64,000 nt of DNA from Methylomonas rivi (lineage in GTDB: Bacteria > Pseudomonadota > Gammaproteobacteria > Methylococcales > Methylomonadaceae): assembly GCF_024505165.1 (NCBI RefSeq), contig NZ_JANIBK010000001.1, forward strand, positions 62,001 through 126,000. The letters run 5' to 3'. The position numbers and the translations under genes were made by a program. Every line of letters begins with the position of its first letter. Position 1 is the first letter of the stretch. The notes under the pieces are model-generated. The model did not search any database. It was not told the DNA's origin and saw only the letters and a list, made by a program, of their open reading frames with translations. Of this stretch, positions 1-64,000 are shown in pieces.

Positions 1-528
1 CAACTCAACGACGGCAAAAGCCTCTGGGAAGCCACTATCGCCATGCCTACCGGCCGCTCCGAAGTCGAACGGCTGGTCGATTTGGACGTCGATCCGGTGG
101 AAAGCCGCGGCGCCATCTTTATCTCCAGTTTCAATGGCGGCACCACTTCGGTATCGGAAGTGGATGGCGACATCATCTGGCGTAATCCCGAAATCTCTTC
201 GTATACCGGCATCAGCGCCGATTACCGCTATTTGTATATCAGCGATACCAAAAGCGAGGTTTCGCAACTGGACCAACGCAACGGCGCCTCGTTGTGGAAA
301 CAAAAAGACTTGCATAACCGCCAACTGACGGCAGCCGTGGTTTACGACAATTATGTCGTGGCCGGCGACTTCGAAGGCTATGTGCACTGGTTATCCATTA
401 GCGACGGCAGGCTGCTCGGTCGCATTCAAGTCGCAAGCTCGCCGATCGAAGCCAAACCGGTTATCGTCGGCGGAACTGTATACATTTACGCAAAAGACGG
501 CACCCTCGCAGCCTTAAAAGCGAGATAA
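1..528 (+). CDS. bamB: BamB, outer-membrane assembly lipoprotein (3' part)
   Basis: This is the C-terminal 175 codons of BamB, the beta-propeller lipoprotein of the BAM complex that helps BamA fold outer-membrane proteins. The reading frame is open from base 1, so the start lies outside the window. Visible are PQQ-like blade repeats (for example around 'GDIIWRN', 'GASLWKQ' and '[10 protein letters not shown]') and the family segment '[13 protein letters not shown]' near the left edge, ending in the usual 'GTLAALKAR'-type terminus. It lies 5 bp upstream of der; bamB-der is a common proteobacterial gene order, which supports the call. Periplasmic location is known for the family. The lipobox is not in the window. 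Confidence 0.93.
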
Positions 529-533
529 ACACT

Positions 534-1925
534 ATGCTCCCAGTCATCGCCTTGGTTGGCCGGCCCAATGTCGGCAAATCCACCCTTTTCAATTATTTAA
601 CCCGCAGCCGGGAGGCGCTGGTGGCCGACTATCCCGGCCTGACCCGCGACCGCCAATACGGCCGCGTCAAGCGCGGCGAACGCGACTGCCTGGTGGTCGA
701 TACCGGCGGCATCACCGACGACCTGGAAGGCATAGACGTTTTCGCCAAAAAGCAGGTGGAGATCGCCCTGCAGGAAGCCGACGTGGTGTTCTTTATGGTC
801 GATGCCCGCGACGGCATCAACGCCTCCGACGAAGCCATCGCCGACATGTTGCGCAAATTGGGCAAACCGGTGGTATTGGTGGTCAATAAAATCGACGGTA
901 TCGACAGCAATACCGTCACCCACGACTTTTATAGCCTGGCGCTGGGCGAGCCTGTACCGATTGCCGCCTCGCATGGCCGCAATGTGCATGAATTGCTGGG
1001 CCGCATCGACGATCTGATTCCACCCGTGGAAGACGAATTCCAGGAACAAGACCCCGGTATCGCCATTGCCGTCGTCGGCCGGCCCAACGTCGGCAAGTCG
1101 ACGCTGGTCAACCGCCTGCTGGGCGAAGAACGGGTAGTGGTGTTCGACGAAGCCGGCACCACCCGCGACAGTATTTATATACCTTTCGAGCGCAACGGCG
1201 AAAAATTTACCCTGATCGATACCGCCGGCATGCGCCGCCGCGCCAAGGTATCGCTGACCGTGGAAAAATTCAGCATCATCAAATCCCTGCAAGCCATTGA
1301 AAAGGCCCATGTAGTGATTTACCTGATCGACGCCCGCGAAGGCGTCACCGACCAGGATGCGCATATTCTGGGGCTGGTGCTGGAAGCCGGGCGAGCCTTG
1401 ATTATCGGCTTGAATAAATGGGACGGCCTGGACGCAGAGCACAGGGCTTTCGTCAAAAAACAGATCGAAATCAAATTGCCGTTTTTGGATTTTGCCGAAA
1501 AACACCCGATTTCAGCATTGCACGGTAGCGGAGTGGGTAAGCTGTTCGACGTGGTACACAGCCTGTACGACGCGGCCATGATAGACATGTCCACCCCGGT
1601 ATTGACCCGCATCCTCAGCGACGCCGTGGCCTCGCATCAGCCGCCCTTGGTCGGCGGCCGCCGCATCAAGCTGAAATACGCCCACCAGGGCGGCCGCAAC
1701 CCGCCGGTGGTGGTGATTCACGGCGTACAAACCGATTCCTTGCCCGACTCATACAAGCGGTTTTTGATGAACTACTACCGCGAACAACTGCGCCTAAAAG
1801 GCACCCCGGTCCGCTTGGTGTTCAAGTCGCCCGAAAATCCGTTTCAGGGCCAGAAAAACAAATTAAGCGATAGGCAGGTGAAAAAACGCAAGCGCCTGAT
1901 CGATTTTACCAAACGCAAAAAATAA
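534..1925 (+). CDS. der: GTPase Der (EngA)
   Basis: Der is a ribosome-assembly GTPase with two tandem G domains that helps 50S subunit maturation. Both domains are complete: the first has P-loop 'GRPNVGKST' at residues 8-16 with 'DTGG' and 'NKID', the second repeats 'GRPNVGKST' near residue 182 with 'DTAGM' and 'NKWD'. A C-terminal KH-like domain with the Lys-rich tail '[14 protein letters not shown]' follows. The length of 463 aa is normal. The ATG at 534 lies 5 bp after the bamB stop, so the two are probably co-transcribed. Confidence 0.97.
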
Positions 1926-1947
1926 ATATTCACTCGGGAGCGCACAC

Positions 1948-2454
1948 ATGGCCACCATTACCTTTCAAGGCAAACCCATCAACACCCTAGGCGATCTGCC
2001 CGCTGTCGGCGGCAAAGCGCCCGACTTCAAACTCACCAACCGCAAAATGCAGGATGTGGGTCTGGCGGAGTTTGCCGGCAAACGCAAGGTGATGAATATC
2101 GTGCCCAGCTTGGATACCCCGACTTGCGCCACCTCTACCCGCAAATTCAACGAAAAGGCCGCCCATCTCGATAACACGGCGGTTTTAACGATTTCCGCCG
2201 ACCTGCCGTTCGCCCAGGCCCGTTTCTGCGAGATCGAAGGCATCAAGCACGTCACCGCGCTGTCCACTTTCCGCTCCAATTTCGCCCACGATTACGGCGT
2301 ACAGTTGCTGGATAGTATTTTGGCCGGCCTGACCGCGCGCGCGATAGTAATCATCGATGAAAACGACCGGGTCATCTACACGCAATTGGTCAGCGAAATC
2401 GCCGACGAACCGGATTACGCCGGCGCCTTGGCGGTACTCGCCCATCAGGATTAA
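1948..2454 (+). CDS. tpx: Thiol peroxidase Tpx
   Basis: An atypical 2-Cys peroxiredoxin that reduces hydrogen peroxide and alkyl hydroperoxides using thioredoxin. The 168-aa sequence has the peroxidatic cysteine in 'SLDTPTCATSTRKF' (about residue 60) and the resolving cysteine in 'ARFCEIEG' (about residue 94), the Tpx spacing. A good ribosome site ('cgggag') precedes the ATG. It sits 22 bp behind der on the same strand and may share its transcript. Cytoplasmic; no signal peptide is seen. Confidence 0.95.
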   Translation: MATITFQGKPINTLGDLPAVGGKAPDFKLTNRKMQDVGLAEFAGKRKVMNIVPSLDTPTCATSTRKFNEKAAHLDNTAVLTISADLPFAQARFCEIEGIKHVTALSTFRSNFAHDYGVQLLDSILAGLTARAIVIIDENDRVIYTQLVSEIADEPDYAGALAVLAHQD

Positions 2455-2508
2455 ACCCGACCGTTCGGCATTTCCCGCCCCGAAACCCCGTTATTTCGCC
2501 ATAACCAT

Positions 2509-3282
2509 ATGTCCGGGCAACCCCGCCATTGCCGTGGATGCGGATGCGAGCTCTCTACGATACAAAGCATCCGCGGCCTGTGCGACAACCCGGAGTGCCG
2601 CCGCAAGGATGTCGATTTCCAACAGAGGCAGCGGCGCCAGACCGCATTACGGATAATTCGCGCCGGCCTGCCGGCCTCCTGGCAGGCAAAAAACGCCGGC
2701 GTGGCTGTTCTGCCCCGCAACACCAAGCGGCTAGTGCCATTGTCCGGCGCCCGCATTGAGGCCTTACGGCAACATCTGGAACATATCGTAATTGAAGCCG
2801 GAGAATTGCCGGATCAGGAATTCGAAATCAAGGAAACCTCGACCACCACCAATGGCATAGACGCCAAGCAGGCCGATTTGCCTGTCTTAGGTGCCGCCTG
2901 CGGACTGTGCGGCGGCCATTGCTGCGCCACGGGAGGCGACTCCGCCTGGCTCGAACCGGGCACAATCCGGCGCTTGCAATGGCGGCTATTGCCCTTGGCG
3001 GATACCCGCATTATTGAGCATTATCTTAGCTTTGTGCCCGAGACCGGCTATGAAAACAGTTGCATTTACCATGCCGAGAACGGTTGCTGCCTGCCCCGCT
3101 CAATCCGCTCGAATGTGTGCAATCAATACCTTTGCAAGGGTTTGGCTGAAGTTGTGCAAGGCTTAAAGGATGGAGAAGGACGCTGCGTGGCCGCCACGGT
3201 AATCGGCGTTTCGCCGATTACCGTGGCATTAATCGATACCTTGGGCATTTTGGACACGCTCAAACCCGCCGGCGAAGACTAG
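2509..3282 (+). CDS. Cysteine-rich protein with CxxCxxxCC-type metal site
   Basis: No exact family is recognised. The 257-aa protein has an N-terminal zinc-ribbon-like part ('HCRGCGCEL' ... 'LCDNPECRRKD', residues 7-37), a middle without cysteines, and a C-terminal half with 'CGLCGGHCC' (about residues 132-140) followed by 'CIYH', 'GCCLP' and 'CNQYLCKG'. The second block resembles the putative Fe/Zn-chelating CxxCxxCC proteins (YkgJ-like), but with one extra residue in the spacing. Such proteins are thought to hold a metal; the function here is unknown. It starts 54 bp after tpx. The next gene is convergent. Confidence 0.75.
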   Translation: MSGQPRHCRGCGCELSTIQSIRGLCDNPECRRKDVDFQQRQRRQTALRIIRAGLPASWQAKNAGVAVLPRNTKRLVPLSGARIEALRQHLEHIVIEAGELPDQEFEIKETSTTTNGIDAKQADLPVLGAACGLCGGHCCATGGDSAWLEPGTIRRLQWRLLPLADTRIIEHYLSFVPETGYENSCIYHAENGCCLPRSIRSNVCNQYLCKGLAEVVQGLKDGEGRCVAATVIGVSPITVALIDTLGILDTLKPAGED

Positions 3283-3337
3283 GCGTTAAGCCAAAATCAA
3301 CGCCTCGATCCGTGGGTCCGCGCATCGTGGGCACAAA

Positions 3338-3967
3338 CTATAATTTGGCTTTAACAATCCGATAAATCTCTTCCGCTTCACTATCGGCATTTTGCATAAG
3401 CGCCTGTAATTCCGCCAATTTGGCTTCGGCGAATTCGCGGTCTTTCAAACCGGCGGCGTTGATAGCCACATTCAAAGCCGCGCTTTTCAACCCGGCATAG
3501 GCCGCCATGACCGCCACGCCGGCGTCGCTGATCACGCCCAGATTGCCTTTCTCGGCCGCCACCCTGCTCAAGGCCATGGCTTTGGCACAGGCCTTGGCGC
3601 AGGCCAAGGGCACTTCGGTGGCTTCCCGCAACACGGTCTGGATTTGCGCGCTGCGATGGGCTTTTTCTTCGTCATTGGCTTTGGGCAACGCATAACAAGC
3701 CATCAGCTTGCCGAACACATCGACATCGGCCTTGATCATACCGACCAACACCGCCCGCAAGTCTTCGGCCTCGGCCAGCAAGACCCGCAGGTCGGCTTCG
3801 ACCTCCGCGTATTTGGGCTTGCCTATGGTGAGATTGCAAACCATGCTAACCAAGGCAGCCCCCTGCGCACCCATCACCGCTGCGGCGCTGCCGCCGCCGG
3901 GCGTGGCTTGTCTGCTGGCCAGTTCGTCCAGGAAGGTTTCCACCGATTTGTCTTTGATTTCCGTCAT
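3338..3967 (-). CDS. fchA: Methenyl-tetrahydrofolate cyclohydrolase (FTCD cyclodeaminase-like)
   Basis: A 209-aa protein of the formiminotransferase-cyclodeaminase family, stand-alone form. In methylotrophs this protein (FchA) hydrolyses 5,10-methenyl-H4F to 10-formyl-H4F in one-carbon metabolism. The signature 'TPGGGSAAAVMGAQGAALV' is at residues 22-40, and the all-helical Ala-rich body with 'SDAGVAVMAAYAGLKSAALNVAINA' is typical of the cyclodeaminase fold. The formiminotransferase domain is absent. A cyclodeaminase role in histidine degradation is the alternative, but no hut gene is near. It is convergent with the Cys-rich gene upstream of it in the window and separated from cysS by a large inverted repeat. 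Confidence 0.85.
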   Translation of the reverse strand: MTEIKDKSVETFLDELASRQATPGGGSAAAVMGAQGAALVSMVCNLTIGKPKYAEVEADLRVLLAEAEDLRAVLVGMIKADVDVFGKLMACYALPKANDEEKAHRSAQIQTVLREATEVPLACAKACAKAMALSRVAAEKGNLGVISDAGVAVMAAYAGLKSAALNVAINAAGLKDREFAEAKLAELQALMQNADSEAEEIYRIVKAKL

Positions 3968-3983
3968 GTCTTATCTATAGGGT

Positions 3984-4058
3984 GTAGGCCGGAATAAGCG
4001 TTAGCGTTTCCGGCAATCCGCTTCCGCCGGAAACGCCTATCGGCTTATTCCGGCCTAC
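3984..4058. repeat. 75-bp imperfect inverted repeat between cysS and fchA
   Basis: Outer arms of 16 bp are perfect complements (gtaggccggaataagc at 3984-3999 and its complement at 4043-4058). An inner pair, gcgtttccgg/ccggaaacgc, continues the stem after a small bulge. There is no T-run, so it looks like a REP/MITE-type intergenic element rather than a classic terminator. A single related half-arm (taaggccggaata) recurs near 53142-53154, upstream of pseB, which supports a dispersed repeat. Confidence 0.75.
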
Positions 4059-4067
4059 TTCAGTCGA

Positions 4068-5441
4068 TTAATTCTCGCGGCGCCAGATAGTATTACCGCC
4101 CGCCACGTCTTCCAACACGATGCCATGTTCTTTGAGTCGATCGCGAATCGCATCGGCCTGCGCCCAGTCTTTGTTGACTTTGGCGGCTTTACGGGCCGCT
4201 ATAAGTTGGTCGATCTCGGCTTCCGCCAAGCTTTCGTTGCCGGTACCGCCTTTCAAAAAACCGTCGGGATCGTCCTGCAACAAACCAAGAATGCCCGCCA
4301 ACTGCTTTAAGCTGGCTGCCAACTGGGTTTTATCTTCGGCTTTATTCAGTTCACGGGCCAAATCGAACAACACGGCTAGCGCCACCGGCGTATTAAAATC
4401 GTCGTCCATCGCCTGCTCGAAACGCAGTTTATAATCGGCGTCGATAGCCACATCGGTAATCTCGATGCACCTCAAAGCGGTATACAACCGGGTCAGCGCC
4501 GCGCCGGCATCGTCCAATTGTTCGTCGGAGTAATTCAACGGGCTGCGGTAATGGCTGGACAGGATGAAGAAGCGGATCACTTCCGGGCGGTATTGCTTGA
4601 GCACCTCGCGCACCGTAAAAAAATTACCCAGCGATTTGGACATTTTTTCTTCGTTGACCCGCACGAAGCCGTTATGCATCCAGTAATTGACGAAGGGCTC
4701 GCCGGTGGCGCCTTCGGATTGGGCGATTTCGTTTTCGTGATGCGGAAATTGCAGGTCCATGCCGCCGCCGTGTATATCGAAATGGTTACCCAAGCAGCAG
4801 GTGGACATCGCCGAGCATTCGATATGCCAGCCGGGCCGGCCTTGCCCCCAAGGCGAATCCCAATACGGCTCGCCGGGCTTGGCCATTTTCCACAACACGA
4901 AATCCAAAGGATCGCGTTTGGCGTTATCCACATCCACCCGTTCACCGGCATTCAGGTCTTCGATGTTTTTGCCGGACAATTTGCCGTAGCCCTGAAAGCG
5001 GTTCACCGCATAAAACACATCGCCGTTTGCGCCGACGTAGGCGTACTCGCGCTCGATCAGCTTGGCGATCATGGCAATGATGTCGGCAATCGACTGGGTG
5101 GCCTTGGGCTCGATGTCCGGCGGCAATACGGCCAACGCCCGTTCGTCTTCATGCATCGCTACTATGAAACGCTCGGTTAGCGCGGAAAAATCCTCGCCGT
5201 TTTCGTTGGCCCGCTGAATGATCTTGTCGTCGATGTCGGTAACGTTCCGCACATAGGTCAATTCGTAGCCCGAATACCGTAAATAGCGCGCCACGGTATC
5301 GAACACCACCATCACCCTGGCATGGCCGATATGGCAGTAGTCGTACACCGTCATGCCGCAGACATACATGCCGACTTTGCCGGACCGTTTGGGAATGAAT
5401 TCTTGCTTGCTTCGAGTCAGGGTGTTGTAGATTTTCAGCAT
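4068..5441 (-). CDS. cysS: Cysteinyl-tRNA synthetase
   Basis: Class Ia aminoacyl-tRNA synthetase that charges tRNA-Cys in the cytoplasm. The 457-aa product starts at 'MLKIYNT', the usual CysS beginning; a longer reading from 5483 would add 14 residues unlike the family. Seen are the zinc-site start '[17 protein letters not shown]' containing the HIGH motif, the 'GWHIECSAM' zinc ligand region, '[11 protein letters not shown]', and '[10 protein letters not shown]' (KMSKS). The C-terminal anticodon-binding DALR domain is complete. Length and motifs indicate a functional enzyme. Confidence 0.97.
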
Positions 5442-5552
5442 CGGATTGAATGGAATACAGCTAAAGACCGGGCAATCTATCAAGATTCCGGCTTCTCTTT
5501 CAAGATAAAAACACCTAGAATTGCCGGCTTGCAGCGATTTTTAGGAGCTATT

Positions 5553-6134
5553 ATGCGCAAATCCTTTGTTTACCTGATGCTGTTTTTGTTCTCAACTCTT
5601 TCTTTTGCAACGGAAAAACAAATGTCCGACACCCAAACCAAAGTAAAAATGACCACTTCGCTGGGCGCTTTCGTGATCCAACTGGATAACGTTAAAGCCC
5701 CGGTTTCCGCCGCCAATTTCGCCGAATACGTCAAAAGCGGTTTTTATGACGGCACGATTTTTCACCGCGTGATTCCCGGTTTTATGGCGCAAGGCGGCGG
5801 CTTCGATACCGGCTTTGCGCAAAAAGAAACCAAGGCACCGATCAAAAACGAAGCCGATAACGGTTTGAAAAACAAACGCGGCACGCTGGCGATGGCGCGC
5901 ACCAACGATCCGAATTCCGCCACCGCGCAGTTTTTCATCAACTATAAGGACAACAGTTTTCTGGACCACACCAGCCCTACCCCCAGCGGCTGGGGTTATG
6001 CGGTATTCGGCGAAGTGATCGAAGGCATGGACGTGGTCGACGAGATGGCCAAACAGCCGACCGCTAACCGCGGCATGCATCAGGATGTACCCAAAACCGA
6101 TATCGTCATCGAAAAAGCCGAAATCGTCGAATAA
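5553..6134 (+). CDS. Secreted peptidyl-prolyl cis-trans isomerase (cyclophilin)
   Basis: A 193-aa cyclophilin-type prolyl isomerase. The ATG at 5553 has a good ribosome site (ttaggagc) and begins a signal peptide (residues 1-20, '[19 protein letters not shown]'), so the enzyme is probably periplasmic like PpiA. The cyclophilin core is clear: '[20 protein letters not shown]', '[17 protein letters not shown]' and '[17 protein letters not shown]'. The frame stays open further upstream, but that stretch overlaps cysS on the other strand and is not needed. It is followed closely by lpxH. Confidence 0.93.
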
Positions 6135-6183
6135 GCCATTGATTCAGGTTCCGCCGGCCTTGGGCGGAGCCGCCTATCATCCC

Positions 6184-6912
6184 TTGAAAACAGACATCCT
6201 GTTCATCTCTGACCTACACCTCTCGCTGGAAAAACCCGATATTACCCGGCGTTTTCTAAGTTTTTTACAGCACCGCGCCGGACGCGCGCGGGCCTTATAC
6301 ATACTCGGCGATTTATTCGATGCCTGGATAGGCGACGACGACAATACGCCGCCCAATAAAACTATCAAAACGGCCCTTAAAGCGCTAAGCGATGCCGGCA
6401 CCCGGGTTTTCTTGCTGCAAGGCAACCGCGATTTCCTGCTGGGTTCGCGCTTTGCCGAACAAACCGGCGTGACCCTGCTGGAGGAATACAGCGTGATCGA
6501 TTTAAACGGCCACCCTACCCTGCTGACCCACGGCGATTTGTTATGCACCGACGATTTGCCTTATCAGGCCTTCCGGATCAAATCCCATAGCGTTGAATGG
6601 CAGCGAAACGTGCTATCCAAACCTTTATGGCTACGGCTTCTAGCGGCCCGCTGGTATCGCTTGCGCAGCTACTTCCATAAGCGCAACAAACCCCTGGAGA
6701 TCATGGATGTCAATCTGCAAACGGTTGCGGAGGTTCTGCAAAAACATCGTTGCCGGACCCTGATTCACGGCCATACCCACCGTCCCGCAACGCACGACTT
6801 CACCGTTGATGGCCTGCCTGCCCTGCGTATTGTATTGGCGGACTGGAACAAAGACAGTGGGGAATGTTTATGCTGGAACGGACGAGCCTTTCAGAGGGAA
6901 AGGCTGGCATAA
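6184..6912 (+). CDS. lpxH: UDP-2,3-diacylglucosamine diphosphatase LpxH
   Basis: LpxH hydrolyses UDP-2,3-diacylglucosamine to lipid X in lipid A synthesis at the inner membrane. All metallophosphoesterase motifs are present: 'DLHLS', 'GDLFDAWIGDDD', 'GNRDFLL', 'HGD' and 'HGHTHRP'. The start is uncertain. The open frame reaches back into the cyclophilin gene, but homology begins at 'KTDILFISDLHLS', just after a TTG at 6184; other in-frame TTGs are at 6139 and 6160. From 6184 the protein is 242 aa, matching the family length. Probably co-transcribed with the cyclophilin. Confidence 0.93.
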   Translation: MKTDILFISDLHLSLEKPDITRRFLSFLQHRAGRARALYILGDLFDAWIGDDDNTPPNKTIKTALKALSDAGTRVFLLQGNRDFLLGSRFAEQTGVTLLEEYSVIDLNGHPTLLTHGDLLCTDDLPYQAFRIKSHSVEWQRNVLSKPLWLRLLAARWYRLRSYFHKRNKPLEIMDVNLQTVAEVLQKHRCRTLIHGHTHRPATHDFTVDGLPALRIVLADWNKDSGECLCWNGRAFQRERLA

Positions 6913-6922
6913 AACCGGCGGG

Positions 6923-6970
6923 CAAAAAAAATCCGGCGGCACTTCGATTAACTCTTCGCACCACCGGATT
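6923..6970 (-). terminator. Rho-independent terminator after the sqr-DUF2892 pair
   Basis: Arms aatccggcgg (6930-6939) and ccaccggatt (6961-6970) pair with one internal mismatch. Read on the minus strand the stem is followed by eight T's (6923-6930 on the plus strand are A's). It lies about 65 bp past the stop of the minus-strand DUF2892 gene. The loop of about 21 nt is longer than usual. Confidence 0.6.
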
Positions 6971-7033
6971 CGTTACTATCTCCGCGCAAATAGACTCCGG
7001 ATATACCCAGAAGTTCACTCGGTAATCATTTTT

Positions 7034-7234
7034 TTAAAAAGCACAGCCGGGTTTTACCCCCAGTTTTTTCAAAATGATAGCCAACGGGCAAAAGCCGGTA
7101 AACGAGGCCTGTAACAAATTGGCGCCCACAAAAGCCGTGAACCAAAGCCAATTCGGCGAGTGCCAGTGAGCCAAGCCCAGGCTGATCAAAATAAAACCAC
7201 CGGCAAACGCCATTACCATGCGATCGATAGACAT
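7034..7234 (-). CDS. DUF2892 small inner-membrane protein
   Basis: A 66-aa protein of the DUF2892 family (YgaP membrane-part type). It starts '[12 protein letters not shown]', has two hydrophobic segments at about residues 8-24 and 29-45, and carries the family '[14 protein letters not shown]' motif near the end. It lies 9 bp downstream of the sulfide:quinone oxidoreductase-like gene. DUF2892 proteins are often fused to or encoded next to rhodanese or sulfide-handling proteins, so a role in sulfur handling at the membrane is plausible but not shown. Confidence 0.85.
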
Positions 7235-7243
7235 GACAAGCTC

Positions 7244-8521
7244 CTATTTCAAACGCACTACGCCCATCAGTTTCAGCATCATGCGTTCATAGAATGGTTC
7301 GCTGATACCTTTTCTGATTTTACGCATAAAGTATTTTTCAAAACCGATTTTGGCCAAATGCACCCATTTGCCATGGTTAGACCAGGTGGTGTTGCGCGGC
7401 GGAATTTGCGGCACGGCCAAAAATGCTACCCCGGTGTCGCCCAGGTCGGCCAGGCATAGAGCGCTGAGGCTGGGAATATCGGACGGTTCCTTGCCGGCCA
7501 GTTCGTCGCGAATATTATGCGCGGTGGCGGTGACCATGGATTCGATCATGTAACCGGTTTTGGGCGTACCCACCGGCACCGGGGTTTTTTCCACTGGCGG
7601 CAATGCCACGCAGACGCCGACAGAATAAATATTTTTGTAGGTCGGATTACGCTGATGTTGATCGACAATGACAAATCCGCGTGGATTTACCAAGCCTTCC
7701 ACACCGCAATTGCGTACCGCATCGACGCCGGTAAAAGCAGGTAACATCATCGAATGCTTAAAGGGGAGTTCGTGTTTTTTCTTTTCGTTACCGTCATTAT
7801 CCACCTCGGTAACATACATCATTCCCGGCTCGATCTTATCGACCTTAGCATTCGAAATCCATTTGATGGTTTTATCGCGCAACGCGCTTTCCAACAAACC
7901 TCTGGTATCGCCAACACCGCCCAAGCCCAAATGACCGACATAAGGCTCGGAAGTCACAAACATCATAGGCACTTTGTCGCGAATTTTACGTTTGCGCAAT
8001 TCGGTTTCCAGAATCATCAGATACTCGTATGCCGGCCCGAAGCAGGAAGCACCTTGTACCGCACCGATCACAATCGGCCCCGGATCCGCCATGAATTTTT
8101 CCCAATCCTGAGCGGCAACCGCAGCGTGATCGACGTGGCAAACGGAGGAGGTATGCCCGCCGTGCGGCCCCAATCCGGGCACCTCGTCAAACGCCAATCG
8201 AGGACCGGTGGCGATCACCAAGTAATCGTATGCTTCCGAAGTGCCATCGTCCAAATCGATTTTATTGTTGGCGGCATCAACCTTGACGGCAGCCTTTTGG
8301 ATGAAGTTGATGCCTTTTTTCTTCATCACCGGCGCCAGTTCGATTTTCAAATCTTCCGGTTTACGCCACTTGGGCGGAATCCAAGGATTAGAAGGCACAA
8401 AGTGAAAGGTGGGCGAATCGGAAATTACCGCCACCTCGTGTTCCTTACCAAGCACTTCCCGCATTTCATAGGCCATCGGCACACCGCCGATACCCGCACC
8501 TAAAACCACAATTCTAGCCAT
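7244..8521 (-). CDS. sqr: Sulfide:quinone oxidoreductase-like flavoprotein
   Basis: An FAD-dependent pyridine-nucleotide-disulfide-type oxidoreductase of about 425 aa. The N-terminal Rossmann motif 'RIVVLGAGIGGVPMAYEM' binds FAD; 'YDYLVIATG' and 'NIYSVGVCVALPP' are the usual internal FAD contacts. Cysteines in 'SSVCHVDHA', 'GASCFGPAYE' and 'VGVCVALPP' fit the redox cysteines of sulfide:quinone oxidoreductases, which oxidise sulfide to polysulfide and reduce quinone at the membrane. The ATG at 8521 was chosen because 'gaggtg' sits 6 bp upstream. A flavocytochrome-c-type sulfide dehydrogenase is less likely: no cytochrome or Tat signal is seen. Confidence 0.75.
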   Translation of the reverse strand: MARIVVLGAGIGGVPMAYEMREVLGKEHEVAVISDSPTFHFVPSNPWIPPKWRKPEDLKIELAPVMKKKGINFIQKAAVKVDAANNKIDLDDGTSEAYDYLVIATGPRLAFDEVPGLGPHGGHTSSVCHVDHAAVAAQDWEKFMADPGPIVIGAVQGASCFGPAYEYLMILETELRKRKIRDKVPMMFVTSEPYVGHLGLGGVGDTRGLLESALRDKTIKWISNAKVDKIEPGMMYVTEVDNDGNEKKKHELPFKHSMMLPAFTGVDAVRNCGVEGLVNPRGFVIVDQHQRNPTYKNIYSVGVCVALPPVEKTPVPVGTPKTGYMIESMVTATAHNIRDELAGKEPSDIPSLSALCLADLGDTGVAFLAVPQIPPRNTTWSNHGKWVHLAKIGFEKYFMRKIRKGISEPFYERMMLKLMGVVRLK

Positions 8522-8672
8522 AGCAATCACCTCTTTGAATGAATAAACAGTTTTCCCGGCCGTGTCGCGGACATTTATTATTGAATTATCGGCTTCGGAA
8601 AACAGAGCATCAAGAATATTAGCATTTGATTATATTTGCAACAAAAATATTCTCATCTCCGAGCATAGCGCG

Positions 8673-8702
8673 TTATGCAGAAAAAGTCTTGCGGCGTACA
8701 AT
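8673..8702 (+). promoter_or_regulatory. Candidate sigma-70 promoter for msrB
   Basis: A good -10 (tacaat, 8697-8702) stands 18 bp after a weak -35 (ttatgc, 8673-8678), about 35 bp ahead of the msrB start. It lies in the 216-bp gap shared with the divergent sqr gene. Only the -10 is convincing. Confidence 0.35.
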
Positions 8703-8737
8703 AGCCTTCCTTGAAAGATGCAAACGGGAACATACCT

Positions 8738-9133
8738 ATGACCAACCAAGCTGATAATGACGCAAACTGGCGGGAAAAACTCACCCCCGAACAATTTCAT
8801 GTCTGCCGCGAAAAAGGTACCGAACCGCCTTTTACCGGCAAATACACCGATTGCACCGCGCCCGGCATTTATCATTGCGTGTGTTGCGGAGAGGCTTTGT
8901 TTGCTTCCGAACATAAATTCCATTCGGGCTGCGGCTGGCCCAGCTTTTGGGAACCTTTAAACGATACCAGTCTGAGCGAACATGAAGACCATAGCCATGG
9001 CATGCACCGCATCGAGGTCACCTGCGGCAAGTGCGGGGCCCATCTGGGCCATGTTTTTCCCGACGGCCCCCAACCTACGGGCCTGCGCTATTGCATCAAT
9101 TCCGTGGCGTTAGAACTGCAAGATAAACCATGA
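8738..9133 (+). CDS. msrB: Peptide-methionine (R)-S-oxide reductase MsrB
   Basis: Repairs methionine-R-sulfoxide in oxidised proteins. The 131-aa sequence has the two zinc-binding CxxC pairs ('CVCCGEAL' and '[12 protein letters not shown]') and the catalytic cysteine in '[10 protein letters not shown]'. The conserved '[12 protein letters not shown]' is also present. I take 'MTNQADN' as the start; an upstream in-frame ATG at 8711 would add nine residues. The last four bases overlap the apeB start (ATGA), so the two are translationally coupled. No signal peptide, so cytoplasmic. Confidence 0.96.
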
Positions 9134-10434
9134 GTGCACAGCAACAGGTACAAGATTGTCTGGATTTTATCGACGCCAGCCCCAGCCCCTGGCATGTTAT
9201 CGCCACCCTGGAACAGCGTTTGCACGCGTTTAAATTCCAACGGCTGGATGAGAAGGACGACTGGTGTTTGACCGCGGGCGGACGTTATTATGTGGTGCGC
9301 GATGAATCATCGATTATCGTCTTTGTCGCGGGGCGTAAAAACCCAGCCGAGCATGGTTTTAAAATCCTCGGCGCCCATACCGATTCCCCCGGTTTACGTT
9401 TAAAGCCCAATCCTGCCATCAAAAGCGACAATTTGCTGCGCTTATCGGTGGAAGTATACGGCGGCCCGATTTTGGCTACCTTTAGCGACCGGGATTTGAG
9501 CTTGGCCGGCCGGATTGCCTATCGTACGGCTAACGGCAAAATCGCCAGCCGTTTGGTTCGCTTCGAGCAACCGCTGCTGAGGTTGCCTAATCTGGCGATC
9601 CATATGAACCGAGCCGTCAACGAAGACGGACTGAAACTGAACAAACAAACCGAGCTACCGTTGATTTTTGCCTCGGCTACCGACCAGCAATTGCCGTCCG
9701 ATCAGTTTACGTCTTTATTGACCGGCGCCTCCGGCCTGGAAGCCCAACAAATTTTAAGTTGGGAGTTCAATATCCATGACACCCAAAAAGGTGCGTTCTG
9801 GGGCGAAAACCAAGCATTTTACGCCAACAGCCAATTGGACAACCTGACGTCCTGCCACGCCGGCATAACCGCCCTATTAAATGATGCCGCCTTGCACAGC
9901 GGCAATACTTTGGTATGCGCTTTTTTCGATCATGAAGAAATCGGCAGCGAAAGCTGTAAAGGCGCGGCGGGCAGCTTTCTGCCGGACGTACTGGAACGCA
10001 TTGCCCTGGCCCAAACTATAGACAAGCAAGGCTACCAACGCGCGCTGGCCAACAGCCTGATGATCAGTGCCGACATGGCACATGCCTATCAGCCTAATTT
10101 TCCCAATGCCTACGAGACTGGCCATAAACTGTGCGTCAATCAAGGGCCTGCTATCAAAATCAATGCCAACCACCGCTACGCCTCGAATTGCCTGTCCGCG
10201 GCCGCCTTTATCGATCTGTGCCAACAAGCCGAGGTGCCTTACCAGAAATACGCCCATCGCGGCGATTTGCCCTGCGGCAGTACCATAGGCCCGATCGCCT
10301 CCGCCAAACTGGGCATGGCGACCGTCGATGTCGGCAATCCGATGTGGGCCATGCATAGCGTCCGCGAGAGCGCCGGCACCTTGGATCATGGTTACCTGAT
10401 TAAAGTGCTGAATCAGTTCTTCGCCGCCATGTAG
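9130..10434 (+). CDS. apeB: M18-family aspartyl aminopeptidase
   Basis: A 434-aa zinc aminopeptidase of family M18 that removes N-terminal acidic residues from peptides in the cytoplasm. Metal-binding motifs are intact: '[15 protein letters not shown]' near residue 80, '[10 protein letters not shown]' near residue 267, and the C-terminal '[14 protein letters not shown]'. Length matches the bacterial ApeB/DAP family. Its ATG overlaps the msrB stop. No pathway partner other than msrB is near. Confidence 0.95.
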
Positions 10435-10491
10435 CTTTAATACAAACTTCTACTATTCTTGTCTGCAGGTTTCTACTGATAAGGATATATT

Positions 10492-11064
10492 TTGGTTTTG
10501 TTCGTAAAAGACGGTCTGTCCACACCTCTGTTTGTGGCCGTCACCCGGTTTGTGCTGCTGATTAGTCTAACGGTCGGCATAGCACGGGCCGAGGAAAGCC
10601 TCGAATACAAAATCAAAGCCGCCTATCTTTACAATTTCACCAAATTCATTACCTGGCCCGCTCTGCAAGGCACGACTTTTAATATCTGCTTGGTGGGAGG
10701 CGATCCTTTTCAGGATTTGCTGGATAGCTTGGAAGCAAAAACCGTACAGGACAAACCTATCCGCATCTTCCGTTACGACAATATTAAGCAGGTAAAAAAC
10801 TGCCAGCTTGTCTACCTGGACAACACGGATATCCGTATTAATGAGGCCATTCCCAACGCCTTATTGGTGGCTAATCTATCGAATAGCCTGACGGTAAGCA
10901 GCCAGCCTTTTTTTGCGGAATCCGGCGGTATGATCGGCTTTGCGCTGGAGCAAGAAAAAGTCAAACTGCATATTAACCTCAAGGTTTTAAAACAGAGCGG
11001 CCTGGGCATTAGCGCCAAGCTGATCGAAGTGTCGACCGTCGTTGGGGAGGATGAGCATGAGTAG
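10492..11064 (+). CDS. YfiR-like (DUF4154) periplasmic regulator
   Basis: A 190-aa secreted protein. The N-terminal hydrophobic stretch 'FVAVTRFVLLISLTVGIARA' is a signal peptide, followed by the DUF4154 hallmark 'YKIKAAYLYNFTKFITWP'. YfiR of Pseudomonas is a periplasmic protein that holds a membrane diguanylate cyclase (YfiN) inactive; a diguanylate cyclase gene follows here with an 8-bp overlap. The start is a TTG with 'aagga' 6 bp upstream. By analogy it senses the periplasm and controls the downstream GGDEF-EAL protein; the signal is unknown. Confidence 0.85.
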   Translation: MVLFVKDGLSTPLFVAVTRFVLLISLTVGIARAEESLEYKIKAAYLYNFTKFITWPALQGTTFNICLVGGDPFQDLLDSLEAKTVQDKPIRIFRYDNIKQVKNCQLVYLDNTDIRINEAIPNALLVANLSNSLTVSSQPFFAESGGMIGFALEQEKVKLHINLKVLKQSGLGISAKLIEVSTVVGEDEHE

Positions 11065-13417
11065 CTGGTTCTCGCGTTTTTCCATTAAATCCAAACTGTT
11101 TTCCATCATCCTGGTTTCCAGCCTGTTCGCGATGCTGTTCGCGTTTATGATTCTGTTTGCCACCAACGTCACCGAAGTTAAACGCAAGGCCATGGAAGAC
11201 TTCTCGGCCGCGGCGAATCTGATTGCCAACCGCAGTATTGCCGCGGTTATGTTCGATGACCCTGCCTTGGCCAAGGAAAACCTGTCGCCATTAACCAAAC
11301 TACCCGATTTTAGAAGCGCTTGCGTATACGGCAAACAACAGCAACTGTTTGCCGAATTAGCCATCAACCTTACGCCTTGCCCATTGCGCTCAAATCAACT
11401 GCATACACGGGTAGACCAACTGACCTTGCAGGTTTACCAGCCCATGCTGCAGGATCAGGAGCGAATAGGCGGTGTATTGATCGAGGCCGACCTGAGCGGC
11501 GCCCTGATTCGGCAATTGCAATTTGTCGGCCTGGTGTTGGTCGTTTTATTTATTGCCTTGGTAGGTTCGTTTTTAATGACCATGCCGTTGCTCAACCGGG
11601 TAGCCAAACCTATTACCTTACTAGCGAAGACGGCGCAGAAAATCGGCCTGAATCATGATTATTCGGTTCGCGCGAACAAACACAGCGAGGACGAAATCGG
11701 CATTCTGGTGGATTCATTTAACAGTATGCTGGAAACCATAGAATACAAAAACAATAGCCTGCTGGCATTAAAAAATAACTTTCAGGCCTTATACGACAAC
11801 AATCCGACCATGGTGTTCGACCTGAGTCTAAGCGGTCAAATTCAATCGGTGAACCAATTCGGCGCCAAACAAATCGGGCTCGGCGCCAATCAATTCATAG
11901 GCATGTCCATCTTCAGTTTTACCCATCCCGAAGATATCGCCGTTAGCCGCGGTTTTTTCAATGACTGCGTGGCAACCCCTCATCAAGTTCAAAAACAGGA
12001 AGTGCGTTTGATCTGCCGGAACGGCAACATTATTTGGGTCAGGCAAACCGCCAGACTGGTGGATACCGCGCAGAACCAGCAACATTTATTGCTGGTATGC
12101 GAAGACATCACCGAAACCCGCCGCCTTGCCGATAAAATTGCCTATCAGGCCAGTCACGACGAACTCACCGGCCTAACCAACCGCCGGCAATTCGACGAAT
12201 ATATCCAAACGCTGGTCGAACAAGCCCAGGCAGACAACAGTATTCACGTCATGTGTTATCTGGATTTGGATCAATTCAAGGTCGTAAACGACACCTGCGG
12301 CCATTTGGCGGGCGATGAATTACTGCGCCAACTCGGCGAATTACTGCGCCAGCAAGTGCGTAAAACCGATGTGCTGGCCCGTTTGGGCGGCGACGAATTC
12401 GGCATCTTGATGTCGCATTGCAATATAGAACAAGCATTACTCACCTGCGAAAAACTGCGTACCTCTATTTGCGACTTTCAATTCGCCTGGGATAACCGGA
12501 GTTTCAGCATTAGTGTCAGTATCGGCATTGCTTCCATTGACCGTACCCGAGGCAATGCGGTGGACATTTTAAAAGAAGCCGATGCGGCCTGTTATGCCGC
12601 CAAGGAAAAAGGCCGTAACCGCATACACATCTTCAGCTCAACCGATGAAGACTTGGCCGAGCGCCAGGGCGAAATGCAATGGGTGGAAAAAATCAGATTG
12701 GGTATAGAAGAGAACCGCTTTCAATTGTATGGGCAACTAATTGTCCCCACTATGCATAGCGAAGAAGGCTTACACTTTGAAACCTTGCTGCGCTACCGCG
12801 ACGAACAAGGCAACATTATTCCGCCCGGCGCATTTTTACCCGCCGCCGAACGTTACAATATTGCCCCCGCCCTGGACCGCTGGGTGATCAGCAATTTGTT
12901 CGAGTACCTGAGCAGCACCCCCGGATTTATCGAGCGCGTCGAACTTTGTTCGGTCAACTTATCGGGACTATCCTTATCCGATGAAACCATGTTGGATTTC
13001 ATCAGCAAGCAATTCCGCAAGTGGCAAATTCCGACTTATAAAATTTGCTTTGAAATCACCGAAACAGCTGCCATCAGCAATTTATCCTATGCCAAACAAT
13101 TTATCGACACCTTGCGTAAAAAAGGTTGCCTGTTTTCATTGGACGATTTCGGCAGCGGTTTATCCTCTTTCGCTTACTTAAAAAACTTGCCGGTGGACTT
13201 TTTGAAAATTGACGGTTTGTTTGTAAAAGACATTCTGGAAGACAAGATCGACTGGACCATGGTGAAAGCGATTAACGAAGTGGGCCATGTCATGAATAAA
13301 AAAACCATTGCCGAATTTGTAGAAAATAAAAACATTTTCGAACTACTGAAAACACTGGGCGTTAACTACGCACAAGGCTATGGCATCGCCAAGCCGGTTC
13401 CTTTAAAAGAGCTTTGA
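11057..13417 (+). CDS. Membrane GGDEF-EAL c-di-GMP enzyme (YfiN-like)
   Basis: A 786-aa bifunctional c-di-GMP protein. In order: TM segment (residues 15-38), periplasmic CHASE8-like region (to about 145), second TM (about 150-173), HAMP, PAS (about 230-350), GGDEF and EAL. The cyclase site 'GGDEFG' is intact, with an inhibitory-site RxxD ('RKTD') five residues before it. The EAL part shows 'FETLLR' in place of EAL, 'NLSGLSL', 'EITE', 'DDFGSGLSS' and 'FLKIDGLF', so phosphodiesterase residues look mostly preserved. The ATG at 11057 has 'ggggagg' 6 bp upstream. The YfiR-like gene upstream and the receptor downstream overlap it, so the three form one operon. Confidence 0.93.
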   Translation: MSSWFSRFSIKSKLFSIILVSSLFAMLFAFMILFATNVTEVKRKAMEDFSAAANLIANRSIAAVMFDDPALAKENLSPLTKLPDFRSACVYGKQQQLFAELAINLTPCPLRSNQLHTRVDQLTLQVYQPMLQDQERIGGVLIEADLSGALIRQLQFVGLVLVVLFIALVGSFLMTMPLLNRVAKPITLLAKTAQKIGLNHDYSVRANKHSEDEIGILVDSFNSMLETIEYKNNSLLALKNNFQALYDNNPTMVFDLSLSGQIQSVNQFGAKQIGLGANQFIGMSIFSFTHPEDIAVSRGFFNDCVATPHQVQKQEVRLICRNGNIIWVRQTARLVDTAQNQQHLLLVCEDITETRRLADKIAYQASHDELTGLTNRRQFDEYIQTLVEQAQADNSIHVMCYLDLDQFKVVNDTCGHLAGDELLRQLGELLRQQVRKTDVLARLGGDEFGILMSHCNIEQALLTCEKLRTSICDFQFAWDNRSFSISVSIGIASIDRTRGNAVDILKEADAACYAAKEKGRNRIHIFSSTDEDLAERQGEMQWVEKIRLGIEENRFQLYGQLIVPTMHSEEGLHFETLLRYRDEQGNIIPPGAFLPAAERYNIAPALDRWVISNLFEYLSSTPGFIERVELCSVNLSGLSLSDETMLDFISKQFRKWQIPTYKICFEITETAAISNLSYAKQFIDTLRKKGCLFSLDDFGSGLSSFAYLKNLPVDFLKIDGLFVKDILEDKIDWTMVKAINEVGHVMNKKTIAEFVENKNIFELLKTLGVNYAQGYGIAKPVPLKEL

Positions 13418-13425
13418 GAAACAGC

Positions 13426-15552
13426 ATGCAATACCGTCCCAAACTACAGTTAATGCCATATTTGCTGCTGAGTTGCATGGGCAGTGCTGCGCACGCACAG
13501 CATGACATGGACGATTTGATGGAACTATCTCCCGCGCAACTCTCCGATATTTCCGTCAGCATCGCCTCCGGCACCCTGAAAAGCCTGTCCCACTCGGCTG
13601 CCGTCACCAGCGTCATCACCTCAGAGCAAATCGCCTCCATGGGCGCCACCGAGTTGCACGAAATTCTTGAAACCGTACCCGGCATGCACGTCACTATCCA
13701 ACCGGTTACCAACGATTACAGTTACAGCATGCGCGGGATGCGTAACGATACCAACTCCGAAGTATTGCTGATGATGAACGGTACCCGCTTTTCGGTACCG
13801 CAACAGGGCACGCATATGGCCGGCATGGTCATTCCGGTCGAGAACATACAGCGGATCGAAGTCATCCGAGGGCCGGGTTCCGCGCTCTATGGCGCGGATG
13901 CCTTTGCCGGCGTAATCAATATCGTTACCAAAAAAGCCGCCGATTTGGATGGCGTTACGGTGGGCGCGCGCGGCGGCAATGCGGATACCAAAAGCAGTTG
14001 GGGGCAGTACGGCGGACAATGGCAAGGCTGGGACCTCGCCGCCAGTTTGCAATACAGCCATAATGGCGCCGACCCCGACCGGATTATTCAAGCCGATGCC
14101 TTGACGGGCACCGGCTTTTCATCCGCGCCCGGCCCCATGCAGACCCAAAACGAGCGCTGGAATGGCCATCTGAATTTACAACGTAAACATTGGGATTTAG
14201 GGTTCTGGGCCTTTAATGAAACCGATGCCGGCTTTCGAGCGGGCACGGGCGGAGCATTGGACAATAAAGGCAAATTAAATGGCAGCAACTTTTTAGCGGA
14301 TGTACGCTACTCGACTGAAAACGATTTCGACGACTGGGAACTGCAAGCGCATGCCAGTTTTTTACATACCGATGTCAATGCCAATATATACAACACGCCT
14401 CCGGGTTCTATCCTACCCATCGACTCAACGGGTAATGCAACGAATCAGCCATCGCAAATCCTGGGTATGGTTAGATTTCCCGACGGCATGCGCTTCATCT
14501 CCAACAGAAAAAATACCGTCCCCAGTTTTGAAGTCACCAGCATCTACAAAGGCTTTAGCGACCATCTGCTTCGCATGGTCGCCGGCTTCCGTTACGAAGA
14601 GCTGAATACTCAAGAAGCGCGCAATTTTGGTGCCGGCGTACTTGACGGCCCCGCTCTTCCTACCACGGCCGGCAGCCTGCAAAACCTGACCGGTACACCT
14701 TTTACTTTCTTGGACGACCATCACCGCGATATTTGGTCTCTAGCGATCCAGGATGAGTGGCAGTTTGCACAAGACTGGCACCTGACCACCGGCTTGCGTT
14801 TCGATCATTATTCGGATTTCGGTAGCACCTTAAATCCACGCGCGGCGCTGATTTGGGATATCAACTCCGAATTAACCGGTAAAATCCTCTATGGCCAAGC
14901 CTATCGCGCGCCCAGCTTTGTGGAACAATATCAACGCAATAGTCCTCAATTCATTGGCAACTCATCGCTTCAGCCGGAAACCATAGAGACAACCGAGCTG
15001 GCTTTCGACTATCGGCCGACAACTAACCTCAGAACCACACTCAATCTATATTATTATAAAATCAAAGACCTGATCGGCGGCGAATTTATCACTCAAAATG
15101 CCCCCTTGAGCGAAACGAACCTTGCCGGTCAAAGCGCTTACGGCAGCGAATTCGAATGGGATTGGAAGTTTCTCCCCGAATGGAGTCTACGCGGCAATTA
15201 CGCTTGGCAATACGCCCGCAGCGAAGAAAACCAGCGCCGCGTCAGCAACGTACCGGAACATCATGTTTATAGCGCGCTGGCGTGGAATTTTATGCCGAAA
15301 TGGCAAATCCAAACTCAAATCAACTGGCTTGGCCACCGCTTGAGCAGCTCTGGAGATACCCGAACCTTGCCGGACTACGAAACCATAGACCTGACCTTAA
15401 ACGCCAAGCGCTTGTTCGGGCATCTGGATTTAACCGCTTCGGCGCGCAATTTATTCGATAGTCATGGCCGGGAAGCGGCGGTCAGCAGCTATCCTAATAA
15501 CCTGCCCATTCCCGGTCAAAGCTTTTACTTTGAGGCGTCAGTGCACTTTTAA
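13426..15552 (+). CDS. TonB-dependent outer-membrane receptor
   Basis: A TonB-dependent receptor of about 708 aa. It has a signal peptide ('PYLLLSCMGSAAHA'), a plug domain ('SAAVTSVITSEQIASMGATELHEILETVPG', 'VEVIRGPGSALYGADAFAGVINI'-like segment) and a beta-barrel ending in aromatic 'FYFEASVHF', as outer-membrane proteins do. An in-frame TTG at 13414 overlaps the preceding stop, but the ATG at 13426 begins the signal peptide better. The substrate cannot be told from sequence. Its place behind a YfiR-like protein and a diguanylate cyclase suggests that ligand binding at the outer membrane feeds into c-di-GMP control. Confidence 0.93.
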   Translation: MQYRPKLQLMPYLLLSCMGSAAHAQHDMDDLMELSPAQLSDISVSIASGTLKSLSHSAAVTSVITSEQIASMGATELHEILETVPGMHVTIQPVTNDYSYSMRGMRNDTNSEVLLMMNGTRFSVPQQGTHMAGMVIPVENIQRIEVIRGPGSALYGADAFAGVINIVTKKAADLDGVTVGARGGNADTKSSWGQYGGQWQGWDLAASLQYSHNGADPDRIIQADALTGTGFSSAPGPMQTQNERWNGHLNLQRKHWDLGFWAFNETDAGFRAGTGGALDNKGKLNGSNFLADVRYSTENDFDDWELQAHASFLHTDVNANIYNTPPGSILPIDSTGNATNQPSQILGMVRFPDGMRFISNRKNTVPSFEVTSIYKGFSDHLLRMVAGFRYEELNTQEARNFGAGVLDGPALPTTAGSLQNLTGTPFTFLDDHHRDIWSLAIQDEWQFAQDWHLTTGLRFDHYSDFGSTLNPRAALIWDINSELTGKILYGQAYRAPSFVEQYQRNSPQFIGNSSLQPETIETTELAFDYRPTTNLRTTLNLYYYKIKDLIGGEFITQNAPLSETNLAGQSAYGSEFEWDWKFLPEWSLRGNYAWQYARSEENQRRVSNVPEHHVYSALAWNFMPKWQIQTQINWLGHRLSSSGDTRTLPDYETIDLTLNAKRLFGHLDLTASARNLFDSHGREAAVSSYPNNLPIPGQSFYFEASVHF

Positions 15553-15969
15553 ATATGAATTTTCAAGCATCAGTTGACGGACCGAATCCAGCAAGCTGGC
15601 GACCACCCGCCTACTGACCCAGGCTTCACCGCGACTAACGGCCTGGACTAACCGAAAACTGTAATACCGCAAGTCTTGCAGTTCTTGAAAGCCTTTAGCG
15701 CCGGACAATAAACACTGTAGCACGCCTTCTTCGGACGTTTGTTCACCGACAACTATTACACTGGCCGCAGGCAACGCGTTAGCCACCAGCCGAATATAAT
15801 CCGGCGTTTGTTCGCCGCGCAACGCATAACGCAGAAAAACCAGCTCCGGCCGCAGCCTTTCCAGAATATTGAACGCCTGGATTTCATTGGCAAGACAATC
15901 GAACTCCGCCTCCACTTCGGCCAAGCTGGCCGATATTTGCCCGGTATTATCAATTATGAGAATCTTCAT
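15538..15969 (-). CDS. Degenerate receiver-domain protein
   Basis: A 143-aa protein that reads as a CheY-like receiver ('MKILIIDNTGQ' at the start, 'SVIVVGEQTSEEGVLQCLLSGAKGFQE' in the middle) followed by a short helix like the linker of NarL-type regulators ('GEAWVSRRVVASLLDSVRQL'). The residue where the phospho-accepting Asp should be, after 'PELVFL', is Arg, and the acidic pair at the start is reduced to 'DN'. No HTH domain follows. It is probably a pseudo-receiver that works without phosphorylation. Its 3' end overlaps that of the convergent TonB receptor gene by 15 bp. Confidence 0.7.
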   Translation of the reverse strand: MKILIIDNTGQISASLAEVEAEFDCLANEIQAFNILERLRPELVFLRYALRGEQTPDYIRLVANALPAASVIVVGEQTSEEGVLQCLLSGAKGFQELQDLRYYSFRLVQAVSRGEAWVSRRVVASLLDSVRQLMLENSYLKVH

Positions 15970-16075
15970 TCTGGGTTCAAGGCACACAACCTAAGCGCTA
16001 TACACTCGTCATTAAGAAAGGAAACCAACCGCTCTTCAATCAAGACGAACAAAACCAAAAGAACGCCGGGAAATA

Positions 16076-16852
16076 TCAGTGATTCGAGATATCAACAAAA
16101 CCGTGCAAGCCGCGTTTTGATTCTACCGCCAACCAGTCGAGTAAGTATTGCAGTTCTTCGGTTTTTTGCAATTCATCCAGGCTTTTTTTATTTTTCAACA
16201 TTCGAAACGCATTGGATAACACCTTGTAATTTTCGCCGACAATCCCGGCCCGCCTTAAACCGACGATATTAAGCCGGTAATGCTTGGCCGGTCGGCCGCC
16301 GATCAGCATAAAGGGAATCACATCCATATTGATACCCGTTGTTCCCTGCACAATTGCATAAGAACCGATCCGGCAAAACTGATGCACAACCACGGCCCCG
16401 CCCATGAATACATTATTGCCAACCTCGACATGGCCGCCGATCGCTACATTATTGGCAAAAATAGTCTTATCGCCTACGCTGCAATCATGTGCGACGTGGC
16501 TATTATTCATGAAATAACAGCCTGAACCGATTTTGGTGGTCGCCGAGGGTTTGGTCGCCCGATGAGCGGTAAACCCTTCCCTGAAAGCATTGTTGTCCCC
16601 GATCTCCAGCCAGGATTCGGTTTGCGGATCGAAGCCCAAATCCTGCGGCAATCCGCCTAAAACCGCATGCGGGTGCAAAATATTGCTTTCGCCCATTTTT
16701 ACCCGCCCGTGCACGATAGCATGAGCGCCAATCCGGCAATTGGCGCCAATGACAGCGCCGTCCTCGATCACGGCAAATGGGCCCACGCTTACACCGGCAG
16801 CCAGTTGAGCATTAGGCGCCACATACGCTAAAGGATGAATAAGATTCGACAT
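16076..16852 (-). CDS. lpxA: Acyl-ACP:UDP-GlcNAc O-acyltransferase-like LpxA
   Basis: A 258-aa left-handed beta-helix acyltransferase. Hexapeptide repeats run through residues 1-190, with the LpxA catalytic-histidine context 'MNNSHVAHDCSVG' (compare the family 'MxxxHxAHDC') and 'VHQFCRIG', then the helical LpxA C-terminus ('NIVGLRRAGI'). LpxA starts lipid A synthesis by adding a hydroxyacyl chain to UDP-GlcNAc. Unusually it is not in an lpxD-fabZ-lpxA-lpxB cluster but 3 bp behind xerD, and the usual 'HRGT' is 'HRATK'. It may be a second, diverged LpxA paralogue. Confidence 0.82.
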   Translation of the reverse strand: MSNLIHPLAYVAPNAQLAAGVSVGPFAVIEDGAVIGANCRIGAHAIVHGRVKMGESNILHPHAVLGGLPQDLGFDPQTESWLEIGDNNAFREGFTAHRATKPSATTKIGSGCYFMNNSHVAHDCSVGDKTIFANNVAIGGHVEVGNNVFMGGAVVVHQFCRIGSYAIVQGTTGINMDVIPFMLIGGRPAKHYRLNIVGLRRAGIVGENYKVLSNAFRMLKNKKSLDELQKTEELQYLLDWLAVESKRGLHGFVDISNH

Positions 16853-16855
16853 GAA

Positions 16856-17743
16856 CTAACCTCTGGGATGAAATTTTGTATGTAATTCTTTCAAGCGGTG
16901 CTGCGCGATATGGGTATAAATCTGAGTGGTCGATAAATCCGAATGCCCCAATAGCAGCTGCACCACTCTTAAATCCGCGCCATGATTCAGCAAATGAGTA
17001 GCAAATGCATGCCTTAAGGTATGAGGCGACAGATGCTTGTCTATGCCCGCCTGTTTGGCATAGCGTTTGATAATATGCCAGAATGCCTGCCGCGTCATGC
17101 AACTGCCACGGGTAGTGACGAACACATAATCGCTTTGCCTGTTACCTAAAATGTCCTGCCTGGCCCCAGACAAATAACCTTCCAACCATGCCATCGCTTC
17201 CTCGCCCACGGGCACCAAGCGCTCTTTTTCACCTTTCCCGGTGATTCGTATGCAGCCCTGCCGAAAATTGATCTGTTGAAAGGTAATCTCCACCAATTCC
17301 GAAACCCTAAGGCCGGCGGCATACAACAACTCCAACATGGTGCGATCTCTAAACCCCAGGAAATGCGCAGTTTCCGGGGTTTGCAGGAGTCTTTCGACCT
17401 CGTCCTCCGACAGTGAGTCAGGCAACAATCGGCCGAGATGCGGCGCATCGATTAATTGCGTGGGATCCGTATCGATCTGTTTTTCACGCACGCAATAACC
17501 GTAAAAACGCCGCAAACTGGATAACATCCGAGCAGACGAGCGGCTGCTATTTCCTTGATTTTGCCGATACAGCAAAAATCGCGAAATATCGTTTTCGCTT
17601 ACCTCCAACACACTCCGATTTTTGAGCCACCTATCGAACTGGGTCAAGTCGCTACCGTAGGCCGCCAAAGTATTCTCGCTAAGCCCGAACTCCAACCATA
17701 AGGCATTTAAAAAAGCTTCAATATTTTTCGCTGAACCGCTCAC
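16856..17743 (-). CDS. xerD: Tyrosine recombinase XerD
   Basis: A 295-aa site-specific tyrosine recombinase that, with XerC, resolves chromosome dimers at dif. It has the N-terminal SAM-like domain ('FLNALWLEFGLSENTLAAYGSDL') and a complete catalytic set: Arg in 'AGLRVSELVEI', Lys in 'ITGKGEKERLVPV', 'HTLRHAFATHLLNHG', 'LGHSDLSTTQIYTHI' with the nucleophilic Tyr. The 'MLSSLRRFYGYCVREK' hinge is typical of XerD rather than phage integrases, and no att site or phage gene is near. It overlaps ogt by 4 bp. Confidence 0.95.
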   Translation of the reverse strand: MSGSAKNIEAFLNALWLEFGLSENTLAAYGSDLTQFDRWLKNRSVLEVSENDISRFLLYRQNQGNSSRSSARMLSSLRRFYGYCVREKQIDTDPTQLIDAPHLGRLLPDSLSEDEVERLLQTPETAHFLGFRDRTMLELLYAAGLRVSELVEITFQQINFRQGCIRITGKGEKERLVPVGEEAMAWLEGYLSGARQDILGNRQSDYVFVTTRGSCMTRQAFWHIIKRYAKQAGIDKHLSPHTLRHAFATHLLNHGADLRVVQLLLGHSDLSTTQIYTHIAQHRLKELHTKFHPRG

Positions 17744-18246
17744 TTGGCAGACTCGGCCACGCTACGTTCATACGCCAACAACCGGCGCTTCAGCAAAATC
17801 ATTTCACCCTGGCTTTGCCCCATAAATCCGCCGACCCCGCTTTTGGCCACCACTCGATGACAGGGAATGATACCGGCATAAGGGTTATTTTTGCAGGCCT
17901 GGGCGACTGCGCGCGGTCCGGAATCCATTTTATCGGCCAAGGCCGAATAGCTGATCACGTCTCCAAAAGGAATACCCAGTAACGCTTGCCAGATCCTTTG
18001 ATAATATTCGGTACCCTGCCTTAAAAGTTGTACTTCGAGCGGATTGCGATCCGGATTGAGCAAATATGCCTCTACTTGTTTTGCCAGAGCCGACTGATCC
18101 CTTTCGCTCCGCGCCGCCGCTTGCCATGAAGCATCGACAATAACATCGCCGACTTTGGTCAGAATTAATTCAGCATTTAATACGGATACCGTTTGCCTAG
18201 TTTGCTTACCAAGGGCTTCATGATGCCAAACAATCTTTATCGACAT
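17740..18246 (-). CDS. ogt: Methylated-DNA--protein-cysteine methyltransferase
   Basis: A 168-aa suicide repair protein that moves the methyl group of O6-methylguanine to its own cysteine. The active site 'IIPCHRVV' is near residue 132, preceded by the helix-turn-helix 'PFGDVISYSALADKM' and the Arg finger region 'GPRAVAQACKNNP', and followed by 'GGFMG'. No AdaA-type domain is fused. It ends by overlapping xerD. A terminator for the ribosomal operon lies just upstream. Confidence 0.95.
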   Translation of the reverse strand: MSIKIVWHHEALGKQTRQTVSVLNAELILTKVGDVIVDASWQAAARSERDQSALAKQVEAYLLNPDRNPLEVQLLRQGTEYYQRIWQALLGIPFGDVISYSALADKMDSGPRAVAQACKNNPYAGIIPCHRVVAKSGVGGFMGQSQGEMILLKRRLLAYERSVAESAK

Positions 18247-18266
18247 AGCTTTCCCAAATCACGGAC

Positions 18267-18297
18267 AAAAAAAAGGCAGCTAAACGCCGCCTTTTTT
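18267..18297 (-). terminator. Terminator of the rpsP-rimM-trmD-rplS operon
   Basis: A hairpin (aaaaaggcagc / gccgccttttt with a taaac loop and one mismatch) flanked by an A-run and a T-run, so it can work in both directions. On the minus strand it lies about 40 bp after the rplS stop. Confidence 0.8.
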
Positions 18298-18338
18298 GGA
18301 TCGATTCGCCAATTACACGAACCCGTTTTAAGTTTGAA

Positions 18339-18686
18339 TCAGGATAATTTTTCTTTGATCCGTGCCGCTTTACCGGTCAGGTCGCGCAGATAATACAATT
18401 TGGCGCGGCGGACGTCGCCGCGGCGCTTAACTTCGATGCTGCCCACTGAAGGACTGTGAGTTTGGAATACGCGCTCAACACCGACACCGTGAGAAATTTT
18501 TCTAACAGTAAAAGCAGAGTTCAAGCCACGGTTACGTTTGGCAATGACGATGCCTTCAAATGCCTGCAGCCTTTCCCGCGCACCTTCCACTACGCGCACC
18601 TGCACGACTACGGTATCGCCAGGACCAAATGCCGGCACATCTTTTTTCAGCTGAGCCGCTTCCAATTCTTCAATAATTTTACTCAT
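18339..18686 (-). CDS. rplS: 50S ribosomal protein L19
   Basis: The 115-aa L19 of the large subunit, at the 30S-50S interface. It begins '[20 protein letters not shown]' and contains '[22 protein letters not shown]', '[20 protein letters not shown]' and '[21 protein letters not shown]', all standard L19 segments. A GTG two codons earlier could also serve as start. It overlaps the trmD stop by 8 bp and ends the operon ahead of a clear terminator. Confidence 0.98.
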
Positions 18687-19440
18687 TACCACACCCTAAT
18701 TTATCAACTTCAGTTTTAAATTCGCTCAGCAAAGCGTGTTGCTCCGCGGTTAATTGTATTTTTTTCAGCAAATCCGGTCGCCTCAACCAAGTTCGCCCCA
18801 GGGATTGCTTCATTCGCCAGCGCTTGATTGCCGCATGATTACCCCCCACCAGTACGCCGGGCACGTTCCCCAGATCGCTTTGCTCCGGCCGGGTATAGTG
18901 CGGACAGTCCAACAATCCGTCGTAGTGCGAGTCCTGTTTCGCGGACTCTTCATCGCCTAACACGCCGGGAATCAAACGGGTCACCGAGTCTATAACGACA
19001 AGCGCCGCCAGTTCGCCGCCGCTAATCACATAATCTCCCAAAGACCACTCTTCATCGCATACATTTTCGATAAAGCGCTCGTCCATACCCTCGTAACGGC
19101 CGGCAATCAGAATCAATTGTTCCGATGTACTGACTTCCTGCAACAATTGCTGAGAAATTAATTTGCCTTGCGGACTTAAACAAATAACCCGCCGACGGGC
19201 GAAATGGGTATGCCGCTTAGCTGCATTGACCGCATCCAGTAACGGCTGGTATTTCATTACCATCCCCGGACCGCCGCCGTAAGGCCGGTCATCTACTGTT
19301 TTATGCCTATCATGGGTAAAATCGCGAGGATTCCAAACCGCCAGATCGACCAGACCATTTTCAATCGCCTTACCGGTAACGCCGTAACTAGCGGCATCCA
19401 TTACCATATCAGGAAACAGGCTAACGATGTCAAAACGCAT
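18679..19440 (-). CDS. trmD: tRNA (guanine-N1)-methyltransferase TrmD
   Basis: Methylates G37 of tRNAs to m1G, which prevents frameshifting. The 253-aa protein has the SPOUT trefoil-knot motifs '[15 protein letters not shown]' and '[20 protein letters not shown]', and the C-terminal '[11 protein letters not shown]' and '[17 protein letters not shown]'. It is in the canonical rpsP-rimM-trmD-rplS order, 6 bp after rimM. Confidence 0.98.
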
Positions 19441-19446
19441 TGGGTA

Positions 19447-19956
19447 TTAAAAATCCGGTTCCCAATCAACAACCATCAAGCCCGCATCCAGATCGATATT
19501 CAATACGGTATGCTGCTGCAAAAACGGAATTAACCGCTCGCTTTCGCCGTCCACAACCACCAAAACATCGTTGGCGCCGGTTTCCAGCAGATGATCGACA
19601 ACGCCAAGCGGTATGCCTTCTTGCGTTTCGACTCTTAGCCCTACCAAGTCCGCCCAGTAGTATTCGCCGGGCTTCGGTTTTGGCAACTGTTGCTTGCGGA
19701 TTAAAATCTTCCAGCCCATCAGTGCCAGCGCGGCATCACGATCCGCAATGCCTTCCAACTCTGCCACAACAGTATTGCCCTGACGTTGACCGCCAGTGAC
19801 CTTGACTTCCCTGGTTTGATTGTTTTTCTGCAATATCCAAGGCGAATATCGCAAAATGTTCTCGCGCGGTTCGGTAAACGAAAATACTTTCACCAGCCCC
19901 TTTACACCAAAAACGCCGGAAACTTCCCCAGCGTTCAGAAAATCACTGCTTGGCAA
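19447..19956 (-). CDS. rimM: 16S rRNA processing factor RimM
   Basis: A 169-aa ribosome maturation factor that helps assemble the 30S head with S19. It has the N-terminal 'AGEVSGVFGVKGLVKVFSFT' beta-barrel and the C-terminal PRC-barrel ('YYWADLVGLRV', 'DVLVVVDGESERLIPFL', ending 'LDAGLMVVDWEPDF'). It lies between rpsP and trmD as in most proteobacteria. Confidence 0.97.
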   Translation of the reverse strand: MPSSDFLNAGEVSGVFGVKGLVKVFSFTEPRENILRYSPWILQKNNQTREVKVTGGQRQGNTVVAELEGIADRDAALALMGWKILIRKQQLPKPKPGEYYWADLVGLRVETQEGIPLGVVDHLLETGANDVLVVVDGESERLIPFLQQHTVLNIDLDAGLMVVDWEPDF

Positions 19957-19961
19957 ATTGC

Positions 19962-20213
19962 TTAAGCGGCCGCTTTGCCGGCGTCTTTGATCAATCTTGC
20001 CACGCGATCAGATGGTTGCGCACCATTGGACTGCCAGTATTGAACGCGCTCGGCATCCAGAACCAATCTCTGCTCGCCGCCGCGCGCCAAGGGATTAAAG
20101 AAACCCAAACGCTCGATATAACGGCCGTCGCGGCTGTTTCTGCTATCAGTAACAACAACGTGATAAAAAGGGCGATTTTTGGCGCCGCCCCTGGACAAAC
20201 GAATGCTTACCAT
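19962..20213 (-). CDS. rpsP: 30S ribosomal protein S16
   Basis: An 83-aa ribosomal protein, first gene of the operon. Sequence '[20 protein letters not shown]', '[13 protein letters not shown]' and '[16 protein letters not shown]' is typical S16. A candidate -10 (tagaat on the minus strand, 20253-20258) lies 40 bp upstream, with no clear -35. Confidence 0.98.
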
Positions 20214-20296
20214 TTGAATACCTTGAACATTGAATCAAAATTTAATTGAACTATTCTACGCGATTTTCGATAGAAAGAAAGCACAAATTACAAAAC

Positions 20297-21652
20297 TCAC
20301 ATTCTCATACCGCGCATATTGCTCTTTAAGCCGCGCACCATGTTGGCGATATTGCCTTTGCTGAACTTCTTCATCATCTTTTCCATCATTTTGTGCTGTT
20401 TCAAAATGCGATTGACATCGTGCAGATCTTGACCGCAACCGTTGGCGATACGCTGCTTGCGACTGCCTTTAATCAAGTCGGGAAATTTTCGTTCCTGCGG
20501 CGTCATCGAGTTGATGACCGCGATTTGCCGGGCCAGATCCTTGTCGTTCACCTTGTCTTTAACTTCTTTCGGCACGCTTCCCATGCCCGGTAACTTATCC
20601 AGCATGGCGCTAACCCCGCCCATGTTTTGCATTTGCTGCAACTGCTCTTTCAAGTCGTTAAGGTCAAAACTTTTGCCTTTTTGGATTTTCTTGGCCAGTT
20701 GCTCGGCTTTTTTCTTGTCTACCTTCTCTTCGATATCCTCGATCAGCGACAACACATCGCCCATCCCCAGAATGCGCGATGCCAAGCGATCGGGATAAAA
20801 CGGCTCCAAGGCGTCGGTTTTTTCGCCCACCCCGATAAATTTGATCGGCTTGCCGGTAATGTGCCGAATCGACAAAGCCGCCCCACCTCTGGCATCGCCA
20901 TCGGCCTTGGTTAAAATCACCCCGGTCAGCGGCAAGGCGTCATGAAAAGCTTTCGCGGTATTGGCGGCATCCTGGCCTGTCATGCTATCGACCACAAACA
21001 AGGTCTCGATCGGCTTAATCGCGGCGTGCAGAGCCTTGATTTCAGACATCATTTCCTCATCGACATGCAGCCGGCCCGCCGTGTCGACGATCAACACGTC
21101 GATAAATTGACGCTTGGCGGCATCCACGGCACGATTAACAATATCGACAGGATTTTCCGACGCCTCACTTTCAAAGAAGCGCAGACCAACATCGTCCGCC
21201 AATGTTTGCAATTGTTTGATAGCTGCGGGGCGATAGACGTCGACGCTGACCACGCCGACTTTTTTCTTTTTCTTTTCTTTTAAGTGGCGACCCAGCTTTG
21301 CCACCGTGGTTGTTTTACCGGCACCTTGAAGACCGGCCATCAACACAATCGCCGGAGGCTGGGTACGCAAATTCAATTCTTCATTTGCAGACCCCATGAC
21401 TTTTACAAGCTCGGCCTGCACCACCTTAATCATCGCCTGCCCGGGCGACAGACTGGATTGCACTTCCTGCCCCAAGGCACGCTCGGTAACCTGTTGAATA
21501 AAGTCAGTCACCACCGGCAACGCCACATCGGCTTCCAGCAACGCCATGCGCACATCGCGCATCGCATCTTGAATGTTTGCCTCGGTCAGACGGCCTTGGC
21601 CTTTAAGTTTTTTGAGAGTACCGCTTAGGCGGTCGGTTAAATTATCAAACAT
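20297..21652 (-). CDS. ffh: Signal recognition particle protein Ffh
   Basis: The 451-aa SRP54 GTPase that delivers ribosomes making inner-membrane proteins to FtsY. The NG domain has 'GLQGAGKTTTVAKLG', 'DTAGRLHVDEEMM' and 'TKADGDARGGAALS'; the Met-rich M domain ('MMEKMMKKFSKGNIANMVRGLKSNMRGMRM') closes it and binds 4.5S RNA. Complete and of normal length. It is divergent from ypjD. Confidence 0.98.
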   Translation of the reverse strand: MFDNLTDRLSGTLKKLKGQGRLTEANIQDAMRDVRMALLEADVALPVVTDFIQQVTERALGQEVQSSLSPGQAMIKVVQAELVKVMGSANEELNLRTQPPAIVLMAGLQGAGKTTTVAKLGRHLKEKKKKKVGVVSVDVYRPAAIKQLQTLADDVGLRFFESEASENPVDIVNRAVDAAKRQFIDVLIVDTAGRLHVDEEMMSEIKALHAAIKPIETLFVVDSMTGQDAANTAKAFHDALPLTGVILTKADGDARGGAALSIRHITGKPIKFIGVGEKTDALEPFYPDRLASRILGMGDVLSLIEDIEEKVDKKKAEQLAKKIQKGKSFDLNDLKEQLQQMQNMGGVSAMLDKLPGMGSVPKEVKDKVNDKDLARQIAVINSMTPQERKFPDLIKGSRKQRIANGCGQDLHDVNRILKQHKMMEKMMKKFSKGNIANMVRGLKSNMRGMRM

Positions 21653-21781
21653 ATCTGCGTCTTTGATTTTCTATGATTGAGGCTGACACGCACTAACATG
21701 AAACAGGTTAGAACAATCCGGTCGCATAGTTTAACATAAGCCTTTCGCAACGCCTTTTTGATTATTTCCAATATTTCAGCC

Positions 21782-22582
21782 ATGAATAGCTTTCTTGTCG
21801 GCATCATTTCGGTTTTAAGCTACACCGCAGCCTCGATACTGATTTTCAAAGAATTAATCGCTCGTAGCGAACGGCACCGTAATTCCATCGGACTGGCATG
21901 GCTGGGCGCAACCCTGCACGGAATCTATATCATATTGATTTTTCAGGAATTTAATAGCTTTAACTTCAGCTTTTTCAATGCCGCGACACTGGTGGCGCTG
22001 TTTATCGTCCTATTGCTATTGATTGCCGCACTGGATAAACCGGTTGAAAACCTAGGCATTGCCATTTTGCCATTGGCCGCAGCCCTGCTAGGCCTGGACA
22101 TGATTTTTCCGGAAAAAAGCCATCCAATCTCTACGCAAAATTGGGAGATGACTATTCATATCCTGTCATCGATCACCGCGTTTAGCCTACTCAATATAGC
22201 CGCGTTGCAAGCCATACTTTTAGCTATCCAAGATCAACAACTCAGAAGCCATAACCCCAAACGCCTGATTGCAGCTCTACCCCCCTTACAAGCAATGGAA
22301 ACGTTATTGTTTCAAATGATAGGCACGGGGCTGTTTTTTTTAACGGTTTCTTTATTCAGCGGCTTTCTCTTCATAGAAGACTTATTTGCTCAGCATCTTG
22401 TACATAAAACCGTGCTATCAATTATTGCCTGGATTATATTTTCCAGCCTCTTGCTTGGCAGAATGCGCTATGGATGGCGAGGAAACACGGCCATCCAATG
22501 GACATTAGTCGGATTTATATTGTTGTTGCTGGCTTATTTCGGCAGCAAACTGGTATTGGAACTTATTCTAAAACGGGTCTAA
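21782..22582 (+). CDS. ypjD: YpjD-like inner-membrane protein (cytochrome c assembly family)
   Basis: A polytopic membrane protein of about 266 aa with eight hydrophobic segments, of the CcsA/HemX-like family, regularly encoded divergently from ffh. The family's conserved pattern 'WEMTIHILSSITAFSLLNIAALQAILL' and the late 'HKTVLSIIAWIIFSSLLLGR' with a conserved His are present. YpjD has been linked to haem or cytochrome handling, but its role is not settled. The ATG at 21782 is chosen over a TTG at 21758. Confidence 0.85.
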   Translation: MNSFLVGIISVLSYTAASILIFKELIARSERHRNSIGLAWLGATLHGIYIILIFQEFNSFNFSFFNAATLVALFIVLLLLIAALDKPVENLGIAILPLAAALLGLDMIFPEKSHPISTQNWEMTIHILSSITAFSLLNIAALQAILLAIQDQQLRSHNPKRLIAALPPLQAMETLLFQMIGTGLFFLTVSLFSGFLFIEDLFAQHLVHKTVLSIIAWIIFSSLLLGRMRYGWRGNTAIQWTLVGFILLLLAYFGSKLVLELILKRV

Positions 22583-22587
22583 CCCAA

Positions 22588-22788
22588 TTAGGCATGAACA
22601 TCGATTTTACCCGAGCCGGCTACATTACCGGCCGTTTCTATCAGCTTTAATGCCGCCTCGCCTTGCATTTTTTCCACATCCCGAGCCTTTGCCGCCAAAG
22701 TTACTTCCAGACTTTGTTTTGCCGAAACCTCTTTCAGCAACGCCGCCATTAATCCCGGCGCATTACCGCCGGATATCGAACCAACCAC
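22588..22788 (-). CDS. YjfB-like putative motility protein
   Basis: A 66-aa protein resembling the YjfB putative motility family: short, hydrophilic, with 'SAKQSLEVTLAAKARDVEKMQGEAALKLIETA' in the middle. The start is a GTG preceded by a strong ribosome site (gggaggtgg). It follows the Maf glycosyltransferase and flagellin on the same strand, which fits a flagellum-related job; the molecular role is unknown. It ends 5 bp from the convergent ypjD stop. Confidence 0.7.
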   Translation of the reverse strand: MVGSISGGNAPGLMAALLKEVSAKQSLEVTLAAKARDVEKMQGEAALKLIETAGNVAGSGKIDVHA

Positions 22789-22844
22789 GACCCACCTCCC
22801 GATCCCAAAATAGTCATATCAATTCGGCACTTCTCGGACAAGCT

Positions 22845-25358
22845 TTAATTGATTGCTCTACCGGTCAACATTTGCCGCTTGATATCGATTGCTGCCTGAT
22901 GATCCGGTTTTTGAGACAAAATGAAGTCCAACATCATTTCGGCCCCGTCATAACTTTTACATTCGATATACAACATTGCCAGCTTGATTTGCGCCAGCGT
23001 ATCCGAAGGAAATTGACTCACGTAAGCGCTATAAGCGTCGATTGCATCCAGCATATCGCCTTGCAATCTTTGTATTTCGGCGTAAAAAGGCAAAAAAACC
23101 GGGTTCAATTTGGAAAGGCAATCCAAAGCCAAATACACATTATGGATATCATTGTGCTCGATGCCTATCCTGGCAATGCGTATCAAAGCATCCTCAAGCA
23201 AAATATCTCCATCCTCAATAATTTTTTGATAGCTATTTAAGGCAAGTTCCGTATCGCCCGCCAACTCAGCCAAATACCCTTTAATCAAATACCGATAAGG
23301 TTCCGCGGCTTGTTGCTGTTCATGCTTATCCAAGCTCAGCAGTAAATCCTGCAATTCTTCTAATTTGTTATGCTTGAACAGAAGGCCTGCCCGCTGCCTT
23401 ACAATAGTTAATTTACTCCGCGCCTTTATCCTTGCAAAATGCCGGGTATCTTTTTGGTTAAGAACTTCCTCGAATTCACGCTCAAATTCGCTGAATAAGG
23501 CCGACGTATCAGCGGAAATCGCCACATTCGGGTGCTTAATCCTCCACGCCTTCGCCCGGCCAAAACTTTTATCTTTTCGCCATTGTTCGAACAATAAATC
23601 AAAATCGGGATCGGCTTCATTTTCTTGCTGCCGAACAAGCACCCTTTGTATGGCATCCGCGATCAGCCGAGATAACTTCTTAGTCCCTTCATAATAGGCG
23701 TCGTAGTATATATTACCGAGTTGCCTGGCTTCCTCAAAAGTCCAATCTTCATCGTTAAAAGGCCTAACCACCTGTATAAACTGCCTAATACCGAATCGTT
23801 TCACCAATTTGGCGAAATGACGGTGCTGACGTTTGAATTTCTTTTCTATCTGATCCAGCTTTCTTTTATCTTTATAGTTTTCGAGCAGCCCGGAAGCATT
23901 GTACATAGTGTCGTTAATATGCCGGGCTTTCTCGGCCAATCGCTTGATCGCTTGAACCTGAAACTCGGCTCTTTTCAATTCCACCAATACATCCGTTAAA
24001 TAATCATCTCCCGAAGCGTAAGAAGATACTTTTGCATCAACTACCGACTTGGCATTAATGGAAGTTTCATCGAGTTTTATCTCCGAGAGCGGGATATATT
24101 CAACCCCCTCAATCCTGGCCGCCCCTAACGAGCCGTTAATAACCCGCCCTCCCGAACGGACTATTCTTCTGGCCTGCAAACTCAGCGTTTTGATCGCCTG
24201 GGCATAATCGTTACCGGTCGGCGCCAAAAATCCGCCATTGGTTTCCACTTGCAAGGAGGTAAGATTGAGTTTGGGGCCTGCCAACTGTTCATTACTGCCT
24301 TTGGCATGAGTAAAGCCGTCTCTAGTGAAACACAAGTCCACCCCTGCCAGAATTACGCGCTTGAAGCCTAAATCGTAGGCCACATTAAGCGCCGCATTGG
24401 TTACGGTAGGTCCGGCGCCACTCAAATTGGCCACATTCAACGGCGATTCCCAGGGTACGCGCGATCCAAGATACAGCATCAACCCTTGCCATTGATTCAG
24501 TAGTTTTGATGAGGCATGATAAGAACAAATAAAAACCGTCCGCGCCCCGAACCGAAACATTTCTTTACTGATGTCGAAACTAATCTCTTGCGGATCCACG
24601 GAAAAAACGAAATCCGGCTCAATACCCGCCGCCAATAATTGCCGAGATATTCTGGATACCGCAAAAACCACAAATTGTTCCCGGTGCAACCTAACCCAAG
24701 GCAACGCCTCATCTAATGACGGCCCCCCCGCCAAAATCACGACCGTTTGTCCGCCAAAGGCATGCTGGAGTAGCTTGGCCGGCAGCCTATTATCGGCAAC
24801 ATTTTTAATTTGCCGGTCAATAAATGCTTCCTGCCCAATCGCTGTATTATTTTCCCAATTCAATTGCGCCAAAGTTTCAACAATATTCCAGCTCAACTCC
24901 GCATATTCGTTTATGAAATCATCTTGAGCACAGAACGCATTAAAAGATCGCACGGCATTAATATAGAAGTAATCGGCTATTTTAAAGTTACGAATAGCCG
25001 AAGACCAATCTTGCCAGCTAATACACAATATGCGTTCATTTTGCTCTGCATGCGCAAGTAGGCCTTGTTCCCTTAGCACCGTCAAAACCGATTCCGGCTC
25101 GATAAATATATACCGAGAACCTTTTGGAATCGTTTTATTCCGCAAATATTTCGGCAACAACCCCGAGTCTGTCCCGACAATTACATATAAGGTATTTTCA
25201 TTAAACAAAACCTCGTCAAACTTTGCTTCAAATAAAGTTTTCGCGCTAACCTTATCGAAACTATGGCGATTTAAGTTAAATAAAAACTTATCGCCAAATG
25301 AGTTAACTGCTAATGGCCCAAGAATATGAGAACTTACCAAATCATTATTATCGTTCAT
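22845..25358 (-). CDS. Maf-type flagellin glycosyltransferase (DUF115)
   Basis: An 837-aa motility-associated factor. The central MAF/DUF115 domain is marked by 'VVILAGGPSLDEALPWV' (about residue 210), 'VFAVSRISRQLLAAGIEPDFVFSVDPQ' and 'GAGPTVTNAALNVAYDLGFKRVILAGVDL'. The C-terminal 200 residues form helical TPR-like repeats. Maf proteins are cytoplasmic and transfer nonulosonic acids such as pseudaminic acid from CMP to Ser/Thr of flagellin before export. It follows flagellin 1 by 21 bp, and the CMP-nonulosonate pathway lies at 44-53 kb. The sugar actually used is inferred from that operon. Confidence 0.88.
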   Translation of the reverse strand: MNDNNDLVSSHILGPLAVNSFGDKFLFNLNRHSFDKVSAKTLFEAKFDEVLFNENTLYVIVGTDSGLLPKYLRNKTIPKGSRYIFIEPESVLTVLREQGLLAHAEQNERILCISWQDWSSAIRNFKIADYFYINAVRSFNAFCAQDDFINEYAELSWNIVETLAQLNWENNTAIGQEAFIDRQIKNVADNRLPAKLLQHAFGGQTVVILAGGPSLDEALPWVRLHREQFVVFAVSRISRQLLAAGIEPDFVFSVDPQEISFDISKEMFRFGARTVFICSYHASSKLLNQWQGLMLYLGSRVPWESPLNVANLSGAGPTVTNAALNVAYDLGFKRVILAGVDLCFTRDGFTHAKGSNEQLAGPKLNLTSLQVETNGGFLAPTGNDYAQAIKTLSLQARRIVRSGGRVINGSLGAARIEGVEYIPLSEIKLDETSINAKSVVDAKVSSYASGDDYLTDVLVELKRAEFQVQAIKRLAEKARHINDTMYNASGLLENYKDKRKLDQIEKKFKRQHRHFAKLVKRFGIRQFIQVVRPFNDEDWTFEEARQLGNIYYDAYYEGTKKLSRLIADAIQRVLVRQQENEADPDFDLLFEQWRKDKSFGRAKAWRIKHPNVAISADTSALFSEFEREFEEVLNQKDTRHFARIKARSKLTIVRQRAGLLFKHNKLEELQDLLLSLDKHEQQQAAEPYRYLIKGYLAELAGDTELALNSYQKIIEDGDILLEDALIRIARIGIEHNDIHNVYLALDCLSKLNPVFLPFYAEIQRLQGDMLDAIDAYSAYVSQFPSDTLAQIKLAMLYIECKSYDGAEMMLDFILSQKPDHQAAIDIKRQMLTGRAIN

Positions 25359-25379
25359 GTCCCGATTTTTAATACCAAA

Positions 25380-26234
25380 TTATTGCAATAACCGCAAAAC
25401 GCCTTGAGTAGATTGGTTTGCTTGCGCCAACATCGCAGTACCCGCTTGTTGGAGAATTTGCGCCCTACTTAACTGGGCCGTTTCCGTGGCAAAGTCGGCA
25501 TCCATAATCCTTGAGCGCGCGGCGCTTTGATTTTCAATAGACGACTGCAAATTGGAAATTGTCGTGGTAAAACGGTTTTGAATAGCGCCCAGGGTAGCAC
25601 GAAAATTATCAATTTTCTCAATAGCCTTATCAATATGCGTAATGGCTGACATTACATTAGAGAAGGTTGCATTACTACCTATGGAAGCCAAACTCCCGAA
25701 CAATTGATTTACGCCAGACATATTTTCAAGATTGGAAATAGTGATGCTGATCTGATTATTGGCACTGGTATTCGGCCCCACCTGAAATATCGCATTTGAT
25801 AACGAGCCATTCAGAATTTTCTTGCCGTTAAACTCAGTATTTTCAATAATTCGATGAATCTCGTTACCGAGCTGCCTAAATTCGGTCTGCAATTTTTCCC
25901 GGTCCGCCGAACTGACGGAACCAAAGTTTGCCGCCTGAATGGCCAGGTCCCGCATCCGTTGTAAAGTTTCGGTGATGTTACCCATCCCCGCCTCGGCTGT
26001 CTGAGCCATGGAAATTCCGTCGTTGGCATTTCTCATTGCCACGGTCATACCCCGAATTTGAGAAGTCATCCGGTCGGCAATGGCCAATCCAGCCGCATCA
26101 TCCTTAGCGCTATTGACACGCAAACCCGAAGAAAGCCTCTCCATGGCGCTGCTCAGCGATTCATTTGTTCTGCTTAGCATTCGTTGGCTATTCAACGATG
26201 CAATATTGGTATTTATGACCATTGAAGATGGCAT
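25380..26234 (-). CDS. fliC: Flagellin 1
   Basis: A 284-aa flagellin with complete D0/D1 ends: 'VINTNIASLNSQRMLSRTNESLSSAMERLSSGLRVNSAKDDAAGLAIADRMTS'-type N-terminus (each part matching FliC) and 'LSRAQILQQAGTAMLAQANQSTQGVLRLLQ'-type C-terminus. The variable middle is short (about residues 165-205), so surface D2/D3 domains are essentially lacking. Ser/Thr/Asn-rich stretches there are possible glycosylation sites. Ribosome site 'gggaga'. It is followed by maf and yjfB-like genes. Unlike flagellin 2, no sigma-28 promoter was found upstream. Confidence 0.97.
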   Translation of the reverse strand: MPSSMVINTNIASLNSQRMLSRTNESLSSAMERLSSGLRVNSAKDDAAGLAIADRMTSQIRGMTVAMRNANDGISMAQTAEAGMGNITETLQRMRDLAIQAANFGSVSSADREKLQTEFRQLGNEIHRIIENTEFNGKKILNGSLSNAIFQVGPNTSANNQISITISNLENMSGVNQLFGSLASIGSNATFSNVMSAITHIDKAIEKIDNFRATLGAIQNRFTTTISNLQSSIENQSAARSRIMDADFATETAQLSRAQILQQAGTAMLAQANQSTQGVLRLLQ

Positions 26235-26627
26235 GACGGTTCTCCCGAAAAATGATAAATAAACTAGGCTTTATTGCCGCCGCCTATTACCAAACACTTT
26301 TCATGCCAAACAAAATTTTATTTTTAATTCAATTATTTATAAACAAAAATACGACCTCGCCAATATTTTGACAGCCCCCATCCGGATGCAAGCGCATAAA
26401 CACCAGCCTAGTACCGGCAGAAATTTGCCGATGCAACCGCTTGCCGGAGTAATGTTTGTATTGCCGTGCGTAATTCGATTCTATTCGATGCCGCGACCAA
26501 GCAAGCCTGATCAATCTTAGAGTAGAGAGTCTGGATACATCCGCATTTGCGCGGAGAAAAAATGAGGGGGCGCTGGAGAACTTCGGCAAAAACGAAAAAA
26601 CCATCCTCGATCCAGCGTTATTAAATT
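26235..26627. other. Intergenic region between cheB and flagellin 1
   Basis: 393 bp with no gene I can support. The 100 bp ahead of flagellin 1 are AT-rich on the minus strand. They contain a sigma-54-like tGGcatgaaaagtGT (about 26295-26309) with correct spacing but GT instead of GC at -12. A 91-aa frame at 26329-26604 has no recognisable features and atypical composition. Confidence 0.5.
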
Positions 26628-27704
26628 TTATTTACCGTAACGTTCAATACAGCCGGCAATGGCCTGCAAAGGCAGTTCCTGTTGCACCGCGCCAAGTTTA
26701 ACAGCCTCTTTAGGCATGCCGTACACCACACAACTCTGCTCATCCTGGGCAACGGTTTGCGCGCCTGCGTTAAATAACTCCCTCAATCCCCGCGCACCGT
26801 CATCGCCCATGCCCGTCATGATAATGCCCAAGGCATTTTTGCCTGCCCATTTAGCAACCGACCGGAACAATACGTCCACGGACGGACGGTGCCGGTTTAC
26901 CAATGGCCCATCCTGCACATCAACGACATACTGGGCGCCGCTACGTCTGATCGACATATGCTTACCGCCCGGGGCGATTAAAGCCCGGCCGGGAATCACC
27001 CGGTCGCCGCTAGCCGCTTCTTTAACCTCGATCTCGCTTAGACTGTTCAAGCGCGCGGAAAAGGCCGCGGTAAACTTTTCCGGCATGTGCTGTACGATGA
27101 CGATACCCGGACAAACGCGCGAAAGCCGGGTTAAAACCATTTCCAACGCTTGCGTCCCTCCGGTGGATGTGCCTATGGCAACCAGCCTATCGGTAGTTGA
27201 CGCCATAGCCAAGCTGCCGCTCGAAATATCCGCTTGAGGCTTGGAAATCGCTGACGGCCTCGAGTTTGCCATGGTCATGGCTTTCATGCGCCGCATATCG
27301 GTCATCGCGGCCGCTTTTACCGCATGAATAATATCTCCGGAATCGTCCTCCAAAAAGCTTCTCAAACCTGCTTTAGGTTTGGTCACAATGCCCACCGCGC
27401 CAGCGGACAATGCTTGCAATGTGGTTTCCGCCCCTTTTTCGGTGAGCGTGGAACAAATCACAACCGGCGTAGGCCTCACGGACATAATTTTTTTTAGAAA
27501 GGTAATACCATCCATCCGCGGCATTTCCACGTCGAGAACCACCACATCCGGCCAGTCCTGATTCATCTTCGCCATCGCAAAGATCGGATCGGATACGGCG
27601 CCGATCACCTCTATACTGTCGCACTTCTCGAGCATTTGTGTGAGCACCTGCCGGACCACCGCCGAGTCGTCGACAATTAAAGCTCTAATTTTATTGGATT
27701 GCAT
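26628..27704 (-). CDS. cheB: Chemotaxis protein-glutamate methylesterase CheB
   Basis: A 358-aa response regulator that removes methyl groups from (and deamidates) chemoreceptors. The receiver ('[14 protein letters not shown]', phospho-Asp in '[14 protein letters not shown]') is joined by a linker of about 40 residues to the esterase with its triad: Ser in '[10 protein letters not shown]', His in 'VQHMPEKFT' and Asp in '[11 protein letters not shown]'. The start at 'MQSNKIRAL' has 'aggag' 8 bp upstream; longer readings lack one. Last gene of the che operon. Confidence 0.96.
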
Positions 27705-27715
27705 GCATTCAACTC

Positions 27716-28234
27716 CTAGCGTATAGCGACATGCCTCAGCCAAACGTGACCGCTCCACATATCGAAAATCACATTACGATGCCCCGTGCCCCCAAGGTGT
27801 TCCGCCTTTACGGCAAAGCCATGCTGGGTCAGCATATTGCGGCCAGCTCGAATGTTATTTTCCGGTATGCTGATCGTATTCGGCTTTTCCTGGCCGGGAA
27901 ACTGATTGCCACCACCGAACAGTTTGACTTCGTAATCTATTGGCCAGGTTTTTGAGCGCTCCAACTCCAGCATAAATAGCCTAATGGCATCATGCGCATA
28001 ACGGCCATCCAACTCGTGTTTATCGTTGTTCGCCGAGCGCGACGGTAACAAGTAATGACACATGCCGCCGATTTGTAGACGAGGGTGCCAAAGCGTGATG
28101 GCAACGCAAGACCCTAGCAAGGTTCGAACGCGCGTTTCTCTATCGCCAAAATAAAATTCGCCGGGTTGCAGAAAAATATCGATAAAAAAATCGGGTTTGC
28201 GAAAATGATTATTCAGATGGTCAAACATGGTCAT
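27716..28234 (-). CDS. cheD: Chemoreceptor glutamine deamidase CheD
   Basis: A 172-aa CheD that deamidates glutamines of chemoreceptors. It has the active-site cysteine in '[12 protein letters not shown]' and the histidine in '[11 protein letters not shown]', then 'KLFGGGNQF', 'NIRAGRNML' and '[14 protein letters not shown]', all CheD signatures. It overlaps the end of cheR by 14 bp if started at 28234; a second ATG at 28228 is equally possible. Confidence 0.95.
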
Positions 28235-29072
28235 TTTTGCGGTAAATCGACGGCGCGATCATTTTTAAATCGCATTGCATACCGTTCAACGATTCCGAAT
28301 GGCTAACGAAGAAATAGCCTCCCGGACGTAAATAGCTTTGAATACGGCTTACCAGCTTTTGTTTGGTCGGCATGTCGAAATAGATCATTACATTGCGCAA
28401 AAAAATCAGATCGAAGCTACCTATCTCGGGCAACCTATCAATCAGGTTGGCGTGCAGAAATTTGACGCGACTGCGCAACGCCGCATCGATCAGCAAAAAG
28501 CCGTCGAATTCGCCGCTTCCTTTCAAGCAATATTTTTTCAGCATCGGCAAGGGGATTTTTTCCGCGGCATTCAGCGAATACAAACCTTTGCGCGCTTTTT
28601 CAAGAATACGCGTGGATATGTCGGTACCGATAATTTCCCACTGGCTGTTTTTGGCGTGCTCGGCCAATACCATGGCCAAGGTATAGGCTTCTTCGCCGCT
28701 CGAACTGGCCGCGCTCCAAGCCCTGATGGGCCGGACGGTATTTTGCCTAGGGAAAAATTCGCTTTTCAAAAATTCGAAATGCTTCGCTTCCCTAAAAAAA
28801 TACGTTTCGTTGGTGGTCAGCAAATCAATAGCCATTGAGGTTTCCAGTTCGAAACCCGGCTTACCGAGTAAGCGGAAATACTCGCTGTAACTATTGAAAC
28901 CATGATACCGCAAACGTTTGTCCAGCCGTCCGGACACCAATGCCTGCTTTCCGTCACTTAATACGATGCCGGCGTGCTTATACAGATAATCCTTGATCCA
29001 GAGAAATTCATTCTGGCGCAATACGACAACGCCATGGTTAAGCATCATGGTTTTTTGATTAACCGTCGCCAT
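28221..29072 (-). CDS. cheR: Chemotaxis methyltransferase CheR
   Basis: A 283-aa enzyme that methylates receptor glutamates using SAM. The N-terminal helical CheR domain ('IVLSDGKQALVSGRLDKRLRYHGF', 'LLTTNETYFFRE') is followed by the Rossmann fold ('AWSAASSSGEEAYTLAMVL', 'EIIGTDISTRILEKA', 'FDLIFLRNVMIYFD', 'LRPGGYFFVSHSESL'). The start 'MATVNQ' has a GAGG ribosome site and overlaps the cheW stop. No TPR tail is fused. Confidence 0.96.
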   Translation of the reverse strand: MATVNQKTMMLNHGVVVLRQNEFLWIKDYLYKHAGIVLSDGKQALVSGRLDKRLRYHGFNSYSEYFRLLGKPGFELETSMAIDLLTTNETYFFREAKHFEFLKSEFFPRQNTVRPIRAWSAASSSGEEAYTLAMVLAEHAKNSQWEIIGTDISTRILEKARKGLYSLNAAEKIPLPMLKKYCLKGSGEFDGFLLIDAALRSRVKFLHANLIDRLPEIGSFDLIFLRNVMIYFDMPTKQKLVSRIQSYLRPGGYFFVSHSESLNGMQCDLKMIAPSIYRKNDHV

Positions 29073-29610
29073 GTTCCTCACTGTTTAAGGGCGTCCGGCT
29101 CAGATTTGACATCTCCTCCACCGACAATACCCGGCCGACATTCAACAAAATGACAAAGCGGCCATCCCGTTTAGCCATGCCATTGATGAAATCGGGGCGG
29201 ATGCCGGTGCCGAAACTGGGCGGCGGCTCGATTTCCTGTTGGCTAATATCAACCACTTCATTGACAGCATCGACAATGATGCCAATATCTTGTTGGTTAC
29301 CTTCCTCGCTATCGGCAATGGTTTCCACTATCACGATACCGGTGCGCTTGGCGATTTTGGTACACCCCTTGCCGAAGCGCGCCGCCAAGTCCACAACGGG
29401 CACCACGCTGCCTCGCAGATTAATAACGCCGCGCACAAAAGCCGGCATCATAGGTACTTCCGTCAGATTGCCGTAATCGATGATTTCCTTGATATTTAAA
29501 ATACCCAGCGCATACACCTCTCCTCCCAATACGAAGGTGAGATACTGGCCGGCAGCCGCCGTATGCTGTTTCGCCGGTAATTGATCGGTTGTCTTGGTCA
29601 TCGCGGTCAT
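29059..29610 (-). CDS. cheW: Chemotaxis coupling protein CheW
   Basis: A 183-aa CheW that links receptors to CheA. The two SH3-like subdomains are clear: 'YLTFVLGGEVYALGILNIKEII', 'VPMMPAFVRGVINLRGSVVPVVDLAARFG' and 'IGIIVDAVNEVVDI'. A strong ribosome site (gggagg) precedes the ATG. It lies 9 bp after the large MCP gene and overlaps cheR. Confidence 0.96.
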   Translation of the reverse strand: MTAMTKTTDQLPAKQHTAAAGQYLTFVLGGEVYALGILNIKEIIDYGNLTEVPMMPAFVRGVINLRGSVVPVVDLAARFGKGCTKIAKRTGIVIVETIADSEEGNQQDIGIIVDAVNEVVDISQQEIEPPPSFGTGIRPDFINGMAKRDGRFVILLNVGRVLSVEEMSNLSRTPLNSEEHGDG

Positions 29611-29619
29611 GATGCCTCC

Positions 29620-32600
29620 CTAGAAGCGCTCGAATTTGCTCAAATCGAACTCCGCCTCGACATGGTTACGGCTGACATGCGCCGCGGGTTTTACCCTTTC
29701 GGCTTTTTTCGGCGTTTTGCCGGTGGGACGGCTCTGCATTATCTTTTCGCCTTCAATTTTGAAAAAACTCATCAACGTTTGCAATTGCTCGGTTTGACTG
29801 GTCATTTCCTCCGCCGTGGCCGCCAGCTGTTCGCTGGCCGAGGCATTTTGTTGAGTAATCTGATTCATCTGGTTCATGGCCGTATTAATTTGACTGACCC
29901 CTGTCGATTGCTCTTGCGAAGCGGCGGCAATTTCTTGTACCAAGTCTGATGTTTTGGCAATGCTGGGCACGATTTCATCCAATAATTTGCCGGCGCTTTC
30001 AGCGGTTTTAACGCTGTTCTCGGCCAGCTCGCCGATTTCCTGCGCGGCCACTTGGCTGCGTTCCGCCAATTTTCTGACTTCCGCGGCCACCACGGCAAAG
30101 CCCTTGCCATGATCGCCTGCCCTGGCAGCCTCAATCGCGGCATTTAGCGCCAACATATTGGTTTGGTAAGCAATATCATCGATGATGCCGATTTTGCCGG
30201 CAATGCTTTTCATGGCTTCCACCGTCTGCTTGACGGCGATGCCACCTTCGGTGGCCTCCTTAGACGCTTTACCCGCCATACCATCGGTGATTTTGGCGTT
30301 TTCGGCATTTTGATTGATGCTGGCGGCCATTTCTTCAATACTGGCGCTGGTTTCTTCCACGCTGGCAGCCTGTTCGCTGGATGCTTGCGACAACGATTGC
30401 GAGGTAGCACTGATTTGCTCCGATGCATTACCCAACTGGTCGGCGGCGCTAACCACCTCCGAAATTGTCTGCGAGAGTTTGCTAATGGTGTTATTCACCG
30501 TGTCCTTGAAATCGCCCAGTTGGCCTTTGTAATCGCCGTTGACGGTACGAGTCAGGTCGCCTTGTTCAACCAAGGTTAATACTTCAACCGCTTCGTTGAC
30601 CGGCAGAATCACGCCATCCAGGGTTTTATTGACCCCGGCCACCAATTGGTTCCAGCCGCCGACAAACAAGGAGGCATCGGCACGGGTATCGAGCTGCCCG
30701 TCGGCGGCGGCCTTGATGATAATATCGGTTTGCGCCAGCAAGTCGTTCATCATCTTCACTGCAGCGTTGAGGTTGCTCTTGATGACGTTATATTGGCCTT
30801 TGTATTCGGTCGTAATCATTGGCGGCACAATACCCTTGGCAATCCGATCGACATAGTCGGCGGTGACATTCAGCGGATTGACGATGTTGGTGATGGTATC
30901 GTTGACGCCAAGCACCAGTTTGTTCCAACCACCTGCAAACAATGCGGCATCGGCACGTTTGTCCAGCTCGCCTTCGGCGGCGGCTTTGATGATGATGTCG
31001 GTTTGCGCCAGCAAATCGTTCATCATTTTTACCGCGGCGTTGAGGTTGCTCTTAATGACGTTGTATTGACCCTTGTATTCGGTAGTGATAGTGGGAGGGA
31101 TGATGCCTTTGGCGATTTGGTCGACATAGTCGGCGGTGACGTTCAGTGGGTTGACGATGTTGGTGATAGTGTCGTTGACGCCAATCACTAGTTTGTTCCA
31201 ACCGCCCGTAAACAACGAGGCGTCCGCGCGTTTGTCCAACTCACCGTCGGCGGCGGCCTTGATGATGATGTCGGTTTGCGCCAGCAAGTCGTTCATCATT
31301 TTGACAACATTGTTGAGGTTGTTTTTGATGATGTTGAAGTCACCGCTGTAGTTATCCGTAATTGTTGGCGGAATAATGCCTTTGGCAATTTGGTCGACGT
31401 AATCGGCAGTCACGTTTAACGGGCCGATTACCGCATCCAGGGTATTGTTGACGCCTTGGACGATCTTGCGGTAATCCCCCTGATACTGGCTGGCGTCGGC
31501 GCGGGTGGCCAAACGGCCTTCGATGGCGGCCTTTTCCAGATTGGCGGCTTCGTTCACCATGCTGCCGATGGCATCGATACAGTTATTGAGGTTGTTTTTG
31601 ATGGTATTGAAATCGCCGTTGTAGTTATCGGTAATTTTCGATGGGATATTGCCCTTGGATATCTTGTCGACGTAATCGGCGGCCACGTTCAGAGGTCCGA
31701 TCACGGCATCCAGGGTAGCGTTAACACCTTCGACCAGCTTGCGATAATCCCCCAGATGCTTGGTTGCATCGGCCCGTGTCGCCAAGCGCCCCTCCAGCGC
31801 GGCCTGAACAAGACCGTCCGCGTCAGCCATTACGGCTTTCAAATTGCCGCGCACCAGTTCGATGGTATCGTTAATGAACGCTTTCTTGCCGGGCAATTGC
31901 TCCATCGGCGCGTCGAAGTTGCCCTCGCCAAACGCCTTAACCACCCCCATGGCTTTTTTCTTCACCGCGATGTGCCCGGCCACCATGTCGTTGACGCCTT
32001 TCGCCATCACGCCAAAATCGCCCTGAAATTTGGCGGTATCCATGAAAACATCGATATCGCCGGCATCATGCTCGCGGCTCATACGATTCATGTCGCCAAT
32101 AAATCCTTTCAAATTGCCTCTTACCAATTCAATGATTTCATTGATAAATACTTTTTTACCCGGCAATTGTTCCATCGGCGCATCGAAGTTGCCTTCGCCA
32201 AATGCCTTGAAGACGCCTATGGCTTTTTTCTTCGTCGCAATATGCTGGGCCACCATGTCGTTAACGCCTTTGGCCATCGCGCGGTAGCTACCCAAAAAAC
32301 GGCTTTCATCGATCGCCACATCTATGTCGCCGAGGTCGTGTTGTACCGCCATGTCTTGCATTTGCTGAATCAAACCCTCCAAAGTATCGATACAGGTATT
32401 CAAATTGTTTTTGAGCGCGCCGAAATCGCCCCGATATTCGTCTTCAATCTTAGGGGGGATCGCTCCCTTGGCAATGCGATCGACATAATCGGCCGCCCTA
32501 TTTAAAGGATTAATAATGGCATCCAGCATCCGGTTGACGCCCAACGACAAATGCGCCATGTCTCCGCCAAACCCCGCTGTGTCGATGCGTTTATTCAATT

Positions 32601-33423
32601 TGCCATCGGTAATATCCTGAGTAATTCGGTCAATTTCTTTAACCGCCCGCGCTTCCTCGGTTACATCGAACCATTCCACCGCGTATCCGGTAATTTTGCC
32701 CTTGCCGTCCTTCAGCGGGAATGCCGTCAAATCAAACGCCATGTCTAATATATGGATACGATTCTTGTAAGGCATTCGATTAGTATCGGCAAAAATCCGC
32801 TTTTGCAATTCCGGGTCTTTATGGAATTGATCGATATTTTGTCCGATTAAATTTTTGGGGTCGAATCCGGGAAAAATCTTTTCCAATGCCGGCTTGTGCC
32901 GAGCCAAAAGCTGGAACACTGCCGGGTTGAGCGAAGTAATGGTTCGATTTTCATCGCAGGTCATAACCGGCACGGTCATTTCCCGAACAATGGAAGACGA
33001 ACGCGCGGACTCCTCTTCCATTTTTTGATATTCGGTCGCCCACCAAAACTCCAGCATGGCGCCTGAAAAAACGTCCTCGCTATCGGTGAAAGGTGTCAGG
33101 GTGAAATGAAACTTTTCGTTTCCCAAAACAAGCATGCGTGTCCAACTTTTTTTGTTACGCAGGCCTTCGAGCGCTTGATGCGAAATCAAAGTCATGCTGC
33201 TCAGACGTACGCCATCGATTTTGGCAATATTAAATTCGGGCACGGTTTCCACAAATGCCTGCTTATGATCGTTGAACAACCGCACCGCCATTTTGCTGGC
33301 GTGGGTTGCAATCAGGTTTTGATCGAAAAAAATGACTCCGTTGCTGCTGTTATCCAAAAAAGACTGAAATTTTTCCGCCGCGGCGACAAGCTCACGCTTG
33401 GCAAACAGATTTAGAACGCTCAT
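29620..33423 (-). CDS. Soluble chemoreceptor with PAS domains and about 16 tandem HAMP units
   Basis: A 1267-aa methyl-accepting protein without any transmembrane segment. Two PAS-like domains (about residues 10-120 and 140-255) come first; then, from about residue 265 to 990, alternating HAMP-like units. I count about 16, using 'GVNxxxDAI'- and 'ADYVDxIAKG'-type motifs. The signalling hairpin follows, with tip '[32 protein letters not shown]'-type sequence and flanking methylation helices. The C-terminus ends 'FDLSKFERF', like the CheR-docking or conserved tail of other receptors. The ATG at 33423 has 'ggag' 6 bp upstream. The gene sits between cheA and cheW, so this is probably the dedicated cytoplasmic receptor of the array. 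Confidence 0.93.
30640..31410. repeat. 273-bp tandem repeats inside the poly-HAMP receptor gene
   Basis: The same sequence block recurs at 30850, 31123 and 31396, exactly 273 bp apart. Each unit encodes 91 residues, one pair of HAMP domains. Copies 1 and 2 are nearly identical in protein sequence (for example 'KAAADGxLDxRADASLF' and '[20 protein letters not shown]' recur). This points to recent duplication in frame. Confidence 0.85.
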
Positions 33424-33450
33424 AGGTGTCTCCGAAGACAAAAATTAAAA

Positions 33451-35661
33451 TTATTGGGCTGAATGCTGACTTAAACTGGGTGGAACCAAGGCATTTTTGC
33501 TGCCTACATATTCCAACAGGCTGGGCACGTCCAGAATCAACGCCACTTTACCGCTGCCTAAAATAGTCGAGCCGGCAACCCCTTTGATATGGGCAAACAG
33601 CTTGCTGAGCGGCTTTATGACGGTTTGAAATTCGCCCAGCAGTTGGTCGACAATAAAACCGGCCTTGTTGCCGGCATATTCGACAACGACGATGTTTTCC
33701 CGGCGCGGAGGTTCGCAATCGATTTCGAATAACGGACGCAAACGAATCAGAGGCAACACCTCGCCGCGCAAATCGACGTATTCTCTATCGCCGGTATCTT
33801 CCGGCAAGGCCACGCATTCCAGTATTTGATCCAAAGGAATCACGAATGTCGACTTTCCGACACCTACCATGAAGCCGTCTATAATCGCCAGCGTCAGCGG
33901 CAAATGGATCCGCATGGTCGTCCCCATGCCGATTTGGCTTTCCACCTCGATTCTGCCGCGCAAGGCGGTGACGTTGCGCTTGACCACATCCATGCCGACG
34001 CCGCGCCCGGAGAGATTGGATACTTGCTGGGCCGTGGAGAATCCAGGCTCGAAAATTAGCGCATAGACATCCTGGTCGCTCATTACCGCATTATGTTGAA
34101 CCAAGCCGCGTTCGACGGCCTTTTCCAGAATTCTGTCGCGATTGAGCCCACCGCCGTCGTCGCTGACTTCGATGACAATGCTGCCCGAGGCATGATAGGC
34201 ATTCAACCGCAAACTGCCGCGCGCCGGCTTGCTTCGCTGCCGGCGCAGATCGGCGGTTTCGATACCGTGATCCATGGAGTTGCGTACCAAGTGCATCAAA
34301 GGGTCGCCGATTTTCTCCACTACGGATTTGTCGACTTCGGTATCGCCGCCGCTGATAATCAATTCGATGTCTTTACCCAGTTCCTTGCTGACATCCCGCA
34401 CGACGCGTTGAAAACGGCTAAAGGTGGTGCCTATGGGGACCATCCGCAATTGCAAGGCACTGTCGCGCACCTCTTCCACCAAGCGCATCATTTCGCCGGT
34501 AGTTTCCAGCAGGCCGGTTTCCCGAGTTTCCAAGGCACGCAAATTAACGCCGGCACTGGAAATAACCAATTCGCCGATCAAATCAATCAATATGTCCAAT
34601 CTTTCGGCATCAACCCGAATACTTTGATTTTCGCGGGCTTTGTTATCTTTAATTTGTTTTTGCTTATCCAGGGCGGCGCTGACGATAGGTTGTTGTACAA
34701 CCTGCTGTTCCACCAGAATTTCTCCGATGGGCTGTTTCGATTTGGCCGCCTGACCGCCGTCCTCTGTATCGCCTTCGCCTTGCAGATTTAAAGCGTCTTC
34801 CAGTTCCCGCTTGGTCAAGGCGCCGCTTTTGACCAGCAACTGGCCGAGGAAACTTTCGTCCTCGGGCAACTCCTTGATCAGCGAAATGAATTCGTCAATT
34901 TCGCTGTCCATCGGCAGAATCCGAATTGTGCTGGTTTCCCTGACGAATTCGAACACGCCTTCGATTTCTTCCTTACCGGCACCGCTCTTAAAATTGATTT
35001 CAAACCCCAAATAGCAGGTTTCCGGATCCATTTGATCCGCTATGGGCATGTTTTCGGCAATGGTGGTCAATTGAGCAATGCTGCCTAGCGTACTCAGGTA
35101 CCGAATGAAGGATAGCGGGTCCATGCCATCGCGCAGCGAATCGGGCCCAAACCGTAGCGACAGATGCCAATTGCCGCTATCCATGGTACCGCCGCCGCTA
35201 GCTTCTAAAATATCTTGTTTTTCGCTAACGGTTACGGCCTTTTCCGCAACCGAACCCGGTTGCAGAAATTGCTGTAATTCATCGATCAGCTCTCGTCCGG
35301 CCGCCGAAATTGCCGGGTCGGCATCCAGTTGACCATCGACCACATTTCGAATCAATAGTGCGATGTGGTCGCAACACGGCAGCAGAGCCGCTACTAATTC
35401 CGGCGAAATACCGAGTTTTCCATCGCGTAAGGCGTCCAATACGCTTTCCACTACATGCGTGAAAGACACAATATGGTCGAGTCCGAATAAGCCGGACGAA
35501 CCTTTAATGGTATGGGCGGCCCTGAAGATGGCATTGACCCGTTCGGTTGGATCATCGCCGTCTTCAAGGCTGAGCAAACATTCCTCCATGTCTTGTAAGA
35601 GTTCCAGACTTTCGATGATGAATGTCTGCAGCGCTTCGCGCATTTCCTCGTCGAAACTCAT
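33451..35661 (-). CDS. cheA: Chemotaxis histidine kinase CheA
   Basis: A 736-aa kinase. The Hpt domain holds the phospho-accepting His50 in 'FRAAHTIKGSSGLFG'. A linker region with a CheY-binding-like domain (about residues 160-280) follows, then dimerisation helices ('SIRVDAERLDILIDLIGELVI'), the HATPase domain ('HLVRNSMDHGIE', 'DDGGGLNRDRI', 'GRGVGMDVVK', 'GTTMRIHLPLTLAI') and a C-terminal CheW-like domain. It is complete. It lies 4 bp after the STAS gene and 27 bp before the receptor gene. Confidence 0.96.
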   Translation of the reverse strand: MSFDEEMREALQTFIIESLELLQDMEECLLSLEDGDDPTERVNAIFRAAHTIKGSSGLFGLDHIVSFTHVVESVLDALRDGKLGISPELVAALLPCCDHIALLIRNVVDGQLDADPAISAAGRELIDELQQFLQPGSVAEKAVTVSEKQDILEASGGGTMDSGNWHLSLRFGPDSLRDGMDPLSFIRYLSTLGSIAQLTTIAENMPIADQMDPETCYLGFEINFKSGAGKEEIEGVFEFVRETSTIRILPMDSEIDEFISLIKELPEDESFLGQLLVKSGALTKRELEDALNLQGEGDTEDGGQAAKSKQPIGEILVEQQVVQQPIVSAALDKQKQIKDNKARENQSIRVDAERLDILIDLIGELVISSAGVNLRALETRETGLLETTGEMMRLVEEVRDSALQLRMVPIGTTFSRFQRVVRDVSKELGKDIELIISGGDTEVDKSVVEKIGDPLMHLVRNSMDHGIETADLRRQRSKPARGSLRLNAYHASGSIVIEVSDDGGGLNRDRILEKAVERGLVQHNAVMSDQDVYALIFEPGFSTAQQVSNLSGRGVGMDVVKRNVTALRGRIEVESQIGMGTTMRIHLPLTLAIIDGFMVGVGKSTFVIPLDQILECVALPEDTGDREYVDLRGEVLPLIRLRPLFEIDCEPPRRENIVVVEYAGNKAGFIVDQLLGEFQTVIKPLSKLFAHIKGVAGSTILGSGKVALILDVPSLLEYVGSKNALVPPSLSQHSAQ

Positions 35662-35665
35662 GTTG

Positions 35666-35959
35666 CTACTCCTCGTTATGAGCCAATATCACCTGATCGC
35701 CGAAGACGGAGGTCAAATTCGCCAACTCCAGGATGTCCAATACCACTTTGCTATGCATCACAAACCTTAGTTTTTTGCCGGTCTGGGCGGCTTCGCGTTT
35801 CATCAAAATCAACAATTGCAACCCGGCCGTATCCATTTCATCAACTTTGGCAAGATTTATTTCCAAATCATCGGCAGAGTTCAAAAAGGCAAGTAAGCGC
35901 GGTTTCTGGTCGGCGGCAGTAAAAATCGTCAACTCGTCTTCAATCGTTAAAGTTTGCAT
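35666..35959 (-). CDS. STAS-domain protein of the chemotaxis operon
   Basis: A 97-aa single STAS domain (anti-sigma-factor-antagonist-like). The usual site is 'VDEMDTAGLQLLILMKREA', where the conserved Ser/Thr after Asp is the phosphorylatable residue (Thr of 'DTAG'). Such proteins occur in many che operons next to cheA; their function there is poorly known. It precedes cheA by 4 bp. Confidence 0.9.
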   Translation of the reverse strand: MQTLTIEDELTIFTAADQKPRLLAFLNSADDLEINLAKVDEMDTAGLQLLILMKREAAQTGKKLRFVMHSKVVLDILELANLTSVFGDQVILAHNEE

Positions 35960-35973
35960 GGCTGACTATTCCT

Positions 35974-36008
35974 GTAAGCTGGCTTACCGCAAATCTCATA
36001 TGAGATTT
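35974..36008. promoter_or_regulatory. Two adjacent palindromes ahead of the STAS gene
   Basis: A perfect 18-bp palindrome AAATCTCATATGAGATTT (35991-36008) and a smaller inverted repeat gtaagc-tg-gcttac (35974-35987) lie in the 86-bp gap between cheY and the STAS gene. They could be a repressor site or a 5' hairpin acting on STAS-cheA; no proof either way. Confidence 0.45.
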
Positions 36009-36045
36009 TTCAGTGCGGGTAACATTAAAGTTCGCACTTGAAGAA

Positions 36046-36414
36046 TCAAGGCAAAATCAACTTAGAAACTGCTGCCAGCATCTGTGCGGGTTGGAACGGT
36101 TTTACCACCCAAGCCTTTGCCCCGGCGGCCTGCCCTTCCTGTTTTTTGCCTTCCTGCGATTCGGTGGTGAGCATAATCACCGGCGTGAATTTGTAGGCGG
36201 CCAACTGTTTGACTTCCTTGACAAAGGTAATCCCATCCATATTAGGCATATTCACATCGGAAATAATCAAATGGACTTTTTGCCCCGTAAGCTTACTAAG
36301 AGCGTCTTTGCCGTCGACGCCTTCGATGACGTCGTAACCGGCACCAGTCAATGCGATTTTGACAACTTGGCGAACTGAAGCCGAGTCGTCAACAATTAGA
36401 ATGGTTTTTGCCAT
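36046..36414 (-). CDS. cheY: Chemotaxis response regulator CheY
   Basis: A 122-aa single receiver domain. Acidic pair 'IVDDSASVRQ', phospho-Asp in 'HLIISDVNMPNMDGI', switch Thr in 'VIMLTTES' and Lys in 'WVVKPFQP' are all in place. It acts as the diffusible signal to the flagellar motor or as an extra receiver for CheA. Ribosome site 'taggaa'. It is 11 bp from the upstream MCP-like gene. Confidence 0.95.
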   Translation of the reverse strand: MAKTILIVDDSASVRQVVKIALTGAGYDVIEGVDGKDALSKLTGQKVHLIISDVNMPNMDGITFVKEVKQLAAYKFTPVIMLTTESQEGKKQEGQAAGAKAWVVKPFQPAQMLAAVSKLILP

Positions 36415-36425
36415 GTTTGCGGTTC

Positions 36426-37499
36426 CTAGAAAAAAGTAATTTCGTCTGATTGTGAAGAAGATGGAGATTCGCCATGCGCGAGGTGTTCTGTTTCCATGGT
36501 GTAGGTACTTTTAAGCGCTTCAAGCATGGCAGCGTTATCCAACGGTTGCAGCGCCTCAACCCCCTCGGCATGGATCGAACTTATGTGATGGGGAAACTTA
36601 TCGATGCTCTCGCCGACATGCATGAGCACTTGGCCGATGCGGTCTTGAAATTGAAAATGCACCAGGGATTCGTCGATTTGATGCTTAATGGCCTGAGCGG
36701 AACGGCTCAAGTCGCTGGAATAATGCTGCAGACCGTCGAAAACCGACTGCAAATTTTCCAATACGGTTTGAATATTGTGGTTCGATGAGGAAACGGCCAA
36801 CGTTTCAGCTTCCGTACTTTTCTCGACGGCAACTAAAGTGGAATGCATGGCCAAGTTGATCTGTTCCACTTTTGAACCAATCAATTTTCCGGTTTCACCC
36901 GACAATTTGGATAATTTTCGAACCTCGTCGGCAACCACGGCAAACCCGCGCCCTGCATCGCCCGCCCGGGCAGCCTCAATAGCCGCGTTTAATGCAATTA
37001 GATTAGTTTGATCGGCAATGCGCGCCACTTCCCTGGCCATGGTTTTTAATTCGTCGACAAATCCCGTCAGCGAACGGATCCGTTCCAAAACGATTAAATT
37101 TTCTTGCAATGACGCTTCAAGCGAACCGACAACCTGTCGCAAGCGCTGATTACTGGTAAGGAAAATTTCGCCGTTAGCATTACCGAGCGGAGAACCGGAG
37201 GCGTTTAAGGTGGCATTTAAGCTGACGGTTATACCGGCAAAACGCTGGGCCAGCTCGCCAATCGCCCGCTCCATTTCCTGCCGGGAGTTCTCGATATGCG
37301 CGGCCCATGCCGGCGTAATTAAGCGCGAGAAATCATCGATACTTTTGACATACTGTTTAACGGCATTCGCATCAATCGTTGGTTCGCTATTGATTGGGGT
37401 TTGAACGGGAGCTGGACTGGCTTTTCCACCCAGCCAAAAGCCAAAACCACCGCAGATCAAACCGGTTAAAACTAAAACGAGGATGTCATAAAGAGTCAT
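36426..37499 (-). CDS. Membrane-anchored MCP-like signalling protein
   Basis: A 357-aa protein with one N-terminal TM segment (residues 5-27), no periplasmic sensor, and a cytoplasmic helical part holding a receptor tip '[36 protein letters not shown]'-type sequence around residues 160-200. The C-terminal 100 residues are helical with no second methylation region evident. It is the first gene of the che operon. It may be a short receptor, or a scaffold feeding CheA; the input is unknown. Confidence 0.88.
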
Positions 37500-38113
37500 A
37501 TATTAAATGCCTTTGCTTGTTTTAAGCTTTTATTCGGAGCCACAAAAGTAGTATAGACATTTATATTGGTGTGATTGCCGCTCAATGACCAGTGCGGGCA
37601 TGCTATACCAAGATTCGCCGGAAAACCTTGCACTGCCTCGGCTTTTTGCGACCCTCATGCAACATTAGTGTGACGGCACTATCAACTTCACTCAAAAAAC
37701 GCAACCTGTCCCTCCGGCAGACCTCGCCCAATTGGTGAAACGCCGGAAAATCCGGTGAACATCAGCTCTTAAAACATTTAGAGCGATCCATACCGTTAGG
37801 CGTGCGGCGCCGAATCCGCCAGATGTAGCGGTATGGAGTGTGCCACCGATAATGATCTATGCAAGGCCGTTTTCGCCGATTGATTGAAAATTGATATAAA
37901 GGCGTGATTGGCCCCGCCGCAATCGGCTTATCTCTTTGAATAGAATTAACCGAGCCACGATGGATCGTTTTGACTATACTATCGGCTGAACTGAAGTTAC
38001 GTCATTTACCGCCCTTAATTTTCAGCCCCAACCAATTGCAGGGAAAACCGAGCTCTCGACAGCCGATACCGCAATAAAACAGCTAAAACATCCAGGCCCC
38101 CGGCATCCTTTTT
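37500..38113. other. Intergenic region between che operon and ATP-grasp gene
   Basis: 614 bp, divergent on both sides, with no open frame of note. Just upstream of the che operon, on the minus strand, a -10-like tatact is seen with no clear -35. Another tatact on the plus strand (37975-37980) lacks a -35 at the right distance. No sigma-28 or sigma-54 match was found. The rest looks like non-coding or decayed sequence. Confidence 0.5.
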
Positions 38114-39322
38114 ATGGTTCAATTCGACAACAAATTCATAGGGCTTGCGCCTTTTTTACGGATGAGCATTAACGGGGACGACTTAAGGTCTACCTGCATG
38201 GACTTGCTCGCTAAAGCCGCCGATAACCCTGAAAACTCGAATTTGTGGATGAACCTTGCCACGGCCATGTTATGTATCGAACAGCGCGATATCGGCCTGT
38301 CAATTCAGTCTCAGGCGCTGGAAATGAGCAGGATATACCATCTTGCCACATCCTCTCAGCCGGCCAAGTTGAGCCTGTTGATGCTGATGGCGCCCGGCGA
38401 TCTGGCCGCTAATACGCCGCTCGACTGCTTATTGGAAAACACCGATATAGATTTGACTTATTATTACCTCTCATCCGGCGATCCTTTGGCCGAACCGATT
38501 CCCGAGCATGATGTACTGATGGTTGCCTTTAGCGAACTGGAAGAAAACGATCTTCTGATCGAGACGTTAGCCCAAAAACTAAAAGACTGGCCGCAGCCTG
38601 TCATCAATGCACCGCTATGCATCCCAAGCACCAGACGCGATAACGCCAGCCGACTTCTGCAAAATATTCCCGGCCTTTTCATCCCCACGACATTTAGAAT
38701 ATCCCGCGCCGACCTCAAATCGGTTGCAAATGCTGAGCTACCTCTTTCCGAATTGATCGCAAACCATGATTTTCCCATAATCCTGCGGCCTCTCGATTCT
38801 CACGCCGGGCGCGATCTTGTCAAAATCGAAAATACAGCTGAAATTGCGGAATATCTTTCCCGAGTTGAAGATGCAACCTTCTTCTTGTCAAAATTTATCG
38901 ACTACAGCGGCCAAGACGGCCAATTCAGGAAATTCAGAATCGCGATTATCGACGGAACCCCCTTTGCTTGCCATATGGCCATTTCGTCGCACTGGATGAT
39001 TCACTACGTGAATGCGGGCATGTACGAAGATGCCGCCAAGCGCAACGAAGAACGGTTGTTTATGGAAAACTTCGATAACTTCGTTCGGCGCCACGCGACA
39101 GCCTTAAATGAAGTTCATCGGCGCACCGGGCTGGATTATCTCTGTATCGATTGCGCGGAAACAGCCGCCGGCGAGCTGCTGATTTTCGAAATCGACCACG
39201 CCATGATCGTGCATGCCATGGATAATGAAGAGCTTTTCCCCCATAAACGCTTTCATATGGAAAAGGTGTCGTCGGCATTTCGAGATTATTTACTCCGCCT
39301 CGCTGCCAGAGAAATCGCTTAA
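38114..39322 (+). CDS. TPR plus ATP-grasp ligase-like protein
   Basis: A 402-aa protein. Residues 20-90 form TPR-like helices ('MDLLAKAADNPENSNLWMNLATAMLC'); the rest is a RimK/glutathione-synthetase-like ATP-grasp fold: 'FPIILRPLDSHAGRDLVKIE' for the nucleotide, 'FRKFRIAIIDGTPFACHMAISSHWMIH', and the metal-binding end 'DYLCIDCAETAAGELLIFEID'. ATP-grasp enzymes join a carboxylate to an amine or thiol; the substrate here is unknown. It is followed 32 bp later by serC on the same strand, an island inside a minus-strand flagellar region. A start at the Met of 'MSINGDD' (38162) is also possible. Confidence 0.75.
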   Translation: MVQFDNKFIGLAPFLRMSINGDDLRSTCMDLLAKAADNPENSNLWMNLATAMLCIEQRDIGLSIQSQALEMSRIYHLATSSQPAKLSLLMLMAPGDLAANTPLDCLLENTDIDLTYYYLSSGDPLAEPIPEHDVLMVAFSELEENDLLIETLAQKLKDWPQPVINAPLCIPSTRRDNASRLLQNIPGLFIPTTFRISRADLKSVANAELPLSELIANHDFPIILRPLDSHAGRDLVKIENTAEIAEYLSRVEDATFFLSKFIDYSGQDGQFRKFRIAIIDGTPFACHMAISSHWMIHYVNAGMYEDAAKRNEERLFMENFDNFVRRHATALNEVHRRTGLDYLCIDCAETAAGELLIFEIDHAMIVHAMDNEELFPHKRFHMEKVSSAFRDYLLRLAAREIA

Positions 39323-39354
39323 TTTAAAGCCATAATGGAATCAAACCCTGCGCA

Positions 39355-40467
39355 ATGAATTTACAAAATAGTCTGAATTTTTCCGGCGGGCCAGGCGCCC
39401 TGCCTGAAAATGTACTGTTACAGCTAAGCGAAGAAATCATGAAAGTGCCTGGCCTGGGCATTTCGATCCTGGGGATTAGCCATCGTTCCGAGTGGTTTGC
39501 GGAGGTCATATCCGAACTTGAAGGCAACATTCGAACACTGCTTGACTTGAGCGATAATTACCATGTCCTTTTCCTGCAAGGGGGAGCGACGCAACAATTT
39601 TCCATGGTACCGATGACGCTCTTGCGAGGGAAATCGGCGGCGGCCGAGTACATACAAACGGGATATTGGAGCAGCAAGGCCATTCCGGAAGCCAAACTTG
39701 AAGGTCCGGTCCGGATTATTTGGAGCGGCGTCGAAACGAATTTTAAACGCTTACCTACCGACGACGAACTCCGTTTTTCCCCGGACGCGCCGTACATGCA
39801 TTACATTTCCAACGAAACTGTGGAAGGGCTGCAATTTCAGCGGGTGCTTGGGCGCGACGATGTCCCCAGGATATGCGACATGTCTTCTGACTTCCTTTCG
39901 AAACCCTACGATTTCGAGCGTTTTTCTCTTATTTATGCGCACGCTCAGAAAAATATCGGCCCATCGGGCATAACCGTCATCGTTGTGCGCGACGATCTGA
40001 TCGAGCATACGCCGCCTGCAAACCTTCCAAGTTTTCTCGACTACAAGATTCAAGCTAAAGCCCACTCGAACTTTAACACACCGCCCGTTTTTGCAATCTA
40101 TGCCGTATTGCTGGTTACACGCTGGCTAATGAACGACATTGGCGGCTTGAAACGCATGGAGCAAATCAACCGGCGAAAAGCGGAACTGCTTTACGGCCAG
40201 ATAGACGAAAGCGGCGGCTTTTACCAAGGCCGCGCGAACACCGCCGACCGCTCTCTAATGAATGTTGTATTCAATCTTCCTACAACCGAACTTGAAAGGC
40301 GCTTTATAGATGCTGCGCAGTCGGCGGGATTTTCCGGACTGGCCGGCCATAGAGCCATTGGCGGCCTGCGCGCCTCGATCTACAACGCCGTCACTATAAA
40401 AGCCGTTGAAGAATTAGCCAACTTTATGGAGAGTTTTCAACGAAAGTTTCATGGCGCTGGCGGCTAG
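39355..40467 (+). CDS. serC: Phosphoserine aminotransferase SerC
   Basis: A 370-aa class-V PLP aminotransferase that converts 3-phosphohydroxypyruvate and glutamate to phosphoserine. It begins in the family way ('NFSGGPGALPENVL'), has 'LFLQGGATQQFSMVPM' for PLP phosphate, the PLP lysine in 'YAHAQKNIGPSG', and the C-terminal 'GHRAIGGLRASIYNA'. The usual partner genes (pheA, aroA) are absent; it pairs instead with a TPR/ATP-grasp gene. Whether it is the housekeeping copy or a specialised paralogue cannot be told from the window. Confidence 0.9.
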   Translation: MNLQNSLNFSGGPGALPENVLLQLSEEIMKVPGLGISILGISHRSEWFAEVISELEGNIRTLLDLSDNYHVLFLQGGATQQFSMVPMTLLRGKSAAAEYIQTGYWSSKAIPEAKLEGPVRIIWSGVETNFKRLPTDDELRFSPDAPYMHYISNETVEGLQFQRVLGRDDVPRICDMSSDFLSKPYDFERFSLIYAHAQKNIGPSGITVIVVRDDLIEHTPPANLPSFLDYKIQAKAHSNFNTPPVFAIYAVLLVTRWLMNDIGGLKRMEQINRRKAELLYGQIDESGGFYQGRANTADRSLMNVVFNLPTTELERRFIDAAQSAGFSGLAGHRAIGGLRASIYNAVTIKAVEELANFMESFQRKFHGAGG

Positions 40468-40529
40468 GCAAAAATCGAATATCTTCAGATTTTGATCGCC
40501 ATTTTTGAATCGGACTTTACTAAATGCGC

Positions 40530-40874
40530 TTAATTATTTGACGCGTAGGTTCGCACCGCCCGACGCCCTCTATCAAGAGACAATTGCTGTTGGGCAATAA
40601 TATTTTTCTGCTCTTCGACGCGCGCCTGAATATGCACATCCTGCTGCAAAATCGATTCGGCCAGTTGTTTAAGAAACGTCCTGTATTGTTCCGAAACTGC
40701 CGGAGAAAATAACCGGACCAGATAGGCATGCCTGGCCTCCATAACAACCGCCAGCATTTTCCAGGCGGAATGCTTTATACACGATTCTATTTTTTCAGCA
40801 TAGGTCTCCACTATGGCATTCTGCAATCCAATCCAATCCGGATCGACCTCGCTTGAATGTTCAGGCGATAGCAT
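40530..40874 (-). CDS. FliT-like flagellar chaperone
   Basis: A 114-aa, mostly helical protein starting 'MLSPEHSSEVDPDWIG', overlapping the end of fliS by 14 bp. The C-terminal part 'QQDVHIQARVEEQKNIIAQQQLSLDRGRRAVRTY' matches the style of FliT-type chaperones that follow fliS in many gammaproteobacteria. FliT binds the filament cap FliD before export. Identity rests mainly on position, size and the tail. The longer open frame (to 40964) is a shadow of fliS. Confidence 0.65.
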   Translation of the reverse strand: MLSPEHSSEVDPDWIGLQNAIVETYAEKIESCIKHSAWKMLAVVMEARHAYLVRLFSPAVSEQYRTFLKQLAESILQQDVHIQARVEEQKNIIAQQQLSLDRGRRAVRTYASNN

Positions 40875-41247
40875 CCCAGGCTTCCTTGATATCCCGCATG
40901 AGTGCCGCGACCTCATCCAGCTTGGCTTCGCTATTCTCATAACTGGCCTGCAGCAACTGGGCATTAATATAACCGTATAATTGATGTAGATTGACGGCCA
41001 AATCGCCGCCTTGCTCCAAATCCAAGGCCTCGTTCAATCCGCCAATAATACCAATGGCCCTGGAAATAAAAACGCTCTTGCCTTCCAGATCGCCATGCGC
41101 CATGGCGCCTTTTGCCGAATTGACTCTGGCAAGAAACCCTTCCATCAGCATTTGAATAAGCCGATGCGGCGAGTCCTCGCCCATCCCGCCAACATTATGC
41201 ACCTCGGTGTAATGTTGAGCCCGGTTTTTATAAGCGGCAGAATACAT
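40861..41247 (-). CDS. fliS: Flagellin export chaperone FliS
   Basis: A 128-aa helical chaperone that binds the flagellin C-terminus in the cytoplasm and stops premature assembly. 'SPHRLIQMLMEGFLARVNSAKGAM' and 'AIGIIGGLNEALDLEQGGDLAVNLHQLYGYINAQLL' are FliS hallmarks. It follows fliD by 17 bp in the usual order, with ribosome site 'agagg'. Confidence 0.95.
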   Translation of the reverse strand: MYSAAYKNRAQHYTEVHNVGGMGEDSPHRLIQMLMEGFLARVNSAKGAMAHGDLEGKSVFISRAIGIIGGLNEALDLEQGGDLAVNLHQLYGYINAQLLQASYENSEAKLDEVAALMRDIKEAWDAIA

Positions 41248-41264
41248 AAGAGGTTCCTCTTAAT

Positions 41265-42680
41265 TTACAAATTACTAATCCAGTTACTTAAAAAAGTGCT
41301 GGTGGTATTTAACGTTCCCACTGTCACATCCATTGCAGTGAATTGTTTCAGTAATATCGCCTGAAAATTCGCTTGCCGTTCTTCAACATCCAGCTTTCGG
41401 TCACTCAAAGCCGATATCTGTTTTTTCAACGAATTCTGGCGAGTATCCAGAGAACCGCCGGACTGTAAAAAGAAATCCAACCGGCTATCCATACGGGTTG
41501 AAATACCATCCTCGGACGAAAACACATCGCTGACCGATCGTATATCGGCATCCAGGGCTTCAGTCAGCGTGGCGCTGTCCAACGACATCACCCCATCCTT
41601 ATCGATGCTGATGCCTATCATCGCCAAGGAGTTGTAACTACCCGACGCGGAAGAAACGGTAGCGGTTGCGGTTTGCCGAATCTGCCCGGTAATCAAACGC
41701 AAGGTAGAATCGCCAAGCAGCGCGCCATTGCCTGTTCCGCTGCCATCGGTCGATCCGCCGAATTTTCCAAGGTTTTTAGTGGTAGTCCTTAATTTATTGT
41801 ACCCGTCCACAAATTCTTGCACGGTTGTTTTGACGGCTTCCTCGTCAAGACTGATTTGCACATCTACTGTCTCGCCGGCATTCGAACCTTGCAGATCGAG
41901 GGTTACGCCGGGTAAGACATCGGAAATGATATTGCTGCTACGCGTAGCAGTTTGTTGGTCGACTTTTATTATGGCGTCTAAAGGGTCGCTTAAGGATTGG
42001 AGGTTTCCAGAAAAGAAACCGGACATACCCGACAAATCGGCATCATTGCCATCGTCATCGCTGCCCGTGACGGTAAAGCCGTTATTAGTACCTACATCTT
42101 TGGCCGTGAATACCAACTTTGAAACGGTTTTGCCGTTATCGGGATCGCTCGGCCCCGTGGAAACATGGTCGACATTAACGATACTGGCCGTGACAAAACT
42201 ATTTCCGGAAGCTTGATTAATAGCATCCCGCAAACCCTCAAGCGTGGTTGTATTGTCGGCCGTCACGCTAAAGGACGACCCGGACGGCGTGTCAAACGTC
42301 AATGTTCCGCTACCGACTAACGCGGAAGAGTTGCTAAATTCCGACACCGCAATCGACTTTTGCGCCTTGGCCAGTTGCACGACTTCAACCGCATATGACC
42401 CCGCAACGGCCCCACTGGCGGCCGTCGCTTTTAAAACCGTCTCATCGGAAGAGCTTGTTTTGAAGGTTTTAAAAAGATTGCCATCCTTAAGTTTAGCCAC
42501 AATGTTACTAAAATCGGACAACGCACTCTTCAAGGTACCCAGACCGCTGAGCAAGGCGTTAGCGGCACTGGTTTTACGGCTGATGGAATTTAAAGCCGGC
42601 TGAGCTTCGGCACTCGCCAACTGAGTGGCAAGACTCTGAATATCTATACCGGAACCTATCCCAGTTGAAGATACTATCAT
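41265..42680 (-). CDS. fliD: Flagellar filament cap protein FliD
   Basis: A 471-aa cap protein (HAP2) that folds flagellin at the filament tip. The N-terminus 'GIGSGIDIQSLATQLASAEAQP' and the C-terminal coiled coil ('LKKQISALSDRKLDVEERQANFQAILLKQFTAMDVTVGTLNTTSTFL') are typical. The Ser/Thr-rich middle is variable. A strong ribosome site (aggggg) precedes the ATG. Confidence 0.95.
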   Translation of the reverse strand: MIVSSTGIGSGIDIQSLATQLASAEAQPALNSISRKTSAANALLSGLGTLKSALSDFSNIVAKLKDGNLFKTFKTSSSDETVLKATAASGAVAGSYAVEVVQLAKAQKSIAVSEFSNSSALVGSGTLTFDTPSGSSFSVTADNTTTLEGLRDAINQASGNSFVTASIVNVDHVSTGPSDPDNGKTVSKLVFTAKDVGTNNGFTVTGSDDDGNDADLSGMSGFFSGNLQSLSDPLDAIIKVDQQTATRSSNIISDVLPGVTLDLQGSNAGETVDVQISLDEEAVKTTVQEFVDGYNKLRTTTKNLGKFGGSTDGSGTGNGALLGDSTLRLITGQIRQTATATVSSASGSYNSLAMIGISIDKDGVMSLDSATLTEALDADIRSVSDVFSSEDGISTRMDSRLDFFLQSGGSLDTRQNSLKKQISALSDRKLDVEERQANFQAILLKQFTAMDVTVGTLNTTSTFLSNWISNL

Positions 42681-42713
42681 TTTGCCCCCTTACCTTTTCG
42701 GAACGAAACGAAG

Positions 42714-43139
42714 TTAAGCACGGTCCTGGAGCATGGACCCTTGCTGCCCGTCCAGTTCCTGCATGCGCCGTATAAAGTCCAGCGTTTCTTCCGCGGGTAT
42801 TTGCCGGACTACCTCACCGCTTTCGCTATCGACAATTTTAACCACCACTTCTTTCGTAGCATCATCCACTTCAAACTGTAGATTACGCTTCGCTTCCTGA
42901 AATAAACTATTACCTTTATCAACTGCCTGTTTTACAGCACCCAACGTAATATCCGCCTTACTCTTTTCGCTCTGCGCCTCGGCGGAAGACTGCGGATCGG
43001 CTGCAGCCGCCGCCGGCTCTTGCGGCTGAGGTTTTTGGGTTACTCCGGGCGAATTAGCGGGCTGCAACTCTTGCTTGCTGTTTGAATTCACAACAGTCAC
43101 GGGAGATAGCTTCAACACATTTGAAATCTCGCTACTCAT
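42714..43139 (-). CDS. flaG: Flagellar protein FlaG
   Basis: A protein of about 141 aa. The N-terminal 75 residues are low-complexity (Gln/Pro/Ala-rich), and the C-terminal 70 carry the FlaG core 'LQFEVDDATKEVVVKIVDSESGEVVRQIPAEETLDFI'. FlaG affects filament length and is encoded between flagellin and fliD in polar flagellates. The ATG at 43139 has 'aaggtg' upstream; a GTG at 43148 is possible. Confidence 0.92.
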   Translation of the reverse strand: MSSEISNVLKLSPVTVVNSNSKQELQPANSPGVTQKPQPQEPAAAAADPQSSAEAQSEKSKADITLGAVKQAVDKGNSLFQEAKRNLQFEVDDATKEVVVKIVDSESGEVVRQIPAEETLDFIRRMQELDGQQGSMLQDRA

Positions 43140-43162
43140 GACGCTCACCTTATACTGATCAT

Positions 43163-43197
43163 ATAAAAACGGAAGATCACGATACGCGTGACCTTCC
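43163..43197 (-). terminator. Terminator after flagellin 2
   Basis: On the minus strand, ggaaggtcacg and cgtgatcttcc (plus-strand 43171-43181 and 43187-43197) pair over 11 positions with a single G-T-type mismatch and a 5-nt loop, followed by gttttta. It lies 8 bp past the flagellin 2 stop. Incomplete termination would give much more flagellin than cap and chaperone mRNA. Confidence 0.75.
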
Positions 43198-43205
43198 TAT
43201 CTTGA

Positions 43206-44054
43206 CTATCTAAGCAAACTAAGCACGGATTGCGTCGATTGGTTTGCCTGCGCCAACATCGCCGTACCCGCTTGCTGCAATATTTGCGACCGGCTCAAAT
43301 TGGAGGTTTCAACGGCAAAATCGGCATCCAATATTCTTGAACGAGCAGCGCTTTGGTTTTCGATAGAGGATTGTAAATTACCGATTGTGGTTGTAAACCG
43401 ATTTTGCACGGCACCCAATGTAGCACGAAAATCGTCGATTTTAGAAATCGCCGTATCAATAGTATTGATAGCGGACAATACGCCATCCGAAGTAGCAGCG
43501 CTACCTATGGATACCCCGCCCCCCGCGACGGCGCTAATACCGGAAACGCCTTGTAAATCGGAAACGGTAATCGAAATTTGGTTATTGGTGGAAGTCCCCG
43601 CACCCACTTGAAATATCGCGCCGACCAAACTGCCGTTCAGGATCTTTTTACCGTTGAATTCGGTGTTCTCTATGATCCTGTTGATCTCATCGCCGAGCTG
43701 TTTAAATTCGGTTTGCAGCTTTTGCCGGTCGGAATCCGACACCGCGCCTCTGTTGGCCGCTTGCACGCCCAGATCGCGCATCCGTTGCAGGGTCTCGGTA
43801 ATCGAACCCATCGCGCTTTCCGCGGTTTGCGCCATGGAAATACCGTCGTTTGCATTACGCATAGCCACTGTCATACCGCGGATTTGAGAAGTCATTCTGT
43901 CCGCAATCGCCAAACCCGCGGCATCGTCTTTTGCAGAGTTTACCCGCAAGCCCGAAGACAATCTCTCCATCGAGGTTTTTAACGACATATTCGTTCTATC
44001 TAGCATACGTTGGCTATTCAACGATGCAACATTTGTATTGATTACCATTGCCAT
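43206..44054 (-). CDS. fliC: Flagellin 2
   Basis: A 282-aa flagellin very like flagellin 1 in the D0/D1 ends ('VINTNVASLNSQRML', 'SGLRVNSAKDDAAGLAIADRM', 'FNGKKILNGSL', ending 'QANQSTQSVLSLLR'). It differs mostly in the short middle part ('VSGISAVAGGGVSIGSAATSDGVL'), which is rich in Ser/Thr and Gly. The ATG at 44054 has 'ggaggg' upstream; 44069 would be an extended GTG start. A near-consensus sigma-28 promoter lies 90 bp upstream and a terminator directly downstream. Confidence 0.97.
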   Translation of the reverse strand: MAMVINTNVASLNSQRMLDRTNMSLKTSMERLSSGLRVNSAKDDAAGLAIADRMTSQIRGMTVAMRNANDGISMAQTAESAMGSITETLQRMRDLGVQAANRGAVSDSDRQKLQTEFKQLGDEINRIIENTEFNGKKILNGSLVGAIFQVGAGTSTNNQISITVSDLQGVSGISAVAGGGVSIGSAATSDGVLSAINTIDTAISKIDDFRATLGAVQNRFTTTIGNLQSSIENQSAARSRILDADFAVETSNLSRSQILQQAGTAMLAQANQSTQSVLSLLR

Positions 44055-44143
44055 GATGTCACCCTCCACGCTGTTTCAGACTTACAACATTCGAAACAGT
44101 GCATTTCTTGATTGATTAAAAGAAGTTTTTTAACTCAACCTAT

Positions 44144-44170
44144 TTATCGTCTGCGGCAGGGAATACTTTA
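44144..44170 (-). promoter_or_regulatory. Sigma-28 (FliA) promoter of flagellin 2
   Basis: On the minus strand TAAAGTAT (44163-44170) and GACGATAA (44144-44151) are separated by exactly 11 bp. The flagellar sigma-28 consensus is TAAAGTTT-N11-GCCGATAA, so only two positions differ. It is about 90 bp ahead of the flagellin start, giving a long 5' leader. Confidence 0.85.
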
Positions 44171-44310
44171 AAATTTTTTTAATCCCTCCTGGCCGCCTAA
44201 AACCCAGCCCAAACCGAAAACAAAAAAATCATTGAAAACAAGCGATTAAAAAATAACGACCCACGGCCTTTAGCGGGCATCGCGGCTTTCGGATTGCTTT
44301 ACGGACAACA

Positions 44311-45354
44311 TTATTCGAAAAGGTCCCATGTTAAAGGTGTGCCCTTCTTCACAGTTTTAGCCACCTTACGCCCCAAAAGCAATTCATAAAACTTTGGCGC
44401 CAGCCCATGTCCGGGACGGATACGCCGCAAATTTAAAGGCGTAAGCACATCTCCCGCAGCCAAGTCTTCGGCAATATAAAGCGATCGCCGACGTAATCTG
44501 GCCTTTTCTTCCGCCGCCGTAGGCCCGTATTTGATGCAGCCCAAAGCCTGCCAGGCGCGCTCGGTTTCTGCAACCAAACCGGCAAATTCATTCGGCTCCA
44601 GCGAAAAAGCCGCATCAACGCCTCCCTCGGCCCGGTCAAGCGTGAAATGTTTTTCGATCACGCTGGCGCCAAAAGCCACCGCCGCCACCGCCGCGCCGAT
44701 TCCCAGGGTATGGTCGGACAGGCCGACTTCGCAGCCGAACAATTCCCGCATATGGGCAATGGTGCGCAAATTGGTATTTTCCGGGGAAGCCGGATACGTG
44801 CTGGTGCATTTGAACAAAACCAGATCTTTGCACCCCGCCGCGCGGGCTGTATCGACAGCATCGGCAATTTCGGCGATTGAGGCCATGCCGGTCGAGATTA
44901 ACAGCGGCTTTCCGGTGCCGGCCGCCTTGCGAATTAACGGCAAATCGACGCATTCGAAAGAGGCAATCTTGTAGCAAGGTACATTTAACGTCTCCAGAAA
45001 ATCCACCGCCGTTTCATCGAAAGGCGAACTAAAGCAGTGCAGACCGCGTTCCCTGGCCCGGGCCATGATGGGCGCGTGCCACTCCCAAGGGGTATAAGCT
45101 TGTTGATACAGCGCATGCAACGCTTGCCCCTTCCACAGAGAGTTTGCATCGCCGATCACGAATTCCCCCTCCGTTACATCCAGCGTCATGGTATCGGCCG
45201 TATAGGTCTGCAGCTTAATCGCATGCGCGCCGGCATTGGCCGCCGCATCGACGATGGCCAATGCCCGCTCGAGCGATTGGTTGTGATTGCCGGACATTTC
45301 GGCAATCATGAACGGCGGCTGATCTTTACCTATGCGTTGATTGGAAATTTGCAT
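44311..45354 (-). CDS. pseI: Pseudaminic acid synthase PseI
   Basis: A 347-aa NeuB-family enzyme that condenses phosphoenolpyruvate with 2,4-diamino-2,4,6-trideoxy-L-altrose derivatives to form the nonulosonic acid. The TIM barrel shows 'MIAEMSGNHNQSLERALAIVDAAANAGAHAIKLQTYT', 'SFECVDLPLIR', 'STGMAS', 'CTSTYPA', 'GLSDHTLG' and 'IEKHFTLDR'. A C-terminal SAF (antifreeze-like) domain follows ('RRSLYIAEDLAAGDVLT', 'GHGLAPKF'). 'MSGNHN' and 'DHTLG' fit PseI better than NeuB. Last gene of the Pse operon. Confidence 0.92.
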   Translation of the reverse strand: MQISNQRIGKDQPPFMIAEMSGNHNQSLERALAIVDAAANAGAHAIKLQTYTADTMTLDVTEGEFVIGDANSLWKGQALHALYQQAYTPWEWHAPIMARARERGLHCFSSPFDETAVDFLETLNVPCYKIASFECVDLPLIRKAAGTGKPLLISTGMASIAEIADAVDTARAAGCKDLVLFKCTSTYPASPENTNLRTIAHMRELFGCEVGLSDHTLGIGAAVAAVAFGASVIEKHFTLDRAEGGVDAAFSLEPNEFAGLVAETERAWQALGCIKYGPTAAEEKARLRRRSLYIAEDLAAGDVLTPLNLRRIRPGHGLAPKFYELLLGRKVAKTVKKGTPLTWDLFE

Positions 45355-45396
45355 TCACGGTCCGGAAGAGTGTATTAAAAACGTGTTTTGACCCGC

Positions 45397-46614
45397 TTAA
45401 GCGTCAACAAAGCCAATGTTTATTTTCGACATGGCAAGACGGCTATTATTACGCGCCTCGTCCCTATCCTTGCCCTTGGCGATTATCGCGCCGAATCGGG
45501 CCGCGGAACTATGCAGGGAAGGCAGCATCCGCCCGGCCTCGGCATGGATGTCCACGGACAATATTCCGTTCGCGCTTTTTGCGTCATCTATGCCCTCGAT
45601 CTCAACGACCGGCCTGTCCGTGACAGGATAATCCAGCTCGGTCATAAATCGCACCGATAAAGCAGGGACCGGCTCTATCGCGGCATGGTCGGCCAGCGAA
45701 AACGCGCAGCCCATGGCAAGCTGAATCGCCACATCTATCATATCGATGCCAGACCGATACAAGCCCACTTCCCGCATAAAACCGCCCGGAATTCTGGCGG
45801 CAATTTCGATGACTTGCGGGCCATCCTCGCCGACCACCACCTGGGGATAGGCAATGCCGTTTTCCAGGCCGATCGCCCGAATCGCCAAAACCGACGCGGC
45901 CTCGACCGCACCGGCTTGCTCGGCCGATATGTCGGGCGGGAACACATGCTCTACCGCGATACCGAAGTGCGGCGAAGCCGCCGTAATCCGGTTCGATAAA
46001 GACAAAATCGTGACCTGCCCCGTCACGACAGCGGCAGTGACATTGATTTCCGGCCCCGCATAAAACGTTTCGACGATGGCGTGACCGTCCGTTGAATATT
46101 TGATCGCCTCATCGAAGCACTGGCACAGCGACGGCCAATCGACTACTTTTTCAACGCCACGCTGGCCGGACGAATTGCTGGGCTTGATCACCAGCGGATA
46201 GCCGTATTGGTTGGCGAATTTTTCAGCCTCCGCCAAGGTGTTTACCGGCTCGCTGACCGGGCTGGGCACGGCAAACGCTTTAAATGCCGCGCGCATGGCG
46301 TTTTTATTGGTGGCTTTCAACGCCGTGTCTTCCGACATCCCCGGCAGCCCCAACATGCGAGCTATTTTGGCCACAATGGGCACGGCCACCTCGGAACCCA
46401 GCGTCATAATGCCGTCTATTTGGTATTGCTTGGCAACCTTTAAATTACCGTCGAAATCGGCCGTACTTACTACTTCGGCGTAATCGGCGTAGGCAAAACC
46501 CGGCGCATGCTTATTAATATCCGTAACCACCGTTTCATACCCCAATTTCCGGGCATTGATAATGGCAGGTACTTGCTCGCGGCCGGCGCCAATGATCATT
46601 AGTTTTCGTTTCAT
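45397..46614 (-). CDS. ATP-grasp carboxylate-amine ligase of the Pse operon
   Basis: A 405-aa ATP-grasp protein. N-terminal Rossmann-like part 'KLMIIGAGREQVPAIINARKLGYETVVTDI'; central ATP-binding 'YPLVIKPSNSSGQRGVEKV' (about residue 140); metal ligands near 'QVIEIAARIPGG' (about residue 270); then a C-terminal closing domain. The architecture is that of PurK/PurT/BacD-like ligases, which activate a carboxylate as acyl phosphate and pass it to an amine. Its start overlaps the ComA-ComB stop by 4 bp (ATGA), so the two are made together. Inference: it couples sulfolactate to the free amino group of a Pse precursor. Confidence 0.85.
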   Translation of the reverse strand: MKRKLMIIGAGREQVPAIINARKLGYETVVTDINKHAPGFAYADYAEVVSTADFDGNLKVAKQYQIDGIMTLGSEVAVPIVAKIARMLGLPGMSEDTALKATNKNAMRAAFKAFAVPSPVSEPVNTLAEAEKFANQYGYPLVIKPSNSSGQRGVEKVVDWPSLCQCFDEAIKYSTDGHAIVETFYAGPEINVTAAVVTGQVTILSLSNRITAASPHFGIAVEHVFPPDISAEQAGAVEAASVLAIRAIGLENGIAYPQVVVGEDGPQVIEIAARIPGGFMREVGLYRSGIDMIDVAIQLAMGCAFSLADHAAIEPVPALSVRFMTELDYPVTDRPVVEIEGIDDAKSANGILSVDIHAEAGRMLPSLHSSAARFGAIIAKGKDRDEARNNSRLAMSKINIGFVDA

Positions 46615-48092
46615 GGAAACATTTCAGCGCTATATTTGATTAGTCGCTTGCCGTCGAAAATCGGCACGGCATCGGACATATCGATTTTCGAACAAAAAAC
46701 CACATCGTCCATATAGCCCAAGGACACCAGATTGAGGCCGCTATCGCTTTCCAGAAAGTCTTTTTCCAACTCGTCGCTATAGAAAGGCTCCAAAACGCCG
46801 CGCGGCGTCACATTGCCGATTTTTTTCATGATTTCGGTTACCGCCGCCCTGTCTTCAATCGCCGGCTGATTGTTTCTACCGGCGGCAAGCAATGTGATGC
46901 TTTTCCCTAATTTGGCCGCAATCTCAATCGCCGCCTGGGCTACCGCGCTACAGTTGGTCAGCGCCCCCACCAAAACCACGCTGTCTTTACCTGTGGCGCT
47001 CATAATGCACTCGGTGCCGTTGGTGGTGGATATGACCACCGACCGGCCCTTGACGGCATCCGCGCCGATTAACAACGGACTATTGCCGTAATCCGCATTG
47101 GGCAATTTGGAGCCGCCGCGCTCGCCTATGGTGACTTCGCCGACCAAATCGGTGGCACTGGTGACCGGAATGACCTCCTTGGCGCCCTTGGCGATGCACT
47201 GCTCGATGGTGGTACTGGCCCGCAAGGCGTCCACCACCACCACCACGTCGCCGCGTCTTTGCGCCCTGATCGCCCCGCCGACCCCCAATTCCAGAAACAC
47301 CCGGCGGCTATCCTTGCAAAAGTCTCTGAAGGTATCCGCTCTCAGGCCCCGCCGCATGGACTCCAGGCTCAACACATCAAGCGGCGATACGTTGCCGATA
47401 TTGACGTTGGAACCGATATTCTGCAATAGCCAGACTTGCTGTTCCTTGGCGGGTGCTTCCCACAAAACGCTATCCGGATCGACATTGCGGAACAACTCGT
47501 AGGCCAACTCGGAATTAATCCGCCCATCCGCATTGAATATTCCCACCGTACCGGACTCCCTGGCTTCCATGATCACCTTGCTGACACCGCTTTGAATATC
47601 CTGCTTAATTTCTTCGACCCTGTGCCGGTAAGTCATTTTTCGGTCTTCTTCGGGCAATTTTTTCCCGACTTCGGAGATCGTGTAAAAGCCTTTGGCAACC
47701 GCCTTTTTGATAATCGTCTGTTTGTCGCTTATCGTCATGGCGGGGTGTATGCCGTTAGACACCTCTATCGTATTGAAACCCAAATCTTTTAATAAATCGA
47801 ACATGGCCTCGACATCGGCAAACTCGAATATCGATTCGATAAAGGTTCCGCCGGGGCAGACATTGATGCCCGCGTCCCGATAAATTTTAATTTTTTTGCT
47901 CAACACATCGCCGGGGTATAAGGCGCACGTCCCCCAACCCAATTTAATCGTATCTATATAGCCTGCCGCGGTCTCGACCAAATCGATGGCGCCGTGGATG
48001 CCCAACGATTTATCCAACACCATGGTCAACCCGGTGCTTCTCGGCTTGGCGGAGCCTTGAGGCAGCCCCATCTTCTTTAAGATTTCATTCAT
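46611..48092 (-). CDS. comA/comB: Fused phosphosulfolactate synthase (ComA) and phosphosulfolactate phosphatase (ComB)
   Basis: A 493-aa fusion. Residues about 15-255 match ComA, which adds sulfite to phosphoenolpyruvate: 'GLTMVLDKSLG', 'DTIKLGWGT', 'CPGGTFIE', 'IEVSNG', 'TISEVGKKLPEEDRKMT', 'IMEARESGTVGIF', 'WEAPAKEQQVW' and 'ESMRRGLRADTF'. Residues about 262-490 match ComB, which removes the phosphate: 'VVVVDALRASTTIEQ', 'IGERGG', 'DYGNSP', 'STTNGTECI', 'LLAAGRNN', 'EDRAA' and 'DDVVFC'. Together they would make 3-sulfolactate from PEP and sulfite. These are coenzyme M enzymes in methanogens, but no ComC/ComDE is present here. Their setting in a nonulosonate operon suggests a sugar substituent. 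Confidence 0.9.
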   Translation of the reverse strand: MNEILKKMGLPQGSAKPRSTGLTMVLDKSLGIHGAIDLVETAAGYIDTIKLGWGTCALYPGDVLSKKIKIYRDAGINVCPGGTFIESIFEFADVEAMFDLLKDLGFNTIEVSNGIHPAMTISDKQTIIKKAVAKGFYTISEVGKKLPEEDRKMTYRHRVEEIKQDIQSGVSKVIMEARESGTVGIFNADGRINSELAYELFRNVDPDSVLWEAPAKEQQVWLLQNIGSNVNIGNVSPLDVLSLESMRRGLRADTFRDFCKDSRRVFLELGVGGAIRAQRRGDVVVVVDALRASTTIEQCIAKGAKEVIPVTSATDLVGEVTIGERGGSKLPNADYGNSPLLIGADAVKGRSVVISTTNGTECIMSATGKDSVVLVGALTNCSAVAQAAIEIAAKLGKSITLLAAGRNNQPAIEDRAAVTEIMKKIGNVTPRGVLEPFYSDELEKDFLESDSGLNLVSLGYMDDVVFCSKIDMSDAVPIFDGKRLIKYSAEMFP

Positions 48093-48105
48093 GGAATATG
48101 CCTGT

Positions 48106-49020
48106 TTATAAATCCGACTTTTTATGGAACAACCCGATCAAATTGCGGCCCAGCCCGAGATCGGCAAACGCCTCATACAATGTAACGGCCTTATCGATCG
48201 AGATATCGTGAATGAGGTTTTCAACCCGCATTCTGGCTTTATGAACCGGCTTGCCGGCTCCGGGATGCATAACGTAATTGGTGTTGTCATTAAAAAGCGC
48301 CAAATCGATGGGATAGTCGCAAATCAGCTTAAACCGCGCATAACCGGCCTCGTCGCATAACGCCGTTAACCCTTCGGCGTTAAAATAGGAAATATGATCC
48401 GGCTTGACCACCCAGAAAGGCCTATCGATGCAGCCGGCATGCATCAACTCCCGCTGCAACCTGGAAAAATCGTTGGGCACCTCGATAATCAACACGCCCT
48501 TGTCCGCCAATAGATGCCGGATTTTTTGCAAAACGGCCAGCGGATCCAGCACATGTTCTAAAATATTGTCCAGCAAGATTAAATCGAAACTCGCCGCTTC
48601 CGCGACCAGCCTATCGATAGAATCTCCAATATCGCCGATGAGCAAATTTTCCAACATCTCCGGATTATGCACGGTGCATCCGTAACTGCTGTAATCCAGG
48701 CCCGAGGCCTCCCAACCGGCTTCGGCAAAAAAGCGCATCGCAAACCCCTCGCCCGCGCCGACATCCAGAAATCTCTTCACCCCGTTGCCTGCCGGATTAC
48801 CGCTATATTGCTCGGCGAGATAGGCTTTTTGCTCCAGTTTTTTCCGCTTCCAAAGCAAATCTTCCGCACTGTATTCGTGCTGGTGCATCTGGATCGATTG
48901 TTGATAATACTTATTCGCGTAATAATCCTTCAACTCGGTTTCGGACGGCTTGGAGACCAGTTCATGAAAACCGTATTTATTTTTTTCAATGCCGTATGCA
49001 GTTACGCTGAAACTTGTCAT
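48106..49020 (-). CDS. SAM-dependent methyltransferase of the Pse operon
   Basis: A 304-aa class I methyltransferase. Motif I 'RFLDVGAGEGFAMRFFAEAGW' and the following 'ASGLDYSSYG' bind SAM; 'FDLILLDNILEHVLDPLAVLQKIRHLLADKGVLIIEVPNDF' is the usual second half. The N-terminal 70 residues ('ELKDYYANKYYQQS') resemble those of sugar- and glycan-modifying methyltransferases. It lies 13 bp before the ComA-ComB gene and could methylate either the sulfolactate hydroxyl or the nonulosonic acid. Substrate unknown. Confidence 0.85.
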   Translation of the reverse strand: MTSFSVTAYGIEKNKYGFHELVSKPSETELKDYYANKYYQQSIQMHQHEYSAEDLLWKRKKLEQKAYLAEQYSGNPAGNGVKRFLDVGAGEGFAMRFFAEAGWEASGLDYSSYGCTVHNPEMLENLLIGDIGDSIDRLVAEAASFDLILLDNILEHVLDPLAVLQKIRHLLADKGVLIIEVPNDFSRLQRELMHAGCIDRPFWVVKPDHISYFNAEGLTALCDEAGYARFKLICDYPIDLALFNDNTNYVMHPGAGKPVHKARMRVENLIHDISIDKAVTLYEAFADLGLGRNLIGLFHKKSDL

Positions 49021-49109
49021 GATTAAAATTTGCCGAGTTAAATAAAATCGATTCGTCCAAAAGCATCAAGCAACACGCCGTTTTCTTGATCGCAACGGCC
49101 GCGCAAAAA

Positions 49110-50150
49110 TTATTCCTTCCTAATCATACCGATAATTTTGCTTGCCAGGCGTTGCGCGCCTTTACCGTCAACCCAAGCGCCCGCCGCCTCGACCATTTCC
49201 CGCCTAAGCCTATCGGTGGCGGCCACATTCGATACCGCGCGCAACAAATCGCCGGCGCCGACCTCATGCAATGCCCCCAAAAAAACCGCCGCCCCGGCGT
49301 CGGCAAAAGCCCGCGCCGGCCGAATCTGGTTATCGGCAATGGCGATTAAAACCATCGGCAACCCGCAACTGGCCGCTTCGTAAATACTGGTGCCTCCCGC
49401 CATAACCGCCAGATCGCAACCCGCCATTATTGCCGCGACGTTTTCGGGATCGACCGACAACGATACCCGCCCCCGGCCATGTGTCTCCACCCAATCGCAC
49501 AATTGCGGATTGCGCGGGTTATGGCCGCCTGAAATCACCACGAAGCGCCAATTAGCCGGCACATTTTCGATTAAGGATGTCAAAGCAAATTCGATGCCAC
49601 CCCTATCATCACCGCCGCCAAACGCAACCAAAACCTGTTCGATCGATCGGCCGGCCGGCCGTAATGCAGCGACTGGGGGGAATTCGGCGCGCAAGACGGC
49701 GTACCTTGGCCCCAGCAACAGTTGAGCGCCGGGATTATGCAGCACATCGCGATAGTCATCGGCCCGCGCGGCCGGATTGGCGTTAACCACCAAATCGGCC
49801 CATAAGGGTTTTTGGGCGGTGCCGTCAAACTGCAACCAATGCAGTCCTTTCGCGCTCAAGAATTTCTGATAGCCCGCATCAATGCGGTAATCGTCCAAAA
49901 CGGCGAAGCCGGCGGATTTATCCCTAACTATCTCGGTAAAACGCGCGGCATCCCATTCGGCGGAGACCCATTCCCCAGCCTCTATCCAGTCCTCGATAAA
50001 TTCCGCATCTTCTTCAGTGGCATAAGATTTCGGCGGGCCGACCATCACGCAGGACTCGCCTTGCCGTTTCAGCGCGTAGGCCAGCGCCCGGCAACGGACC
50101 AGATGCCCCAAGCCCACCTCGGGGCTGGCGTTACAGCGAAAAATTATCAT
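49110..50150 (-). CDS. pseG: UDP-sugar hydrolase PseG
   Basis: A 346-aa GT-B-like hydrolase that releases UDP from the acylated diamino-altrose before PseI acts. It starts with the family motif 'IIFRCNASPEVGLGHLVRCRALAYAL', contains 'AVLDDYRIDAGYQKFL', 'VLVAFGGGDDRGGIEFAL' and 'CDLAVMAGGTSIYEAASCGLPMVLIAIADNQ'. It lies 4 bp after pseF. Length is normal; no acetyltransferase (PseH) domain is fused, as happens in some species. Confidence 0.92.
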   Translation of the reverse strand: MIIFRCNASPEVGLGHLVRCRALAYALKRQGESCVMVGPPKSYATEEDAEFIEDWIEAGEWVSAEWDAARFTEIVRDKSAGFAVLDDYRIDAGYQKFLSAKGLHWLQFDGTAQKPLWADLVVNANPAARADDYRDVLHNPGAQLLLGPRYAVLRAEFPPVAALRPAGRSIEQVLVAFGGGDDRGGIEFALTSLIENVPANWRFVVISGGHNPRNPQLCDWVETHGRGRVSLSVDPENVAAIMAGCDLAVMAGGTSIYEAASCGLPMVLIAIADNQIRPARAFADAGAAVFLGALHEVGAGDLLRAVSNVAATDRLRREMVEAAGAWVDGKGAQRLASKIIGMIRKE

Positions 50151-50154
50151 GCAA

Positions 50155-50889
50155 TTAACCGCCCCGCTTCCCGGTTTCGGGCAAGTTTCCCCAGGCTCTG
50201 AACATCAACTCGGCCCGCAGCCAGTCGTCTTCGGTATCGATATCCTGTACCTGAAAATGCGGCAGAATCAATGGCGCGGCGTCCTCGGAAAACGTCGGAA
50301 TGCCTTGCATGATCGCCTCGGCTTTCGCCCAATAGAACTGGCCGGCATCGTGGTAGGCGGGTTCAAGGTCCTGGGAGCGGGTCATTCTGTGCTCGGGCTG
50401 GAACATGGCCACGCCATGGGTTTCCGTTATGCGTAGCGCGCGTTGAATCGGGTAAGAAAAACCGGTCACCGTGAAGGCCAGCGACTTGCCGCTTTCAACC
50501 ATCAAAGCCAAGCCATCGCTCAAATCCGTGGCTTTAATAAACGGCGCCGTGGCATAAATCGTACAGACGTAAGCGATATTGCCGTACGCCGCCATTGCCC
50601 ATTCCAAAGCGTGTTTGGTAACCGCGCGGGTGCCGACATAATCGTTGGACAATTCCAGCGGCCGCATGAAAGGCACTTCCGCGCCCCATGTTTTGGCCGC
50701 CTCGGCAATTTCGGCGTCGTCGGTGGAGACGATAATGTGATCGAATAAGCCGGAAGTCTGCGCGGCGCCTATCGACCAGGCGATCATGGGTTTCCCGCAA
50801 AAATCCTTGACGTTTTTACGCGGGATACGCTTACTGCCGCCGCGGGCGGGAATTACGGCAATTTTCACTGATTCTTCTTTTTGGCTCAT
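50155..50889 (-). CDS. pseF: CMP-pseudaminic acid cytidylyltransferase PseF
   Basis: A 244-aa nucleotidyltransferase that activates the finished nonulosonic acid with CTP. It has the signature 'IAVIPARGGSKRIPRKNVKDFCGKPMIAWSI' and 'DHIIVSTDDAEIAEAAKTWGAEVPFMRP'. The internal 'TRAVTKHALEWAM' and 'VCTIYATAPFIKATDL' fit PseF. The N-terminal 'MSQKEESV' is short and could be trimmed. It lies 20 bp after pseC. Confidence 0.93.
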   Translation of the reverse strand: MSQKEESVKIAVIPARGGSKRIPRKNVKDFCGKPMIAWSIGAAQTSGLFDHIIVSTDDAEIAEAAKTWGAEVPFMRPLELSNDYVGTRAVTKHALEWAMAAYGNIAYVCTIYATAPFIKATDLSDGLALMVESGKSLAFTVTGFSYPIQRALRITETHGVAMFQPEHRMTRSQDLEPAYHDAGQFYWAKAEAIMQGIPTFSEDAAPLILPHFQVQDIDTEDDWLRAELMFRAWGNLPETGKRGG

Positions 50890-50909
50890 GTTGCGCGGGA
50901 CACGCCTTG

Positions 50910-52064
50910 CTACACACTAGCCCGCAATGTTGCGATGACATGCAATTGCTGCGCCTCGGACAAATCCGGATAGAGCGGCAGGGTAAGGGCTTCGGCGTAA
51001 TAGCGTTCGGCTTGCGGGAAATCGCCCGGTTTAAAGCCGCGTTGTCGATAGTACGGCTGCAAATGCACCGGGATGTAATGCAGATTGACGCCTATCCCGG
51101 CGTCGCGCAGACGGCAAAACACCTCGCGATGCGGCATTTTACAATCCGAATTTTGCAAGCGAATCACGAATAGGTGAAATGCCGAATAACAATCGTCCGG
51201 CTGGCTCTGCGGCACCACCGGCAAACCGGCCAAGTATTGCCGGTAAAACCCGGCCAGCCGGTGGCGGCGGGCGACAAAGGCATCCAGGCGCTTGAGCTGG
51301 CTTAAGCCCAATGCCGCTTGCAGATCGGTCATGCGGTAATTGAAGCCCAGTTCGATTTGCTGGTAATACCAGGGGCCGTCCGCCTCATGGGTCATTTCCG
51401 CCGCTTCGCGGGTAATACCGTGGCTGCGCAGCAAGGTCATACGCTTGGCCAGCAGGGAATCATTAGTTAACGCCATTCCGCCTTCGCCGGTGGTGATGAT
51501 CTTGACCGGATGAAAGCTGAAAACGCTAATGTCGGAGTAACGGCAGTTGCCTATCGGCTGATCTCGATATTTACCGCCTATGGCATGAGAAGCATCTTCC
51601 AGGATGCGAAAACCGTAGCGTTTACTCAAGCGATGAATCTCGGCCATGTCGCAGGGCAACCCGCACAGATGCACAGGAATCACCACCTTGGGCAGGCGGC
51701 CGGATTGCTCGGCACGATGTAATTTTTCCGCCAAGGCTTGCACACTGATATTGCAGGTCGAGGGATCGATATCGACAAAATCGACTTCCGCGCCGCAATA
51801 CAAGGCGCAATTGGCGCTGGCCACGAAAGTGATGGGGCTGGTCCAGACGAAATCGCCGGCCCGCACGCCCAAGGCCAGACAAGCCAGATGCAGCGCGGAC
51901 GTGGCGCTATTGACCGCCACGGCATGACCGGCGCCGCAATAGGCGGCCACGGCGTTTTCGAACGCGGGTACGGCAGGACCCTGCGTCAGATAATCGGATT
52001 TCAATACCTCGACGACGGCCTGAATATCGGCATCGGAAATCTGTTGCCGTCCGTAAGGGATCAT
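50910..52064 (-). CDS. pseC: UDP-4-keto-sugar aminotransferase PseC
   Basis: A 384-aa PLP-dependent DegT/DnrJ/EryC1 aminotransferase that installs the 4-amino group on UDP-4-keto-L-AltNAc. It opens 'IPYGRQQISDADIQAVVEVLKSDYLTQGPAVPAFE'-like sequence, typical of PseC, with 'ILEDASHAIGGKY' and the PLP lysine in 'SVFSFHPVKIITTGEGGMA'. The amine it makes is the one normally acetylated by PseH. A strong ribosome site (ggagg) precedes the ATG, 15 bp after pseB. Confidence 0.94.
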   Translation of the reverse strand: MIPYGRQQISDADIQAVVEVLKSDYLTQGPAVPAFENAVAAYCGAGHAVAVNSATSALHLACLALGVRAGDFVWTSPITFVASANCALYCGAEVDFVDIDPSTCNISVQALAEKLHRAEQSGRLPKVVIPVHLCGLPCDMAEIHRLSKRYGFRILEDASHAIGGKYRDQPIGNCRYSDISVFSFHPVKIITTGEGGMALTNDSLLAKRMTLLRSHGITREAAEMTHEADGPWYYQQIELGFNYRMTDLQAALGLSQLKRLDAFVARRHRLAGFYRQYLAGLPVVPQSQPDDCYSAFHLFVIRLQNSDCKMPHREVFCRLRDAGIGVNLHYIPVHLQPYYRQRGFKPGDFPQAERYYAEALTLPLYPDLSEAQQLHVIATLRASV

Positions 52065-52079
52065 AACAGCCTCCGCGGT

Positions 52080-53069
52080 TTAGGCATCGACCACGAAGTT
52101 ATCGATCAAGGCTCGTAATTCGTCCACGCCGAGAAACCGTTCATTGCTGCCGCTGTCGTAGCGGAAACCCGGCTCGACTTTTTGCGCACTGGTGCGGGCG
52201 CAATAGTTTTTCATATTGTATTTGGCGCCCGCCGGTAAAATCGCGAAATAAGGCCCTAAATCCACGGTATTGAAACTGTCGCTTTCGGTGATCATTTCCT
52301 CGTGAATTTTTTCGCCGGGCCGCACGCCGACGATTTTATGTTCGCATTCCGGGCCTATGGCCATGGCCAGATCGGTAATCCGGTAGGAAGGAATTTTCGG
52401 CACCAGCACTTCGCCGCCCCAGGCATTCTCTATCGCCCACAGCACCATTTCCACCCCTTCCAGCAGGCTGATATTGAAGCGGGTCATCTCCGGATCGGTA
52501 ATGGGCAACACACCGGTTTTACGCTGTTCCAGAAAAAACGGGATCACCGAACCCCGGCTACCCATGACATTGCCGTAGCGCACCACACTAAAACGGATAT
52601 CCCGGGAACCGGCAATATTGTTGGCCGCCACGAACAGTTTATCCGAACATAACTTGGTGGCGCCATACAGATTGATCGGCGCCGCCGCTTTATCGGTGGA
52701 CAGCGCCACCACCCGCTGCACACCGGTATCCAGGCAGCCTTCTATCAGGTTTTGCGCACCTAGCACATTGGTTTTGATGCATTCGAACGGATTGTATTCC
52801 GCCGCCGGCACCTGCTTCAGCGCGGCGGCATGGATGACGACATCGATATCTTCCAGAGCCCGCTTCAGCCGGCTCTGGTCGCGGACGTCACCGAGGAAAT
52901 AACGCATGCACTTTTGATTGAACACTTGGCGCATTTCATATTGTTTAAGCTCGTCCCGGGAAAAAATCACCAGCCGTTTCGGGCTATAACGTTCCAGAAT
53001 CAACTGAGTGCATTTCTTGCCGAACGATCCGGTGCCGCCGGTGATCAATATGTTTTTTCCGTTTAACAT
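52080..53069 (-). CDS. pseB: UDP-GlcNAc 4,6-dehydratase (5-epimerising) PseB
   Basis: A 329-aa extended SDR enzyme that begins pseudaminic acid synthesis from UDP-GlcNAc. NAD(P) motif 'ILITGGTGSFGKKCTQ', the modified catalytic set 'ALSTDKAAAPINLYGATKLCSDKLF' (Thr-Asp-Lys and YxxxK) and 'VRYGNVMGSRGSVIPFF' are PseB/FlaA1 hallmarks. It is the promoter-proximal gene of the eight-gene minus-strand operon. The gaps onward are 15, 20, 4, 89, 13, -4 and 42 bp. Confidence 0.95.
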   Translation of the reverse strand: MLNGKNILITGGTGSFGKKCTQLILERYSPKRLVIFSRDELKQYEMRQVFNQKCMRYFLGDVRDQSRLKRALEDIDVVIHAAALKQVPAAEYNPFECIKTNVLGAQNLIEGCLDTGVQRVVALSTDKAAAPINLYGATKLCSDKLFVAANNIAGSRDIRFSVVRYGNVMGSRGSVIPFFLEQRKTGVLPITDPEMTRFNISLLEGVEMVLWAIENAWGGEVLVPKIPSYRITDLAMAIGPECEHKIVGVRPGEKIHEEMITESDSFNTVDLGPYFAILPAGAKYNMKNYCARTSAQKVEPGFRYDSGSNERFLGVDELRALIDNFVVDA

Positions 53070-53197
53070 GCGCTGGATTGTACCTTTTCGATTCTAAACC
53101 ATTTAAACAAGCGGCCGTTCCCACCCAACAAGACTTACAAACGTAAGGCCGGAATACGCGCACCAAGCTTCTTTTACAAATATGTTAACACCTGAAT

Positions 53198-53218
53198 CCG
53201 GCAAAATAGCCTTGCCGG
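53198..53218. other. Short perfect hairpin upstream of pseB
   Basis: ccggcaa and ttgccgg (7 bp each) flank a 7-nt loop, 13 bp past the stop of the minus-strand beta-CASP gene. It could terminate that gene, but no T-run follows. About 45 bp away (53142-53154) is a half-copy of the repeat seen between fchA and cysS. Confidence 0.4.
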
Positions 53219-53231
53219 GTTTAACAAAAAT

Positions 53232-54659
53232 TTAGGGAATCAAAACCCGAATCTCCGGAAAAAGCCCCGCCAAAGCCTGCCGCAGCACCTTTTTGGCGGC
53301 ATCGTCGCCATGAATCAAACGAATCTCGGCGGGTTTTTTCCGCATACCCTTTACAAAGCGTAGCAAAGAATTCCTGTCTGCATGCGCCGAATAGCCGCTT
53401 AAGGCATAAACGCCGGCATTAATCGAATAACGCCGCCCGTCCAGCTCCACATAACCGTGTTTCGGCCCGAATTGCTGAATATCCCGGCCCGGCGTGCCTG
53501 CCGCCTGATATCCCACCAATAAAATATCGGTGCGCTTATCTTCTATCAAGGCCTTCAAATAATTGACGATACGCCCACCTGCACACATGCCGCCGGCGGC
53601 GATCACAATACAAGGCTTGGCGGTTTTTTGCAGATACGACACCGCCGCCAGATGATCTTGATGGCTATCGACGGTGGTAAGTTGCTCGAATGCCAACGGA
53701 TGCCGGCCCGCGCGCAACCTGGCCTTGGCTTCCGCATCCCAGTAGGGTTTAAGCTGTTTATAGACTTCGGTAAAACGGCTGGCCAGCGGCGAATCGACGA
53801 TGATTTCCATGTCCCGCCACAACAAACCCTTGGCCACCGCCTCGGTTTTATGGCGATGAATGATGTCTTCCAGTTCGTACAGCAATTCCTGGGTGCGGCC
53901 TATGCTGAAGGCCGGAATCAAAATCACCCCGCTGTTTTGCAGGCAGCGGCCGATCAACTGCTGTAACTGGGCCTGCCGCTGTTTGCGATTCTCGTGCAAA
54001 CGATCGCCATAGGTGCTTTCCAACACCAACACATCGGCTTGATAGGGCGATTTCGGCGCCGGCAGCAGCGGCGTGTACGGCCCGCCCAAATCGCCGGAAA
54101 ACACGATGCGTTGTTTTTGCTTGCCCGCCGTCACATCGCACTCGATATAGGCCGAACCCAAAATATGCCCGGCCGGATTGAATTTGACCCGCAACGCACT
54201 GCCGCAATCCGCCGCCAAAGCCACGGCCCGCCACTGGGCATAAGGCACGGCAACGATGCGGCTTTTGATCAATTCGATAAAGGGCTCGATCACCTGCCGG
54301 TCTTTACTGATGCCCACTGCCAGCGCATCTTCCAGCACCAGCGGCAACAACTGCGCGGTCGGCTCGGAACAGAAAATCGGCCCGCGAAACCCCGCCGCCA
54401 GCAGATACGGAATCCGCCCCACATGATCAATATGGCAATGCGTCACCAACAACGCCCGCACCTTATCCAGGGCAAAATCGATAGCCAATTGATTGGCCCC
54501 GGCACCCGCGCCGGACACTTCCGCCCCCTGAAACAAACCGCAATCGATCAACACCGAATTGCCCGCATCGACAAGCAACTCGTGGCAGGAACCGGTGACA
54601 CCGTCGACGGCACCGTGGTGTTTTATAGCGGGATAAGCTGAATCGACCATGCCCGGCAT
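53232..54659 (-). CDS. Beta-CASP metallo-beta-lactamase-fold nuclease
   Basis: A 475-aa protein of the RNA-processing MBL family. Zinc motifs: 'LLVTHCHIDHVGRIPYLL' (HxHxDH) near residue 75, 'PAGHILGSAYIE' and 'VFSGDLGG'. The beta-CASP insert contains 'IPAFSIGRTQELLYEL' and 'IIVDSPLA', and the late His motif is 'LSGYSAHADRNSLL'. Bacterial members act as RNA exo/endonucleases; the exact substrate is unknown. It begins directly after the Uma2-family gene's stop, so the two share a transcript. Confidence 0.88.
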   Translation of the reverse strand: MPGMVDSAYPAIKHHGAVDGVTGSCHELLVDAGNSVLIDCGLFQGAEVSGAGAGANQLAIDFALDKVRALLVTHCHIDHVGRIPYLLAAGFRGPIFCSEPTAQLLPLVLEDALAVGISKDRQVIEPFIELIKSRIVAVPYAQWRAVALAADCGSALRVKFNPAGHILGSAYIECDVTAGKQKQRIVFSGDLGGPYTPLLPAPKSPYQADVLVLESTYGDRLHENRKQRQAQLQQLIGRCLQNSGVILIPAFSIGRTQELLYELEDIIHRHKTEAVAKGLLWRDMEIIVDSPLASRFTEVYKQLKPYWDAEAKARLRAGRHPLAFEQLTTVDSHQDHLAAVSYLQKTAKPCIVIAAGGMCAGGRIVNYLKALIEDKRTDILLVGYQAAGTPGRDIQQFGPKHGYVELDGRRYSINAGVYALSGYSAHADRNSLLRFVKGMRKKPAEIRLIHGDDAAKKVLRQALAGLFPEIRVLIP

Positions 54660-55259
54660 TCAGGCTTGAGCTTGTTTGGCTTGCCAAAACGCCAACATAT
54701 CGTCGTTGTCCACTTGGTAGTAAATATCTTCCACCGCCACGGCTACCCCTATCGATTGGAAGTGAATAGTATCGCCGGGATAAAAATATTCGGCCTGCCA
54801 ACCGCTGTGCTGGGTGAACACCTCGATTTCGGCGCGTTCCTGGTCGACCAAAACGTATTCCCGCAAGCTCTCCAATGTTTGATAGGCTTGGCGCTTATGG
54901 GTTTTGTCGAAACGCCTGGTACTGGGAGACAGCACTTCCACAATCACCGCTGGTTGCGTCTTGTAATAATCGTTAACCTTGTCATTTGGGTTGCAGACCA
55001 CCATTACATCGGGATAGTAGAAATTCTGCTTCACTTTGACTTTCATGTCGTTGATGTAAATGCTGCAAGGCGAATGGCTTCGCTTTAATGCGATTCTGAA
55101 CTCCCCAAACAAATTACCACTCAGTTTATTGTGATAATCACTGGCCCCGGTCATGGTATAGGCCAGCCCATCGACCAACTCATGCCGAATCTCGCCATCC
55201 TGTTCGCCCGCCAGATAATCGGCTTCGCTTAAATAACTTTCAGCGGTATTCAAAGCCAT
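54660..55259 (-). CDS. Uma2-family (DUF820) putative endonuclease
   Basis: A 199-aa Uma2/DUF820 protein with a PD-(D/E)XK-type fold. Seen are 'YLAGEQDGEIRHELVDGLAYTMTGAS' (substrate-side helix), 'NFYYPDVMVVCNPND' (the Asp) and 'PAVIVEVLSPSTRRFDKTHKRQAYQTLESLREYVLVDQ' (the ExxSxSTxxxD...K part). Family members are common in cyanobacteria and methanotrophs; the function is not established. The start 'MALNTAES' has 'ggggagg' upstream. Confidence 0.88.
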   Translation of the reverse strand: MALNTAESYLSEADYLAGEQDGEIRHELVDGLAYTMTGASDYHNKLSGNLFGEFRIALKRSHSPCSIYINDMKVKVKQNFYYPDVMVVCNPNDKVNDYYKTQPAVIVEVLSPSTRRFDKTHKRQAYQTLESLREYVLVDQERAEIEVFTQHSGWQAEYFYPGDTIHFQSIGVAVAVEDIYYQVDNDDMLAFWQAKQAQA

Positions 55260-55287
55260 TTTGCCTCCCCTTCCCATTCGATTTTTA

Positions 55288-55605
55288 TCACGCCATTTGC
55301 TCGAACAAATGCCCAACATCGTTTGCCGCTTGCCGAATCAACATGTCCGGCAGGTTGCTGCCCAAACTAAAGGATACCACTTGCCCCACTTGGGCTGCCT
55401 GCTCCGGCGTCAACAGACCGCTCGGAACAATCTCGGTATACACCCAAACCGCCGCGTCCGTTATTGTCGGCGCTTGCGTTTGATTGTTCAAAGCCGCCAA
55501 CTTCATCAGTAATGCCGAAGCCAGTAAATCCATCACGCCTGCCGTGCATTGCTGTTCCAGCAACACGTCCGCCGAACGCAGTTTTTGCCGGGCCAACTCA
55601 TGCAA
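55288..55605 (-). CDS. Short unidentified ORF, possible C-terminal remnant
   Basis: A 105-residue frame with plausible coding character ('ARQKLRSADVLLEQQCTAGVMDLLASALLMKLAAL', 'LTPEQAAQVGQVVSFSLGSNLPDMLIRQAANDVGHLFEQ') but no convincing start. The first usable codon is TTG, the frame is closed upstream by a TGA inside a REP palindrome, and it begins mid-helix. I read it as the tail of a larger gene cut off by the REP element. The parent family is not recognised. Confidence 0.4.
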   Translation of the reverse strand: MHELARQKLRSADVLLEQQCTAGVMDLLASALLMKLAALNNQTQAPTITDAAVWVYTEIVPSGLLTPEQAAQVGQVVSFSLGSNLPDMLIRQAANDVGHLFEQMA

Positions 55606-55621
55606 GGGATTTTGTTTACCT

Positions 55622-55646
55622 CATTCCCACGCGCCGCGTGGGAATG
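55622..55646. repeat. REP palindrome 1
   Basis: 25-bp perfect palindrome with 12-bp arms (core ttcccacgcg / cgcgtgggaa) and one central base. The same core recurs at 56259 and 56381, around a dead REP-associated transposase. Confidence 0.85.
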
Positions 55647-55670
55647 CAGTATATCCGCACTTTCGGTTAG

Positions 55671-56203
55671 CTAAAACCAATCCCGATAAACCGGCAACAA
55701 TCCTTCCTGACCCGCATAATTCCGCGCGCTCGAATAGCGCTAATGCTCCGACAGTTCAACATAACCGCGTTTAACCGGATTTAGGTGGATGTAATTCAAT
55801 TTCTGGCGCAAAACTTCGGGATTCTCGATCAACTGCGGATGACTACCTTCCTCCCATACCTGATAATCCCAGCCGGTTTTATGCGCCTTGCGGAACCAAC
55901 TCAATTGCTGCAATAAGCGCTCGGCGTTAATGGCTTACAAATAATAGATCAACTGACATGCCGTATAAGACTTGAAATGGGCCAATTGATTGGGTAAATC
56001 GTCAGCTTGTATAGGCAGTTCAAGTGATTTTCCAGAATGACATAGCCGTAGATTCGCCAATTGTGCTGTTGTTGGCGGTAAAGCAACGCGCCCAACACGC
56101 TGCACGGCAGCCGGACGAGTGAATAAGGGCATCCAGTTGGGTACGGTTCAGATTAAGAAGAGAGATGCTGGAATTGGAGAATGCGGTAGCGACTGCGGCC
56201 CAT
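55671..56203 (-). pseudogene. REP-associated tyrosine transposase (RAYT), inactivated
   Basis: The minus strand from the ATG at 56203 ('MGRSRYRI') to the TAG at 55671 encodes pieces of an IS200-like RAYT in shifting frames: 'PLFTRPAAVQRV', 'WRIYGYVILENHL', 'LPNQLAHFKSYTACQL', 'NAERLLQQLSWFRKAHKTGWDYQVWEEGSHPQL', 'KLNYIHLNPVKRGYVELSEH' and 'RYSSARNYAGQEGLLPVYRDW'. Lesions seen are frameshifts in the N-terminal third, an in-frame TAA at 55935-55937, and a TAG at 55740-55742 where the family has Trp. RAYTs mobilise REP palindromes; three related palindromes lie close by. It cannot make a working protein. Confidence 0.85.
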
Positions 56204-56258
56204 CCGTTTGACCTCGTTTGAGAGTTTGATCGTTGTTACCGCTAGCGCGGATAGTCTG

Positions 56259-56283
56259 CATTCCCACGCGGCGCGTGGGAACG
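56259..56283. repeat. REP palindrome 2
   Basis: 25 bp with the same core as palindrome 1 (ttcccacgcg g cgcgtgggaa) and one mismatch at the outer end. It lies 56 bp upstream of the RAYT pseudogene start. Confidence 0.85.
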
Positions 56284-56290
56284 AGAAGAC

Positions 56291-56380
56291 GAGAAGATCA
56301 GCCGGATTCTGTTCGACCAGGCCATCCTCAGCGAGGGCGGCCAGTTGGACGATCCTTCGGCGTTTGTGGCTAAGTTTATC
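56291..56380 (+). other. Short coding remnant between REP elements
   Basis: About 30 codons read 'EKISRILFDQAILSEGGQLDDPSAFVAKF' on the plus strand, protein-like in pattern, with no start and running straight into REP palindrome 3. Probably a fragment of a lost gene. Family not identified. Confidence 0.3.
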
Positions 56381-56407
56381 TGGTTCCCACGCGCTGCGTG
56401 GGAACCA
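56381..56407. repeat. REP palindrome 3
   Basis: 27-bp palindrome: 12-bp perfect arms (tggttcccacgc and its complement) around gct. Same core as the other two REPs. Confidence 0.85.
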
Positions 56408-56476
56408 AGATACGCCGCGTTGCGGTGCGAATGTACCTCGGTGCGCCCCCTGCTGACGCTTAGGAACTGAGACTGT

Positions 56477-56728
56477 ATGTAGGCTTTCGATAGTTTGCTA
56501 AACCAACGCTCTGTAAAAAGCATGGCATCGATTTCATGGATGCCCAAGCTTTATGGAATGATCTCCGGCTACTACAAATTCCAGCCAAAACGGAGGACGA
56601 GCCGCGATTCTTGGTGATCGGCGTCATTAAGCGAAAACATTGGTCCGCAGTGATCACGTATCGGCCGTATTCGTATAATCTCTGTTCGCCGCTCACGCAC
56701 CGAAGAGGTAAAACTGTATGAAAGCTGA
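56477..56728 (+). pseudogene. brnT: BrnT-type toxin gene, frameshifted
   Basis: The plus strand encodes BrnT in three pieces: 'AFDSLLNQRSVK', then 'KHGIDFMDAQALWNDLRLLQIPAKTEDEPRFLVIGVIKRKHWSAVITYR', then, after a shift near 56660-56675, 'RIRIISVRRSRTEEVKLYES' ending at a TGA at 56726-56728. The first break fits a lost A in the A-run near 56515. A TAG directly follows the only ATG (56477). BrnT is a ribonuclease toxin of the type II BrnT/BrnA pair. Order and the 11-bp overlap with brnA are as in intact systems. Confidence 0.8.
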
Positions 56729-56987
56729 AGAATTCGACAAACAATTCGACGACGACATCGACATCAGCCACGCCCTGAATTTGTCGCAAGTTCAACGGGT
56801 TATGCAAACCCAAAAGCGCGTCAACGTTGATTTTTCAGCCTGGATGATAGAGTCGTTAGACCGCGAAGCCAAACGGCTGGGGGTTACCCGACAATCCATT
56901 ATCAAAATGTGGCTGGCTGAACGGTTGGAAACATCATCGCTTTCAGCCCGGGTACGCAATGCGTACCCTACGCCCAATTTGATTTAG
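56718..56987 (+). CDS. brnA: BrnA-type antitoxin
   Basis: An 89-aa antitoxin with the ribbon-helix-helix core 'KRVNVDFSAWMIESLDREAKRLGVTRQSIIKMWLAERLE' (residues 34-72) and the usual acidic N-terminus 'KAEEFDKQFDDDIDI'. It overlaps the ruined brnT. The last 14 residues ('ARVRNAYPTPNLI' part) are encoded by a REP-like palindrome (56950-56968), so the native C-terminus, normally ending soon after 'AERLE', has been replaced. It may still bind DNA; with no toxin it is an orphan. Confidence 0.85.
   Translation: MKAEEFDKQFDDDIDISHALNLSQVQRVMQTQKRVNVDFSAWMIESLDREAKRLGVTRQSIIKMWLAERLETSSLSARVRNAYPTPNLI
56950..56968. repeat. REP-like palindrome inside the brnA 3' end
   Basis: gggtacgc-aat-gcgtaccc, 8-bp perfect arms, a different family from the ttcccacgcg type. 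It is followed by tacgcccaattt. It is translated as the tail of BrnA. Confidence 0.8.
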
Positions 56988-57101
56988 TGCCGGTCGATAA
57001 CCCGCGGCAACCGGGGTGACGATGCGCCCAATGTTGTAAGCACGTGTCCGCCGACGCCGGATATTGTTTACTCCACCCGGCAACACGACGAAACCAACAA
57101 A

Positions 57102-57566
57102 TCACATCTGCGACTGCAGATAATTTTGTATGCCGATCTGCTCGATCAGGCCGAGTTGAGTTTCCAGCCAATCGATGTGCTCTTCCTCGCTTTCCAGAAT
57201 ATGTTCGAACACTTCTCGAGAAATATAATCGCTAACGCTTTCGCAATAGGCAATGGCGTCTCGTAACACCGGTTCGGCCAATTTCTCCAATTTTAAATCG
57301 CATGCCAGCATTTCCTTGGGGTTTTCGCCTATCAATAATTTGCCCAGGTTTTGCAGATTGGGCAGCCCTTCCAAAAATAAAATCCGCTCGATCACTTTGT
57401 CGGCGTGTTTCATTTCGTCGATGGACTCGTGATAGACCTTTTCGTTGAGTTTTTGATAGCCCCAGTTTTTGTACATACGGGCATGCAAAAAATACTGGTT
57501 GATGGCCGTCAATTCGTTTTCCAACACTTTATTCAGATATTCGATTACTTTTTTATCGCCTTGCAT
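57102..57566 (-). CDS. bfr: Bacterioferritin
   Basis: A 154-aa iron-storage subunit of the 24-mer cage. Ferroxidase ligands are in place: Glu18 ('[17 protein letters not shown]'), Glu51 and His54 ('[23 protein letters not shown]'), and later '[14 protein letters not shown]'. Met52, the haem ligand, is present, so this is a haem-binding Bfr rather than a plain ferritin. No bfd (bacterioferritin-associated ferredoxin) gene is adjacent. Good ribosome site 'aggag'. Confidence 0.96.
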
Positions 57567-58023
57567 AAAACTCTCCTAGTTTGAATGGGGTAAGTGGGTA
57601 TGTCGTTGGCCAAATTAACACACTCCCGCCACGGTAACCAGCGCCGTATAAGGCCCACGGGCAATTATTTCCGGCCTTTTTACAAATCGCATTTTTGGCG
57701 GCGGCCCGAGACAATTTAACAATGTTCAATGCACCAATTTGAGCAAAAGCGCACCACTTTAATAGCCAGAAATTACAGGGTTTTAGCCCAGACGCCTTGA
57801 AAACACACCTTCTCCTTGGCTTGGCATGCCTTCTGCTTTTTCGATAACTGCTTTAGGATCATGAAATTGCCCAGTTCTTTTACTAGAATCCCCGCTCGGG
57901 CTGCATTTGTTAAAAGCCGGGCGGCCAATTTCGCAATAGCAAGATCGGGAAATAACAACACGGCCGACGATTACGCGTCCGAACATCACCTTGACTCTTT
58001 TTACCATACATTAACGGCAACTT
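57567..58023. other. Intergenic region between bfr and the Cache gene
   Basis: 457 bp between divergent genes. The right half holds a strong sigma-54 promoter for the Cache-domain gene (listed separately). No gene is convincing; short frames here lack homology-like patterns. No clear enhancer-protein site could be picked out by eye. Confidence 0.5.
57822..57837 (+). promoter_or_regulatory. Sigma-54 promoter of the double-Cache gene
   Basis: tGGcatgccttctGCt matches the -24/-12 consensus TGGCAYR-N4-YTGCW, with GG and GC exactly 10 bp apart. It is about 187 bp upstream of the start codon at 58024, leaving a long leader. Expression would need an activator ATPase and RpoN. Confidence 0.75.
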
Positions 58024-60048
58024 ATGAACGCTCTCTTAAAAGCACATACTCCCAAATTGCTGACCGCAATGCCGGACGTTAAAAGCTTTGAAAACCGCTT
58101 GGCCCAATTGAACGGCTGGTGGGGCAAAATCACCTTGATCGGCAAAATCAATAGCCATAACGTGGCGGCCACCATCTTGGACGATATGAACCGCACTCAA
58201 AACAAGTTCGGCGAACTGCAACAAAAGCTCACTCATAACTTGTTATACGAGAACGTGCAAAAGCTGGTGCTGGATAATTCCTCCAAAGCCCAGGTTGCCA
58301 TTGATCTATTGATTCGAAATTTATTCGAACGCACCGCCGATGTGGGCTTTTTAGCCACGGATAAGGATATCCGGGTGTTTCTGGCGGACCGGCAAGCCAG
58401 CCAACAACAAATCGATTTCATCGAAACCCGTTTACAGGAATACGTCAAAAAATACAGTGTCTATGACGAAATCATGGTATTCGATACCCAGGGCCAGCTC
58501 AAGGCTCACCTGGATAAAAACAGCCCGGTAAAATTTTCCGACGACCCATTGCTGGCTCAAACGCTGAACAGTTCCGACGATTACGTGGAAACATTTCGTT
58601 ATACCGACTTGCAGCCAAACCGCCGCCATTCGTTGATTTATTCCTGCAAGATCACCGAAACCGATCAGAAAACCTCGAAGCCTTTGGGCGTCTTGTGCCT
58701 TTGCTTTCGTTTCGACGACGAAATACAAGGTATCTTTGCCAATTTGTTGAATCGGGAAGACCGGGGCGTACTTGCCATTCTGTCGGCTAATGGGCAGGTT
58801 ATCGCCAGCAGCGATGAGCAGCGCGTGCCGCTGCAAGCCCAATTTAACCCGAATACGCCGCTACGGATCAACACCTACCAAGGCAAGGATTACATTACCA
58901 ATACCCGGCAGACCAGCGGATACCAGGGTTTTTTCGGCCTGGGCTGGCACGGGCAAATGATGACGCCGCTGGACCAGGCATTCAACAGCAAGCCATCGGC
59001 CGATCAACGCAGCGATTTTGCCGACATCATGGAACAGGCCAGCACCTTCCCCCAAGAACTGCGCAATATCCGCAAGGCATCGGCCGACATCAACGCCGAC
59101 TTGGGCCTGTTGGTGTTGAACGGACAAATTGCCTCCGCCCGTAAAAATGCCGCCGAATTCATGCCGGTATTGGAAGCCATCAAACAAATCGGTTCGGACA
59201 TCGCCAGCATCTTTACCGCTTCGGTCAATCGCTTGCAGGAAGTGACGGTCATGTCTTCGCACCTGAACAACGCCGGCTTTTTAGCGGCGCTGGCCGTGGA
59301 CATCATGGACCGTAACCTCTACGAAAGAGCCAATGACTGCCGCTGGTGGGCGCTGACTTCGGCCTTTAGAGATAATCTGGCGCGGCCGGATTTGTCCCCC
59401 GCCGACAAACGTCAAATCAGCGAGATTTTGCAATACATCAACGCCTTGTATACGGTATACACCAACTTATACGTCTACAATGCGCACGGGGAAATTCTGG
59501 CCGTGTCCGACGGCAAACAAACCCAATGGGTCGGCACCACGGTTGACGCTTCAACCGGAGCACTCTCCGCACTACAAAATTCGGACAGCCAAAAATACAG
59601 CGTATCGCCGTTCGCCGGCAGCCATTTGTATCAAAACCGCCATACGTATATTTACAATGCCGCCATTACCGATCTGGCCGACCCCGGCAAAGTGCTGGGC
59701 GGTATTGGCATCGTGTTCGACAGCGAACCGCAATTCTCGGCCATGCTGCGGGAAACCTTGCCGCGCGATGAAAACGGCCAATTGTTAAAACACTGTTTCG
59801 CCGTCTATGCCGACCGAAACCAAAACATTATCGCCGTCGCCAACCGGCCCGACCTCAGGGTAGGCGACAAACTGGACCTGGACGATCGCTTTTTCGGCTT
59901 GCCGAACGGCCAGCACAGCTCCGACATCATTCAGTATGGCGACCGGAGCTACGTCCTGGGCATGGCCGCCTCTAAAGGTTACCGCGAATATAAAACCGCG
60001 GACGGCTATCAAAACGACGTCTTGGCCTTGGTATTTATTCCGTTTTAA
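58024..60048 (+). CDS. Soluble protein with two Cache-like sensor domains
   Basis: A 674-aa protein. Residues about 80-330 and 430-670 each look like a double-Cache sensor ('LIRNLFERTADVGFLATDKDIRVFL', 'YDEIMVFDTQGQLKAHLD'; then 'MDRNLYERANDCRWWALTSAF', 'YTNLYVYNAHGEILAVSDG'), so the two halves are duplicates. Between them is a helical stretch ('NADLGLLVLNGQIASARKNAAEFMPVLEAIKQIG') faintly like a worn-down receptor hairpin tip. No TM segment or signal peptide is seen, so it would sense ligand in the cytoplasm. No output domain is recognised. It is behind a sigma-54 promoter. Confidence 0.75.
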   Translation: MNALLKAHTPKLLTAMPDVKSFENRLAQLNGWWGKITLIGKINSHNVAATILDDMNRTQNKFGELQQKLTHNLLYENVQKLVLDNSSKAQVAIDLLIRNLFERTADVGFLATDKDIRVFLADRQASQQQIDFIETRLQEYVKKYSVYDEIMVFDTQGQLKAHLDKNSPVKFSDDPLLAQTLNSSDDYVETFRYTDLQPNRRHSLIYSCKITETDQKTSKPLGVLCLCFRFDDEIQGIFANLLNREDRGVLAILSANGQVIASSDEQRVPLQAQFNPNTPLRINTYQGKDYITNTRQTSGYQGFFGLGWHGQMMTPLDQAFNSKPSADQRSDFADIMEQASTFPQELRNIRKASADINADLGLLVLNGQIASARKNAAEFMPVLEAIKQIGSDIASIFTASVNRLQEVTVMSSHLNNAGFLAALAVDIMDRNLYERANDCRWWALTSAFRDNLARPDLSPADKRQISEILQYINALYTVYTNLYVYNAHGEILAVSDGKQTQWVGTTVDASTGALSALQNSDSQKYSVSPFAGSHLYQNRHTYIYNAAITDLADPGKVLGGIGIVFDSEPQFSAMLRETLPRDENGQLLKHCFAVYADRNQNIIAVANRPDLRVGDKLDLDDRFFGLPNGQHSSDIIQYGDRSYVLGMAASKGYREYKTADGYQNDVLALVFIPF

Positions 60049-60396
60049 TCAGCCGAAGGTCGAGCCGTTCCAGCCCCAAAACTCGGCGGGACAATTGCTG
60101 AACTCGATATACACCCTATCCGTTGGCACGGCCAAGCGCTGATGCAACAAAGCGGCAATCCCGGCCGACAAGCTATTGGCCTGGGCTTTGGATAAACCTA
60201 TGCTCTTGCATTCCGCATAGGCCAACGGATCGGCATTGCCGCCGAACAACATGGCTTTATCGCCCGCCAGTTCCACCATCACATAGCGTTCCGGCTTGCC
60301 GGTTTCCCGGGCCAATAAGCGGGAAAAGTCGGCCAGTAATTGCGCCGATTGCTCGGAGCCGACGTTGACATTGGTGCTCAATTTTAAATAAGGCAT
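60049..60396 (-). CDS. MIF/tautomerase-superfamily protein
   Basis: A 115-aa protein like macrophage-migration-inhibitory-factor and phenylpyruvate tautomerases. Pro2, the catalytic base, is present ('MPYLKLSTNVNV'), then 'SRLLARETGKPERYVMVEL', 'MLFGGNADPLAYAECKSIG' and 'VPTDRVYIEFSN'. The physiological substrate of bacterial members is unclear. Its stop abuts that of the convergent Cache gene with no gap. Confidence 0.88.
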   Translation of the reverse strand: MPYLKLSTNVNVGSEQSAQLLADFSRLLARETGKPERYVMVELAGDKAMLFGGNADPLAYAECKSIGLSKAQANSLSAGIAALLHQRLAVPTDRVYIEFSNCPAEFWGWNGSTFG

Positions 60397-60474
60397 CGCT
60401 ATTCCTCACATGTTCCACAAATAATTGGTACTCTTTAGCGGGTAGAAAAATAATAACCCACAGCGGAGATTGCC

Positions 60475-60876
60475 ATGAAAAACCATTATGTACTCATTAT
60501 CGCGGCTGCTTTAAGCCTGCCGGCCAATACCGTTTTCGCCTACGGCAGCAGTTCGAGTTCCAGCAGTTGCGATAAGCCTACTTTCTCCGAGTTTCAACCC
60601 GCGGCAAACAAATACCTGCAAAGTTTCAGCGAATTTTCCTTCGTCGCTTCGTCGAATACCAGCCCCAGCTCGATAAAAGTCAATATCAGCGCCGGCCCGC
60701 TCAAAGAGCAGTTCGACGCCAAACAATTGAAAATCAACCCGCAAGGCAACGGCCGCTTGGTTGTCAGCGGCAAACTCAACCGCCCTTTTCAACACGGTTT
60801 TGCCAGAATCAGCGTCACGGCTCACAGCAAGCCGGGTTGCGAAAAAACCGATGGACATTTAATTAGAGTGCAGTAA
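60475..60876 (+). CDS. Secreted hypothetical protein
   Basis: A 133-aa protein, not recognised. Signal peptide (residues 1-22, 'MKNHYVLIIAAALSLPANTVFA'), then a Ser-run ('YGSSSSSSSCDKP') and a beta-rich C-terminal domain ('SFVASSNTSPSSIKVNISAGPL', 'GRLVVSGKLNRPFQHGFARISVTAHSKPGC'). Two cysteines may form a disulfide. The C-terminal part has the pattern of an immunoglobulin-like or carbohydrate-exposed fold, but I cannot name it. Ribosome site 'gcgga'. Confidence 0.7.
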   Translation: MKNHYVLIIAAALSLPANTVFAYGSSSSSSSCDKPTFSEFQPAANKYLQSFSEFSFVASSNTSPSSIKVNISAGPLKEQFDAKQLKINPQGNGRLVVSGKLNRPFQHGFARISVTAHSKPGCEKTDGHLIRVQ

Positions 60877-60949
60877 GCTAACATTCGAAATACGGCGCAT
60901 TTGTACTGAAAACGCCTCTTTTTTTAGACGCCCGTCCGCTTCCGCCAAC

Positions 60950-60979
60950 TCCCCGGCGCCTATCCATGGCAGCCGGGGA
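60950..60979. other. GC-rich hairpin upstream of pgaB
   Basis: tccccggc and gccgggga pair perfectly over 8 bp around a 14-nt loop. There is no T-run after it, so it is not a classic terminator. It stands between the hypothetical gene at 60475 and pgaB. Confidence 0.4.
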
Positions 60980-61039
60980 ATATCCAAATCCGGCTCGGGT
61001 TAAACTCAACCAGCCGAAGCTTCTCCAGCGGTATCGTTC

Positions 61040-62947
61040 TTGATAGCACACTGCAATTTTTATATTAGGTTCGCTCTTTTCCTCGGCTGCGCGCTGGCGG
61101 CAGCGGCGCGGGCGGAGACCGGCGCCCCAATCGCCGATTTTATAGCCCTCAATTATCACGACGTGATTTCAGAGCGGGCTTACGCAGCCCCCGACGCGCG
61201 TTATGCGGTCACTGCAAAAAATCTGGAGGCCCAATTCGCTTGGCTGAAAAACAACCGCTATACGGTCATAGACATTCAAACCTTGCTTGACGCGAGAAAC
61301 GGCAAACAAACCTTACCCGATAAAGCCGTACTGCTGAGTTTCGACGACGGTTATCTGAGTTTTTATACCGAGGTGCTGCCGTTATTGAAAACATACCGTT
61401 ATCCGGCCACGCTTGCCGTTGTCGGTAGTTGGCTCGAAAGCCGACATGCGCCCAACCAACGCGCCTTAATGTCGGCCGGCCAACTGCGCGAAGTCGTGAA
61501 ATCCGGCTTGGTTGAAATCGCCTCGCACGGTTACGACTTGCATCGCGGCGTCATCGTCAATGCGCATGGCGATTATCAAAGCGCCGCCACCGCGCGGGCA
61601 TTCCTGGGCGACGGCTATGAAAGCGAAGAAAACTATCGCAAACGGATTTTTCAGGCGCTCGATAAAAGCGCCGAACAGTTATTTCAAACGGTAGGCATCC
61701 GCCCCAGAGTCATGGTTTGGCCTTACGGCGATTACAACGCGGTTACGCTGGAAGCCGCCAAACGCGCCGGCATGCCGTTAACCATGGGTTTGGGCGACGG
61801 CGGCAATACCTTGGCCGACCTCGGCGCCATCAAGCGCTTGATCGTCACCGACGATCCGGATATTCCGCAATTCGCCCGCCTGATGCGGGAGCAGCGTCTC
61901 GACCAGACGCTACGTGTCGCGCAAGTGGATATGGATTACCTCTACGATGATGACGAGGAACAAGCCGAGCGCAACATTAGCGCCTTGGCCGACAGAATCG
62001 AGGCCAGCGGCGTCAACACGGTGTTTCTGCAAGCCTATGCCGATCCCGATGGCGACGGCGGCGGCGACCAGTTGTATTTTCCGAACCGCCGCCTCCCCGT
62101 CAGGCGCGACTTGTTCAATCGCGTGGCATTGCGCTTACGCTCGCAGGCTAAGGTCAAGGTGTATGCCTGGCTGCCCATTATGGCTTACCGGGCATCCCTA
62201 CCGGCGGAATGGTATGTCCATGAATGGAAAGACGATGAGGTCCGGCCCGCGCCGAAAAGCCGCCTGTCGCCTTTTAATCCGCAAGCCCGCCAATTTATCG
62301 GCGATATTTATGAAGATTTGGCGGTACATTGCGACTTTGACGGCATTTTGTTTCACGACGACGGGATTTTGTCGGACTTTGAAGACGCCTCCGCGCCGGC
62401 ACTGACATTCGGTCATGACGTTTGGGGATTGCCGACGGATTTCGAAACCCTGCGCGCCGATGCGGGTCTGCGTATGACATGGGCCCGGCATAAAACCGAA
62501 CTGCTCGCCCAATTTACAGACTATCTTACCGATAGGGTCAAATATTACCGACCCTATATCAAGACAGCCCGCAACCTGTTTGCACTACCGGTTATAAACC
62601 AAAGCAGCGAGGAATGGTATGCGCAATCCCTGGCCACTTTTCTGACACATTACGATTATGCCGCCGTGGAAGCCATGCCCTTTATGGAACAAGCGGAAAA
62701 TCCCCAAGCCTGGTTGCAAAACTTGCTGAATAAAGTCGCCGCGCATCCCTTGGGATTGCAGAAAACGCTTTTCGAACTGCAAACCGTGGACTGGAACCAG
62801 CAACAACCTGTTCCCATGGCGGTTTTTATCGAGCAGGTCCGCTTGCTTGAAAAAAATGGCGCCCGGCATATCGGTTATTATCCCGACAACGTCCACGCCG
62901 ACCATCCCAACCGCCAAGCCTTGGAAAATCTCTTCAAGCCGAATTAG
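61040..62947 (+). CDS. pgaB: Poly-beta-1,6-GlcNAc N-deacetylase PgaB-like
   Basis: A 635-aa two-domain protein. N-terminal signal peptide ('FALFLGCALAAAARA'), family-4 carbohydrate-esterase domain with 'LNYHDV', 'LSFDDGYLSFY' and 'EIASHGYDLHRG', then the C-terminal TIM-barrel hydrolase domain of PgaB ('GVNTVFLQAYADPDGDGGGDQLYFPNRRLPVRRDLF', 'FDGILFHDDGILSDFED', 'EAMPFMEQA'). PgaB partially deacetylates poly-GlcNAc in the periplasm for export. No pgaA/C/D gene is next to it. The start is a TTG with a poor ribosome site, so the exact N-terminus is uncertain. Confidence 0.9.
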   Translation: MIAHCNFYIRFALFLGCALAAAARAETGAPIADFIALNYHDVISERAYAAPDARYAVTAKNLEAQFAWLKNNRYTVIDIQTLLDARNGKQTLPDKAVLLSFDDGYLSFYTEVLPLLKTYRYPATLAVVGSWLESRHAPNQRALMSAGQLREVVKSGLVEIASHGYDLHRGVIVNAHGDYQSAATARAFLGDGYESEENYRKRIFQALDKSAEQLFQTVGIRPRVMVWPYGDYNAVTLEAAKRAGMPLTMGLGDGGNTLADLGAIKRLIVTDDPDIPQFARLMREQRLDQTLRVAQVDMDYLYDDDEEQAERNISALADRIEASGVNTVFLQAYADPDGDGGGDQLYFPNRRLPVRRDLFNRVALRLRSQAKVKVYAWLPIMAYRASLPAEWYVHEWKDDEVRPAPKSRLSPFNPQARQFIGDIYEDLAVHCDFDGILFHDDGILSDFEDASAPALTFGHDVWGLPTDFETLRADAGLRMTWARHKTELLAQFTDYLTDRVKYYRPYIKTARNLFALPVINQSSEEWYAQSLATFLTHYDYAAVEAMPFMEQAENPQAWLQNLLNKVAAHPLGLQKTLFELQTVDWNQQQPVPMAVFIEQVRLLEKNGARHIGYYPDNVHADHPNRQALENLFKPN

Positions 62948-63205
62948 CGCGGTTCATTCGCCGTTCCATTAAACATATTTTCTACGAATGGCCGGCGGCT
63001 CAACGTTATGCCAATACTGACAAGGCACCCGCCATTTCTGTCAGATCCGTCAAAAAATCAGCACGTCCAAATATCTAAACGTTTAGAATTGCCGCTTCCT
63101 ACCAGTCCCACACGGGTAAATAAGCCCTGATTTTTATACTTTCTAGCAAGCCAGGTCAGCCCACCGCCACCCAATCATTCCCCTTCACGCCGCAGACACA
63201 CCTTC

Positions 63206-63221
63206 CGGCACAAAAACTGCT
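63206..63221 (+). promoter_or_regulatory. Sigma-54 promoter of the lectin-like gene
   Basis: cGGcacaaaaactGCt has GG and GC 10 bp apart and matches YGGCAC-N5-YTGCW apart from the first base. It lies 47 bp ahead of the start at 63268. The rest of the 320-bp gap (62948-63267) after pgaB shows no gene, only an AT-rich stretch. Confidence 0.7.
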
Positions 63222-63267
63222 ATATACATCTCAAATTCACACCCTAATTACATAAGGAATAACAGAC

Positions 63268-63912
63268 ATGCTGATAAAGCTTTTTACCGCCTTATTCTTT
63301 GCCAGCGCCAGCCTGCCGTCGTTCGCCTCGCCGGTATTCAACGCCTCGAACGGCCATTATTACGAATTGCATACCTTTACGGACGACTGGCGACTCGATT
63401 GGTCGGAAGCGAAAGCTTTCGCCGAAAATTTGACATACGAAGGCGGCAGCGGCTATCTGGCAACGGTAACCAGCCAGGAAGAAGACGATTTTCTTTGGAA
63501 TGTGCTGGGCGCTCAAGGCAGCTTCCTGGGCGGCTTCGATGTCAGCAGTTACGATAGCAATCTCGACCAATGGCAACACCAAGCCTGGCAATGGGTAACC
63601 GGAGAAGCATTCAGCTACGCAAACTGGCTGCCCGGAGAGCCCAATCACTGGCGGGACAATTCATCCTTAACCCCGGACAACGAAGATTATTTGATGTACT
63701 GGTGGCAAGCGGACAGCAACGGCGGCCGCTGGAACGATACCAACCTGAATGCGTCGGAATTGACCGATACCGGCATCCGCTATATCACGCGCGGTTTAGT
63801 GGTCGAATTCACTCCCGCCGTTACCAGCCATGTGCCTGTCCCCCAATCCGTTTGGCTATTCGCCACGGGATTGATACTGCTAATACGGCGCGCGGGAAAC
63901 AGCACCCATTAA
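63268..63912 (+). CDS. Secreted C-type-lectin-like protein with PEP-CTERM-type tail
   Basis: A 214-aa exported protein. Signal peptide (residues 1-20), then a C-type-lectin-like domain (about residues 22-190): 'YYELHTFTDDWRLDWSEAKAFAENL', 'LATVTSQEEDDFLW', 'QWVTGEAFSYANWLPGEPNHW' and 'GRWND', the usual lectin-fold landmarks. The tail 'HVPVPQSVWLFATGLILLIRRA' is a VPxPxxxWLF-type PEP-CTERM-like sorting signal with a TM helix and basic end, common in methanotrophs and removed by an exosortase-like enzyme. No exosortase is in the window. Ribosome site 'aagga'. Confidence 0.85.
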   Translation: MLIKLFTALFFASASLPSFASPVFNASNGHYYELHTFTDDWRLDWSEAKAFAENLTYEGGSGYLATVTSQEEDDFLWNVLGAQGSFLGGFDVSSYDSNLDQWQHQAWQWVTGEAFSYANWLPGEPNHWRDNSSLTPDNEDYLMYWWQADSNGGRWNDTNLNASELTDTGIRYITRGLVVEFTPAVTSHVPVPQSVWLFATGLILLIRRAGNSTH

Positions 63913-64000
63913 GAGTCATCTCGCCAGTCTGAATTTCAACAGCCGCACAACCGCTTTCAGGGAAGAAGGCGGAATTATCCGGGCCGCCGGCACATTCATA

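Follow-up and report, generated by a model that had tools for sequence, protein, structure and literature searches.

Methylomonas rivi carries a pseudaminic acid (Pse) operon whose N-acylation step has probably been changed, such that a sulfolactyl group installed by an ATP-grasp ligase replaces the acetyl group that PseH would otherwise add. The operon lies at positions 44311-53069 of the window, by which we mean the whole stretch of 64,000 nucleotides that was analysed. The idea that sulfolactate takes the place of acetate came from a sequence-only reading of this DNA, and as a genomic prediction it is supported by the present analysis.

Gene content of the operon and its flagellin context

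All eight minus-strand genes proposed by that reading were recovered as open reading frames at the positions claimed. The operon proteins were scanned with Pfam (gathering thresholds) and with NCBIfam equivalog cut-offs, and the PseB, PseC, PseF, PseG and PseI equivalogs passed in five of five cases, in agreement with the claim that the operon holds every Pse step other than PseH. The features to which we refer are as follows:

52080..53069, minus strand: pseB, UDP-GlcNAc 4,6-dehydratase (inverting); TIGR03589, 529.8 bits vs cut-off 407.75
50910..52064, minus strand: pseC, 4-aminotransferase; TIGR03588, 573.5 bits vs cut-off 423.5
50155..50889, minus strand: pseF, CMP-Pse synthetase; TIGR03584, 315.2 bits vs cut-off 205.7
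49110..50150, minus strand: pseG, UDP-sugar hydrolase; TIGR03590, 170.6 bits vs cut-off 153.55; no PseH match
48106..49020, minus strand: SAM methyltransferase; Methyltransf_23, E 9e-20
46611..48092, minus strand: fused ComA-ComB, phosphosulfolactate synthase and phosphatase; PF02679, PF04029
45397..46614, minus strand: putative ATP-grasp carboxylate-amine ligase; ATP-grasp Pfams and PF18603 (LAL_C2)
44311..45354, minus strand: pseI, Pse synthase (PEP condensation); TIGR03586, 495.5 bits vs cut-off 340.25
43206..44069, minus strand: flagellin, the proposed acceptor; flagellin NCBIfam matches; 241 bp beyond pseI
25380..26234, minus strand: second flagellin, adjoining the Maf-type gene; PF00669, PF00700
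22845..25358, minus strand: Maf-type (MptE-like) protein, proposed nonulosonic acid transferase to flagellin; PF01973, E 7e-43

The intergenic gaps along the operon are 15, 20, 4, 89, 13, -4 and 42 bp, and the overlap of 4 bp between the ComA-ComB and ligase genes is in line with the suggestion that these two are co-translated. GC content across the operon is 0.49-0.58; a promoter scan (7 vs 8.3 in shuffled sequences) and a terminator scan (15 vs 13.1) both remained within the shuffle spread. Flagellin and Maf genes in the window had been put forward as the destination of the sugar: the flagellins were confirmed, and the Maf part held for the single gene at 22845-25358, which matches PF01973, a family that holds Maf proteins. 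A PF01973 protein lies near flagellin both in the window and in locus L099, and open reading frames resembling the L099 protein occur in L108 (51%) and in L186 and L187 (22-25%).

Recurrence of the gene set and the role of the fused ComA-ComB

A search across genomes for pse operons that hold comA/comB and lack pseH, which had been proposed as a check, found the gene set in eight genomes: three of Methylomonas, three of the Hydrogenovibrio order and two of Halothiobacillaceae type. All seven fetched loci with a ComA of at least 53% identity carry PseC, PseF, PseG, PseI, the methyltransferase and the ligase, the window being the eighth such locus, vs none of 36 loci with a ComA of at most 45% identity that has PseF, PseI, the methyltransferase or the ligase (E 1e-10); four of these 36 are contigs under 6 kb, and L106 was excluded as a duplicate of L064. 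The ComAB and ligase genes are adjacent in eight of eight module loci, across three lineages in which gene order is partly reshuffled; in the rearranged Halothiobacillaceae-type loci, pseI lies between the methyltransferase gene and comAB. Chance neighbourhood is ruled out by this recurrence in eight genomes. As to individual loci, the PseG proteins of L099 and L108 score 119.7 and 126.0, short of the 153.55 set for PseG, PseB was not found in the stretch taken from genome G695 (L186), the L107 stretch begins inside pseC, and the methyltransferase homolog, found in all eight genomes, is cut by a contig end in one. An extra gene, for a TIGR03587-type methylase, accompanies the module in L186, L187 and (by eye) L107.

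The fusion is encoded by an open reading frame of 493 aa in which both domains exceed Pfam gathering thresholds (ComA, PF02679, E 5e-82; ComB, PF04029, E 7e-42). It scores just below the cut-off of the archaeal ComA equivalog TIGR03849 (275.9 vs 280) and well below that of the ComB equivalog TIGR00298 (126.3 vs 175.05), which would fit a drifted enzyme that makes a different phosphate-free hydroxyacid for the ligase to attach. However, the window ComA shares 30-45% identity with the fetched ComA proteins of the more distant set, its K145 aligns with K137 in the solved ComA structure 1qwg, and the ComB stretches D-x-L-R-A and T-N-G are retained in the eight module proteins; we consider such drift extremely improbable.

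The ComA and ComB reactions have been described for the archaeal coenzyme M pathway, of which ComA is the starting enzyme, and passages of that report (PMC5695019) show both domains to be common to the pathway and the operon, whereas here the two are fused and placed within a glycan operon. ComC and ComDE were not found among the eight operon genes by Pfam or NCBIfam. Other ComA genes of the order and class adjoin two lyase-like genes, and this, together with the starting role of ComA, speaks for a fusion that feeds coenzyme M synthesis or provides another soluble sulfonate, and is a mere neighbor of the pse genes. Two lyase-like genes beside ComA form an arrangement that we take to be that of bacterial coenzyme M synthesis. 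However, the pse-type ComA proteins form a separate group on one side of a tree branch (SH-aLRT 96), and the lyase-like genes are present in none of its seven fetched loci, vs both in 6 of the 36 others. Coenzyme M was rejected as the main reading because neither the lyase genes nor ComC-E adjoin ComA-ComB, and we regard supply of a soluble sulfonate as highly improbable.

The missing PseH and the ATP-grasp ligase

A pseH gene elsewhere in the genome had been named as the case that would speak against a sulfolactyl substitution. The PseH model TIGR03585 had no match over its cut-off in any of the eight module genomes: a profile search of the M. rivi genome gave a top score of 25.3 bits, from a partial match to the model, and the best in the seven further genomes was 30.5 bits, also partial (G013). 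Completeness figures are available for four of these genomes (99.97-100%) and not for the remainder, which include two MAG records. Genuine PseH domains of sister species, encoded alongside pse genes, score 46-72 bits on TIGR03585, below its cut-off of 93.1, and therefore this cut-off alone is no proof that PseH is absent. Two of the M. rivi profile matches were read; one is a general GNAT protein by eye, and the other lies within a longer unnamed frame. Two sister Methylomonas carry a fused PseG-PseH of 520 aa beside the same fliC, flaG, fliD and fliS genes. In the window, PseG, without the GNAT (PseH) half fused on in some sister species, and the methyltransferase-ComAB-ligase genes stand where the sisters have PseG-PseH, at sites that are otherwise not identical.

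PseH activity could also come from elsewhere, for example from an acyltransferase of a second cluster, so that normal Pse5Ac7Ac is formed and ComAB and the ligase make a separate sulfonated product. M. rivi does have a second nonulosonic-acid cluster on contig C19, with PseB-, PseC-, PseI- and PseF-like genes (28-36%) and a 209-aa acyltransferase-like protein, PglD/LegH-like by eye (L197 8975-9604), that could in principle acetylate the Pse intermediate. In contrast, M. lenta (G014) has a single PseI-model match at E 0.001 or better, and the module tracks the pse genes in all eight genomes, with pseI embedded in it in the Halothiobacillaceae-type loci. We consider a PseH supplied from outside the operon distinctly improbable.

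The ligase models as an L-amino-acid-ligase-type ATP-grasp protein with a full-length fold and an ATP-grasp core. Its AlphaFold2 (AF2) model has a pLDDT of 94.7, and the best PDB match is the L-amino acid ligase 3vot (Z 39.9, rmsd 2.6, 380 aligned); PurT, PurK and biotin carboxylases share the fold too (Z about 30-35); the fold does not fix the substrate, and the ligase might act on an acid other than sulfolactate. The fold matches the L-amino acid ligases BL00235 (3vot), RizA and BacD over nearly the whole length; unlike in those enzymes, the proposed acceptor is a nucleotide amino sugar and the proposed donor a sulfonated hydroxyacid. R281, H216 and Q258 occur in eight of eight window-type ligases, vs 0, 0 and 1, respectively, of nine distant relatives, and these are candidate sulfonate- or metal-binding residues. 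Position 258 is D in seven of the nine distant relatives and E in 3vot; in carbamoyl phosphate synthetase, a metal site of this kind uses Q. Proteins distantly related to the ligase (26-28% identity) are encoded at L188, L189, L190, L193 and L195, flagellin-side loci that also contain pseB, pseC and a NeuB-like gene; in L188 the relative adjoins an acetolactate-synthase-like enzyme and an SDR. The methyltransferase model (pLDDT 88.5) matches many class I methyltransferases, with no indication of substrate.

Proposed pathway and known flagellar glycans

In the pathway that we propose, PseB and PseC would form UDP-4-amino-4,6-dideoxy-AltNAc, while ComA would join PEP and sulfite and ComB would then remove phosphate to yield (R)-3-sulfolactate. 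The ligase, in the role of the missing PseH, would activate the sulfolactate carboxylate as an acyl phosphate and form an amide with the 4-amine, the usual target of PseH acetylation, which corresponds to N7 of Pse. PseG, PseI and PseF would then lead to CMP-Pse5Ac7(N-3-sulfolactyl), the methyltransferase probably O-methylates the acyl group, and a Maf protein would transfer the sulfolactyl Pse to flagellin. Acylation may precede the PseG step or follow it, with free Pse or CMP-Pse as the acceptor. The predicted residue masses are 426.094 Da (C14H22N2O11S) and, with the O-methyl group, 440.110 Da, compared with 316.127 Da for Pse5Ac7Ac.

The operon has PseB, PseC, PseG, PseI, PseF and a flagellin-side location in common with the CMP-Pse5Ac7Ac pathway (PseBCHGIF) of Campylobacter and Helicobacter, and differs from it in that no PseH was found and a methyltransferase, ComA-ComB and an ATP-grasp ligase are added. 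With regard to the acyl group, 3-sulfolactate differs from glycerate in having a sulfonate in place of the 3-OH. Replacement of one Pse acetyl by dimethylglyceroyl was computed at 391.17, which fits the m/z 391 reported for C. jejuni dimethylglyceroyl Pse (PMC3068675). In the passages of that report, a three-carbon O-methylated hydroxyacid replaces a Pse acetyl, as in the proposed residue, but the group has no sulfonate and is associated with the gene Cj1295, not a ComA-ComB and ATP-grasp set.

Shewanella oneidensis sfmABCDE, as presented in passages of PMC3765264, likewise combines an ATP-grasp ligase, a methyltransferase and a NeuB-like gene at a flagellin locus with no clear PseH, and its flagellin bears a 274-Da Pse with a single N-acetyl, to which a methylated outer group is added. 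The sfm set has a TPP enzyme and an SDR in place of ComA-ComB, and sulfur does not appear in these passages; none of the eight operon genes encodes a TPP (acetolactate-synthase-like) enzyme or SDR, both of which are present in L188. For the ligase, the comparison was made with sfm-like loci of other genomes. C. difficile type B flagellin carries a sulfonated peptidylamido-glycan that needs the ATP-grasp gene CDR20291_0245 (PMC5207245, PMC5207246). According to passages of these reports, it resembles our proposal in its flagellar sulfonate, its N-acyl link to an amino sugar and its ATP-grasp requirement, and differs in that taurine is attached via Ala-Gly to Fuc3N, with no nonulosonic acid and no ComA-ComB mentioned there. 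In the Pfam and NCBIfam scans, the eight operon proteins received names other than those of taurine-cap or Fuc3N glycan genes. The taurine-capped glycan with its ATP-grasp requirement is thus already known, and our analysis predicts sulfolactyl Pse as a new sugar. In the open-access PMC literature, no paper combined "pseudaminic acid" with "sulfolactate", and "sulfolactate" with "flagellin" returned only papers unrelated by title.

These systems also bear on how the sulfolactyl group would be linked. The taurinyl-Ala-Gly on the Fuc3N amine is a precedent for sulfolactate joined to Pse through an amino-acid spacer, and the flagellin mass shift of the Shewanella sfmE (ATP-grasp) mutant, slightly smaller in the passages cited than those of sfmA-D mutants, suggests that the Shewanella ligase may act late, as would suit an outer residue added after Pse is built; an ester or N5 linkage can also be envisaged. 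However, no second ligase, amino-acid enzyme, deacetylase or extra glycosyltransferase was seen among the module genes of the eight loci, the TIGR03587-type methylase aside, and PseH is missing, with the Methylomonas module sitting where sister species have PseG-PseH. We consider these linkages unlikely, and direct N-acylation at the PseH position is preferred.

A broader reading, which we hold tentatively and at slightly less than even chances, is that O-methylated N-(3-sulfolactyl) Pse on flagella is one setting of a plug-in scheme, in which an exchangeable acid-making unit and an ATP-grasp ligase replace PseH at flagellin-side pse loci. The acid-making units in this scheme would be ComA-ComB, acetolactate synthase plus SDR and perhaps phosphoesterase plus SDR. 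A second recruitment of ComA to surface-polysaccharide clusters in other gammaproteobacteria would then point to a wider class of N-sulfolactyl glycans.

If the proposed pathway is correct, bacterial phosphosulfolactate synthase and phosphatase would gain a role outside coenzyme M, in the assembly of a sialic-acid-like sugar that bears a sulfonate. The pathway would also provide a testable way for pseudaminic acid to acquire varied N-acyl groups, and would predict a role for unexplained sfm-type ligases. The flagella of methanotrophs and of the other module bacteria, which we take to be sulfur oxidizers, would bear a permanent strong negative charge, sulfite metabolism would be tied to surface glycans, and such glycans would constitute a hidden source of sulfolactate for sulfonate-degrading microbes.

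The operon and its flagellar surroundings

All eight ORFs that the sequence-only reading had assigned to a pseudaminic acid (Pse) operon were present in the window, in a source genome of 4.5 Mb and 382 contigs. The relevant features are as follows:

22845-26234: Maf-type protein and a second flagellin
44311-53069, minus strand: PseB, PseC, PseF, PseG, methyltransferase, fused ComA-ComB (ComAB), ATP-grasp ligase and PseI
53232-54659: beta-CASP metallo-hydrolase, adjoining pseB
61040-62947: polysaccharide deacetylase plus GHL13 protein, presumably PgaB-like

Curated models bore out the identities of PseB, PseC, PseF, PseG and PseI, and domain matches placed ComA and ComB in one ORF, as had been proposed, and identified a class I methyltransferase and an ATP-grasp protein with a C-terminal L-amino-acid-ligase domain. 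Intergenic gaps were 4 to 89 bp, and the suggested co-translation of ComAB with the ligase agrees with a 4-bp overlap of their ORFs, the sole overlap in the operon. The claimed flagellin and Maf genes were likewise found; flagellin and FlaG (profile matches) lie beyond the operon, followed by two ORFs that we take to be FliD and FliS, and Maf is our presumed name for an MptE-like protein. The beta-CASP gene also stands beside the pse operon in loci L063, L064 and L066.

Distribution of the module

The search that had been proposed, for pse operons with comA/comB and without pseH, was run and gave eight genomes (three Methylomonas, three of the Hydrogenovibrio order and two of Halothiobacillaceae type). 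A class search matched ComA or ComB in 18 of 369 genomes, with a fused ComA-ComB outside the window in genome G367 (55%); a 30% match spanning both Com domains in G135 had an internal stop and no module. All eight homologs are present at the G367 locus, but rearranged: B-C-F-G lie on one strand and methyltransferase-PseI-ComAB-ligase on the other, next to a Maf-type gene and to ORFs resembling FliD and FliS. Scanning of genome contigs yielded 27 loci, with the module in M. lenta, Hydrogenovibrio sp. UBA650 and a Halothiobacillaceae MAG; pse genes, methyltransferase and ligase were absent from the fetched stretches of the remaining 24. Locus L107 is incomplete, starting in pseC and ending in pseI, and the methyltransferase of L108 is truncated at the contig end.

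With the ligase as query, the own family (237 genomes) gave three matches at 81% or more and seven distant ones at 27-32% (E 1e-30). Some ATP-grasp match occurred in 26 of 27 genomes of the order of G367, where G367 and G470 were at E <1e-90 and the others at 1e-13 or weaker; G470 (64% complete), whose ligase has the same coordinates as in L108, was treated as one genome with G467. In the order to which the Hydrogenovibrio genome belongs, 3 of 62 genomes matched, including the new G695 and G700, and a phylum sample gave 5 of 398, namely the own genome and four distant matches. PseC, PseF, PseG, PseI, methyltransferase, ComAB and ligase all occur in loci L186 (from G695) and L187, together with flagellins, a Maf-like protein and a methylase (of TIGR03587 type by a scan of L186); PseB was not found within the L186 stretch.

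Among 43 fetched ComA loci (counting neither the window nor L106, which duplicates L064), the module was present in all seven with ComA at 53% identity or more, and PseF, PseI, methyltransferase and ligase were found at E 1e-10 in none of the 36 at 45% or less, four of which are contigs shorter than 6 kb. One of the latter, L104, does encode remote relatives of PseB and PseC (25 and 37%). A quickly built tree (43 rows, L106 and L132 left out) put the eight pse-type ComA sequences on one side of a branch (SH-aLRT 96). Because the module is patchy across three lineages, we infer that its distribution suggests transfer between them.

Other ComA genes were found in different surroundings. L102 (genome G330, 1677-7706) combines ComA (35%) with a PAPS-reductase-type protein, glyoxalase, histidine phosphatase, PIG-L deacetylase and PylC-like ATP-grasp protein, followed, by eye, by an asparagine-synthase-like ORF, and may possibly encode a second sulfolactyl-sugar system. 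The ComA of L104 (genome G396, 1050-16689; 36%), which forms a group with its L102 counterpart (85 in the tree), lies in what looks like a surface-polysaccharide cluster; an AMP-binding ligase, a formyltransferase, a WbuX amidotransferase, a glyoxalase and a histidine phosphatase are also encoded there. In six gammaproteobacterial loci, three of the own family (L073, L074, L075, L076, L078 and L103), ComA adjoins two lyase-like genes, a layout that we take to be that of bacterial coenzyme M synthesis.

PseH, the ligase and the proposed chemistry

A pseH gene elsewhere in the genome had been named as a case against the reading; with TIGR03585, the PseH profile, neither the own genome nor any of the seven further module genomes (G013, G014, G367, G466, G467, G695 and G700) gave a match above the cut-off, although this cut-off is 93.1 bits and PseG-PseH fusions of sister species, reaching just 46-72 bits, also fall below it. 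The fusions match most of the model and lie next to pse genes, whereas the best match in module genomes was partial, at 30.5 bits (G013). Completeness, given for G000 (the own genome), G013, G014 and G367, was 99.97-100%; G466 and G467 are MAG records. Contig C19 of the own genome carries a second nonulosonic-acid cluster (L197, 6781-17946), presumably legionaminic-like from its appearance, with a 209-aa acyltransferase-like protein.

The AF2 model of the ligase (pLDDT 94.7, pTM 0.91) was nearest to L-amino acid ligase BL00235, a GAR-synthetase-like protein, PurT, RizA and BacD; because PurK and biotin carboxylases match next, the fold identifies the superfamily, not the substrate. Nine loci with distant ligase relatives (25-28% identity) were examined, and five (L188, L189, L190, L193 and L195) lie beside flagellin and encode PseB, PseC and a short NeuB-like protein; L194 has the same set, with flagellin absent from the fetched stretch, and L191, L192 and L196 show other surroundings. 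Three of them belong to the own family (L188 of G027, L189 of G604, L190 of G601), and there the genes for the distant ligase and the NeuB-like protein adjoin fliC-flaG-fliD-fliS; the ligase of L188 has an acetolactate-synthase-like enzyme and an SDR as neighbours. Loci of the L188 type resemble the Shewanella sfm operon, in which SO_3265 is described as an ATP-grasp protein and whose flagellin carries mono-acetyl Pse (274 Da) and a methylated group of 236-264 Da (PMC3765264). By this analogy, our reading is that the ligase family may couple acids to the amine left free on Pse, which the available part of PMC3765264 does not state.

ComA joins PEP and sulfite, and ComB removes the phosphate to give (R)-sulfolactate (PMC5695019), which would be the acid for Pse. 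The 4-amine would be the natural acceptor, since it stays free without PseH. Acylation before PseG would be the simplest timing; the Shewanella sfmE mutant hints at a possible late step. For sulfolactyl Pse, the computed residue would be 426.094 Da, or 440.110 Da when O-methylated. Sulfolactate is glycerate with a sulfonate replacing the 3-hydroxyl, and dimethylglyceroyl Pse is reported from C. jejuni at m/z 391 (PMC3068675), in agreement with a computed oxonium ion of 391.17. Sulfonated flagellar glycans are already known, as C. difficile has a taurine-bearing one that requires an ATP-grasp gene (PMC5207245 and PMC5207246); no earlier report of a sulfolactyl nonulosonic acid was found in the open-access literature.

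Variation at the locus within the genus

PseI exceeded the cut-off in 10 of 37 genomes of the genus, and fused ComA-ComB was present in three (94% identity), in agreement with the ligase search; all three loci (the others being L063 and L064) have the window's gene order beside fliC. In G017 (L071) and G026 (L066), the same fliC-flaG-fliD-fliS genes are accompanied by a fused PseG-PseH (500-520 aa), and no methyltransferase, ComAB or window-type ligase was seen at these loci. The positional match with the window is not perfect: in G026 four additional genes separate fliC from pseI, with the beta-CASP gene past pseB as in the window, and neither pseB nor pseC was seen in the G017 stretch. PseG-PseH is also present in G011 (L070) and G020 (L068), whose fetched stretches hold no flagellin. 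The C-terminal part of PseG in G002 (L067, 6382-8151) is weakly formyltransferase-like (24.1 bits, below the gathering score of 26.1), which suggests N-formyl Pse. In G035 (L069, 6043-11513), PseG, a methyltransferase with 51% identity to that of the window, an SDR, a phosphoesterase and a different ATP-grasp protein precede PseI, perhaps for another acid at the same step. With G004 left out of this sorting, the N-acylation genes differ among the loci of the genus, and therefore it seems to be at the N-acylation step that the locus varies.
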